NCBI GenBank assembly: GCA_040877935.1 | Contig: JBBDNB010000063.1 | Coordinates: 1-45,892, forward strand | Direction of reading: 5' to 3' | Source: Chitinophagales bacterium | GTDB lineage: Bacteria; Bacteroidota; Bacteroidia; Chitinophagales; CAIOSU01 | DNA length: 45,892 nucleotides | Part shown: positions 1 to 45,892 of the stretch, piece by piece | Numbering within the stretch: position 1 is the first letter of the stretch | How the letters are laid out: each line of letters begins with the position of its first letter | Position numbers and translations under genes: made by a program | Notes under the pieces: model-generated | What the model was told of the DNA's origin: nothing | The model's input: only the letters and a program-made list of their open reading frames with translations | Databases searched by the model: none

Positions 1-166
1 CCTAAAGCTGTCTACAAAATACAATTTCAGGCTATGTATTTCTGTTGAATTTCACGAAAAAATAAGTAATGCTTTACTTTTTGATAAAAAATTACTACAT
101 TCAGCATGTAATATTGTTTTGTTTATTGACAAAATAAAAATTATTTTTAGATGATAAATTTCACCT

Positions 167-3100
167 ATGAAAAAATTCTACCTACCCTTTCTACTTATTG
201 TAATTGCGCTTACCGGTCTGAATCTTGACATTCAAGCTCAATGCTACAGCGATGACCCTTCGCTTTATGATATTGACGGTAGTCTTTTCGTCAACCCAAG
301 TGGGTGCGGTAGTGCCACTGTAGAGATACCTCCCACAATGTGTATCCGAATTACAGTGCCTCCTCAAGGTGCCTATTACGATTTTACATACTACGAAGAA
401 AGCTATGATGGGGGAGATCCAGTTTCTGGGGGTTTTTGTATCGATGATGGTTCTGGTCAAACCTATTTTTCTGGCTTACTGCCTACACCAGGAAAATATA
501 TTGACTTCAGCAGCGATTTATTATGCATAAAACCCAACAGAAATTTTAACCGGAATTGGAGTAATAATATTACGTCAGCCGTGCTTACCTATAATAAAAC
601 TCAACCAACAGGAGGTACAGTAACTGCTAATCCTACTTCATCCTGTGAAGGTGGCGATGTTGTTTTCACAGCTTCGGGATTTAATTATGGTTTTTTTAAA
701 CAATTTCAATATAGATGGAATGGGACAGGAAGTTGGAATAACTGGTCTACTAATAGCCCTCACACCTGGGAGTCACACAATACTTCCGGCAATTCCCTGC
801 AAGTTAGAGCCGTTATTGATAACGATGGATGTATAGCTTACTCTTCTCCTGTAACACATTATATTTATGATGACCCAACTGTTACGGTAAGCGGAAATGA
901 CCACTCTGTATGTCTTGGGCATACAGGCAGCTTTACAGCAAATGGCAGTGGAGGTATAGGTGCTACTGAAAGCTATCAGTGGATTAGAAGAGTAAATGGT
1001 GGTTCTGTGGTTAACTTAGGAACCAGTGCTACACAAAACATCACTTTTAATAGTACTGGTACCTGGGAAATAGCTGTTTTTTATGAAACAAGCGGGGAAG
1101 GCTGCGATGGTATTGTATCCCCAACCAGAACTATTACAGTTGTAGGCGACCCAGCTGAATTAAGTGATGCTGTTTTTTCTACATCAAGCATTTGTACCGG
1201 TGGAAATACCTCTGTAAACTCCGAACTGACAGGTGGTACCGGAACAGAAACACCTGACTGGCAGTATTTTAACGGCAGTAATTGGGTGAATATCAGTAAT
1301 GGTACACCCGCTGAGTTCTCATACACTGGTCTTAATACTTCTACTTTATCAATTACTACTACCGGTAATGTAGCCTTAGGCAATTATGATTTCAGAAGAA
1401 AATTAAATTCAACAGTAGGATGCAATACTACAAGTAATTATGCCACTTTAACTATTGTAGCCGATCCTTCTATATCTATATTAGGTCAGGGTACTACTGA
1501 ATGTGTAGATGCAACTAGTGGAACTACATTGTATGTAAACACTAATACTGGCGGAGGAGGAAGCTGTAGCATTCAGTGGCAGAAGAGTACTATAGGTTCA
1601 GGTGCCGGTTTCAGCAATGTTCCCGGAGCTACAAGTACATCTCTTGCTACCGGTGCTATTACCCAGGATTCCTGGTATCGGGTTCAAAGGAGCTGTACTG
1701 GCAGCGGTTGTACAAATGCAGTTTCAGGAGTAATTGAATTATCCCCAGCACCTGGTTTGCCTGCTGTTTTAGACACAACTTTTGGTTGTGGGAATACTAC
1801 AATAAATATTTCTCCAGACCCTGACTATGCCAATACAGCCAGGGTATATTCTGACCAAAGTTTAAGTAATTTATTATATACTGGTGTTGCTTACCAGACA
1901 GATGTATCTGGAGATTATTACATAACCTCTTACAATTCAAATTCAGGTTGTGAAAGTAGTGACTCAGCTGTTTATCTCAGTTCCTCACCAGCTTTTGCTA
2001 CAAGTTTCATAAAAAGTTCAGTAAATAATCCACATGGCTATGATGTGATTTGTCACGATGGAGACAATGCTTTTATTCAATACATGGAGCCTTCTGATTA
2101 TGATCAGTATTTATACAACTGGTCAAATGGTGAAGCTGGTATAGGCTTATATTTTCTATATCCATTGTCTCCCGGACAATATTCTGTTACAGTTTCAGAC
2201 ACCTCTGGAAATTGTTCTGTTGTAGATAATTTTGAGATTACTGAACCACCTGCTATTACATTTGATCCTCCTGTGATTGATGAAATTGACTGTTATGGAG
2301 GCACAGGCTCAATCAGTGTTAATGCAAATAATGTATATGGTGATTTATACGGAGGTAGTGTCACTTATATTTGGAGTAATGGAAACACGGGCTCCACACA
2401 AAGCGGATTATTAGCAGGAGGATATACTGTAACCGTTCAAGATGATTGGTATGGTAACAGGTGTACAGCATCTACTTCTTATACACTATCCCAACCAGAC
2501 TCAATAAAACTATCTCTTATTACTTCATATCCATGTAATACTTCCGGATTGTACGATCAGGGTGTTGTTACTATACTTGCAGATGGTGGAACTCCGCCCT
2601 ATGAATACAAAAAAGGAACGAGTGGAACATATTCTTCCACAAATGTTTATGGTAACCTGCTCGACAACACTTCATACACTTTTTATGTACGAGATGCCAA
2701 TGGATGTGAAAAATCACAAACAGTAGATATAGACTTCCCCTTACAAGGAGAAGCACTTGGGGTATGTGAATTTGTTTATGTAAGTGCCACCGGTGAAGGC
2801 CCGCTCGGAACATTAGAGTGCCCTACTGATCTAATCACAGGGATAAATATTGCTGAAGCAAGTTCAAACAGAAAAAGAATTCTTTTACTTGCCGGAAATT
2901 ATACAATTACAGAAACAGTTGAAATCCCCAATAATGTAAGTCTGGATGGTTCTTTTGAAAATATGGGAGATTACTGGAGAAAAAACACAGGACTTACAAG
3001 CACTTTAAACATTAATCCCCCTGAAGAAACAGCTCAAACAGATATTGCCCATAAGATGGGTATAAAAGCACATAACATAAGCAATTTCTCTATTAAAGAT

Positions 3101-5500
3101 TTAACTGTAAATGTTAGTGGCGTATCAAACAATAGCAGAACCAGTAATGGATATGGCAAATCAGTATATGGTCTTCATATCTCGGGCGCAAGTGATTATA
3201 CAATAACCCGTGTAGAAGTAAATACAGGAAATGCTTCAAGTGGAGCAAATGGAGCTCCGGGAGTTTCTCAAGGACAGTCAACAAATGGAAATAGAGGTGA
3301 AAATGGTGGTACTTGCTGGGACTTATTTGGTTGTACAGCCAATGGTGGTAGTGGTGGAAATGGTGGAGGATCAGGCTTCTTCGGTAAAGGAGGCAATGGG
3401 GGTAAAGGTGGTTATGGCAAAATGTGGAGTGGGAATAATAGCAGTGGAAGTCCGGGCGGTACTCCAACCGGAGGATCACCTGGAGCTCCGGGCGGACTTG
3501 GATCATCAATTCCCGGTTCAGGACTTCCTTCAACAGGAGGCGGACCAGGAGGTGATGGTGGAAGTGCCGGGGCATCAGGCTCCGGAACAAGTGGATACGA
3601 TGAGCTTTTTGGAGGTAGTTGTGATTATCCTAATAGTCAACCTAATGTTGTAAATGGAACAGCAGGAACTTCCGGCACAGACGGAGGCAAAGGAGATAAT
3701 GGATTTGATGGAAATTTTGTAGGAAACTACTTCTTCCCCGGTTCTGAAGGTGGCCGCGGTGGCCAGGGAGGCCAGGGCGGTGGCGGTGGAGGTGCCGGTG
3801 GAGGTGGCGGCCAAGGATCCACCTTTGGTGAAGCCAGTGGTGGCGGTGGCGGTGGCGGTGGCGGCCAGGGCGGCTTTGGTGCCTTTGGCGGCTACGGAGG
3901 TAAAGGCGGTGGTTCATCCATCGGCATTTACCTAAACAATAGCAACTCGGGACAGAATATTTCCCATATAGAAGTAAATCCCGGAAATCCAGGATCAGGT
4001 GGTGTTGGTGGCCCTGGGGGTACTGGGGGAGAAGGTGGTTCTGGCGGTGTCAGAGGTAGTGGAAACTGCGAAGCAAAAGATGGTGGCTATGGCGGAAAAG
4101 GCGGAGACGGTGGCAATGGCGGCTATGGTGGTGATGGAAAAACCGGTTTTGCTTATGAAGTATATACCGTTGGTTCGGGTAATTCAACCGGTACAACAAT
4201 ACCTTCTAGAACTGTAACCGTATATCAAAATCAAGGATGTGAGAATTCAGAAGTACTGCTTACCAGATCAGGTACAGGTAACTGGGATTTCCTTGGAAAT
4301 GCAGGTTTTGTGAATAATGAAACTGCAGGATCAAGCACATACAGCAATTCTGATGATACAGTAAAAGTAACCTACACAAGTACCGGAAAATACAATGTTC
4401 AAATAGGTACTGATATTTACAGCGAGCTGGTAGAAATTTCCGGATCAAGAAGCTTGCCTGAAATAGACATAGATACCATTCCTGATAATACTGAAATATG
4501 TACTCAAAATGCTGAAACACCAACAGAGTTAATATTCGAAACTTCTTCAGCTCTTGAGTATAGGTGGTCAGTTCAAAGATTGATTTCAGGAACTCCTCAG
4601 GATCCACCTGTGTTGACATCCGATCAAAAATCAACTCCTGCTTACCAACCAAGTCAGGTTGGACATTATCAGGTTAAATTGAGTGTCTTAGATGAATGTT
4701 GTGGTTGGTCTATTCCGGTTTACAGAACTTTTGAAGTTAAAGAAGAACCATCTACACCCGGGTTTATTAATAACCCGGCTACTCCAGTTTGTGAATATTC
4801 CTATGGTGTACCCTATCAAGTAGCACCTATTTCAGGAGTAAATGATTACATATGGACAATTCCTCAGGGAGCAAACATAGTAAGTGGTGATGGCACAGAT
4901 TCCATAACTGTTGATTTTGATATTTATGGTGGAGACATTTCTGTTCAAGCAGCTAATGGCTGCGGTAGTTCTACCGTAACAAGCCATACTGTTGCTACAA
5001 ATGCCTCACCTTTTGTTGAGATTGAAGGAGATTTTGTACTATGTAATGAAGACACAACAGTACTTACAGCGATAGCAAGCAGGGGAACAGAAAACTATTC
5101 ATACGAATGGAGTACTGGCTCAACTGATTCTTTCTTAATTGTTGTTTCAGATACTAACGCTTATAATACTGCTACTTATAGCGTAACTGTTAGCGATGGA
5201 TCAGATTGTAATCATTTTGACGTAGTTAATATTATTTTCACTTATCCTACAACATATGTATGGACAGGTGCCGTTAGCGAAGACTGGCACAATCCAGGTA
5301 ACTGGAACTGCAAAGTACCAGACAAGACAACCAATGTAATCATTCCTGATGTTACATTAGGTTCTGGCAATTACCCTACTGTTTATGAAAATGGAGTGAA
5401 CATGAGTGATGGTACAGGTTATTGTAAAACAATTCAAATAAATGATGCTGCAAGCTTAACCATTAAAAATGCAGCTACATTAAAAGTAAGCGAGCCATAA
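167..5500 (+). CDS. Giant secreted SprB-repeat/Ig-like/glycine-rich surface protein
   Basis: This 1777-residue protein starts with a clear signal peptide (residues 1-25, cut after AQ-type end IQAQ), so it is exported. Residues about 150-620 hold Ig-like modules, each opening with a Cys (SSCEGGDVVF, HSVCLGHTGSF, SSICTGGNTS). Residues about 625-860 resemble SprB-type repeats (IDCYGGTGSISV, YIWSNGNTGS). Residues about 875-1020 look like a parallel beta-helix start, followed by a glycine-rich stretch (about 1022-1335) and further Ig/PKD-like modules. The last 80 residues match the WTG..dW.nP.NW module that often precedes a T9SS sorting domain, but no sorting domain follows: the gene ends at tandem TAA TAA stops. 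Role is inferred as a surface adhesin or matrix protein; no enzyme motif is seen. It is monocistronic and convergent with aroK. I could not identify a convincing promoter in bases 1-166. Confidence 0.85.
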   Translation: MKKFYLPFLLIVIALTGLNLDIQAQCYSDDPSLYDIDGSLFVNPSGCGSATVEIPPTMCIRITVPPQGAYYDFTYYEESYDGGDPVSGGFCIDDGSGQTYFSGLLPTPGKYIDFSSDLLCIKPNRNFNRNWSNNITSAVLTYNKTQPTGGTVTANPTSSCEGGDVVFTASGFNYGFFKQFQYRWNGTGSWNNWSTNSPHTWESHNTSGNSLQVRAVIDNDGCIAYSSPVTHYIYDDPTVTVSGNDHSVCLGHTGSFTANGSGGIGATESYQWIRRVNGGSVVNLGTSATQNITFNSTGTWEIAVFYETSGEGCDGIVSPTRTITVVGDPAELSDAVFSTSSICTGGNTSVNSELTGGTGTETPDWQYFNGSNWVNISNGTPAEFSYTGLNTSTLSITTTGNVALGNYDFRRKLNSTVGCNTTSNYATLTIVADPSISILGQGTTECVDATSGTTLYVNTNTGGGGSCSIQWQKSTIGSGAGFSNVPGATSTSLATGAITQDSWYRVQRSCTGSGCTNAVSGVIELSPAPGLPAVLDTTFGCGNTTINISPDPDYANTARVYSDQSLSNLLYTGVAYQTDVSGDYYITSYNSNSGCESSDSAVYLSSSPAFATSFIKSSVNNPHGYDVICHDGDNAFIQYMEPSDYDQYLYNWSNGEAGIGLYFLYPLSPGQYSVTVSDTSGNCSVVDNFEITEPPAITFDPPVIDEIDCYGGTGSISVNANNVYGDLYGGSVTYIWSNGNTGSTQSGLLAGGYTVTVQDDWYGNRCTASTSYTLSQPDSIKLSLITSYPCNTSGLYDQGVVTILADGGTPPYEYKKGTSGTYSSTNVYGNLLDNTSYTFYVRDANGCEKSQTVDIDFPLQGEALGVCEFVYVSATGEGPLGTLECPTDLITGINIAEASSNRKRILLLAGNYTITETVEIPNNVSLDGSFENMGDYWRKNTGLTSTLNINPPEETAQTDIAHKMGIKAHNISNFSIKDLTVNVSGVSNNSRTSNGYGKSVYGLHISGASDYTITRVEVNTGNASSGANGAPGVSQGQSTNGNRGENGGTCWDLFGCTANGGSGGNGGGSGFFGKGGNGGKGGYGKMWSGNNSSGSPGGTPTGGSPGAPGGLGSSIPGSGLPSTGGGPGGDGGSAGASGSGTSGYDELFGGSCDYPNSQPNVVNGTAGTSGTDGGKGDNGFDGNFVGNYFFPGSEGGRGGQGGQGGGGGGAGGGGGQGSTFGEASGGGGGGGGGQGGFGAFGGYGGKGGGSSIGIYLNNSNSGQNISHIEVNPGNPGSGGVGGPGGTGGEGGSGGVRGSGNCEAKDGGYGGKGGDGGNGGYGGDGKTGFAYEVYTVGSGNSTGTTIPSRTVTVYQNQGCENSEVLLTRSGTGNWDFLGNAGFVNNETAGSSTYSNSDDTVKVTYTSTGKYNVQIGTDIYSELVEISGSRSLPEIDIDTIPDNTEICTQNAETPTELIFETSSALEYRWSVQRLISGTPQDPPVLTSDQKSTPAYQPSQVGHYQVKLSVLDECCGWSIPVYRTFEVKEEPSTPGFINNPATPVCEYSYGVPYQVAPISGVNDYIWTIPQGANIVSGDGTDSITVDFDIYGGDISVQAANGCGSSTVTSHTVATNASPFVEIEGDFVLCNEDTTVLTAIASRGTENYSYEWSTGSTDSFLIVVSDTNAYNTATYSVTVSDGSDCNHFDVVNIIFTYPTTYVWTGAVSEDWHNPGNWNCKVPDKTTNVIIPDVTLGSGNYPTVYENGVNMSDGTGYCKTIQINDAASLTIKNAATLKVSEP
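3231..4160 (+). repeat. Glycine-rich low-complexity coding segment
   Basis: This part of the giant surface-protein gene (residues about 1022-1335) is built of imperfect GGTGGC/GGAGGT-type units encoding GGxGG, GNGG and GxGG runs. Its GC content is visibly higher than the flanks. It sits between two stretches of similar beta-helix-like sequence (VYGLHISGASDYTITRVEV before, IGIYLNNSNSGQNISHIEV after), so it may be one or more long loops inserted in a beta-helix. The repeats make all six frames look open here, but only the + frame fits the surrounding gene. Confidence 0.85.
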
Positions 5501-5507
5501 TAATTCT

Positions 5508-6035
5508 CTATTCATTAAAATCTGCCCAAGCTTCAAGGAGTTTGGGCAGATTTTTTTTAGGTGGTGTTTGACCAATATTTATTACTATATCTGCCTGCTC
5601 GAAAAATATTTTTCGATTCTCATATATTGATTTAAGGTGATTATCAAATTCCTGTGGGGTTTTGCCTTGAAGCAAAGGACGTTTTGTTTTGCTTTTATTC
5701 AAGCGATCTGAAATGACCTTAAGTGAAGTACGTATATATATACTAAAAGCGTGTTGCTTAATTAGACTCATATTATCATAGAAAACAGGAGTACCACCTC
5801 CCAGTGCAATAACTGCGGGTGTGGTTTTTAAAAGTGCTGCTAATACATCGCGTTCTTTTTGCCTGAAAAAATCTTCGCCCTGATTTTTAAATATTTCAGG
5901 TATGCTTTGTCCGCTTATTTTTTCTATTTCTTTATCCAGATCATAAAATGGCAGCTGCAATTCTTTAGACAATTGCCTTCCCAATGTAGTCTTGCCCACA
6001 CCGGGCATTCCCATTAGGCAAATGTGTTTATTCAT
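5508..6035 (-). CDS. aroK: Shikimate kinase
   Basis: Cytoplasmic kinase that phosphorylates shikimate to shikimate-3-phosphate with ATP, the fifth step of chorismate and aromatic amino-acid synthesis. The 175-residue product has usual family length. Visible motifs are the Walker A loop GMPGVGKTT (residues 9-17), the shikimate-binding DLD (32-34), FFRQKE with Arg58, the glycine triplet at 79-81, and the lid arginine in TKRPLL (Arg119). It lies 42 bases downstream of the racemase-family gene on the same strand and may be co-transcribed with it, although no metabolic link is obvious. Its last codons contain the shared terminator hairpin. Identification is secure; whether it is AroK or the AroL paralogue cannot be decided. 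Confidence 0.96.
   Translation of the reverse strand: MNKHICLMGMPGVGKTTLGRQLSKELQLPFYDLDKEIEKISGQSIPEIFKNQGEDFFRQKERDVLAALLKTTPAVIALGGGTPVFYDNMSLIKQHAFSIYIRTSLKVISDRLNKSKTKRPLLQGKTPQEFDNHLKSIYENRKIFFEQADIVINIGQTPPKKNLPKLLEAWADFNE
5517..5558. terminator. Bidirectional intrinsic terminator inside the aroK 3' end
   Basis: An A4-TCTGCCCAA arm (5517-5529) pairs with TTGGGCAGA-T4 (5542-5554), giving 13 Watson-Crick pairs around a short loop. It is followed by further T residues on the + strand (to 5558) and by TTTTAAT on the - strand. It should end transcription of the surface-protein gene arriving from the left and also serve aroK arriving from the right. The hairpin is part of the aroK coding sequence (codons about 160 to the end), so the aroK C-terminus is constrained by it. 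Confidence 0.85.
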
Positions 6036-6077
6036 CGGGTTTAATGCTTGAGGTATCTATATTATAACAAAATAGAT

Positions 6078-7163
6078 TTAATCAATGTCTTCCTTAACCA
6101 TATATTTATCGATATAGTCTGAGTTAAAGAGTCTGAGTGCGCCCATATATTTTAATCGGAAAGATATCAGATCCCCCACTTTATAATTGGATTCGTTTTC
6201 TCCGATATCAATAACAAGCATATCAGAGCTAGCTCCTACCAATTCAATATTTGAATCATCAGGAAGTATAAAATCAGGTGCCATATCCAACAATCCGAGA
6301 TCTAGGATTGCCCTATAAGAAGTCTTCCCGTAATCCGACTCATCGATTTCATGCCTTTCGCCTGAGGGATTTTCTTCTAATGTACCCATAGGTACTTTGG
6401 GTTTTTCTGTGATTTCAATGATTTCAGCAAATAGTTTGAAAACATCTTGCTCCATACCTTCTATTGGTTCATCTGTTACCAGGTCATTTCCGAAAAAAAG
6501 TGTTTCTCCTACTCTATAATGATTGATTCCAGCAGGCAATTGTTTCTTCAGAAGCATTGGAATAACTACTGAAGTCCCTCCTGTCACCCAATTGATCTTT
6601 TTTTGAAATTTAGCTTCAATCAGTTGTTCGTATAAGCTCAATTGGATCAGCTTATCAGGTGAGGGCATTACACCGTACAGGCAATTCAGATTAGTGCCAA
6701 TGCCCGTTACTTCAATATTGGGCAGCTCAAAAATTGACTGGTAAAAATCCATTAAATGATCCCCCATAATTCCTTCACGCAAATCCCCCATTTCGATCAT
6801 AATAATCACCTTATGGGTTTTGTTTTGCCGTTTGGCTTCTTCTGATAATAATTTTATGGTTCTGTATTCTGTATTAAAACTGGCATCTGCATAGCGAACC
6901 AAATCCTCTACACTTCGTTTTGCAGGGGGTTTAATATAAACGGTTTGCACAGAAGAATCCAGCTTTTTCACTGTTTTCAAATTACTGATACGTGCATCGC
7001 ATATCTCTTTAATCCCGAGATTGATTACTTCCTGAATATAGTCTTCATTGCCGCACAATAATTTTGTGACAGCTGCCCACTCTATATTATTCTCTTTAAA
7101 AAGCGTATTGAGAAAACTATAATTTTTCCTCAATTTGTTTCTATACATTTTTACAAATGCCAT
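6078..7163 (-). CDS. Ornithine/alanine racemase family PLP-dependent enzyme
   Basis: Fold-type III PLP enzyme of the alanine/ornithine racemase (Orr-like) family, 361 residues. Family hallmarks are visible in order: AVTKLLCG with the presumed PLP lysine Lys34, MGDLREG, GIGTNLNC, the phosphate-binding GGTSVVIP, NHYRVGETLFFG, and a C-terminal GASSDMLVID. Characterised relatives interconvert L- and D-ornithine or related amino acids; the substrate here is not readable from sequence. It follows a separate alanine-racemase-like gene in the same direction after a 145-base gap that holds a possible promoter and an inverted repeat, so it may be transcribed both with the cluster and alone. Confidence in the family is high, in the substrate low. 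Confidence 0.88.
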   Translation of the reverse strand: MAFVKMYRNKLRKNYSFLNTLFKENNIEWAAVTKLLCGNEDYIQEVINLGIKEICDARISNLKTVKKLDSSVQTVYIKPPAKRSVEDLVRYADASFNTEYRTIKLLSEEAKRQNKTHKVIIMIEMGDLREGIMGDHLMDFYQSIFELPNIEVTGIGTNLNCLYGVMPSPDKLIQLSLYEQLIEAKFQKKINWVTGGTSVVIPMLLKKQLPAGINHYRVGETLFFGNDLVTDEPIEGMEQDVFKLFAEIIEITEKPKVPMGTLEENPSGERHEIDESDYGKTSYRAILDLGLLDMAPDFILPDDSNIELVGASSDMLVIDIGENESNYKVGDLISFRLKYMGALRLFNSDYIDKYMVKEDID

Positions 7164-7181
7164 AATCTGTCTTTTATTTAA

Positions 7182-7204
7182 ACCAAATCATATATCGGTT
7201 TGGT
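7182..7204. promoter_or_regulatory. Inverted repeat just upstream of the ornithine-racemase-family gene
   Basis: ACCAAA (7182-7187) and TTTGGT (7199-7204) form 6-base arms around an AT-rich centre including ATATAT. It lies about 20 bases before the start codon, a position suited to an operator or a 5' UTR hairpin. No regulator can be named from sequence. Confidence 0.3.
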
Positions 7205-7240
7205 AATCATTTTTTTTGAAAGCAGTTAAAACTCATTTTT

Positions 7241-7248
7241 CAAATTTA
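7241..7248 (-). promoter_or_regulatory. Possible -7 promoter element for the racemase-family gene
   Basis: On the - strand this reads TAAATTTG, a full match to the Bacteroidota -7 consensus TAnnTTTG, about 78 bases upstream of the start codon at 7163. No clear TTTG element is present at the expected upstream distance, so the call is tentative. Confidence 0.4.
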
Positions 7249-7308
7249 CAAATAAATAATAACTGTATTATTTTAACAGGAAAACCAAAGGTGAAATTCA
7301 CAGTTGAT

Positions 7309-8457
7309 TTATTCTAATATTCTAGGAATATCGCTGGGGAGTCGGGTTAGCAATTCATAATTCACCTGAGCACTGATCTCAGAAAATGAAGCAATACTGA
7401 TCGTTTGATTGCCCTGCTCACCAATTAATACAACCTCATCTCCTACTTTTAAATTTTCAAGATCATTTACATTCAATGCCAAACAATTCATATTCACCAT
7501 ACCAATAACAGGAACCCGCTGTCCGCCAACCAGTGCACGCCCCTGATTGCTCAGGCTGCGCGTAAATCCATGTGCATAGCCAATAGGTACAATCGCTATG
7601 GTCATGTCTTTAAGTGCCAAATAAGAAGATCCATAACCAACGTATTCTCCCATATCTACTTTTTTAAACGACATGATTGTGGATTTCCAGGAAAGCAATC
7701 TTTTAAGTGGGCTTTCTTTGAATTTTTTATCCTTCAGGTACTCAATAAATATTTCTTTGCTTGGCCACAAGCCAAACTGCATAATACCTATACGCACAAG
7801 ATCAAGGTGCATTTCAGGAAAGCGAACAGCTGCGGCACTACAGCATGTATGATGAAACTCAGGTTTTAACCCTGCTGACTCCGCTATACTTTTAAATTCA
7901 TAGAAACACCTTTTTTGCTCAGTAATGCGCACAAAATTTGCGATGTTCTCAGCTCCTGCAAAATGTGTGCACAAGCCTTGAAAGTATAGATATTCTTTTT
8001 GCTTTTTTAAAATATCAAGGGCAATATCAAACTCATGTACTTCAAGCCCAGTACGATTCATTCCTGTTTCTACTTCCAAATGAATCAAGGCTTTCTTATT
8101 CAGCATTTTGGCAATTTCCAATGTTTTGTTGAGGCGCTCAATACTGAAAATATAAAACGAGACCCCTTCTTCGATAGCCCAATAAAGTGCTTCATCACTC
8201 ATATAGCCCATAATCATAACATCGGCCATATCTTGTGTGATCATCTTTACGCGATAAGCTTCATCTGCATTATAAACTGAAAAATGATTCACATCATTCT
8301 CCAATGCAAGCGCTACAAAAGCTTCCAACCCATGCCCATATGCATTTCCCTTTACAACAGAAGAGAAACGCACATTTTTATCAATCAGGCTTCTAATAAA
8401 TTTTAAATTGTGCGCCAATGCGTCTTTATCTATAGATATAATTGAAGAACTAAACAT
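7309..8457 (-). CDS. alr: Alanine racemase family protein with altered active-site positions
   Basis: Fold-type III PLP racemase, 382 residues, with the two-domain Alr layout. The PLP lysine is Lys36 in VVKGNAYGHG, Arg222 (VRIGI) sits at the pyridine-nitrogen contact, and Tyr275 in VGYG corresponds to the second catalytic base. Several usually conserved positions differ: the carbamylated-lysine site of TGM-R motifs is Glu128 (HLEVETGMNR), GYADGY is GYAHGF (293-298), and the VxMDQ motif is VNMNC (321-325). Its ATG overlaps the stop of the amidohydrolase gene (TAATG), implying coupled translation. In Bacteroidota the cell-wall alanine racemase is usually fused to MurF, so this stand-alone copy may have another job, such as racemising a different amino acid. 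The product name is the family name; the substrate is unproven. Confidence 0.85.
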   Translation of the reverse strand: MFSSSIISIDKDALAHNLKFIRSLIDKNVRFSSVVKGNAYGHGLEAFVALALENDVNHFSVYNADEAYRVKMITQDMADVMIMGYMSDEALYWAIEEGVSFYIFSIERLNKTLEIAKMLNKKALIHLEVETGMNRTGLEVHEFDIALDILKKQKEYLYFQGLCTHFAGAENIANFVRITEQKRCFYEFKSIAESAGLKPEFHHTCCSAAAVRFPEMHLDLVRIGIMQFGLWPSKEIFIEYLKDKKFKESPLKRLLSWKSTIMSFKKVDMGEYVGYGSSYLALKDMTIAIVPIGYAHGFTRSLSNQGRALVGGQRVPVIGMVNMNCLALNVNDLENLKVGDEVVLIGEQGNQTISIASFSEISAQVNYELLTRLPSDIPRILE

Positions 8458-9587
8458 TAGCTTTGGATTGTTTTCCTTATTTCGTTAAAAAGACTCGCTC
8501 CGGTTTCAATCAATTCATCCGGAAAATCATAATCGGGATTGTGCAGGGCAGGCATATCTTCACCAGCGCCCAAGCCAAACATTGCTCCTTTAAAATTTTG
8601 TGTAAATAAGCCAAAATCCTCTCCCCATTTAAAAGGATATTCACGGTGGTGATATTCCAAGTCCAATTTCTCAATGGCTTCGCAAATATAATCCACTGCA
8701 TCGTAATTATTTTCAGTAGAGGCAAATACTTCCGCCCATTCATACTCAAGCTCTACTTCCGCATTCTTACATGCTTTTTCAACATATTTCAGTAAATCAT
8801 TTCCCAATTTATTCATAGCCTGCTGTTTCCAGGCACGCAAAGTTAAATGCAATTCACCGTATCCGGCTGAAATACCATAAGCCAAATCTCCCAAATTGGC
8901 ATAAACGGGAGTGATCAACTGAAATTCATCAGACATAGGGTCGTTGTGGGTCAGTTTACTGGATTTTTTAATGATGTCGGCTATCACCATAGCGGGATTG
9001 ATGCCGTTTTCCGGTTCTGCTGCATGGGCAGTTATTCCATGAAATTTTAGCACCAAAGTTTTTACTGCCGCTGTAAAACCTCTTTTTCTTACAATAACCT
9101 GACGAAAGGGAAACCCCGGTAAATTGTGCAGTGCAAAAATAAAATCGGGATAGTATCTTTTGAATTCCTCTGATTCCATCACCGCTTTTGCTCCCAGCCC
9201 ATTTTCCTCTGCCGGCTGAAAAATCAACATCACTTTTCCAGTCTGGGGTTTTTCTTTTTGAAGCTTTAGTGCCAATCCACAAAGAATAGTACTGTGTCCA
9301 TCGTGTCCACACATATGAGAAACACCTTCTACCTGAGAGTGGTAATGAAAATCATTGCATTCCTGAATGGGCAAGGCGTCCAATTCGGCTCTGAATAGAA
9401 TATTTTTCCCTTCATTACCAGAATCGAAAATGGCCAAAAGTGCTGTGCCTGCAAATTCTACAAATTCAGCATCGGTATGGGTTTCCAGGAAAGATTTTAT
9501 TTTTTTTCGCGTTTGGGTTTCGTGGCACGAAATTTCAGGAAAGGCATGTAGGCTATGCCTCAGCTCTATCAATTTATCCTGAGACAT
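8457..9587 (-). CDS. M20D family amidohydrolase (N-acyl amino acid/peptide hydrolase)
   Basis: Dinuclear-metal hydrolase of the M20D branch (hippurate, indole-acetyl-amino-acid and N-acyl-amino-acid hydrolases), 376 residues, likely cytoplasmic because no signal peptide is present. Metal-site motifs are HMCGHDGH (residues 91-98, with Cys93 typical of M20D), the general base pair in FQPAEENG (Glu127/128), LHNLPG in the middle, and LHNPDYDFPD near the C-terminus. It should release a free amino acid from an N-acyl or amide precursor. It starts 3 bases after the GNAT gene and overlaps alr, so it belongs to the symporter-GNAT-amidohydrolase-racemase operon and probably supplies the racemase substrate. 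The exact substrate cannot be read from sequence. Confidence 0.9.
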   Translation of the reverse strand: MSQDKLIELRHSLHAFPEISCHETQTRKKIKSFLETHTDAEFVEFAGTALLAIFDSGNEGKNILFRAELDALPIQECNDFHYHSQVEGVSHMCGHDGHSTILCGLALKLQKEKPQTGKVMLIFQPAEENGLGAKAVMESEEFKRYYPDFIFALHNLPGFPFRQVIVRKRGFTAAVKTLVLKFHGITAHAAEPENGINPAMVIADIIKKSSKLTHNDPMSDEFQLITPVYANLGDLAYGISAGYGELHLTLRAWKQQAMNKLGNDLLKYVEKACKNAEVELEYEWAEVFASTENNYDAVDYICEAIEKLDLEYHHREYPFKWGEDFGLFTQNFKGAMFGLGAGEDMPALHNPDYDFPDELIETGASLFNEIRKTIQS

Positions 9588-9590
9588 TGC

Positions 9591-10070
9591 TTATTTCTTT
9601 TGGTAGCGCATTTCCAAATATTTATTGGTAAAGCCCATCTTTTCATAAAGAAATTTCGCAGGATTATCAGGCTCTACATGTAGTGCTACTGCACCTTTTG
9701 CACGTCTCAGAGCTGTTTCCATAAGGCGTTTGCCAATTCCCTGTCCACGATAATCAGAATTTACAGCGATATACACTAAAATATTCTCAGGTATATATCC
9801 ACTCATTCCAGTTTCGTTAATCACCACTACTCCAATGATTTCATCATCATCCAAACCCAATACAATAAATCCACCTTTCATTTCATGCTTTTTAAAAGCA
9901 TAATTTACAGCTCTTAAAATATCTTCTTTCTTATCACCATATTGATCTAAGTGATCATAAAGAAATTGAGCTATCTTGTTATTAGTGTAGAGTATGTCAG
10001 TTCCCGTAAAGGAATCGAGCACTTTTTCTTTGTAGTTTACTTTTTTGGTCATTTTTTCAGTTGAATTCAT
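9591..10070 (-). CDS. GNAT family N-acetyltransferase
   Basis: Single-domain acetyl-CoA-dependent acetyltransferase of 159 residues. The CoA pyrophosphate-binding motif A is clear (RGQGIGKRL, residues 108-116, after the beta-4 strand ILVYIAVNSDY), and motif B follows (PAKFLYEKMGF), as in amino-group acetylases such as RimI. It lies 4 bases downstream of the symporter and 3 bases upstream of the amidohydrolase, a spacing that implies one transcript. An acetylase beside a deacylase suggests that acylated amino acids are handled by this operon, but that is inference; the acceptor is unknown. Confidence 0.85.
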   Translation of the reverse strand: MNSTEKMTKKVNYKEKVLDSFTGTDILYTNNKIAQFLYDHLDQYGDKKEDILRAVNYAFKKHEMKGGFIVLGLDDDEIIGVVVINETGMSGYIPENILVYIAVNSDYRGQGIGKRLMETALRRAKGAVALHVEPDNPAKFLYEKMGFTNKYLEMRYQKK

Positions 10071-10074
10071 TTTA

Positions 10075-11508
10075 TCAATTTACTAATTTTTCAGGAATTA
10101 ATTTATAAACAAGAGCGAAGATTAATGCAGAAGCTGAAATCCCGAAGATATTGGGATCAAGCTCCAAGGGTAAATCTACTCCACTCACCTGTAAAGCCAG
10201 CGTTGTGCCACCACCTACAAGCATTGCTGCCAATGCGGCATTGGAATTGTTCTTTTTTAATATCAATACAGAAAGAACAGGCACAAGTAAGCCCGAAACC
10301 ATAAAGGCATAGGACATCAGCATAAGCTCCAGCACATTGGTCATTGTTGCGGCCAGAATTAAAGCCAGGGTTCCAATTGCAAGTGTAACCCATTGCGACA
10401 AACGCAATAAACGCTCTTCTTTAATAGGCATAATTTTAGCCATCAGGTCTGAAACAAAATTACCGGAGGAAGCCATCAAACAACTATCGGCAGTAGAAAG
10501 TATGGCCGAAAAATAGGCCGCCATCATAATGCCGGTAAGCCCTGGTGGCAAAATAGTCCTCAACAATAAGGGCAGTCCCATCTCTGCATCTATATTATCA
10601 ATGTTTGTGTAGCCTAAATGTTCAAATAAACCTATGTCTAATGCAACGCGAGCAAACATCCCGAGTGTTACACCCATAAATGCCATCAATGGCCATTCAA
10701 AAACACCTGCTATATACCAGGCTTTTTGTGCATCTTTCACACTTCTACACGCATATATACGCTGATACAAAGTCATGCCCACAAACCAAATGGGAATAAT
10801 GGTCACCGCCCAATTGACCAATTGCGACCAACTCACATTCGTAATGCTCAACAATTCCGGCTGTACAGATTGTCTGATAACATGAATGCCGCCCAGTTCG
10901 AAATAAGAGAGCGGAATGCCTATAAAAATCAAACCGCCCAATAATATAGCCCACTGAATGGAATCCGTGAAAATAACGGCTTTCAATCCGCCCATCACCG
11001 TATAGACTACCGCAATCACACCCATTACCACAAGCGCATATTTCAACTCTAATGCGGGAAAAGTAGCTGTGGCCAATTTTGCTCCTGCCAACAATTGTGA
11101 ACTGGTGAATCCCAAGTAACCGATACCTGAAATAATTCCTGCAGCCAATGCCACACGGTGGTCAAAGAAATGATTGAATATTTCAGGAAAAGTTCTCAGC
11201 TTGCCTTCAGCACCGAGTTTATAAATCCTGGGGATTAAAAAAACCGCACTGAGCCAGGCTCCTATTAAGCCAGTAAAAAGCATCCATGAGCCTGCAATGC
11301 CCATAACAAAGCCCAAACCTCCAAGCCCAATCGAAAACCCTCCTCCTACATCTGTAGCAACTACAGAAATACCCACATGCCATTTGCTCATGTTGCGGCC
11401 TCCTACATAATAATCATCAGCATCTTTGTTCTTACGCAGGAAATAGTAACCAATTCCGAGCATTCCCACCAAGTAAACAATAAATATGATGATATCAATG
11501 GGATGCAT
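10075..11508 (-). CDS. Sodium:solute symporter (SSS family)
   Basis: Inner-membrane transporter of 477 residues with roughly 13 hydrophobic segments. Family features include the N-terminal DDYYVGGRNM segment between helices 1 and 2, a glycine-rich second helix (TDVGGGFSIGLGGLG), and the SSS signature region GGLKAVIFTDSIQ. Such proteins couple sodium influx to uptake of amino acids, sugars, carboxylates or other small solutes; substrate cannot be assigned. It is the first gene of the leftward cluster, behind a well-formed promoter at 11620-11649, and is followed at 4 bases by a GNAT gene and then an amidohydrolase and racemase. The context suggests uptake of an amino acid or N-acylated derivative. 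Confidence 0.92.
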   Translation of the reverse strand: MHPIDIIIFIVYLVGMLGIGYYFLRKNKDADDYYVGGRNMSKWHVGISVVATDVGGGFSIGLGGLGFVMGIAGSWMLFTGLIGAWLSAVFLIPRIYKLGAEGKLRTFPEIFNHFFDHRVALAAGIISGIGYLGFTSSQLLAGAKLATATFPALELKYALVVMGVIAVVYTVMGGLKAVIFTDSIQWAILLGGLIFIGIPLSYFELGGIHVIRQSVQPELLSITNVSWSQLVNWAVTIIPIWFVGMTLYQRIYACRSVKDAQKAWYIAGVFEWPLMAFMGVTLGMFARVALDIGLFEHLGYTNIDNIDAEMGLPLLLRTILPPGLTGIMMAAYFSAILSTADSCLMASSGNFVSDLMAKIMPIKEERLLRLSQWVTLAIGTLALILAATMTNVLELMLMSYAFMVSGLLVPVLSVLILKKNNSNAALAAMLVGGGTTLALQVSGVDLPLELDPNIFGISASALIFALVYKLIPEKLVN

Positions 11509-11619
11509 TAGCCTTCTGTTTTATTTTCTTTCGAAAAATTAAGAAGCAATATATACAGGGTATTTTCAGGTTTTGTATAGCAGATACTGAGGCTCTTTTT
11601 GGATCAATTCATTGTATTG

Positions 11620-11649
11620 CAAAGATAAGGGCTAAAAGTTAATTACAAA
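11620..11649 (-). promoter_or_regulatory. Promoter of the symporter-racemase cluster
   Basis: On the - strand TTTG (11646-11649) is followed after 18 bases by TATCTTTG (11620-11627), a full match to the Bacteroidota TTTG/TAnnTTTG promoter. Transcription would start near 11613, leaving a leader of about 105 bases before the symporter ATG. The rest of the 262-base gap to pssA shows no gene. Confidence 0.7.
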
Positions 11650-11770
11650 AAAGTAAGGAAAGTACTATTTATTGTATTATGATGCAATGTGTTTTTAAAT
11701 AATAAGCAGCATGTATAAATATCAATTCTGAATTTATCATCTGTGATTGGCTAAAAACCAAGCTTCCCCG

Positions 11771-12547
11771 TTATTGCTTAACCACTCCCCTACTAAAAAC
11801 CTTATAATGCAACAAGGACATCAAAACATACAGAAGTAAAATAAGCGGAACTGCTACAAAACCAATTGTAGCAAGCAATAGCAAACTAATAATCAGAAAA
11901 CTAATTTTCAGCTCATTACCCTTCCAGCTAAACCCTTCAAATTTTAAAGCAAAGAGCGGTAAGTCCAACACCATCAATACTGAAAGAAAAATACTCAGAG
12001 CAATTATAATTTGTGGTTGAAAAAAAAGTACCGTCATATCGTATTGGAACCTTTCATACAACCAACTAAGCAGCCAGTTCTGGTCAGAATAATGTATACT
12101 CAAAGGGATTGAAATCCAAAAAAGCGCATGCGCAGGACTTGCAAGTCCATAAAAACAATGGCTCTGTCTGTCGTCATGATTGAATTTAGCAAGTCGGAAA
12201 GCTGTAAACATTACCGCAATAAATGGAATGTATTGCAAATAGAGCCACGGATCAAACTCTTCAGCAAATTCACCCAAACTGATAAGCAATAATTTATGTG
12301 CTAAAAATGCAGGAGCCAATCCAAAAGTAATCATATCAGCTAATGAATCCAGGTCTTTACCAACAGGAGAATTCACCTTCAATGCCCGTGCAGCAAGCCC
12401 ATCAAAAAAATCAAAAAAAGCCCCAAGTGCTATAAAATAGGCTCCAACTAATAGTTTTCCATTGGCTATATACAATACAGCAAGTGCTCCGCTGAATGCA
12501 TTGAGCAAAGTTATTGCATTGGGAATAAATCTGATCACTGCAGTCAT
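11771..12547 (-). CDS. pssA: CDP-diacylglycerol--serine O-phosphatidyltransferase
   Basis: Integral membrane CDP-alcohol phosphotransferase that joins serine to CDP-diacylglycerol, giving phosphatidylserine, the precursor of phosphatidylethanolamine. The catalytic signature DGxxAR-x8-G-x3-D-x3-D is complete (Asp49, Arg54, Gly63, Asp67, Asp71 counting from the ATG), with several hydrophobic helices around it. I place the start at the ATG ending at 12545-12547 rather than the TTG one codon earlier; this ATG overlaps the pepP stop (TGATG), a typical coupled arrangement. Length of 258 residues suits the Bacillus-type PssA family. Serine rather than glycerol-phosphate as acceptor is inferred from overall similarity and is fairly likely. 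Confidence 0.88.
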   Translation of the reverse strand: MTAVIRFIPNAITLLNAFSGALAVLYIANGKLLVGAYFIALGAFFDFFDGLAARALKVNSPVGKDLDSLADMITFGLAPAFLAHKLLLISLGEFAEEFDPWLYLQYIPFIAVMFTAFRLAKFNHDDRQSHCFYGLASPAHALFWISIPLSIHYSDQNWLLSWLYERFQYDMTVLFFQPQIIIALSIFLSVLMVLDLPLFALKFEGFSWKGNELKISFLIISLLLLATIGFVAVPLILLLYVLMSLLHYKVFSRGVVKQ

Positions 12548-13836
12548 CAACTGTTCATTAAATGCTCAATTTCTTCAACTTCGCGCGGAATATCCCCCAT
12601 CAGATCAACCGGATCACCATCTGTTACCAAAATATCATTTTCTATACGGACACCGATATTTTCCTTGGGAATATAAATGCCAGGCTCACAGGTAAATACC
12701 ATTCCAGGCTTCATCACCTCGTACCTATTGCCAATATCGTGCACATCCAACCCCATATAGTGAGCTGTTCCGTGAGGAAAATACTTTTTATAAGCAGGCA
12801 CATCAGGATTTTGCTCATCTATATCCTTCTGGCTGAGCAAACCCAGTTGAACCAACTCTTTTTCCATTATCAGGCCTACCTCTTTATTATAGTCATTTAG
12901 AGTAATTCCCGGACGCAGCATTGATGTTGCTTCTTTCATTACCCGCAATGTGGCATTATAAACATCCTTTTGCCTGTCGGTAAATTTACCGTTTACAGGA
13001 ATAGTCCGGGTCATATCAGATGCGTAATTGGCATATTCACAGCCAAAGTCCATCAATAACAGATCACCATCCTTACACGCTTTATTATTGTCATTATAAT
13101 GCAAAATACAAGCCGCCTCTCCAGAAGCTACAATTGGATGATAGGCATAGCCAGTTGCACGATTGCATAAAAACTCATGTAAAATTTCTGCTTCTACTTC
13201 ATATTCCATCACTCCCGGCTTCATAAATTTAAGCACACGTTCAAAAGCATTACCCGTAATTTCACATGCTTTGGAAAGCAACCCAACTTCAATTTCAGAT
13301 TTAATACATCGTAAATTGCCCACAATTGGTGCAATACGTTCGTATTTGTGCAGGGGAAATCTGGCTTTTACTTTATTTGCAAATCTCAAATCTTTATAGG
13401 GTACTTCAGTAGCTGCCCTGTCATTTTCATTCAAGTTTAAATACAAATGCTCAGCAAAAGGAACCAACATATTAAATATAGCATCAAAATCATCATTCCA
13501 GATAACTGTTTTAATACCGGAATATTCCTTAGCCTTTTCTTTAGTAAACTTTTCACCTTCCCATACCTTAATCTTTTCATTTGTCTCTTTAATAAAGAGT
13601 ACTTCGCGGTATTTTTCCACTGGTGCATCGGGAAACAATAATAAAATCGTATCTTCCTGATCTATGCCAGAGAGATAAAAAAGGTCGGAATTCTGTCTAA
13701 ACTTATATGTATTATCTCCATTGCGCGGCATTATGTCGTTTGAGTGTAATACAGCCAGGGATTTACTTTTCAACTGATTTCTAAAGTTATTCCGGTTGTT
13801 TACAAAAAGTCCAGACTTTATTTTAGGATACTTCAC
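12547..13836 (-). CDS. pepP: Aminopeptidase P family protein (Xaa-Pro aminopeptidase)
   Basis: Manganese-dependent M24B peptidase that removes an N-terminal residue preceding proline. The 429-residue product has the aminopeptidase P N-terminal domain (about 1-165) and a pita-bread catalytic domain. All five metal ligands are visible: Asp263 (LLMDFG), Asp274 (ASDMTRT), His355 (FPHGTAH), Glu384 (CEPGIY) and Glu399 (VRIENDI). No signal peptide is present, so it is cytoplasmic. It is divergent from rpsL, with a 164-base shared control region, and its stop codon overlaps the pssA start, indicating a two-gene operon. Confidence 0.95.
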   Translation of the reverse strand: MKYPKIKSGLFVNNRNNFRNQLKSKSLAVLHSNDIMPRNGDNTYKFRQNSDLFYLSGIDQEDTILLLFPDAPVEKYREVLFIKETNEKIKVWEGEKFTKEKAKEYSGIKTVIWNDDFDAIFNMLVPFAEHLYLNLNENDRAATEVPYKDLRFANKVKARFPLHKYERIAPIVGNLRCIKSEIEVGLLSKACEITGNAFERVLKFMKPGVMEYEVEAEILHEFLCNRATGYAYHPIVASGEAACILHYNDNNKACKDGDLLLMDFGCEYANYASDMTRTIPVNGKFTDRQKDVYNATLRVMKEATSMLRPGITLNDYNKEVGLIMEKELVQLGLLSQKDIDEQNPDVPAYKKYFPHGTAHYMGLDVHDIGNRYEVMKPGMVFTCEPGIYIPKENIGVRIENDILVTDGDPVDLMGDIPREVEEIEHLMNS

Positions 13837-13899
13837 TATACTTGTTTATCAGGGTTTAAAAAATACTCGAAATCCTTTTGTATAAAGCATTTCAAAGTG

Positions 13900-13907
13900 C
13901 AAAAGTA
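13900..13907 (-). promoter_or_regulatory. Probable -7 element of the pepP-pssA promoter
   Basis: The - strand reads TACTTTTG, matching TAnnTTTG, 64 bases upstream of the pepP start codon. The upstream TTTG element is not obvious at the usual distance. Confidence 0.45.
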
Positions 13908-13941
13908 AATTTATTCAGCTAAGGAAAAAAATTTAAAATTG

Positions 13942-13974
13942 TTTTGTTAATCTCTCTAAATAATTCTACCTTTG
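13942..13974 (+). promoter_or_regulatory. Promoter of the str-S10-spc-alpha ribosomal operon
   Basis: TTTTG (13942-13946) is followed after 20 bases by TACCTTTG (13967-13974), an excellent Bacteroidota promoter. Predicted initiation near 13980 leaves a leader of about 20 bases before the rpsL start at 14001, so there is little room for a leader-based control structure. Confidence 0.75.
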
Positions 13975-14000
13975 CCACTCCAAAATTCAAAATGTAACGA

Positions 14001-14381
14001 ATGCCTACTATTCAACAATTAGTAAGAAAAGGAAGAAAAAGCATCAAGACAACTAGTAAGTCGAGAGCTCTAAATTCCTGCCCTCAAAGAAGGGGAGTAT
14101 GTACAAGGGTTTACACCACTACTCCTAAAAAACCGAACTCTGCACTTAGAAAAGTGGCTAAAGTTCGTTTGACAAACAGTATAGAGATAATAGCCTATAT
14201 ACCGGGAGAAGGACACAACCTTCAGGAACACTCTATCGTGTTGATTCGCGGTGGAAGGGTGAAAGATCTGCCAGGTGTGCGTTATCATATTGTAAGAGGA
14301 GCTTTGGATACTTCAGGTGTTCAGGACAGAAAGCAAAGTAGATCAAAATACGGCACTAAAAGGCCAAAAGATAAAAAATAA
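14001..14381 (+). CDS. rpsL: 30S ribosomal protein S12
   Basis: S12 sits at the decoding centre of the small subunit and helps control tRNA selection. The 126-residue protein shows the universal [11 protein letters not shown] loop and [11 protein letters not shown] followed by [14 protein letters not shown]. The lysines linked to streptomycin resistance (in PKKPNSA and GRVKDLPG) are wild type, so no ribosomal streptomycin resistance is predicted from this gene. It is the first gene behind the operon promoter and precedes rpsG by 9 bases. Confidence 0.99.
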
Positions 14382-14390
14382 GCGTCAGCA

Positions 14391-14864
14391 ATGAGAAAGA
14401 CAGCAGCCAAGAAAAAAGCAACAGCACCTGATTCCAGATACAACGATCCTCTGGTAACAAGGTTTGTAAACAATTTGATGTACAGCGGCAAAAAAAGCCT
14501 GGCATTTCAAATATTTTACGATGCTATGGATATCGTAGATGAACAAGCAGCAGAGGGCGATAACGGTTATGAATTGTGGAAAAAAGCACTCAATAATATA
14601 ATGCCGGGTGTTGAAGTAAAAAGCAGAAGGATAGGTGGTTCTACTTTTCAAATCCCTGCTGAAATCAGGGCCGACCGAAAAATATCGGTAGGAATCAGCT
14701 GGTTGATTAAGTACTCCCGGGCAAGAAAAGGAAAATCAATGGCTGAAAAACTCGCTGCTGAAGTTATGGCCGCATCTAAAGGTGAAGGTGCCGCAGTCAA
14801 GAAAAAAGAAGACACACACAGAATGGCCGATGCAAATAAAGCATTTGCTCATTTTAGAGTATAA
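14391..14864 (+). CDS. rpsG: 30S ribosomal protein S7
   Basis: S7 nucleates assembly of the 16S rRNA 3' (head) domain and contacts E-site tRNA. The 157-residue product shows family segments LVTRFVNNLMYSGKK, ALNNIMPGVEVKSRRIGGSTFQIP and the basic C-terminal helix ending ANKAFAHFRV. It lies between rpsL and fusA in the conserved str order. The N-terminus is short and lysine/alanine rich (MRKTAAKKKA), as in other Bacteroidota. Confidence 0.99.
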   Translation: MRKTAAKKKATAPDSRYNDPLVTRFVNNLMYSGKKSLAFQIFYDAMDIVDEQAAEGDNGYELWKKALNNIMPGVEVKSRRIGGSTFQIPAEIRADRKISVGISWLIKYSRARKGKSMAEKLAAEVMAASKGEGAAVKKKEDTHRMADANKAFAHFRV

Positions 14865-14882
14865 AAAAGAGGAATTAGTACA

Positions 14883-17018
14883 ATGGCAAGAGATTTAAAA
14901 TTTACGAGAAACATAGGAATTGCTGCACATATTGATGCGGGAAAGACCACCACTACAGAAAGAATACTTTTCTATACAGGTCTTTCACACAAAATAGGTG
15001 AGGTGCATGATGGAGCTGCCACTATGGACTGGATGGCACAGGAACAGGAAAGAGGAATTACAATCACATCTGCTGCTACTACTACTTTTTGGAAATTTCC
15101 AACAAAGCAAGGAAAGCCTACAGATGAAACAAAAGAGTATAAAGTTAATATCATTGACACTCCCGGACACGTTGACTTTACAGTTGAAGTAGAGCGTTCT
15201 TTAAGAGTATTAGACGGAATGGTTGCGCTTTTCTGTGCAGTAAGTGGTGTAGAGCCTCAATCAGAAACTGTTTGGAAACAAGCCAACCGATACAAAGTAC
15301 CAAGAATTGGCTTTGTGAATAAAATGGACCGCGCTGGAGCAAACTTCCTTGAAGTAGTAAAACAAGTAGAAGAAATGCTTGGTGCAAACCCGGTTCCGCT
15401 TCAATTACCTATTGGTGCCGAAGATTCTTTCCGTGGTGTTGTAGATTTAATAACTAACCAGGCAGTTGTTTGGGACGATACCACCCAGGGAATGACTTTC
15501 GATGTGATCGATATTCCCGAAGACATGAAAGAGCAAGTTGCAGAATATCGCGCGAAGCTTGTTGAATCAGTAGCAGAATATGATGATGCACTTCTGGAGA
15601 AATTTTTCGAAGACCCGGATTCAATTACTGACGAAGAAATGATTGCTGCAATCAGAGAGGCAACAATTGACATGTCTATAATTCCAATGTTATGTGGCTC
15701 TGCTTTCAAAAACAAAGGTGTTCAGGCAATGTTGGATTCTGTAATCCGCTACCTCCCTGCTCCAAGTGATATTGAAGCAATTGATGGCGTTAATCCAGAC
15801 ACAGGTGAAGCTGAGCAAAGAAAACCAAATGCAAAAGAACCTTTTTCAGCATTGGCTTTCAAAATTATGACAGATCCATTCGTAGGACGTCTTGCATTCT
15901 TTAGAGCTTATTCAGGCAGATTAGATGCAGGTTCTTACGTATTGAATAACAGAACAGGTAAGAAAGAACGTATTTCCAGGATTCTTCAAATGCATTCTAA
16001 CAAACAAAACCCCATCGATTTTATCGAAGCCGGTGATATAGGTGCAGCAGTTGGTTTTAAAGACATCAAAACAGGTGATACACTTACCGATGAAAAAAAT
16101 CCTATTACACTTGAAAGTATGGACTTCCCTGAACCTGTAATCGGGCTTGCTATAGAAGCAAAAACACAAGCTGACCTGGACAAGCTGGGAATGGGACTTG
16201 CTAAGTTAATTGAAGAAGACCCTTCTTTAAGAGCAGAATACGATGAAGAAACAGGTCAAACCATTTTAAAAGGAATGGGCGAGTTGCACTTAGAGATTAT
16301 ATGCGACAGACTCAGAAGGGAATTTAAAGTAGAAGTAAACCAAGGTGCGCCTCAGGTAGCTTATAAAGAAGCTGTTAGCAAAACCATCAATCACCGTGAA
16401 ATTTACAAAAAACAAAGTGGTGGTCGTGGTAAATTTGCAGATATGACACTTGAGTTTGGTCCTAGAACAGACGATAAAACAGGTTTAGAATTCATCAATG
16501 CCATAGTGGGTGGTAACATTCCGAAAGAATTTATCCCGGCTATAGAAAAAGGAATGAAAGAAGCTATGAAAACAGGTTCACTTGCAGGATACCCTGTTGA
16601 CAACCTGAGAGTAAGAGTTTATGACGGTTCATACCACGATGTGGATTCAGATAATGCAGCTTTTGAACTGTGTGCGAAAGCAGCATTTAGAAATGCATCT
16701 AAATTATCTGGCCCGGTATTACTTGAGCCGATCATGAAATTAGAAGTACTTTCTCCCGAAGAGTATACTGGTGAAATAGTTGGGGATTTGAACCGAAGAA
16801 GAGGTCAAATGGAATCAATGGCACTTAAAGGGAAAGACCAGGTAATAAAAGCCAAAGTTCCGCTTTCAGAGATGTTTGGATATGTAACACAATTAAGAAC
16901 CATTTCGTCTGGTAGAGCAACTTCAATTATGGAGTTCAATCACTATGCTCCGGTTCCTAATAATGTACAGGAGAAAGTTGTAGCAAATTCAAAAGGAAAA
17001 ATTCAGGTAGAAGAATAG
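14883..17018 (+). CDS. fusA: Elongation factor G
   Basis: Translational GTPase that drives translocation of tRNA and mRNA after peptide transfer and works with RRF in recycling. The 711-residue protein has full family length. GTPase motifs are [12 protein letters not shown] (G1), RGITITSA (G2), DTPGHVDF (G3) and NKMDRAG (G4), followed by domains II-V with the C-terminal RGQMESM segment. An AGAGGA sequence ends 9 bases before the ATG, one of the few Shine-Dalgarno-like sites in this locus. tuf, which follows fusA in E. coli, is absent; rpsJ comes next. A second EF-G copy elsewhere in the genome cannot be excluded. Confidence 0.98.
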
Positions 17019-17041
17019 GCAAAGCTTATAATAAAGTAATT

Positions 17042-17347
17042 ATGACTCAGAGAATTAGAATAAAATTAAAATCTTACGACCATAATCTGGTAGACAAATC
17101 TTCGGAGAAGATTGTAAAAACAGTAAGAACTTCCGGAGCCGTTGTTACCGGGCCTATAGCTCTGCCAACGGAAAAGAAAATATACACCGTGTTGAGCTCT
17201 CCTCACGTTAACAAAAAGGCAAGAGATCAATATCAGCTGTGTACGCACAAAAGGTTGATGGATATTTATAGCTCCACTTCAAAGACAATTGATGCTTTGA
17301 TGAAACTGGAATTACCAAGTGGAGTAGACGTAGAAATTAAAGTATAA
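17042..17347 (+). CDS. rpsJ: 30S ribosomal protein S10
   Basis: S10 is part of the small-subunit head and is also the NusE factor of transcription antitermination. The 101-residue product carries the typical [15 protein letters not shown] start, the [15 protein letters not shown] loop and the KRLMDIY segment. It opens the S10 gene block 23 bases after fusA, with no room for an S10-type leader attenuator, so the whole region appears to depend on the upstream rpsL promoter. Confidence 0.99.
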
Positions 17348-17352
17348 TAGTG

Positions 17353-17970
17353 ATGAAAGCACTAATTGGCAAAAAAATAGGTATGACCGGCATCTTTGAT
17401 GATGAAGGTAACCAAACACCTTGTACGGTTGTTGAAGCTGGCCCTTGTGTTATTACACAAGTGAAAACTGAAGATACAGACGGCTACAATGCTGTGCAAC
17501 TTGGTTATGGTGATCGTAAAGAAAAAAACACACCAAACCCATTAATGGGACATTTCAAAAAATCAGGAACAACTCCTAAACATAAACTGGTTGAAATCAA
17601 AAACTTTGATTTTGATAAAAAATTAGGTGATGAAGTTGGTATTGAAATATTTTCTGAAGGAGAAAAAGTCAATGTAGTTGGCACATCCAAAGGAAAAGGC
17701 TTTCAGGGTGTAGTAAAACGTCACAACTTTGCTGGAGTCGGAATGGCTACACACGGCCAACATAACAGGTTAAGAGCTCCAGGTTCTATTGGCGGTGCCT
17801 CCTACCCTGCTCGCGTTTTCAAAGGAATGAGAATGGGCGGCCGTACAGGTGGCGATCGTATTATGACTGAAAAACTTTCTATCATAAAGATTATACCAGA
17901 GAAGAATTATTTGCTCATTAAAGGAGCTATTCCCGGTGCTAAGGGGTCATACGTAATAATTCAGAAGTAA
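17353..17970 (+). CDS. rplC: 50S ribosomal protein L3
   Basis: L3 binds near the 3' end of 23S rRNA and reaches the peptidyl-transferase centre. The 205-residue protein starts [12 protein letters not shown] and contains the long central extension with [35 protein letters not shown] and [11 protein letters not shown] use the ATG at 17353; an in-frame GTG one codon earlier is a less likely start. The Gly-rich extension has Ala in place of the frequent Gly in the P-G-R-V-F-K-G motif, a minor variant. Confidence 0.98.
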
Positions 17971-17971
17971 C

Positions 17972-18610
17972 ATGAAACTCAAAGTATTCAATAAAGAAGG
18001 GAAAGAAACTTCCAAAGAACTAGAACTCACTACTGATGTATTTGGTCTGGAGCCAAACGATCACGTGCTTTATCTTGATGTAAAACAACATCTTGCAGCG
18101 AAGAGAAGTGGTACACATAAAACCAAAGAAAGGGGAGAAGTAAAAGGTTCTACACGAAAAATAAAGAAACAGAAAGGAACAGGAACTGCCAGGGCAGGTG
18201 ATATCAAAAATCCTATTTTCAGAGGTGGAGGTAGAATCTTTGGTCCCAGGCCCAGAAAGTACGGTTTCAAGATCAATAAAAAAGTAAGAAGCCTTGCTCG
18301 TAAATTAGCCTTGTCCTACAAAGTACAAGACAAACGCTTAATAGTGGTTGAAGACTTCAGCTATGATACTCCAAAAACAAAAGAATTTTCAAAATTTCTT
18401 GAAGGATTGGGAATCAATGGAAAAAGCAGTTTGATACTTTTAAATGAAGTTGACAAGAACTTCTTCCTATCAAGCAGAAATTTACCTAAAACTGAAGTAC
18501 TTACTGCAAACAGGTTCAATGCTTATGAAGTTTTAAAAGCACAATATCTAATTGTAAATGAAAGCGGTGTAAAGGCTATTGAAGAATCCTTTAAAAATGA
18601 TAAATCATGA
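17972..18610 (+). CDS. rplD: 50S ribosomal protein L4
   Basis: L4 lines the peptide exit tunnel, and in E. coli it also represses its own operon. The 212-residue product shows the tunnel loop region TRKIKKQKGTGTARAGD followed by RGGGRIFGPRPRKYGFKINKKVRSLARKLAL-type sequence, and a C-terminal Rossmann-like part with NRFNAYEVLKAQYLIV. It starts 1 base after rplC and its stop overlaps rplW (ATGA), so the two are translationally coupled. Confidence 0.98.
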   Translation: MKLKVFNKEGKETSKELELTTDVFGLEPNDHVLYLDVKQHLAAKRSGTHKTKERGEVKGSTRKIKKQKGTGTARAGDIKNPIFRGGGRIFGPRPRKYGFKINKKVRSLARKLALSYKVQDKRLIVVEDFSYDTPKTKEFSKFLEGLGINGKSSLILLNEVDKNFFLSSRNLPKTEVLTANRFNAYEVLKAQYLIVNESGVKAIEESFKNDKS

Positions 18611-18900
18611 GCCAGGTACTTATAAAACCCGTTATTACAGAAAAAACAACTGCTCTGGGTGAAAAACTCAACAGTTATACTTTTGCTGTGGATCGCGATG
18701 CTAACAAAATTCAGATCAAAAGTGAAGTAGAAAAATTGTACGGAGTTTCCGTAGAATCAGTAAACACTTCTGTAGTTCCGCGAAAATTAAAATCCCGTTT
18801 TACCAAAAAAGGAGTAAATAAAGGATTTAAAGGTGGTTACAAAAAAGCTATTGTAACAGTAGCCGATGGAGACGAAATTGATTTTTACAGTAATATCTAA
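18607..18900 (+). CDS. rplW: 50S ribosomal protein L23
   Basis: L23 lies at the tunnel exit and docks trigger factor and SRP. The 97-residue protein has the family start KPVITEKTTALGEKLN, the YTFAVDRDANKIQIKSEVEKLYGVSV core in order, and a basic loop (RKLKSRFTKKG). Its first codon overlaps the rplD stop by 4 bases. Length is normal. Confidence 0.98.
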   Translation: MSQVLIKPVITEKTTALGEKLNSYTFAVDRDANKIQIKSEVEKLYGVSVESVNTSVVPRKLKSRFTKKGVNKGFKGGYKKAIVTVADGDEIDFYSNI

Positions 18901-18909
18901 TCAGGAATA

Positions 18910-19734
18910 ATGGCAATCAAAAAATTCAAACCGGTAACTCCCGGCACACGACATAGATTGGGAAACTCCTTCGCTGAAATTACCAGCGATAAACCCGAGA
19001 AAAGTCTGCTCGTTTCTATCTCTAAAACAGGAGGAAGAAACAGCAAGGGCCGCATGACAATGCGCTACCGGGGAGGTGGACATAAAAGGCGCTATAGACT
19101 TATCGATTTCAAAAGAGACAAAGACAATGTGCCAGCAAAAGTACACTCTGTTGAATACGATCCGAACAGAACTGCATTCATTGCATTATTGCATTATGTT
19201 GATGGAGAAAAACGATATATAATTGCTCCACAAGGATTAAAACCCGGAGATGAAGTTATATCAGGAACAAAAGCAACGCCAAGCACCGGACACTGCATGC
19301 CACTTGGACAAATGCCACTTGGTACTGTAATTCACAATATCGAATTACAACCTGGAAAAGGTGCTGCTATAGCAAGAAGTGCCGGATCTAATGCACAACT
19401 GGATGCAAAAGATGGAAAATATGCCATCATTAAAATGCCTTCAGGCGAAACCAGAATGGTACTTTTAACTTGTAAAGCTACAGTAGGTTCAGTTTCCAAT
19501 GCAGACCATAGTTTAGAAGTTAAAGGTAAAGCAGGTAAAAGTAGATGGAGCGGTAGAAGACCAAGAGTAAGAGGAGTTGCAATGAACCCTGTAGATCACC
19601 CCATGGGCGGTGGTGAAGGAAAAGCTTCAGGTGGGCACCCAAGATCGAGAAAAGGACTTGCAGCCAAAGGCTTGAAAACCAGAAATAAGAAAAAAGCTTC
19701 AAACAGGCTGATCATTAAAAGAAGAAAAAAATAA
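18910..19734 (+). CDS. rplB: 50S ribosomal protein L2
   Basis: L2 is a core 23S rRNA-binding protein needed for subunit joining and peptidyl-transferase activity. The 274-residue product shows [19 protein letters not shown] near the N-terminus, the SH3-like and OB modules, and the C-terminal signature [20 protein letters not shown] that contains the histidine close to the catalytic centre. It sits between rplW and rpsS as usual, 9 bases after the former. Confidence 0.99.
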
Positions 19735-19741
19735 GCAGTAA

Positions 19742-20011
19742 ATGGCTAGATCACTAAAAAAAGGACCCTACATTGACCCTTCACTAATGAAGAAAGTAGA
19801 TAAGCTTAACGACAGTGGAAAGAAAACCGTTGTTAAAACCTGGTCAAGACGTTCTATGATAACACCGGACTTTGTCGGACACACAGTTGCCATTCACAAT
19901 GGAAATAAGTTCATCCCGGTTTTTGTAACTGAGAATATGGTAGGTCATAAATTAGGTGAATTTTCACCAACAAGAAATTTCAGGGGACATTCCTCTAAAA
20001 AATTAAAATAA
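19742..20011 (+). CDS. rpsS: 30S ribosomal protein S19
   Basis: S19 forms a head complex with S13 that contacts A-site tRNA. The 89-residue protein begins [19 protein letters not shown] and contains [24 protein letters not shown] and [12 protein letters not shown], all diagnostic. Gene order and spacing (7 bases after rplB, 7 before rplV) are as expected in the S10 block. Confidence 0.99.
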
Positions 20012-20018
20012 ATAAGCA

Positions 20019-20450
20019 ATGGAAGCAATTGCAAAATTAAACAACTGTCCAACAGCTCCTCGTAAAATGAGGCTGGTTGTGGATATGATCAGAGGCTTAG
20101 ATGTTGAACATGCTTTGAATATACTCAAATACAGTCCAAAAGAAGCATCCGGAAGAGTAGAAAAACTCTTGCTTTCTGCCATCAACAACTGGGAACAGAA
20201 AAATGAAGGACTTTCTGCAGATGACAGTGATTTGTTTGTAGCTGAGGTATTTGTAACTCAGGGCAGAACATTGAAAAGATTCAGACCTGCCCCTATGGGA
20301 CGAGCGCACAGAATCAGAAAAAGATCAAACCACGTATTTATAAAAGTGGACAGCAAAATAATTGCAGCTCCACAAAATGAAGAAGTGGCGACTGAAGAAG
20401 TTGAAAACACAACAGAAAATAACGAAGCTAATACGAATAAAAAACAATAA
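20019..20450 (+). CDS. rplV: 50S ribosomal protein L22 with acidic C-terminal tail
   Basis: L22 binds all 23S rRNA domains and contributes a loop to the exit tunnel, where macrolide-resistance mutations occur. The core spans about residues 1-117, with [18 protein letters not shown] and the tunnel loop [23 protein letters not shown] 25-residue tail rich in Glu, Asn and Thr ([20 protein letters not shown]) follows, longer than in E. coli L22 (110 residues). The stop codon directly abuts the rpsC start, so the two genes are probably coupled. Confidence 0.98.
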
Positions 20451-21164
20451 ATGGGTCAGAAAACAAATCCGATAAGCAACAGGTTAGGAATCATCAGAGG
20501 TTGGGATTCCAACTGGTTTGGTGGAAACGATTATTCCGACAAATTAGTGGAAGATTTCAAAATCAGGGAATACCTGCACGCCAGAATTCAAAAAGGCGGT
20601 ATTTCCAAAATTGTGATCGAAAGAACACTGAAGAGATTAACCATCACCATACATACTTCTCGTCCGGGAATTATAATCGGTAAAGGAGGAAGTGAAGTTG
20701 ATCGATTGAAAGAAGAAATTAAAAAGATTACTAAGAAAGATGTTCAGGTAAACATTCACGAAATTCGCAGACCTGAAATAGATGCCAATATTGTTGCTGA
20801 AACTGTAGCCAAGCAATTGGAAGCGCGTATCAACTTTAAAAGAGCAACCAAAATGTCCATTGCAGCAGCAATGAGAATGGGCGCAGAAGGAATTAAAATT
20901 CGTGTTGCAGGAAGATTAAACGGTGCAGAGATGGCTCGTACAGAAGAATATAAAGAAGGAAGAACTCCATTACACACATTCAGAGCAGATATAGATTACG
21001 CACTGAAAGAAGCCAATACCATTTATGGAAAAATTGGCGTGAAAGTCTGGATTTGTAAAGGAGAAGTATTTGGAAAAAGAGATTTGAGCCCCAATATAGG
21101 AAAACCAGATGCAAAAGGACCAAAAGGAAAAGGGCCAAAAAGATTTCAAAAGAAAACAAGATAG
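20451..21164 (+). CDS. rpsC: 30S ribosomal protein S3
   Basis: S3 forms part of the mRNA entry channel with S4 and S5 and has mRNA unwinding activity. The 237-residue protein starts [14 protein letters not shown], has the KH-domain motif [20 protein letters not shown], and the C-terminal domain with [22 protein letters not shown] and the [16 protein letters not shown] segment. A basic tail ([16 protein letters not shown]) ends it. It starts on the base after the rplV stop. Confidence 0.99.
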
Positions 21165-21193
21165 TCAGAGCGATTGATTAAAGCTTAAGAGAG

Positions 21194-21616
21194 ATGTTAC
21201 AACCAAAAAGAACAAAATTCAGAAAACAGCAAAAGGGCAAAATTAAAGGCAATGCCCAACGCGGAGCAAGTATAGCTTATGGCTCATTTGGGCTCAAAGC
21301 TTTAGAGGAAGCCTGGATCACCAATCGTCAGATTGAAGCAGCGCGTATTGCTGTAAACCGCTTCATGAAAAGAGAAGGACAGGTTTGGATTCGAATATTC
21401 CCCGATAAGCCTACTACCAGTAAGCCTGCAGAGGTGAGAATGGGTAAAGGTAAGGGAGCTCCCGAAGGTTGGGTTGCAGTTATTCGCCCCGGACGTATGT
21501 TATTTGAAGCAGATGGTGTACCTTTGCAAATCGCTCAGGAAGCCCTGCGACTTGCAGCTCAAAAATTGCCAATAAAAACAAAATTTGTAGTGCGTCCTGA
21601 TTACGCTGGTAATTAA
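21194..21616 (+). CDS. rplP: 50S ribosomal protein L16
   Basis: L16 helps place the acceptor arm of A-site tRNA. The 140-residue protein begins [15 protein letters not shown] and contains the family segments [46 protein letters not shown] in order and the closing [11 protein letters not shown]. It is separated from rpsC by 29 bases, and a GAGAG sequence sits immediately before the ATG. Length is typical. Confidence 0.99.
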
Positions 21617-21633
21617 GATTTAAATTACGGAAA

Positions 21634-21843
21634 ATGATATCTAAATTAAAAAAACAAGACATTAGAGACTTTACAACAGATGAGCTAAAAGCCAAAGTTG
21701 TTCAGTTCAAAGGGGAATTGCAAAAAATGCATTTCAATCACGCGGTTTCAGAAATAGACAACCCTCTGGATCTACGTTGGTTAAGACGCGATGTTGCCCG
21801 CTTGTTAACAGAAATTAAGGCCAGGGAAATGGCTGAAAATTAA
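21634..21843 (+). CDS. rpmC: 50S ribosomal protein L29
   Basis: Small two-helix protein near the tunnel exit, next to L23. The 69-residue product has the family pattern [14 protein letters not shown], then [14 protein letters not shown] and [18 protein letters not shown]. It precedes rpsQ by 8 bases. Assignment is secure from sequence and position. Confidence 0.97.
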
Positions 21844-21851
21844 TTCAAAAA

Positions 21852-22109
21852 ATGGAAGAAAGAAGGCTAAGAAAACAAAGAGTTGGTTTAGTGACCAGCA
21901 ATAAAATGGATAAATCCATTGCCGTAATGGTAGAGCGTAAAGAGCGTCACCCACTTTATGGAAAATTTGTAAAAAAATCCAAAAAGTTTATCGCTCATGA
22001 CGAGAAAAATGATTGCAACGAAGGCGATCTGGTAAAAATCATAGAAACAAGACCCCTGAGCAAAAGCAAAAGGTGGAGATTAGTAGAAATTTTAGAAAGA
22101 GCTAAATAA
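21852..22109 (+). CDS. rpsQ: 30S ribosomal protein S17
   Basis: Early-assembling protein of the 16S rRNA 5' domain with an OB fold. The 85-residue protein shows [19 protein letters not shown], the [20 protein letters not shown] segment with its basic loop, and [18 protein letters not shown]. It is one base upstream of rplN and likely translated with it. Length matches the family. Confidence 0.98.
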
Positions 22110-22110
22110 A

Positions 22111-22479
22111 ATGATCCAACAAGAATCAAGACTCAAAATTGCTGACAACAGCGGTGCACGTGAGGTACTTTGCATAAAAGTACTGGGCGGTTCTAAAAGA
22201 CGCTATGCAAGTATTGGCGATCAGATCATCGTCAGTATCAAGGATGCTATTCCTTCAGGCAATGTGAAAAAAGGCCAGGTCTCAAAAGCAGTGATTATTA
22301 GAACTACCAAATCATTGAAAAGAAATGATGGTTCTTATATCAAATTTGACGACAATGCAGCCGTATTGCTAACCAACAACGATGAACTCAGAGGAACAAG
22401 AATTTTCGGACCAGTAGCTCGTGAATTGAGGGATTTCAATTACATGAAGATTGTTTCACTTGCTCCTGAAGTACTTTAA
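22111..22479 (+). CDS. rplN: 50S ribosomal protein L14
   Basis: L14 sits at the subunit interface and binds the silencing factor RsfS. The 122-residue protein begins [21 protein letters not shown] and contains the [13 protein letters not shown] and FDDNAAVLL motifs, then [13 protein letters not shown]. Spacing from rpsQ is 1 base. Nothing unusual is seen. Confidence 0.99.
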
Positions 22480-22491
22480 TAATTATCAACC

Positions 22492-22842
22492 ATGAGTAGA
22501 AGACCAGAAAAAATTAAAAGATTTAAACCAAAATATCGCATCAAAAAAGGCGACATGGTTCAAGTCATTACAGGTGAGGATAAAGGCAAAACCGGAAAAG
22601 TTTTGACAATTGTCACAGATAAAGGGAGGGCTTTTGTAGAAGGCGTGAACATTATCAGCAGACATACAAAGCCAAGTGCCTCAAATCCCAATGGTGGAAT
22701 CATTAAAAAAGAAGCACCCGTACATATTTCAAACCTGATGTTACTTGATCCCAAATCGGGAGAAGCAACAAAAGTTGGAAGAAAATTACAGGATGGCAAA
22801 ATTGTTAGATACGCTAAAAAATCCGGGGAGGTTATAAACTAA
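22492..22842 (+). CDS. rplX: 50S ribosomal protein L24
   Basis: L24 is an assembly initiator with a KOW domain. The 116-residue product shows [21 protein letters not shown] (KOW motif), [21 protein letters not shown] and the closing [20 protein letters not shown]. Its stop overlaps the rplE start by one base (TAATG), indicating coupling. Slightly longer than E. coli L24 (104 residues), as is usual in this phylum. Confidence 0.98.
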
Positions 22843-23390
22843 TGAGTTATTTACCAAGATTACAGAAAACATACCATGATGAAGTTAAGCCACAACTTCT
22901 GGAAGAGTTCAAATACTCTTCTAGCATGGAAATACCCAAGTTGATGAAAATAGTAATCAACAAAGGGGTGAATGGCGCTACCCAGGATAAAAAACTGGTA
23001 GATATTGCCGTAGATGAATTGACAACAATTACCGGGCAAAAAGCAGTGCCAACAATCGCTAAAAAATCCATCTCCAATTTCAAATTGCGTGAAGGAATGC
23101 CGATTGGAGCAAAAGTTACCCTCAGAGGAATTAAAATGTACGAATTTCTCGACCGTTTGATTGCTGTAGCATTGCCACGCGTAAGAGATTTTAGAGGCAT
23201 TAGTGCAAAAGCTTTTGACGGAAGAGGCAATTACACATTAGGTGTTACAGAACAAATTATCTTTCCCGAGATAAACATTGATAAAGTAAGCCGTATTACC
23301 GGAATGGATATCACTTTGGTAACTAATGCGCAAAATGATACAGAAGCAAAAGCCTTATTAACAAAATTGGGAATGCCCTTTAAAAAATAA
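22842..23390 (+). CDS. rplE: 50S ribosomal protein L5
   Basis: L5 anchors 5S rRNA in the central protuberance and contacts P-site tRNA. The 182-residue protein includes [45 protein letters not shown] in order, and the [19 protein letters not shown] signature. It shares one base with rplX and lies 3 bases before rpsN. Confidence 0.99.
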
Positions 23391-23393
23391 ATT

Positions 23394-23663
23394 ATGTCTA
23401 AAAAATCAGTCATAGCAAGAAATAGAAAAAGAGAAAAAATAGTAGCCCGTTTTGCTGAAAAACGCGCTCGTTTAAAAGCAGAAGGAGACTATGAAGGATT
23501 GGCCAAATTGCCAAGAAATGCCTCTCCTGTTCGACTAAAAAACAGATGTAAACTTACTGGTCGTCCCAGAGGATATATGCGCCAATTTGGTGTATCGAGA
23601 ATTGTATTCAGAGATTTGGCAAACTATGGAATGATACCCGGAGTAACCAAAGCAAGTTGGTAA
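23394..23663 (+). CDS. rpsN: 30S ribosomal protein S14 (long, zinc-free form)
   Basis: S14 binds the 16S rRNA head region. The 89-residue product is the long form: the short zinc type has a CxxC-x12-CxxC knuckle, whereas here only one cysteine remains, in [19 protein letters not shown]. The N-terminal helix [22 protein letters not shown]-type sequence is present. It lies in the normal spc position between rplE and rpsH. Confidence 0.98.
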
Positions 23664-23685
23664 TAATAAATAAACCGTAAAGAAA

Positions 23686-24087
23686 ATGATTGTAACAGAT
23701 CCAATATCAGATTATTTAACCCGCATCAGAAATGCCCAAATGGCAAATCATAAGATGGTGGTAATCCCTGCCTCTAACATTAAGAAAAGAATTACTGAAA
23801 TTCTTTACGATCAGGGATATATTCTGAAATACAAGTTTGAACAAGACGATAAACAAGGCACAATTAAAATTGCGCTGAAATACAATAAAGAAACCAATGA
23901 ACCGGCAATTAAAAAACTGAGAAAAATCAGTAAACCCGGTTTGAGAAGATACAGCAGAGCCAATAACATGCCGCGTGTGATCAATGGACTTGGAGTAGCA
24001 ATACTTTCTACTTCCAAAGGATTGATGACCGGCAGAATGGCCGAAGAGCAGAACATTGGTGGTGAAATACTTTGTGAAATATATTAA
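23686..24087 (+). CDS. rpsH: 30S ribosomal protein S8
   Basis: S8 binds the central domain of 16S rRNA, and in E. coli it represses the spc operon. The 133-residue protein shows DPISDYLTRIRNAQMANHKMV at the N-terminus and the C-terminal signature GVAILSTSKGLMTGRMAEEQNIGGEILC in order. Gap to rpsN is 22 bases and to rplF 11. Confidence 0.99.
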   Translation: MIVTDPISDYLTRIRNAQMANHKMVVIPASNIKKRITEILYDQGYILKYKFEQDDKQGTIKIALKYNKETNEPAIKKLRKISKPGLRRYSRANNMPRVINGLGVAILSTSKGLMTGRMAEEQNIGGEILCEIY

Positions 24088-24098
24088 ACCTGCATAAA

Positions 24099-24653
24099 AT
24101 GTCAAGGATTGGAAATCACCCTATACAAATACCTTCAGGCGTTGAAGTGAAAATTGAAGCCAATAATCGCGTCACCGTAAAAGGAACAAAAGGGGAATTA
24201 AATGAAAAATTCGACAGTGATTTTACACTGAAAATCGAAGATGGAGTATTGACCGTACAAAGACCTACTGAACAAAAACGTCACAAGGCTCTTCACGGAT
24301 TGATTCGCGCTTTGATTGCCAACATGATCGTTGGAGTTTCTGAAGGATACAAAAAAGAACTTGAACTTGTTGGTGTGGGTTTTCGTGCACAATCAACCGG
24401 ACAAAATCTTGAACTGAATATCGGATATTCACATCCTGTAATTGTTCAATTGCCAAGTGAGATTAAATTAGATGCCAAAATGGAGAAAGGTAAAAACCCT
24501 ACGGTTTACCTTGAATCAATTGACAAACAATTGATTGGCCAGGTAGCAGCTAAAATAAGATCATTAAGAGCTCCTGAACCATACAAAGGAAAAGGTATAA
24601 GATATTCTGACGAACATATTAGAAGAAAAGCAGGTAAAACTGCCGCTAAATAA
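24099..24653 (+). CDS. rplF: 50S ribosomal protein L6
   Basis: L6 lies near the GTPase-associated centre. The 184-residue protein has the two repeated L6 domains, with MSRIGNHPIQIPSGVEV, the central VGVSEGYKKELELVGVGFRA segment, and the C-terminal signature PEPYKGKGIRYSDEHIRRKAGK. Length is typical and the gene order is standard. Confidence 0.99.
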   Translation: MSRIGNHPIQIPSGVEVKIEANNRVTVKGTKGELNEKFDSDFTLKIEDGVLTVQRPTEQKRHKALHGLIRALIANMIVGVSEGYKKELELVGVGFRAQSTGQNLELNIGYSHPVIVQLPSEIKLDAKMEKGKNPTVYLESIDKQLIGQVAAKIRSLRAPEPYKGKGIRYSDEHIRRKAGKTAAK

Positions 24654-24665
24654 AATTAGGTAAAG

Positions 24666-25022
24666 ATGTTAACTAAAAAAGTTAAAAGAAGGAATAAAAT
24701 CCGCAGCAGAATCAGGAAAAAAATTACCGGAACTGCCGACATTCCAAGATTAAGTGTGTACAGAAGTAACAAGCACATCTATGCTCAAATCATCAATGAT
24801 GAACTTGGTCATACACTTGTTGCCGCTTCTTCAAAAGAAGACAAAGATGTTGATCTAAAAGCACCTAAAAAAGATGCAGCACTTAAAGTTGGCGAAATTC
24901 TGGGCGCTAAAGCAACAGAAGCAGGAATTGAAAATGTTGTGTTTGATCGTGGCGGATATTTATATCACGGTAGAGTGAAAGCTCTTGCAGATGGAGCCAG
25001 AAAAGGTGGTTTGAAATTTTAA
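24666..25022 (+). CDS. rplR: 50S ribosomal protein L18
   Basis: L18 binds 5S rRNA with L5 in the central protuberance. The 118-residue product contains [31 protein letters not shown] in order and the C-terminal [28 protein letters not shown]. It follows rplF by 12 bases and precedes rpsE by 12. Confidence 0.99.
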
Positions 25023-25034
25023 AAGATAGCTGAA

Positions 25035-25556
25035 ATGACAAAATCAAATATGCAAAAAGTAAAAGCCAGTGAACTGGAACTGAAAGAAAAAGTAGTAAAC
25101 ATCCGCAGGGTAGCCAAGGTTACTAAAGGTGGTCGAACTTTCAGTTTTTCAGCTATAGTAGTTGTAGGTGATGGCGAAGGTATTGTAGGTCATGGACTTG
25201 GAAAAGCAAGAGAGGTAACTGAAGCTATTTCCAAAGGAGTAGATGATGCTAAGAAAAACCTGATTCGCGTACCTATTTTAAATGGAACTATTCCACATGC
25301 AATCAGTGGAAGGTACGGTGCTGGAAAAGTATTGATCAAACCAGCTTCTGAAGGTACCGGTGTAATAGCAGGTGGTCCTATGCGAGCTGTTCTAGAAGGT
25401 GCCGGTGTCAATAATGTATTGGCCAAATCACTGGGAACATCAAATGCACACAATGTTATTAAAGCAACAATTGAAGGACTCGGCAAATTGAGAGAACCAA
25501 TAAATGTTGCCAAAGAACGAGGAGTTTCATTACAAAAAGTATTTAACGGTAAATAA
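25035..25556 (+). CDS. rpsE: 30S ribosomal protein S5
   Basis: S5 shapes the mRNA entry channel and contributes to decoding accuracy; its N-terminal loop is the spectinomycin-resistance region. The 173-residue protein shows [34 protein letters not shown], the [19 protein letters not shown] signature and [15 protein letters not shown]. The spectinomycin-loop residues look wild type (VTKGGR). Confidence 0.99.
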
Positions 25557-25557
25557 G

Positions 25558-25737
25558 ATGGCAAAAGTCAGGATCACACAGATTAAAAGCGCAATAGATC
25601 GCCCAAAAAGTCAAAAGGATACTTTGAAAGCACTTGGAATAAGTAAATTGCAAAGACCAATTGAAAAAGAGGAAACTCCACAAATTGCGGGAATGATCAA
25701 AAAAGTTGCTCATTTGGTAAAAGTTGAAAAAGTATAA
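25558..25737 (+). CDS. rpmD: 50S ribosomal protein L30
   Basis: Small L30 protein of 59 residues from the ATG at 25558, one base after the rpsE stop. It reads MAKVRITQIKSAIDRPKSQK, then TLKALGISKLQRPIE and IAGMIKKVAHLVKVE, which match the family (ferredoxin-like fold, binds 23S rRNA). A longer in-frame extension starting inside rpsE at 25504 is not plausible. Its stop is 2 bases before rplO. Confidence 0.96.
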   Translation: MAKVRITQIKSAIDRPKSQKDTLKALGISKLQRPIEKEETPQIAGMIKKVAHLVKVEKV

Positions 25738-25739
25738 AA

Positions 25740-26186
25740 ATGGATTTATCAAAATTAAAGCCTGCCAAAGGCTCAGTAAAAAACAGGAAAAGGATAGGCC
25801 GAGGTGAAGGTTCCGGATATGGCGATACTGCTACCCGTGGACACAAAGGTGCCAAATCAAGATCCGGATACAGCCGCAAAGCTGGTTTTGAAGGAGGACA
25901 AATGCCTATTCAAAGACGTTTGCCAAAAAGCGGTTTCACTAATCCATTTAGGGTAGAATACGTGGCCATCAATCTTGACAGACTTCAGGAAATTGCTGAC
26001 AAGCACAAACCAAAAGTTGTCAATTTAGATTTCCTTCGCGAAAACAAAATCATTAACAGAACCGATAAAGTTAAGATTTTGGGCAGAGGAGAATTGAAAG
26101 CCAAATTAAGTGTTGAAGTAAACGCTGCTAGTGCAAGTGCACTTGAAGCTATTGAAAAAGCCGGTGGAACGGTAAAACTGGTTTAA
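25740..26186 (+). CDS. rplO: 50S ribosomal protein L15
   Basis: L15 is a late-assembly core protein with a long basic extension. The 148-residue product begins MDLSKLKPAKGSVKNRKR and has RGEGSGYGDTATRGHKGAKSRSG in order, FEGGQMPIQRRLPKSGF and the C-terminal VNAASASALEAIEKAGGTV signature. It lies directly upstream of secY, 6 bases apart, as in the spc operon generally. Confidence 0.99.
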   Translation: MDLSKLKPAKGSVKNRKRIGRGEGSGYGDTATRGHKGAKSRSGYSRKAGFEGGQMPIQRRLPKSGFTNPFRVEYVAINLDRLQEIADKHKPKVVNLDFLRENKIINRTDKVKILGRGELKAKLSVEVNAASASALEAIEKAGGTVKLV

Positions 26187-26192
26187 AGTCTC

Positions 26193-27539
26193 ATGAAGAA
26201 CTTTATCAATACCATTAAGAATATTTACCAGATCGAAGAGTTGCGAAATCGCATCATCACTACACTGGGACTTATCCTGATCTACAGAATAGGAACTTAT
26301 GTAGTTTTGCCCGGAATTAACCCCGCAGCATTAGATGATCTGGCAGCACAGGGATCAGATGGCATACTGGGATTGGTAAACCTTTTCGCAGGTGGTGCAT
26401 TTTCAAGAGCATCAGTTTTTGCGCTTGGAATTATGCCCTATATATCGGCATCTATTGCTGTACAGCTATTGACAGTAGCTGTACCCTATTTCCAAAAACT
26501 ACAGAAAGAAGGAGAAAGCGGCAGAAAAACCATCAATCAAATTACACGTGTATTGACCATTTTCGTTACCGGAGCTCAGGCTTCTGGTTATGTGATCAAT
26601 CTCAAATTCATAGCAGGTGATGCAATTATTATAAACCCTGCACTGTTCTGGGTTTCTACAGTGATTGTACTCACAGGTGGTACTATTTTCGTAATGTGGA
26701 TGGGTGAACGAATTACCGAAAAAGGCATTGGTAATGGTATTTCGCTATTGATCATGATCGGAATTATAGCCAATTTACCTTTTGCATTGATAGCAGAAGT
26801 ATCTGCTAGAATGACAGAAGGCGGTGGCCTTGTACCTTTCGTAATTGAAATTGCAGTACTTGTATTTGTTGTGATCGCAGTAATTATGCTGGTGCAAGGA
26901 ACCAGGAGAATACCCGTTCAATATGCCAAACGTGCAGCAGCAGGAGGAAATGCAGGAACAGGGTCAAGACAGTACATACCTCTAAAAGTCAATGCCAGTG
27001 GTGTTATGCCGATAATTTTCGCGCAAGCTTTAATGTTTTTGCCCGCAACAGTGGCTCAATTCTTTCCAGAGTCAGATTTAACTAGTAACTTTGTGGCCAC
27101 TTTCAGCGATTTTGCATCTGTGCCCTACAATGTGGTGTATTTCTTTTTGGTGATTGTTTTCACTTATTTCTACACCGCTTTGATAGTAAACCCTGTACAA
27201 ATGGCTGATGAAATGAAGAAAAACGGTGGCTTTATCCCTGGAGTAAAACCCGGCAGATCCACCGCTGAATTTATTGATACAGTATTGTCAAGAATAACAT
27301 TGCCCGGATCCATATTCCTTGCATTTGTAGCAATAATGCCGGCATTTGCAATGGCTTTTGGCATCAATAGTCAATTTGCACTGTTTTTTGGCGGAACATC
27401 ACTCTTGATCCTGGTAGCTGTAGTGTTAGATACACTTCAGCAAATTGAAAGTCATTTGCTGATGCGCCAATACGATGGCCTAATGAAATCGGGCAGAATA
27501 AAAGGAAGAGCAGCCAACTCCGTAGGAGCTGGAATATAA
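26193..27539 (+). CDS. secY: Preprotein translocase subunit SecY
   Basis: Channel-forming inner-membrane subunit of the Sec translocon, which exports the signal-peptide proteins also seen in this window. The 448-residue protein has about ten hydrophobic segments. Visible signatures are LRNRIITTLGLILIYRIGTYVVLPG in order, GIMPYISASIAVQLL, GERITEKGIGNGISLLIM, and the cytoplasmic NPVQMADEMKKNGGFIPGVKPG region contacting SecA/ribosome. infA follows at 16 bases; the map gene often found between secY and infA is missing. Confidence 0.99.
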   Translation: MKNFINTIKNIYQIEELRNRIITTLGLILIYRIGTYVVLPGINPAALDDLAAQGSDGILGLVNLFAGGAFSRASVFALGIMPYISASIAVQLLTVAVPYFQKLQKEGESGRKTINQITRVLTIFVTGAQASGYVINLKFIAGDAIIINPALFWVSTVIVLTGGTIFVMWMGERITEKGIGNGISLLIMIGIIANLPFALIAEVSARMTEGGGLVPFVIEIAVLVFVVIAVIMLVQGTRRIPVQYAKRAAAGGNAGTGSRQYIPLKVNASGVMPIIFAQALMFLPATVAQFFPESDLTSNFVATFSDFASVPYNVVYFFLVIVFTYFYTALIVNPVQMADEMKKNGGFIPGVKPGRSTAEFIDTVLSRITLPGSIFLAFVAIMPAFAMAFGINSQFALFFGGTSLLILVAVVLDTLQQIESHLLMRQYDGLMKSGRIKGRAANSVGAGI

Positions 27540-27555
27540 AGAAGTATAATTAGGA

Positions 27556-27774
27556 ATGGCAAAACAAGATGTTATAAAACAGGATGGAGTGATCATAGAA
27601 GCATTGTCGAATGCAATGTTTCGCGTACGTCTGGAAAACGACCACGAACTGATTGCTCATATTTCCGGTAAAATGAGAATGAATTATATCAAAATTCTAC
27701 CCGGTGATAAAGTAGCATTGGAAATGTCACCTTATGACCTTTCAAAAGGTAGAATAACATATAGGTACAAGTAA
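27556..27774 (+). CDS. infA: Translation initiation factor IF-1
   Basis: Small OB-fold factor that occupies the 30S A site during initiation. The 72-residue protein shows [50 protein letters not shown]-type sequence in order, and the ending [12 protein letters not shown], matching the family over its full length. It sits 12 bases upstream of rpmJ. Confidence 0.99.
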
Positions 27775-27786
27775 AATTGATTAGTT

Positions 27787-27903
27787 ATGAAAGTTAGAGC
27801 ATCAATAAAGAAAAGAAGTGTGGATTGCAAAATTGTAAAACGCAAAGGACGCTTGTATGTAATTAACAAAAAGAATCCAAGATTTAAACAAAGACAAGGT
27901 TAG
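27787..27903 (+). CDS. rpmJ: 50S ribosomal protein L36 (zinc-free type)
   Basis: A 38-codon gene, easily missed because of its length. It encodes [20 protein letters not shown], continuing [18 protein letters not shown]. Compared with the zinc-ribbon L36 of E. coli, only Cys14 is kept; the other ligand positions are Ser11, Asn27 and Phe33, so it cannot form the usual Cys3-His zinc site. It is in the standard position between infA and rpsM. Confidence 0.97.
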
Positions 27904-27907
27904 TACT

Positions 27908-28282
27908 ATGGCAAGAATAGCTGGAATTGATTTACCAAGAAACAAAAGAGGTGTAATTGGCTTGACCTATATCTATGGCATTGGCAATAGCACTGCTGCG
28001 GAAATCCTGAAAAAAGCAGGAGTAAGTCCAGACAAAAAAGTCGAAGAATGGGATGATGGCGAAATGACAAAAATTCGCCAGATCATTACCGACTTGAAAG
28101 TAGAAGGTGCTTTGCGCTCAGAGATGCAAACCAATATTAAACGAATGATGGATATTGGATGCTACAGAGGTGTTCGCCACAGAAAAGGACTTCCTTTGAG
28201 GGGGCAGAAAACCAAAACCAATGCGCGTACCAGGAAAGGAAAACGCAAAACTGTTGCAGGTAAAAAGAAAGTGACTAAATAA
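27908..28282 (+). CDS. rpsM: 30S ribosomal protein S13
   Basis: S13 forms subunit bridges and contacts P-site tRNA from the head. The 124-residue protein starts [26 protein letters not shown]-like and ends with the basic tail [25 protein letters not shown] in order. The helix-two-turn-helix segment [21 protein letters not shown] is clear. It follows rpmJ by 4 bases. Confidence 0.99.
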
Positions 28283-28300
28283 TAATTAATCCACAGAATA

Positions 28301-28702
28301 ATGGCAAAAACTACTAATAAACCCAAAGCGAAAGTCAGAAAAAGAAAAGTCGGTGTTGACGCAGAAGGTAAAGCATTTATTACCGCAAGTTTCAATAACC
28401 TGATCATTTCTTTCACAAATATGAAAGGACAGGTAATTTCATGGGGATCTGCCGGCAAAGCCGGTTTTAGAGGCTCTAAGAAAAACACTCCTTATGCAGC
28501 ACAAATGGCTACATCAGAAGCAGCAACAACTGCACATGATGCAGGTTTGAAAAAAGTGGAAGTGATAGTAAAAGGACCGGGATCAGGCAGAGAATCTGCC
28601 ATAAGAACCATCAGCCAAAGTGGTATTGAAGTAACAGTGATTAAAGATGTTACACCTCTACCCCACAACGGTTGCCGTCCACCCAAGAAAAGAAGAGTAT
28701 AA
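28301..28702 (+). CDS. rpsK: 30S ribosomal protein S11
   Basis: S11 lies on the platform near the E-site codon-anticodon helix. The 133-residue protein contains [30 protein letters not shown] in order, the [11 protein letters not shown] motif and the closing [17 protein letters not shown]. The N-terminus is a basic, disordered stretch ([15 protein letters not shown]). It is in normal alpha-operon order. Confidence 0.99.
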
Positions 28703-28739
28703 ATAATCAATCTAAGAGAAAAAGAAAACAAGATTCACA

Positions 28740-29345
28740 ATGGCTAGATACACAGGTCCAAGAACTAAAATTGCTCGCAAATTCGGAGAACCAATCTTTG
28801 GATTCGACAGAGTACTGGATAAAAAGAATTACCCGCCCGGCCAGCATGGCGTTTCAAAAAGAAGAAGAAATCCTTCTGAATATGGTATTCAATTAAAAGA
28901 AAAACAAAAAGCTAAATATACCTATGGTCTTCTTGAGCGCCAGTTTAGGAATACATTTAGTAAAGCTGCCAGCCGTAAAGGTGTTACAGGTGAAAACCTT
29001 TTGCAGTTTTTAGAAGCAAGATTGGACAATACTGTTTATCGATTGGGTATTGCCCCATCTAGAAGTGCTGCAAGACAATTAATCACACACAAGCACATTC
29101 TTGTAAACAATGAAATTGTGAATATTCCAAGTATGCAATTGACTCCCGGAGCAATTGTAAGTGTTAGAGAGCGATCTAAAGATATGGGGCTGATTCTTGA
29201 TTCCGTTTCTAAAAAATCAATGAAATTTAATTGGTTGGTATGGGACGAAACTAAACTCTCCGGGACATTTAACCAATACCCCACAAGGGAAGAAATACCA
29301 GAAAAAATAAACGAACAACTTATTGTTGAATTGTATTCTAAATAA
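28740..29345 (+). CDS. rpsD: 30S ribosomal protein S4
   Basis: S4 is a primary 16S rRNA binder, a decoding-fidelity protein, and the autogenous repressor of the alpha operon in E. coli. The 201-residue protein shows [40 protein letters not shown], and an S4 RNA-binding domain with [30 protein letters not shown] in order. It lacks the N-terminal zinc cysteines of some S4 proteins. Confidence 0.99.
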
Positions 29346-29364
29346 TCATTAAAACCAGAAATAA

Positions 29365-30360
29365 ATGGGAATCCTTACATTTCAAAAACCCGATAAAATT
29401 ATAATGCAGAAAGCCACCGATTTCCAGGGGCTATTTGAATTTCGCCCATTGGAACCCGGTTTTGGTGTTACTGTTGGAAATGCATTAAGACGAGTATTAT
29501 TATCTTCACTTGAAGGACACGCCATTGCTGCTGTGAAAATTGAAGGAGTTGATCACGAATTTTCAACCATCAAAGGTGTGATGGAAGATATCACTGAAAT
29601 CATCCTTAACCTTAAACAGGTACGTCTGAAAAAACAAATTTCTGACGATTCAGACTTGGAAAAGATTTTTATTTCTGTAAAAGGGCAGGATAAATTTACT
29701 GCCGCAGATATTGAAAAACACACCAATGTATACAGAGTAATGAATCCTGATTTGGTGATTTGCAATATGGATCCAAGTGTAAAACTTGAATTGGAATTGA
29801 TCATCAATAAAGGAAGAGGCTATGTTCCATCAGATGAGCAAGACCTTGGTGAACTTTCGCTAGGCACTATTGCAGTAGATTCTATTTTCACACCCATTAA
29901 AAATGTGAAATACCACGTTGAAAATACACGTGTGGAACAAAAAACCGATTACGAAAAATTAGTGATCGAACTGGCTACAGATGGAACCATTCACCCTGAA
30001 GAAGCCATCAAAGAAGCCTCTAAAATATTGATTCAGCACCTGATGCTTATCTCAGATGAAAACATCACTTTCGATACTGCTGACAAACAAAATGAGGACA
30101 TTGTTGATGAGCACATCTTGCACATGAGAAAAGTGCTTAAAACACCTTTAGAAGATCTTGATCTTTCAGTAAGAGCATACAACTGCTTGAAAGCAGCTAA
30201 AATCAACTCACTTTCTGAATTGGTGCAGTACGACACAAATGAACTTTTGAAGTTCAGAAATTTTGGTAAAAAATCATTGGTAGAAATTGAAGCATTGATC
30301 AATGAAAAAGGTCTTTCATTTGGTATGGATCTTTCAAAGTTCAAGCTAAACGAGGAGTAA
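29365..30360 (+). CDS. rpoA: RNA polymerase alpha subunit
   Basis: Alpha dimer assembles RNA polymerase and contacts UP elements and activators. The 331-residue product has the N-terminal dimerisation domain ([30 protein letters not shown] in order, about 25-55) and an intact C-terminal domain ([35 protein letters not shown]). It lies between rpsD and rplQ, the conserved alpha-operon order. Confidence 0.99.
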
Positions 30361-30366
30361 TAAAAA

Positions 30367-31182
30367 ATGAGACACGGTAAAAAAGTAAATCACTTAAGTA
30401 GAAAAAGTGCACATCGCAAGGCGATGCTGGCCAATATGGCCTGCTCATTGATTGAGCACAAAAGGATCAAAACTACATTGGCCAAGGCAAAAGCTTTGAG
30501 AGTGTATGTCGAACCTGTAATTACAAAGGCGAAAAACGACACTACACATTCAAGAAGAACAGCTTTCCGCTATCTAAGAAACAAAGAAGCAATTAAAACT
30601 TTGTTTGATGAAATAGCACAGAAAATTGCTGAACGACCGGGTGGTTATACCAGAGTTATTAAACTGGGAAACAGATTGGGCGACAATGCAGATATCGCAC
30701 TCATCGAATTGGTTGATTACAATGATATTTATACCAATACTGATGAAGCTAAGCCTAAGAAAAAGAAACGTACAAGAAGGGCCGGTTCTAAATCCAGTTC
30801 AGATCAGGCAAAACCTGCTACAGAGGAAAGCAAAAAAACTGAAGCCCCTGAAGAAGAGGCAAAAGTAGCCGAAACAACTACTGAAATTGAGGAAAAAGCA
30901 CCTGAAGAAGCTAAAGCAAAGCCACAGGAAGCAGCTCCAGAAAAAGATGAGCAGCAAGAAGAGGCAAAGGCTAAGCCGGAGGCTGAAGAAAAGAAAGCTG
31001 ATGCAGAAGAAAAAACTGAAGAAGTAAAACCCGAAGCTAAAACTGGGGAAAAGCAAGCAGAAGACAAAGAAGCGGCAGAAGAAGAGAAAAAGCCTAAGGC
31101 TGAAAAAGAAGAGGAAGCCCCTGAGTCTGAAGCTAAAAAAGAGGATGACAAGAAAGAGGATGAAGATGATAAAGAAAAGTAA
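30367..31182 (+). CDS. rplQ: 50S ribosomal protein L17 with long charged C-terminal extension
   Basis: L17 binds 23S rRNA near the tunnel exit. The family core is residues 1-125 ([57 protein letters not shown]). It continues with a basic patch ([12 protein letters not shown], 129-140) and then about 130 residues of Glu/Lys/Ala/Pro low-complexity sequence, making 271 residues where E. coli L17 has 127. The tail is predicted disordered and strongly acidic. It is the last gene before the operon terminator. Tail function is unknown. Confidence 0.97.
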
Positions 31183-31207
31183 TTGCTTTGTTATCAATCA
31201 ATAATAT

Positions 31208-31241
31208 AAAGGAATTGGTCTTTTGACTAATTCCTTTTTTT
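31208..31241 (+). terminator. Intrinsic terminator of the ribosomal protein operon
   Basis: A 13-base arm AAAGGAATTGGTC (31208-31220) pairs with GACTAATTCCTTT (31225-31237), with one G-T wobble and a TTTT loop, followed by more T residues. It lies 25 bases after the rplQ stop and before carA, so it should end the long ribosomal transcript. Confidence 0.9.
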
Positions 31242-31269
31242 ATAAATAAAAAGACCGAACTAAAGCCAA

Positions 31270-32361
31270 ATGGAATCAAAAAATGCACTGCTGATATTAG
31301 AGGATGGTACAATTTTTAAAGGAAAAGCTGCTGGTGCCATTGGTACTGCTTCCGGAGAAATTTGCTTCAATACCGGAATGACAGGCTATCAGGAAATTTT
31401 TACAGACCCCTCCTATTACAAACAAGTGATGCTGCTGACTGCTGATCATATCGGAAACTACGGCATCAATTATGAAGAGGTTGAATCCGATTCCATTAAA
31501 ATAGCTGCTCTGGTTTGTAAAAATTTCTCGGGAAAAGTTTATTCCCGTAAAAATGGAGATTGCTCCATACAAGAATACTTTGAAAAAGAAGGACTTGTAG
31601 CTATCTGTAATGTTGATACAAGAGCCCTGGTAAGGCATATCAGGAATAAAGGTGCAATGAACTGCATTATCTCCTCTGAAACAGATAATATAGATGCATT
31701 AAAAGCCCAACTGAAAAAAGTACCATCAATGGAAGGCCTTGAACTCGCCTCTGAAGTAAGCACTAAAGAACCCTATTTTTATGGCGTGGAAAATTCAGAA
31801 AAGAGAGTGGCCGTAATTGATTTCGGTATCAAGAAAAATATTTTACGCTGCCTGGCGGAAAGAGGCGTTTACATGAAAGTCTTTCCAGCAAATACAGATT
31901 TTGAAACCATAGAAGAATGGGCACCACATGCCTATTTCCTTTCCAATGGACCTGGAGACCCCGCCCCTATGGATTATGCAGTAAAAACAGCACAAAAAAT
32001 TATTGAAAGCGGAAAGCCCACATTTGGCATTTGCCTGGGACACCAAATACTGGCACTGGCCAATGATGTAAAAACATTCAAAATGTTCAACGGACACCGT
32101 GGCATCAATCACCCAGTGCAACATCTGGAAAGCAAACTTTGCCAAATCACTTCACAAAACCACGGCTTTGCGGTTGAAAAAGATGGCCTGGAACACAATG
32201 ATGCGCTGGAGATTACACATCTACACTTAAATGACAATACAGTAGCAGGCCTTAAAATGAAAGGGAAACCGGTGTTTTCTGTACAGTATCACCCAGAGGC
32301 TTCACCCGGCCCGGAAGATTCCAGGTATTTATTTGATCAGTTTGTTGAACTCTTAAATTAA
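31270..32361 (+). CDS. carA: Carbamoyl-phosphate synthase small subunit
   Basis: Glutamine amidotransferase subunit that supplies ammonia to CarB for carbamoyl phosphate, used in pyrimidine and arginine synthesis. The 363-residue protein has the N-terminal CarA domain (EICFNTGMTGYQEIFTDPSY in order) and a class I GATase domain with the catalytic triad Cys255 (FGICLGHQ), His341 and Glu343 (QYHPEASPGP). The oxyanion motif SNGPGDP is present. It starts after the ribosomal terminator and is 6 bases upstream of eno, so carA and eno likely share a transcript. carB is not in the window. Confidence 0.98.
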   Translation: MESKNALLILEDGTIFKGKAAGAIGTASGEICFNTGMTGYQEIFTDPSYYKQVMLLTADHIGNYGINYEEVESDSIKIAALVCKNFSGKVYSRKNGDCSIQEYFEKEGLVAICNVDTRALVRHIRNKGAMNCIISSETDNIDALKAQLKKVPSMEGLELASEVSTKEPYFYGVENSEKRVAVIDFGIKKNILRCLAERGVYMKVFPANTDFETIEEWAPHAYFLSNGPGDPAPMDYAVKTAQKIIESGKPTFGICLGHQILALANDVKTFKMFNGHRGINHPVQHLESKLCQITSQNHGFAVEKDGLEHNDALEITHLHLNDNTVAGLKMKGKPVFSVQYHPEASPGPEDSRYLFDQFVELLN

Positions 32362-33651
<1,290 letters not shown>

Positions 33652-33735
33652 CAGAGCACTGTCGTTTTGTTGATAAGTAATTATATTCAAGCCTGAAGCT
33701 TTCTTATATTTCAGGCAAACTCTCAATGTGTATTT

Positions 33736-34035
33736 ATGCGCAAATACTGGGATAAAATACCGCCCTGGCTCAGGAATAAGTACAGCCTGACACTGATCGT
33801 TTTCATTGTCTGGATGAGTTTTATTGATCGCAATGATTTCTTTTCACAATTGAGCCTTAATCAACAGCTCAAAGAAATGGAAGCAGAAAGAAAGTACTAT
33901 CAGGAAAAATTGCAGGAAGTACAACTGATGCACAAAGACCTGTTTAAAAATGAGGAAAACCTCGAACGCTACGCCCGCGAACAATACCTAATGAAGAAAG
34001 ACGGTGAGGAGCTTTTTATTATTGTGGAGGAGTGA
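33736..34035 (+). CDS. FtsB/DivIC-family septum formation protein
   Basis: A 99-residue bitopic membrane protein: short cytoplasmic N-terminus, one hydrophobic segment (about 17-33, YSLTLIVFIVWMSFI), then a coiled coil (about 40-75) and a C-terminal REQYLMKKDGEELFII segment typical of the DivIC/FtsB family. Such proteins bridge FtsL and FtsQ in the divisome. It follows eno after 84 bases. It meets the lipoprotein gene on the other strand with only 3 bases between the stop codons. Whether it should be called FtsB or DivIC cannot be settled by sequence. Confidence 0.88.
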   Translation: MRKYWDKIPPWLRNKYSLTLIVFIVWMSFIDRNDFFSQLSLNQQLKEMEAERKYYQEKLQEVQLMHKDLFKNEENLERYAREQYLMKKDGEELFIIVEE

Positions 34036-34038
34036 GGT

Positions 34039-34977
34039 TTAAAAACCAATATCTTTCAACTCCAAGTATTTCACATTTTCTAGTTGCAGCAATTTTTTCA
34101 TTTCTTGCTCTTTAAAAGTAATCTCTGGATAATTACCCATAAAAACCACATCTTTCATCGTACAATTAGAATACACCCCAATCTCTTTAAACCTACTTTC
34201 TCCATAGAATTTTACTTTGGAAAAATCTGCTTTGCTGAATTCCGTTTTGATGAAGTCTGCCCGATCCTTAAAGTTGCTGTTTCCAAAATTCAATCGATCA
34301 TCAAAACTGGCATAGCTAAAGAAAGCTCCCTGCTTAAAGTTTAACAAAGTGAAATCAGCATAAGCAGAGCATCGGATAGAGCTAAATTGCGCAGTGCCAT
34401 TAAAAGTAGATCCCTGGAAAGCACAGTTTTTAGCAAATTCACTCTCCATAAAATTCACTTTCCAATTGAAAAAGCTGTTGTGAAAATTCGTTTCACCTAA
34501 AAACAAGCAATTGCTGAAATTGGCTGTACTCTGAAAGTGCCCACCCTCCATTCGAAACCTTTTCTTAAAAACCGATTTTTGAAACTGAACACTTCCTCTA
34601 TAAGAGGCTTCTCTGATATCCAATTCACCTTCAACAGTGCAATTGATCAAACTAAAGTTTTTCTCAAAACCACATGCAAGCATTGAAGATTCATTTAATG
34701 AAAAACCAATAATATCTCCGGAAATCTTGCAATCGATAAGTGTTATAGAACTACTGATATTTATTTGCTCTAACAAATCGGACACTCTATATTTTGTGTT
34801 TAAGCGAGTAAAGTCTAAATCACCTTCAATAACTATGTTTTTGTAATAAACATCCTCGCCTTTTTCTATTTGCTTTAAAATACTTGTTGCTTTCACCACC
34901 TGGTTGGCTTTTAAGGTTTTGTTATTTGTGCATGACTGTAAAAAACAGCCCAATAGTAATATGCTGAGGATTTTCAT
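34039..34977 (-). CDS. Pentapeptide-repeat-like lipoprotein
   Basis: Predicted lipoprotein: from the second ATG (MKILSILLLGCFLQSC) the lipobox LQSC places the lipidated cysteine at residue 16; a start three codons earlier (34986) is also possible. From about residue 85 on, the sequence shows right-handed beta-helix spacing of the pentapeptide type, with Phe/Leu every fifth position (TANFSNCLF, GETNFHNSFF, AQFSSIR, ADFTLLNF, RADFIKTEF, ADFSKVKF). There is no enzymatic motif. Function is unknown; pentapeptide proteins can bind partners or mimic DNA, but a lipid-anchored one more likely has a structural or envelope role. A terminator-like hairpin separates it from the peptidase gene upstream. 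Confidence 0.75.
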   Translation of the reverse strand: MKILSILLLGCFLQSCTNNKTLKANQVVKATSILKQIEKGEDVYYKNIVIEGDLDFTRLNTKYRVSDLLEQINISSSITLIDCKISGDIIGFSLNESSMLACGFEKNFSLINCTVEGELDIREASYRGSVQFQKSVFKKRFRMEGGHFQSTANFSNCLFLGETNFHNSFFNWKVNFMESEFAKNCAFQGSTFNGTAQFSSIRCSAYADFTLLNFKQGAFFSYASFDDRLNFGNSNFKDRADFIKTEFSKADFSKVKFYGESRFKEIGVYSNCTMKDVVFMGNYPEITFKEQEMKKLLQLENVKYLELKDIGF

Positions 34978-35000
34978 TTTGGCCATAAGGTTTATTAAGA

Positions 35001-35036
35001 TAAAAGGCTGTACATTAAAAATTTAATGCACAGCCT
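35001..35036 (-). terminator. Intrinsic terminator after the C1 peptidase gene
   Basis: On the - strand AGGCTGTGCATTAA pairs with TTAATGTACAGCCT (one mismatch), with an AT-rich loop, followed by TTTTA. It lies 24 bases past the stop of the papain-like peptidase and just before the start of the pentapeptide lipoprotein, so the latter probably has its own weak promoter or depends on read-through. Confidence 0.75.
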
Positions 35037-35059
35037 CTAAAATACCGCTTTCTATATTA

Positions 35060-36781
35060 TCAATTTCCGGTTCTGATCTGAGAACGGGCACCACTGTTTT
35101 TATAGGCCTGTAAGCGCTGGTCAAAACGACCGTTTTGCTTATCTCTAAGTAACATTTTTTTGATTTCCACAGGACTGTATGCATTAGGATTGACCTTGCT
35201 AACAGCGGAATTGAATTCAGAACTGCGTTTTTCTGATAGCCCCGGTTTATTACCCGGAAAACTAAATCCGCTCATGCCTCTTTTACCTGTTTTACCAACA
35301 TGCACACCATTACTGAAAATAGCAGGATAATGTGAAGTGGTGTAAAAAAGATTGTTTTGCTCGTTAGGCTCTTCAAAAACATTGCTGATATCAGCATAGA
35401 TGAGCAAATAATAGGCTCCATTCAAAGTATTTGGAACCTGGTAACCTTGAAAAATACTACTGGTATTGAAAATCAGGCTGGCCATATCTCCACCACCTGG
35501 AATATCTCCGTTGATCACACAATCAGAACCATTACAATTGAAGGTGTTTTGCTGAATAGTGGTGTTGAATTTATTGTAAAAAAGAAAGCCATAATCATTG
35601 GCATCATAGGCATTGTAATAGATGTAATACATTGACCAGTCACTACTTGCAGAAGCGGCCTGACTTCCGATATTGTATATATTATACTCGATCTCTCTGT
35701 TTGGTCCGGTACCACCATCAGTGGAATAGTCCTGAAATGCCCAGGCAGCCAAATCCACTCCAGAAGCATTGGGATTGACATTTGGAGGGTTATCACCTGA
35801 TCCATCGGCAGCTACATAGAGGTTTTGACCAAAGCAAAAATCATTGATCAGGAAATTATAATCGATCCATATAAACCCTATATCTCCCCATGTATCTCCC
35901 CAAGAGTTGACCACTCGGAAAGCTCCGCTCGATCCTTTGCTGTCGTCATAACCAACAATTACCATAGCATGGTAGGCATGAATGCCCACATTATTAAATC
36001 CGCTGTGGCTGGAAATCACTTGGTCGTTGTTCCAATTCATGAAATTATCTCCAAGTCTTGCACCTAAAATTACAGGTACATTATCGGCTATGTAATTTTT
36101 AATTGTATTAACATCCTGTGAAATTCTACGGTAATTGCTGATTTTGTGGCCTGACGCTTCAGAATTCCAGGAAGACTGAATATTGGATTGATGACAACCA
36201 TTCAGGTTTTGATAGGGAACAGTTTGCACAGTAGCAATTCCGTCATTCAGCACTACATTCAATGCAGGCTCAAAATTTGTACCCTCACAATTGGGTGATT
36301 TAAGTTGGTCATCGATCTTAAGAAAAAGATATTTTGGACTCAGTTGATTGGAAGCTTGGGAAAGTTGTGAAGCTCCCCAATTATTACTCATAGCTTCAAG
36401 AGCAGTTTTGTAATTGTATCCCACCGCCCAGGAAACACAGGTTCCAAATTGTCCCTGATCACCTATAGGTGGAAAGTGTTCAGTGAGGTCATAAGCAGCA
36501 GGCACCTGGCCACTACCAAACTGATCAGAAACATCAACTGAAACAGGTATTTGAGTAGGGTCATCATCCCCGCCCCAACCGAGGCGATATGCTGAACTGT
36601 CATTGTTATTATTGGTCTTGTTTTCACAAAACACACCAGAAAAGCCTGTAGGACAGTCACATGAACCGTCATTGCATTGTCCTCCGTTTTGACAAACTAC
36701 ATCCTCGCAATCATTAATTTCTTTTTTACATGCACTTAAAGCTATTGCAAAGCAAAAAGCTATTAAAAAAAAGTTTTTCAT
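35060..36781 (-). CDS. Lipoprotein papain-family (C1A) cysteine peptidase with EGF-like domain
   Basis: The 573-residue protein has a lipoprotein signal (lipobox LSAC, Cys18). Residues 25-52 form an EGF-like module with six cysteines (25, 30, 36, 41, 43, 52) in the pattern CxNGGxCxxxxCxCxxGFxGxxC. Residues about 95-315 are a C1A peptidase: oxyanion Gln109 and nucleophile Cys115 (GDQGQFGTCVSWA), His271 (YHAMVIVGYDD) and Asn292 (VNSWGDTWGD). No I29 prodomain is seen. Residues about 340-470 resemble a CARDB-type beta domain, and the C-terminus is charged (KKMLLRDKQNGR). It is predicted to be an outer-membrane-anchored protease that degrades extracellular or periplasmic protein. It appears to be monocistronic, with a possible operator upstream. 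Confidence 0.92.
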   Translation of the reverse strand: MKNFFLIAFCFAIALSACKKEINDCEDVVCQNGGQCNDGSCDCPTGFSGVFCENKTNNNNDSSAYRLGWGGDDDPTQIPVSVDVSDQFGSGQVPAAYDLTEHFPPIGDQGQFGTCVSWAVGYNYKTALEAMSNNWGASQLSQASNQLSPKYLFLKIDDQLKSPNCEGTNFEPALNVVLNDGIATVQTVPYQNLNGCHQSNIQSSWNSEASGHKISNYRRISQDVNTIKNYIADNVPVILGARLGDNFMNWNNDQVISSHSGFNNVGIHAYHAMVIVGYDDSKGSSGAFRVVNSWGDTWGDIGFIWIDYNFLINDFCFGQNLYVAADGSGDNPPNVNPNASGVDLAAWAFQDYSTDGGTGPNREIEYNIYNIGSQAASASSDWSMYYIYYNAYDANDYGFLFYNKFNTTIQQNTFNCNGSDCVINGDIPGGGDMASLIFNTSSIFQGYQVPNTLNGAYYLLIYADISNVFEEPNEQNNLFYTTSHYPAIFSNGVHVGKTGKRGMSGFSFPGNKPGLSEKRSSEFNSAVSKVNPNAYSPVEIKKMLLRDKQNGRFDQRLQAYKNSGARSQIRTGN

Positions 36782-36867
36782 GATGATTTTTATTTGATTT
36801 TAGATTCCAAATAAAAGTCATCTTTTTAAATAATCCAAATATTCCGGAACAAATCAACTATTAAATA

Positions 36868-36894
36868 ATAAACAGACCTTTGTTTATAAACAGA
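36868..36894. promoter_or_regulatory. Palindrome and direct repeat upstream of the C1 peptidase gene
   Basis: TGTTTATAAACA (36881-36892) is a perfect 12-base palindrome, and ATAAACAGA occurs twice, at 36868-36876 and 36886-36894 (18 bases apart). The site is about 90-110 bases before the peptidase start codon. This suits an operator for a dimeric regulator, but no regulator gene is nearby. Confidence 0.35.
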
Positions 36895-36975
36895 TTACTA
36901 ATTTTGCCTTAACACAATGTATTTTGTTGAACAATAAAAATAAACGGGGGTGGGAAATAAATCAATTGAAATTCA

Positions 36976-37608
36976 CTAAAACCCTATCCCAAAGCCCATA
37001 TTGAAATAAGGCCTGCGTATTGGGTAATAGTCATTGGTATTGAGGTTTACAAGCATGGTCATGCTCATAAATGAGTTTCTGCCAACCATAAAATTATAGC
37101 CCAATCCGCCAAACATGGTGTGAAAAGTTCCCCTGGATCGAATTATGCCGGAAACGCCATCGCTATAAAGGTATTCTGTATTCACCATCTGGTATTCAAG
37201 CTGAGCAAAAAGACCATCCCATATAAAAACCCTGTCGAAAAGACGTGCTCCATAGGAATGAAATTTATTGCCCCCGGGATACTGGTACATATCCCCCCGG
37301 TAATTGGTGTATTGGTAGGAAATACCAGCTCCCACCTGCATGCGGTCTTCAATCACTTCATAAATGACATCGGGTGAAATATCAAGGAATACAATATTGC
37401 CAAAAGCAAAGCCAAAGCCCCCACCAAAGTACAAGCGTTCCTTGTCAAAGAATTTGTCGTCCTTTTCCAATTCCTCTTCAATAGCTTCTTCTTTCTCCCT
37501 GACTTTGTCAAAGTTAAATTCATCCTCGTATTCCTGGGCAAAAAGAGAATGGGCTGAAAACAAAATCAACAGCGTGGAAAAAATGAATTTTGTATAATTA
37601 TTACTCAT
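36976..37608 (-). CDS. Predicted outer-membrane beta-barrel protein
   Basis: Starting at the ATG of MSNNYTKFIF, the 210-residue product has a signal peptide ending ...AHSLFAQ and a charged segment (EYEDEFNFDKVREKEEAIEEELEKDDKF-type, about residues 20-45). It continues with alternating amphipathic strands rich in Gly and aromatic residues (FGGGFGFAFGN, GAGISYQYTNYRG, MFGGLGYNFMVGRN), ending FNMGFGIGF with the terminal Phe expected for BamA recognition. Family is not recognised. It lies 112 bases downstream of the PorP/SprF gene in the same direction and may be part of that secretion operon. An upstream in-frame ATG at 37635 would disturb the signal peptide. Confidence 0.7.
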   Translation of the reverse strand: MSNNYTKFIFSTLLILFSAHSLFAQEYEDEFNFDKVREKEEAIEEELEKDDKFFDKERLYFGGGFGFAFGNIVFLDISPDVIYEVIEDRMQVGAGISYQYTNYRGDMYQYPGGNKFHSYGARLFDRVFIWDGLFAQLEYQMVNTEYLYSDGVSGIIRSRGTFHTMFGGLGYNFMVGRNSFMSMTMLVNLNTNDYYPIRRPYFNMGFGIGF

Positions 37609-37720
37609 GGTATCTGAAGATGAATATAACATCAATTTTTGTGAAATCGTATTTTGCTACTTGCCTTATAAATAAATTAAGTGACTGTATGGTTCAAAAA
37701 TATTCAGCTTTAGCGATAAA

Positions 37721-38749
37721 TCACAACCTCGGACAGGGCACTCGTAATTTGCTCAATGTTGAAGGCCTTAGCCCCAGGTACACCATTGAAATTTCAAAGC
37801 CCCCTACTCCATAGCTGACTTCCCGCAACTTGGATAAATTCACATCGTAATTGGCTATCAGTTTAAACCGCTTGTACTGATAACCAGCTTGGGGAACCAG
37901 CGCATCCTTTGTGCGGTAAGCAGCACCTATAAAAAATACACTCTCCCGCAAAAAACCATCTGCCTGCGGATGAAAACCCATTAAAAGAGAAGCCACTCCT
38001 TCCTGCGCCTTTTTCTGATAGGAATAGAAAAAACCCGGCTCTATGTGCAATGATCTGCTAATTTGGTAATCCACACCTGCATGAATGGCCGGGCGCATTC
38101 CCAACCTGTTGGCCATGCCATAAAAACTCTCTCGCGGTCGGTTGAGATGGGTCATTCCCAAACCTATGTGGGTACTTAAATATTCATTTACCCTAATTGT
38201 AAGTCGCAGCCCAGCATTAAGATCAGGATAAATAATGGCTTCAGTTGCATTGGCTTCCTGGTTGGGCAGATCGGTATCAAAAGCAATGTCCTGCCACTGC
38301 GAATCAAAATACAGAGCAGTATAATCTATACGCTTTTGAATAAACCTGATTCCCACTCCCATAGAGAGAATTACCTGATCGTTATGCCCCATAACTTTAT
38401 GATAAGCAAACGAAAGCCCGGCTTTATTGACAGAAAGATTGCCATCTCCTGCATTGTCGTTGAAAAAGACCAGCCCCATTCCCATCCAGTCTTTTGAGGG
38501 TAGTTTTTTTCGCAGCATAGCCATATCCCCATACACCGATAATGAGCGGTAATTCGACATGCGATTGTCCCTGGCCCAGGGCCACTGCTGTTTGAAATTG
38601 CCCCCTACCCTATAATCTTCCTGGAAAAAACCGGTATGCGCAGGATTCAATTGCAATGGTGCGGCATAAAACTGTGTGAAATGCAGATCCTGTGCCTGCA
38701 AAAGACAGGCACTCATTATAAAAAACAATATGATCAAATAGCGTCTCAT
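37721..38749 (-). CDS. PorP/SprF family type IX secretion outer-membrane protein
   Basis: The 342-residue protein has a signal peptide (ending CLLQAQ) and the PorP/SprF opening DLHFTQFYAAPLQLNPAHTGFF, followed by beta-barrel-like strands and the typical end GGFEISMVY...CPRL. Family members interact with a cognate large surface protein and are needed for its export or anchoring by the T9SS, as SprF is for SprB. It overlaps the upstream 1685-residue surface-protein gene by 4 bases (ATGA), which fits a dedicated partner pair. The family call is firm; which substrate it serves is inferred from linkage. Confidence 0.93.
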   Translation of the reverse strand: MRRYLIILFFIMSACLLQAQDLHFTQFYAAPLQLNPAHTGFFQEDYRVGGNFKQQWPWARDNRMSNYRSLSVYGDMAMLRKKLPSKDWMGMGLVFFNDNAGDGNLSVNKAGLSFAYHKVMGHNDQVILSMGVGIRFIQKRIDYTALYFDSQWQDIAFDTDLPNQEANATEAIIYPDLNAGLRLTIRVNEYLSTHIGLGMTHLNRPRESFYGMANRLGMRPAIHAGVDYQISRSLHIEPGFFYSYQKKAQEGVASLLMGFHPQADGFLRESVFFIGAAYRTKDALVPQAGYQYKRFKLIANYDVNLSKLREVSYGVGGFEISMVYLGLRPSTLSKLRVPCPRL

Positions 38750-41700
38750 CTCAACAATGTTATGTTTCCTTTTCGCAATGGTGTTTCTGTGCCATTTCTA
38801 AACCAGGCTTTCAAGGTGAAAGTGTAAACTTCCTGTTCCTGGGCTTTTCCTTTGTATGTGCCATCCCATCCGCGTTCCAAGCTATTAGATTCAAATACCA
38901 GCTCTCCCCAGCGATTGTATATTTTCAGTTCCAGCCTTTCCACTCCAAAACCTTTTACATACAATACATCATTATAGCCATCGGCATTGGGAGAAAAAGC
39001 ATTGGGCAAATCTACCAATCCGCGGTAGGTCATTTCCATTTCCTTGCAATATTCTGATATACAATCGTGCTCATTGATAGCTGTAAGACAGGGGCGATAG
39101 TTTCCTTCGTATTCATAGATATGTTCTGGACTGACCTGCTCGGAAAAGTTTCCATCATCAAAATCCCATTCATAGCGAAGGGCTCCGGTACTTCTGTTTT
39201 GAAATCTTATTCTGCTGAAAATGGGAAATACATTGGTGTCGGTTTCAAAATAAGCTGTAGGGTAATCATAAGCATGCAGGGGCTGTATTATGCTGTCACT
39301 AAGGTTACAGGAATTGGGGTTATCGACCACCAAAAGCAATTCATATGTTCCTGCTTGTTGCAAGGTAAAAACCGGAATACTATCAGAACTGATACTGTTG
39401 CCATTTAAATACCAGGAATAATCCTCAACATTAAAACTTACATTTTCTATTTCTGGCTGATAAGGGTAACAATCTCCGGGAGCGGAAAAACCAGCCAGTA
39501 CCGGTAATTTTCCCAGTGCCCTTGCATAAGCAGTATCTGTAAGGTTACAAGTGGCCGGATTACTTGCCACCAACATAATTTCAAATATACCCGTATCACT
39601 GAAAACTTTTTCCGGCTCAAATAAATCACTGAATGTACTGTCGCTAAAAATCCACTGGTAGTCGGTTGCATTGATGCTGTTGTTGTTAAAATCCAATACC
39701 AGTGAGTCACACAGTTCAGCAGTCATAATAGTATCAAATGCTGCAAACACGGAATCGTCAATCAGCCTGATTTGTGCTGTGGCACTATCAGAGATATTAC
39801 AAGTAGATGAATCCGTTCCCACCAGGAGAATATCCACTGTACCTGTATTGGTAAAAGTATAATCCAGGGTATCAGTACTGCTTGTAAAACCATTGCTGAA
39901 AAACCAATCCGTATTTGCAGAAGGACCGTTTTGATTGTACAATTGAACAGAAAGGGGCACACAGGCAAGGGTATCCAAGGCAGAAACCTCCATCACCAAA
40001 CGCCTTTTAAATTCAATATTGAGCTTGAAAGTATCCGTCAGGTTGCAAGTGGAATCATTGAATACAATGAGCTGGACTTCATAAATCCCGGATGTATCAT
40101 AGCGGTAAACCGGATTATCCAAAACACTGCTGTCTCCATTTCCAAAATACCAAATACCGCTGTCAGCCAGGCTACTTAAATTGTTGAACTGTATTACCAG
40201 GCTATCGCAATTATCAGCCAAATGCGTGGTATCATATGCAGCGAATACAGAATCGTCTGTACCAAATACCCCACCATAGGCAGTATCAGTTAAATTACAT
40301 GAATTGGGATCTTGCACCACCAATTGTGCGGAATGGATTCCGGCCTGATTGAAAGTCATTAAAACCGTGTCGTCACTTGCTGTCGCTCCATTGCTGAATG
40401 TCCACAACAAATTGGCCGAGTCAGAACTTTCACTCAGGTTGTAAAATTCAACATCAAGCGGAACACATGCTATGTTTTCACTAACGCCCACTTCCGCATT
40501 TATCCTGGGCTTCAATTCCACCGGCATTGTTGCAGTGTCAGTTTGGTTGCAAGTGGTATGATTGTATGCAATAAGCTGTACCTCATAAATACCGACACTG
40601 TCGTATGAATACTGTGGACTGGTCAAAGTGCTGCTATCTCCAGTTCCAAAATACCATTGATAGGCATTGGCCAAAATACTTTGATTGTTAAACTGCAAAT
40701 AAATACTATCGCAATTATTAATAAGTTCAAGCGAATCAAATGCTGCAATTACGGTATCATTGCGTACTAAAATTTCCTGATAAGCTGTATCAGTAATATT
40801 GCAGGTATTGGAATCAGTTACAACCAGCATTACTTCATAAGTACCTGCCTGGTCAAAAAGGTAATTTACAGTATCGTCAGTGCTGCTGAATCCATTGCTG
40901 AAAAACCATTGCAGGGTATCTCCCGTACCACTTCGGTTATAAAACTGCACATCAAAAGGAAGGCATTCAGAAGTATCAGAAGCAAAAACATCTACCCTTA
41001 CACGGGGATAGAACTCAACTATAGCCGTTGCTGTATCAATCAAGTTACAGGCATCTACATTTCGCGCAATAAGTTTGATTTCATAAATACCCGAATCCCT
41101 GTACACATGAACGGGACTGGTAGATGTTGAAGTTGTATTGTCGCCAAAATCCCAGGTGAATGAGTTTCCATCGATGCTTGTATTTGTAAAATCAACGATC
41201 ATACTGTCGCAGTTGCTGATGGTACTGAAATTAAATCCGGCAAAAACACTGTCGTCAATGGCTACAACCTGGGTAATCACTGTGTCGATAAAAACCGTAT
41301 TGCTACAGGTAGTACTATCGATGCTCACCAGCATAATTTGAAAAACACCGGCTTGGGTGTAGGTGTGATTTACTATACTGGTATCTTCTATAATTGTACT
41401 GTCACCCAAATTCCAGTAAATATAATCCGCATTGGGGTTGTCCAGTTCCAACTGTACATCAAGTGGTACACAACCATCTTGAGTATTGATATTTACTTCA
41501 GACTCAAGAAAATTGATATTGAATTTAAAAGCCGCAAGATTACAATTTGAACTTCTATTGATATTGGAAACCACACCGGGAGTAGTAGGAAAATCGCTAT
41601 TACCGCCACAGCCCCCACACACAGCCTGGTAAACCGTTCCACTTTTATCAAAGCGGCTGGTGCCTCCATCTACGTGTTCTTCTGATATATTCCCCCCCAT

Positions 41701-43803
41701 ATATGTTGCATATTCTAGTGTTCTTGCATTTTCTGACAAAACCATCAGATAAAAATCATCACCATCAGTTGTTGATTGGAATGCATCTGTTGTAAGCGGC
41801 AAGCCTGCTATAGAACCACTACCCAGACGGTCTCCACCCCAACCACTGATGTATATGCTTTTGCATACATCATCTACCAGGAATGCAGTGGGTGAAATCA
41901 ATGGAAGATTATTGCCAATTCCAATGGTAGTTTGTAATCGAAGAGAGTCCAACTCTTCATTAAGACCGGCAAGAAACAGACCGCTGTTGGGATTATTGAA
42001 AATTCCTGGTGTGGAATTCATCACACCCTCGGTTTGCCCCAGGATATATACATTTCGGTCTATATCAAGGTCTATAAAATAGCTTTGATCGTAAGCAACT
42101 GTGCCAAAAAATGTACCGCTAATTATATTGTCACCTGCCTGGTTGATCCGAACAATAAAACCATCTACACTTCCATTGAAAGTGGTATTCAATCCATTTT
42201 GGCCTACAGGAAAATTGAAACTATTGGTACCCCCACAAACATAGAGATTGCCGGCATCGTCCAGTGCCATTGCATAGGCTGCATCGTTTTGTGACCCACC
42301 GAGATATGAGCTCCATACCATTGCATCAAGGTCTGGCGAAAGCTGAAAAACACAGGCATCCTGACCGCCCTGGGCTACTGGTTGGAAGACACCCCCTGTG
42401 ACCGGAAAATTCGATGAATTTGTGCTTGAGGCCACATAGATATTGCCTTGATCATCAACAATGACCTCGCCCCTGAACTGATCACCATAATTATATTGCA
42501 TAAGTGCTGTAGCATTGTCATTTATTCCATCATTATCCGTTCCGCCAATGTATGTAGAACCCAACAATGCAGATCCGTCTGCATTGAATTTTGTAACAAA
42601 AATATCCGTTCCATCACTGAAAACTGCACCATTATTGGGAAATGAAACGGCACTTCCACCATTAAAAATTCTGTCAAATGCATCCAAACTTGTAGGGAAA
42701 TCAATTGATCCGGTAGACCCCATTACAATAAGCTCATTATTGCTGTTTACAACCAAACTACTGGGAAGTTCTGTATCAACCCCTCCCAAATAAGTAGAAT
42801 AGATCAGGGCAGATCCATCTGAAGTAAATTTGCTAATGCCCACATCTACCACACCTGAAAAATTTTCCTGAAAAGCTCCTGTTGTTGTCGGGTAATTTGC
42901 CCCAAAAACAATTCCCCCGGCATACAAGCTTCCGGCACTATCATAAGTGGCGGTAAATCCAAAATTATCGGAAAAAGAACCGGTATAGGTTGAAAATATA
43001 ATATCCGGATCAATGACCAATTCATAATCAGGATTGTATTCACTGCCAATTTCAAATTTCAAAGTATTGCCCTGCAAATAAAACCGGCAGCTTACCTCCA
43101 TTCTCTCCCCTGCAATCTCCTGGTATGCCAAAAGATTAGTTTCCCTGATTTCAAACAATGAACTGCGATAATGCAAGTCCTTGCCTTTAATCCAAATACT
43201 GTCCAGCCCTTCATATTCAATGGCAATTGCACTGTGATCGGCTCCGGGTTCCAGTCTAAATTGATATTTGAAATAACTGCTCTCGCCCTGGAAGAGCTCC
43301 AGATCAATACCGGAATACAATTCTTTATATACCGTTTGCTGATAGGATGAAACATTAGCAGCCCATTTACCAGGGTCATTTCCCCTAAAATAATTGTAAT
43401 AATGTTCAAAAGGATATTGGGCTTCGGGTAGAGTAGCCTGGGCATTTTTAAAATTCATCCGGTATGCATGGGTTTTCAATTCCGGTTGTTTGTTTCCATT
43501 TTTAGCCGCATGACCAAATACTTCATTTAAATCATCGCTGTCGAAATGCTGAAAAGTAAGGGCCTTATTTTCAAGATAAATACTGCCATTATTCATTGGA
43601 ACTTTGTAGAGTACGCGCTCATCCCATTGACCTTTATTGGGAATGAATTGTACAATACCTTTTTCTAATAGAGTAGAATTGGAAAGATCAGAATTGGGGT
43701 TGTGGGCAAATAAATTTTCTGAGGGAAACAAGAAAGCAGCAAAACACAATAGAAGCATTGTCTTTACAAAGCATATAGAGACTGTGTTTGAACTTTTCAA
43801 CAT
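38746..43803 (-). CDS. Large T9SS surface protein: SBBP propeller, ten PKD-like domains, gliding-type CTD
   Basis: This 1685-residue protein carries an N-terminal signal peptide (about 1-33, ending NLFA). The next region (about 50-260, FIPNKGQWDERVLYKV) is the DUF7948-type domain that often starts such proteins. Residues about 265-760 form SBBP beta-propeller-type repeats (FSTYTGSFSDNFGFT, YSTYLGG, GSTYIGG, WSSYLGG). Residues about 770-1588 hold ten PKD-like domains of two alternating types. The C-terminus (about 1597-1685, LPNAFSPNADGYNDV, IYNRWGELVFES, GWDGTYKG) is the gliding-motility-type (type B) T9SS sorting domain. The protein is therefore expected on the cell surface, with the coupled PorP/SprF protein as partner. 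Likely role: adhesin or structural surface filament; no enzyme motif is seen. Confidence 0.95.
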   Translation of the reverse strand: MLKSSNTVSICFVKTMLLLCFAAFLFPSENLFAHNPNSDLSNSTLLEKGIVQFIPNKGQWDERVLYKVPMNNGSIYLENKALTFQHFDSDDLNEVFGHAAKNGNKQPELKTHAYRMNFKNAQATLPEAQYPFEHYYNYFRGNDPGKWAANVSSYQQTVYKELYSGIDLELFQGESSYFKYQFRLEPGADHSAIAIEYEGLDSIWIKGKDLHYRSSLFEIRETNLLAYQEIAGERMEVSCRFYLQGNTLKFEIGSEYNPDYELVIDPDIIFSTYTGSFSDNFGFTATYDSAGSLYAGGIVFGANYPTTTGAFQENFSGVVDVGISKFTSDGSALIYSTYLGGVDTELPSSLVVNSNNELIVMGSTGSIDFPTSLDAFDRIFNGGSAVSFPNNGAVFSDGTDIFVTKFNADGSALLGSTYIGGTDNDGINDNATALMQYNYGDQFRGEVIVDDQGNIYVASSTNSSNFPVTGGVFQPVAQGGQDACVFQLSPDLDAMVWSSYLGGSQNDAAYAMALDDAGNLYVCGGTNSFNFPVGQNGLNTTFNGSVDGFIVRINQAGDNIISGTFFGTVAYDQSYFIDLDIDRNVYILGQTEGVMNSTPGIFNNPNSGLFLAGLNEELDSLRLQTTIGIGNNLPLISPTAFLVDDVCKSIYISGWGGDRLGSGSIAGLPLTTDAFQSTTDGDDFYLMVLSENARTLEYATYMGGNISEEHVDGGTSRFDKSGTVYQAVCGGCGGNSDFPTTPGVVSNINRSSNCNLAAFKFNINFLESEVNINTQDGCVPLDVQLELDNPNADYIYWNLGDSTIIEDTSIVNHTYTQAGVFQIMLVSIDSTTCSNTVFIDTVITQVVAIDDSVFAGFNFSTISNCDSMIVDFTNTSIDGNSFTWDFGDNTTSTSTSPVHVYRDSGIYEIKLIARNVDACNLIDTATAIVEFYPRVRVDVFASDTSECLPFDVQFYNRSGTGDTLQWFFSNGFSSTDDTVNYLFDQAGTYEVMLVVTDSNTCNITDTAYQEILVRNDTVIAAFDSLELINNCDSIYLQFNNQSILANAYQWYFGTGDSSTLTSPQYSYDSVGIYEVQLIAYNHTTCNQTDTATMPVELKPRINAEVGVSENIACVPLDVEFYNLSESSDSANLLWTFSNGATASDDTVLMTFNQAGIHSAQLVVQDPNSCNLTDTAYGGVFGTDDSVFAAYDTTHLADNCDSLVIQFNNLSSLADSGIWYFGNGDSSVLDNPVYRYDTSGIYEVQLIVFNDSTCNLTDTFKLNIEFKRRLVMEVSALDTLACVPLSVQLYNQNGPSANTDWFFSNGFTSSTDTLDYTFTNTGTVDILLVGTDSSTCNISDSATAQIRLIDDSVFAAFDTIMTAELCDSLVLDFNNNSINATDYQWIFSDSTFSDLFEPEKVFSDTGIFEIMLVASNPATCNLTDTAYARALGKLPVLAGFSAPGDCYPYQPEIENVSFNVEDYSWYLNGNSISSDSIPVFTLQQAGTYELLLVVDNPNSCNLSDSIIQPLHAYDYPTAYFETDTNVFPIFSRIRFQNRSTGALRYEWDFDDGNFSEQVSPEHIYEYEGNYRPCLTAINEHDCISEYCKEMEMTYRGLVDLPNAFSPNADGYNDVLYVKGFGVERLELKIYNRWGELVFESNSLERGWDGTYKGKAQEQEVYTFTLKAWFRNGTETPLRKGNITLLR
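39040..41490 (-). repeat. Alternating two-type PKD repeat array (coding)
   Basis: Ten PKD-like units of about 82 residues lie in the large T9SS protein. Units 1, 3, 5 and 7 open with a C-x-P-x-x-V-Q-x-x-N pattern (CVPLDVQLELDN, CLPFDVQFYN, CVPLDVEFYN, CVPLSVQLYN); units 2, 4, 6 and 8 open with NCDS-type starts (NCDSMIVDFTN, NCDSIYLQFNN, NCDSLVIQFNN, LCDSLVLDFNN). Units 9 and 10 are divergent. Units 1-9 carry a late S/T-x-CN-type motif (TCNITDTA, NSCNLTDTA), so most have two cysteines. This implies duplication of an A-B pair. Confidence 0.85.
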
Positions 43804-44215
43804 AATTAATCAAGTTAGTAAAAAAAGAAGGTATTTTAATGTAATCTTCAATTAAAATTTAATTTATTCAATTTTTTGCTTAATGCTGTTTTAAATCCGG
43901 GATTTTGTATAAAAATGTAAATGTCAGTAGTCTTCTCCTGATTTTGGATGGATTCAACCCGGAATATACAACCTATCATATAACTAAACTGCTTTCTTTC
44001 TGATAATCAGATAAAATCCCTGTTATCAAAATAGATAATAGGAGCATCGCTCATAGGTGAACTGAGTTCGATAATTATTTAAGAGCTCAGGTCATTAGAA
44101 ATTCATAATTTACCGAAGTGTTCTTCGGCCTCATATAAAAAATAAGCGATTAGATGCAATCATCCTTTTCTAAAAAACATAGTTTCACTATATTCTGCAC
44201 AAAAACAAATTTACC
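43804..44215. other. 412-base divergent intergenic region
   Basis: This AT-rich spacer lies between the leftward surface-protein gene and the rightward metallo-hydrolase gene. No open frame, tRNA or repeat family is supported. It holds a short perfect hairpin (CCGAAG 44113-44118, loop TGTT, CTTCGG 44123-44128) of unknown role. I saw no full TAnnTTTG promoter match facing either gene; promoters must be present but deviate from the consensus. Confidence 0.6.
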
Positions 44216-45052
44216 ATGAATATTTACAGCATAGAAACCGGGTTTTTCAAACTGGATGGCGGTGCCATGTTTGGCGTAGTGCCCAAAACCTTGTGGAGCC
44301 GATACCACGAACCTGATAAAGACAACCTCTGCACCTGGGCCATGCGTTGTATGTTGGTTGAGGAAGGCAACAAACTGATATTGATCGACACAGGAATGGG
44401 CGATAAGCAGAGCCAAAAATTTTTCAGCCATTACCAACCACATGGTGAGGATAGTTTGGAAGGCTCACTGAAAAAATACGGCTTTCATCCCGATGATATT
44501 ACCGATGTGATATTGACCCACCTGCATTTTGATCATTGTGGGGGAGCCGTAGAGCGAAATAAAGAAGGAAAACTACTGCCCACTTTTAAAAACGCCACTT
44601 ATTGGAGCAATCAAAAACACTGGGAATGGGCCGTGAATCCTAATCAAAGGGAGAAAGCCTCTTTTTTAAAAGAAAATATTCTGCCCATAGAAGAAAGCGG
44701 GCAGTTGAAATTTATTGAAGCAGGGAAATCGCCTTTTGATTTTATGGAATTTACTCTGGCCAATGGACACACCGAATCGCAATTGATTCCGGAGATCAAT
44801 TATAAAGGAAAAACCCTGGCCTATTGTGCCGACCTGCTGCCCTCTCCTGCCCACATCCCCATTCCCTATGTTATGGGCTATGATGTACGGCCACTTGTGA
44901 CTATGGATGAAAAGGATGAATTCCTGAAAAAGGCTTTGGAAAAGGATTATGTGCTTTTTTACGAGCACGATCCCAAAATAGAATGCAGTACATTAATACA
45001 AACTGAAAAAGGAATAAAAGCGGGTGAAAAATTTCCATTCAGCAATTTCTAA
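44216..45052 (+). CDS. Metallo-beta-lactamase-fold hydrolase (lactonase-like)
   Basis: A 278-residue cytoplasmic enzyme with the complete dinuclear zinc site of the family: His102, His104, Asp106 and His107 in THLHFDHCGG, His185 (NGHTE), Asp206 (YCADLL) and His251 (YEHDP). Overall layout (N-terminal DTGMG loop at 58-62, motif spacing, final His about 145 residues after the HxHxDH motif) is like the AHL-lactonase/quorum-quenching branch and related hydrolases, but substrate is not deducible. No signal peptide is present. It is divergent from the surface-protein gene and ends 60 bases before the tRNA. Confidence 0.85.
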   Translation: MNIYSIETGFFKLDGGAMFGVVPKTLWSRYHEPDKDNLCTWAMRCMLVEEGNKLILIDTGMGDKQSQKFFSHYQPHGEDSLEGSLKKYGFHPDDITDVILTHLHFDHCGGAVERNKEGKLLPTFKNATYWSNQKHWEWAVNPNQREKASFLKENILPIEESGQLKFIEAGKSPFDFMEFTLANGHTESQLIPEINYKGKTLAYCADLLPSPAHIPIPYVMGYDVRPLVTMDEKDEFLKKALEKDYVLFYEHDPKIECSTLIQTEKGIKAGEKFPFSNF

Positions 45053-45069
45053 GAAAAAAGAATTATTAA

Positions 45070-45100
45070 TTGGCTTCAATAAATGAAATGACTATTTTTG
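45070..45100 (+). promoter_or_regulatory. Promoter of the CAT-anticodon tRNA gene
   Basis: TTGG (45070-45073) is followed after 19 bases by TATTTTTG (45093-45100), a full TAnnTTTG match. Initiation about 7 bases later would fall a few bases before the mature tRNA 5' end at 45113. Confidence 0.7.
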
Positions 45101-45112
45101 TGCCTCAAATTT

Positions 45113-45189
45113 GGCGAGATAGCTCAGCTGGTTAGAGCGCAGCATTCATAATGCTGAGGTCGAGGGTTCGAGCCCCTCCCTCGCTACCA
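45113..45189 (+). tRNA. tRNA-Met (CAT anticodon, probably elongator)
   Basis: A 77-base cloverleaf with encoded CCA. D-arm sequence TAGCTCAGCTGGTTAGAGC, anticodon stem CAGCA/TGCTG around loop TTCATAA (anticodon CAT), and T-arm GAGGG-TTCGAGC-CCCTC are all clear. The acceptor stem pairs GGCGAG with CTCGCT, including a G1-T72 wobble, and position 7-66 is an A-C mismatch. Elongator methionine is most likely; tRNA-Ile2 (CAT modified to lysidine-AU) cannot be excluded by anticodon alone. The initiator type is unlikely because the anticodon stem lacks the three G-C pairs. Confidence 0.93.
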
Positions 45190-45194
45190 CAGAT

Positions 45195-45228
45195 AACGGA
45201 AGCTTTTTTAGAAGGCTTCCGTTTTTTT
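45195..45228 (+). terminator. Intrinsic terminator after the tRNA
   Basis: AACGGAAGC (45195-45203) pairs with GCTTCCGTT (45215-45223) around an 11-base loop, followed by a T7 run. It lies 5 bases past the CCA end. On the other strand no U-run follows, so it works only for the tRNA transcript. Confidence 0.85.
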
Positions 45229-45250
45229 GTTGCCTGACATAGGCTTAGTT

Positions 45251-45799
45251 TCACTGCTTCACCATTTTCCCGCTTTTCATTATTTCTCCGTTTTCACTGC
45301 TGATCTTATAGAAATATATGCCTTCTGCGAATTGGCTGATATTGATTTGTTCCGTTCCAGATTGGATTTGCTTGCTAAAAACTTTCTTTCCCGAAAGTGA
45401 GTAGAGTTCAAGTATTCCAGTCATTTCGTTTTGAATATACCAGGTGGTGTGGGCAGGGTTGGGGTAAGTTTTTATATAGGTTTTTTGCTTGTCCTGGATG
45501 TTTAAAAATAAATAGTCGCATTTTGAAGAGGGAGTGACCTTATATAAAATATTGTCATCTTCATAACATTGCACCTGAAACACTTCATTGTCTGTATAGC
45601 AGGCGTAATTTGGAATAACGTAATTATTCACCGCACCTAATTTTTCTATAACAGTAAATCTTTCCGGAACAATTATAAAATCGCTGTTGAAATCTATGTG
45701 GTAACCGGTATAATAGCGCAGTGTATCATTATTGACGATCATTTCACCCGTTGAATCTATCACTTGTTTTAATACCATTTTAACTATAAAATGCCGCAT
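45251..45799 (-). pseudogene. Probable 5'-truncated T9SS type A-sorted protein
   Basis: The 182-residue frame ends in a recognisable type A T9SS sorting domain (about residues 110-182: TYPNPAHTTWYIQN, LELYSLSGKKV, INISQFAEGIYFYKIS, GKMVKQ). Proteins with this domain need a signal peptide, but none exists here: the frame begins MRHFIVKMVLKQVID and an in-frame stop lies 30 bases upstream (45830-45832). An alternative start is the ATG at 45778. The gene is therefore most likely the 3' remnant of a longer exported protein, lost by deletion or frameshift. No other frame up to the window edge offers a signal peptide joined to it. Confidence 0.6.
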
Positions 45800-45892
45800 T
45801 AAAATTATTCCTGTAATGGTGGTTTGAGGTTATACTCTTAATGGTGTCCGGTTTCATGGAGTTTACTGTTTTGTGCAGCCATTCCCTTAGGT

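Follow-up and report, generated by a model that had tools for sequence, protein, structure and literature searches.

What might a sodium:solute symporter, an acetyltransferase, an amidohydrolase and two racemases accomplish together when their genes lie side by side in a Chitinophagales bacterium? The sequence-only reading of the window (the whole 45,892-nucleotide stretch of DNA analysed here) had suggested a possible pathway that imports, deacylates and racemises an amino acid, or runs in reverse. We regard it as an even call that Bacteroidota conserve this cluster as a module with which D-amino acids, supplied free, N-acylated or in small D-containing peptides, are taken up and stereo-inverted. 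The five genes probably form a previously undescribed route for the use of mirror-image amino acids; titles and abstract openings yielded no published description of the cluster, part of the word combinations being too strict to tell much. Bacteroidota are important degraders of slowly degraded marine organic matter. D-amino acids in the sea, mostly of bacterial cell-wall origin, belong to this slowly degraded fraction according to excerpts of the literature. The five genes, among them a dedicated acetyltransferase and members of two divergent racemase clades, are a candidate route that can be tested directly.

Layout and conservation of the gene cluster

All five open reading frames are found where the sequence-only reading had placed them, on the minus strand, with gaps of 4 bp (SSS-GNAT) and 3 bp (GNAT-M20D), a 1 bp overlap (M20D-Alr) and 145 bp ahead of the Orr-like gene (Table 1). 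Less remained of the "one good promoter" assigned to them: the motif TTTG-N18-TATCTTTG, which we take to be the Bacteroidota-type promoter consensus, does occur about 110 bp before the symporter gene, but this is weak evidence because its frequency in the window is that of chance (4 seen, 3.6 expected). A scan for sigma-70-type promoters likewise gave about what chance would produce (31 hits against 28.0 expected), and no Rfam match to an RNA regulator was present between positions 5000 and 12600.

Table 1. Genes and candidate regulatory signals of the cluster, in window coordinates
Feature	Position	Strand	Evidence
SSS-family sodium:solute symporter gene	10075..11508	-	PF00474, 159 bits
GNAT acetyltransferase gene, conserved subfamily	9591..10070	-	PF00583 matched
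M20D amidohydrolase gene	8457..9587	-	TIGR01891 above cut-off
Alr-like fold-type III PLP racemase gene	7309..8457	-	TIGR00492 above cut-off
Orr-like fold-type III PLP racemase gene	6078..7163	-	NF040742 below cut-off
Possible Bacteroidota-type promoter	11620..11649	-	TTTG-N18-TATCTTTG, weak
Inverted repeat, Alr-Orr gap	7182..7204	.	terminator scan, + strand

The five-gene set is a conserved unit whose grouping goes far beyond chance. We compared 72 Orr contexts from a class and a phylum sample (leaving out 12 of 42 phylum matches and one of 48 class matches, genome G288), in which all counts of chained genes are lower bounds. GNAT was chained to Orr in at least 69 of the 72, SSS in at least 53, M20 in at least 37 and Alr in at least 35, while at least 29 contained all five genes; roughly every second context had no M20-Alr in the chain. 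Persicobacter sp. JZB09, for one, carries the complete set of five. The same genes recurred in rearranged orders across both samples; the condition under which the sequence-only reading would have been refuted, a cluster confined to close relatives, did not hold, and a shared function of the cluster genes is therefore well supported. SSS was missing from the chain in 19 contexts, two of which (L090 and L091) had an amino-acid permease gene adjoining Orr, on the same and on the opposite strand, respectively.

Co-occurrence pointed the same way, with counts uncorrected for ancestry. Among 394 genomes of the class besides our own, Orr was present in 48, GNAT in 52 and both in 47. In genomes with M20, linkage of this gene to Alr was seen in 35 of the 37 that also had Orr and in 0 of the 6 without it, and it held even where the pair sits far from Orr. 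Two genomes (G006 and G034) carried the M20-Alr pair away from Orr, and in both, as forecast, a different contig proved to carry Orr. At the threshold used, M20 was lacking in 12 of the 48 Orr-positive genomes. A scan of genome contigs with one protein returned a single locus.

Two divergent racemase clades

Both racemases share the fold-type III PLP family with the lysine racemase Lyr, the broad-specificity racemase Bar and the serine racemase VanT, and it is from such protein families that a role in amino-acid racemisation follows. The Alr-like protein passes the alanine racemase model (TIGR00492, 271 bits, cut-off 168) and keeps K39, R136, H166, R219, Y265 and Y354; in common with Alr, DadX and MurF-Alr it has the catalytic Lys and Tyr, R136, H166, R219 and Tyr354. 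In contrast to these enzymes, the M20-linked Alrs are tied to M20D and appear by their sequences as a divergent clade, in which Lys129, Asn203, Cys311 and Asp313 are replaced relative to the housekeeping Alr of the genome (a small contrast set); the catalytic Lys and Tyr are still present despite these four active-site changes. Lyr has an aligned Asn at position 313. Position 354 is Thr or Ala in Lyr and Bar and Asn in VanT, as reported in excerpts of PMC3485190, and since the window enzyme retains Tyr354, specificities of the Lyr/Bar or VanT type are disfavoured. Having passed the alanine racemase model, it could also be an ordinary alanine racemase in spite of its changed residues. The housekeeping D-Ala enzyme is encoded separately by a MurF-Alr-type gene on contig C60, apparently a MurF-Alr fusion given its 846-aa frame.

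The second racemase falls short of the ornithine racemase model (NF040742, 334 bits, cut-off 480), so the earlier label "Orr-like" is apt. It is related, within one protein family and at 38% identity, to the Orr that acts in the ornithine aminomutase pathway of, for example, Acetoanaerobium noterae, and shares with it the invariant Lys34, Arg129, Glu130, Asn158, Cys161, Arg217 and Tyr339, Lys34 being invariant in 15 sequences and likewise in 77. Yet the GNAT-linked Orrs look like a divergent clade that differs from the classical enzymes at a number of conserved sites, with a signature of K78, P79, D288 and M315 where ornithine racemases have R, a residue other than P, A/N and H, and they are without a His that is present in five relatives outside this setting. 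Sequence search at E<=1e-5 turned up no solved structure related to the Orr-like protein; a profile built on 15 sequences matched lysine racemase 4dza (E=4e-5). AlphaFold modelling with alignments of two sequences gave mean pLDDT values of 37.4 and 54.5, too low to be usable.

The genomic setting of this clade differs as well. Ornithine racemase is accompanied by OraE. Among the 69 contexts that have GNAT chained to Orr, however, none has OraE next to Orr, and over all 72 it was near Orr in just one (L150). OraE was not found in the window's own genome either, with genome G619 as positive control, and ornithine fermentation is therefore rejected. Synthesis of meso-DAP is an unlikely role for the module because the genome has a separate DapF.

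A candidate route for D-amino-acid use

The SSS protein belongs to the SSF family, and its best named model, PutP (TIGR02121), was reached with just 154 bits against a cut-off of 515.5. GNAT relatives form a conserved subfamily with 36 invariant columns among 14 sequences, including NxTxMxxYIP and ILVYIA. The M20D protein is a member of its amidohydrolase family (TIGR01891, 204 bits, cut-off 153.75), and its closest solved sequence is YxeP (1ysj), with which the CGHDxH, PAEE, HN and final H motifs, presumably metal ligands, align. Degradation of ectoine can be dismissed: M20D scored 176.5 bits against 550 for DoeB2 (NF038260, the ectoine N-acetyl-diaminobutanoate deacetylase), and the upstream PepP 57 bits against 575 for the DoeA exception model.

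We infer the direction of import, the D-to-L direction, the substrates, the target of GNAT and the order of steps in the following scheme. The symporter would import an amino acid together with sodium, and the two PLP racemases would convert the D- to the L-forms of two different amino acids. GNAT might acetylate the amino group, either keeping a D-isomer from cell-wall synthesis or pulling the reaction one way, and M20D might remove the acyl group or split a small conjugate. GNAT and Orr would be the core, SSS the usual importer and M20D-Alr an accessory pair accompanying the core. Separate housekeeping enzymes for D-Ala and meso-DAP support such a module role, whereas the free amine required by a PLP racemase counts against it as regards the target of GNAT. 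Of the pathway first suggested, the shared function and the racemisation role thus stand, the former on conservation and the latter on protein families. The distinctness of the Orr clade from classical ornithine racemases and the missing OraE do not point to ornithine as a substrate. If stereoinversion is indeed the function, many Bacteroidota proteins that automated annotation calls "alanine racemase" or "ornithine racemase" would have other functions.

Alternative readings and related systems

The same genes might instead recycle peptidoglycan peptides in the cytosol, with M20D and, in some genomes, an M23-like peptidase splitting D-Ala peptides, Alr converting D-Ala and the Orr-like enzyme taking the diamino acid. 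An M23-type gene in 12 of the Orr contexts (all six tested are PF01551), the invariance of H66, D70, H120, H156 and H158 among ten aligned proteins, and Tyr354 in Alr, as in alanine-specific enzymes, agree with this. We nevertheless consider it unlikely: M23 genes are absent from the window's cluster, the best match in its genome (E=7e-4) is no close copy, GNAT is left without a clear role, and SSS proteins transport small molecules, not peptides. Racemases are reversible, and the module stands apart from the MurF-Alr-type and DapF genes, which would also suit L-to-D operation that supplies unusual D-amino acids to the cell wall or for release, with GNAT and M20D serving storage or control; the presence of an importer in 53 of the 72 contexts makes this quite improbable, as do exporter, ligase and transpeptidase families that do not recur among the neighbours examined (Pfam on part of them). 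Chance proximity of unrelated housekeeping genes would accommodate the 145 bp gap ahead of Orr and the many Orr clusters without M20-Alr, but is practically negligible, since the same set recurs in other orders throughout the phylum and its members co-occur even where they are not linked.

Salvage of amino acids that carry an N-acetyl or other modification, with the PLP enzymes catalysing side reactions instead of interconverting the D- and L-forms of common amino acids, has its model in the Bacillus subtilis yxe/scm system. Judging from excerpts of its descriptions, a transporter, an N-acetyltransferase and an M20-family deacetylase are clustered there too, and YxeP, the nearest solved relative of our M20D, is an N-acetylcysteine deacetylase partnered with the other two. 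S-(2-succino)cysteine is processed by the same logic of acetylation, transformation and deacetylation with a related M20 deacetylase (PMC9706529, PMC12757645, in excerpt), a precedent that also speaks for the stereoinversion scheme. We hold the salvage reading to be very improbable here, since neither a monooxygenase nor a lyase is a recurrent neighbour of the set and two racemase-family genes would be left unexplained. As far as the excerpts go, yxe/scm has an ABC transporter, a monooxygenase or lyase and no racemase, whereas the window cluster has an SSS symporter plus two racemases; the pathway is defined by at least three of the five components YxeK, L, MNO, P and Q (PMC9706529), and the window cluster matches these only through one acetyltransferase and one M20 deacetylase that fall in the same broad families.

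A further comparison concerns DgcN, which acylates, and DgcA, which epimerises. Their route for D-glutamate and related D-amino acids makes racemisation irreversible at an energy cost, according to excerpts of PMC12363236. The window cluster consists of different protein families. It is tentatively conceivable, though on balance doubtful, that stereoinversion here represents a new phylum-wide D-amino-acid pathway independent of DgcN-DgcA, in which a dedicated GNAT subfamily would be the fixed partner of a new Orr clade, a second new racemase clade would be coupled to an M20D deacylase, and acetylation and deacylation would make the inversion one-way. DUF1611, which we assume to be the DgcN family, was not among the Pfam matches of the cluster's proteins; in Vibrio, a DUF1611 protein adjoins an Orr relative.

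Conservation of the gene set around the Orr-like racemase

A possible D-amino-acid pathway encoded by five genes, the first four of them behind one good promoter, had been proposed from the sequence alone. The five-ORF arrangement was borne out: all five lie on the minus strand, the successive spacings being 4 bp, 3 bp, a 1 bp overlap and 145 bp. The claim for the promoter proved weak. An initial M20D search matched 9 of 119 genomes, while Orr was found in 49 of 395 genomes of the class sample (E<=1e-60) and in 42 of 296 of the phylum sample (E<=1e-40), the window's own genome being counted each time. Surroundings were taken from 47 of the 48 other class matches and 20 further phylum matches (12 phylum matches were left out), and these 67, together with loci L018, L024, L028, L029 and one Persicobacter record, make up 72 Orr contexts. 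Genes at gaps below 1200 bp were treated as a chain. Chained with Orr were GNAT in at least 69 contexts, SSS in at least 53, M20 in at least 37, Alr in at least 35 and all five in at least 29, which are lower bounds as some contigs end early; in L132, L135 and L141, M20 and Alr lie outside the chain, beyond an M23-like gene. The three contexts without chained GNAT are L149, where GNAT lies two genes further upstream, L150, whose cluster is of the OraE type, and L080, which has no GNAT. Among the flanking genes, PssA and PepP were found in none of the 72 other contexts and AroK in one, L079 (E<=1e-8).

The commonest orders were SSS-GNAT-M20-Alr-Orr (18 of 72, and present in L018, L024 and L028), SSS-GNAT-Orr (11), GNAT-Orr (11) and GNAT-SSS-Orr (6), followed, among others, by SSS-GNAT-Orr-M20-Alr (4), GNAT-M20-Alr-Orr (4), GNAT-Orr-SSS-M20-Alr (3) and GNAT-SSS-M20-Alr-Orr (3). 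L029 reads SSS-GNAT-Orr-(M23-like)-M20. The M23-like gene occurs in 12 contexts (L029, L103, L131-L137, L139-L141, with L139 and L141 assigned from N-termini only), mostly between Orr and M20. H66, D70, H120, H156 and H158 are invariant in 10 aligned M23-like proteins, all six tested matched PF01551, and no signal peptide was evident by eye; a close copy was not found in the window's own genome. L018 is a MAG labelled Ignavibacteriae with the cluster order usual in the window's class, and may be either mislabelled or the recipient of a transferred cluster.

A literature search, with some strict word combinations, found no description of the five-gene set. In the excerpted text of the RacX paper (PMC12838360), an 'ornithine racemase' of a Flavobacteriales strain appears among predicted genes and is not studied there. 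The enzyme families themselves are familiar; what the papers found leave undescribed is their occurrence together as a conserved set in which both racemases form divergent clades.

Locations of the cluster, its flanking genes and related loci
Feature	Source	Coordinates	Remarks
SSS symporter	window, minus strand	10075-11508
GNAT	window, minus strand	9591-10070
M20D	window, minus strand	8457-9587
Alr-like	window, minus strand	7309-8457
Orr-like	window, minus strand	6078-7163
Shikimate kinase gene	window		downstream of the cluster
pssA-like and pepP-like genes	window		upstream of the cluster
Very long ORFs of 1777 aa and 1685 aa	window	167-5500 and 38746-43803	glycine-rich stretch in the first
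Second GNAT-Orr pair	Persicobacter sp. JZB09 CP012861.1	L189:31349-33202	same replicon as five-gene cluster
Orr-family racemase gene with DUF1611 gene	Vibrio europaeus plasmid NZ_CP064859.1	L153:4784-7068	overlapped by DUF1611 gene
Locus of an Orr-family gene	Roseateles sp. XES5 NZ_CP084753.1	L154:1-8113	neighbours encode D-amino acid dehydrogenase, RidA and 5-guanidino-2-oxopentanoate decarboxylase
Second M20-Alr pair	own genome, C28	L019:7940-10257	away from Orr; adjoins thiamine-pyrophosphate-enzyme-like gene (named by eye)
Third standalone Alr	own genome, C21	L020:8652-9809	Asn at Tyr354 position
Neutral-ceramidase-like gene	own genome, C4	L021:6030-8962	overlaps gene with alanine-racemase N-terminal-type domain
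PALP-GNAT fusion	Acetoanaerobium noterae NZ_CP154629.1	L188:7447-8724	PALP part threonine-synthase-like

Two divergent racemase clades

Lys78, Pro79 and Asp288 are present in all 70 GNAT-linked Orr sequences, the window's among them, and position 315 holds Met in 65 of these, Ile in 3 and Val in 2; the L080 and L149 Orrs share Lys78, Pro79, Asp288 and Met315. In contrast, five Orr relatives from other settings have Arg at 78, a residue other than Pro at 79, Ala or Asn at 288 and His at 315. Two of these adjoin OraE, one adjoins DUF1611, one is from Photobacterium and the fifth shares its cluster with genes for D-amino acid dehydrogenase and 5-guanidino-2-oxopentanoate decarboxylase. An altered pocket in the GNAT-linked Orrs is plausible because column 315 aligns next to Met312-Asp313 of alanine racemase, in a weak profile alignment. 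At the Roseateles locus, the neighbouring genes suggest arginine racemisation.

The Alr comparison, with its small contrast set, took in 47 sequences, namely 45 M20-linked or in-cluster proteins together with the C21 paralogue and a MurF-Alr-type protein (contig C60) of the own genome. Only the C60 protein has Lys129, Asn203, Cys311 and Asp313. At 129 the other 46 carry Glu in 39 cases, His in 4, Gln in 2 and Asp in 1; they have Cys, Ser or Gly at 203, Asn at 311 and Asn or Ser at 313, and eight additional sequences fit this pattern except for Thr at 311 in L214; both solved alanine racemases aligned read CMDQ at 311-314. Tyr354 is retained across the M20-linked set, with the L072 Alr, which is in two pieces, outside that alignment; excerpts of PMC3485190 describe this Tyr as absent from Lyr, Bar and VanT, and report Asn at its position for the serine racemase VanT. 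With Asn at this position, the C21 protein is perhaps a serine racemase.

Shared presence of the genes, linked or apart

Across the class sample (394 genomes, the own one left out), Orr was found in 48 genomes, GNAT in 52 and both in 47 (Fisher p=6e-54, uncorrected for ancestry). G236 is the single Orr-positive genome without GNAT. Among the five GNAT-positive genomes without an Orr call, a contig end cuts Orr in G467 and G202, the contig of G395 breaks off within Alr, and the GNAT of G163 and of G211 stands alone. M20 was detected in 43 genomes (E<=1e-75), 36 of them Orr-positive (p=1e-33, uncorrected for ancestry; 37 with G467), and was missing at this threshold in 12 Orr-positive genomes. 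M20 and Alr are linked in 35 of the 37 genomes with Orr and M20 (exceptions G242 and G378), 24 times as part of the Orr cluster (a figure that includes G388 despite its intervening genes) and 11 times elsewhere, versus none of the six M20-positive genomes without Orr at E<=1e-20 (p=5e-6, hand tally, uncorrected for ancestry). In G006 and G034 M20-Alr has no Orr beside it, and, as forecast, each genome carries Orr on a different contig, in one case as GNAT-Orr and in the other as GNAT-SSS-Orr. No Orr was found (E<=1e-20) in G045 and G080, where M20 lacks an Alr neighbour, nor in G020, a 57% complete genome whose M20 lies close to a contig end. The G018 cluster has Orr and M20 and lacks Alr. The own genome has a second M20D, on C28, with Alr following it.

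A possible salvage route and its analogies

The substrate of a PLP racemase is the free amino group, and therefore the same amine cannot be acetylated and racemised simultaneously. In the simplest scheme, an amino acid would be imported, racemisation would convert the free D-amino acid to L, GNAT would act either on a single enantiomer or on another amino group, and M20D would release an amino acid bound in an acyl or small-peptide form. We consider the chances of this salvage reading to be about even. One analogy is the acetylate-transform-deacetylate pathway yxe/scm, as excerpted from PMC9706529 and PMC12757645, and the nearest solved relative of the window's M20D is YxeP of that pathway. 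Another is DgcN-DgcA, the D-glutamate racemisation route outlined in excerpts of PMC12363236 and PMC10845958; a DUF1611 gene adjoins an Orr relative in Vibrio. In Acetoanaerobium, a PALP-type PLP domain is fused to a GNAT domain with 36% identity to the window GNAT over 118 residues, which by sequence is a second pairing of a window-type GNAT with a predicted PLP amino-acid enzyme.
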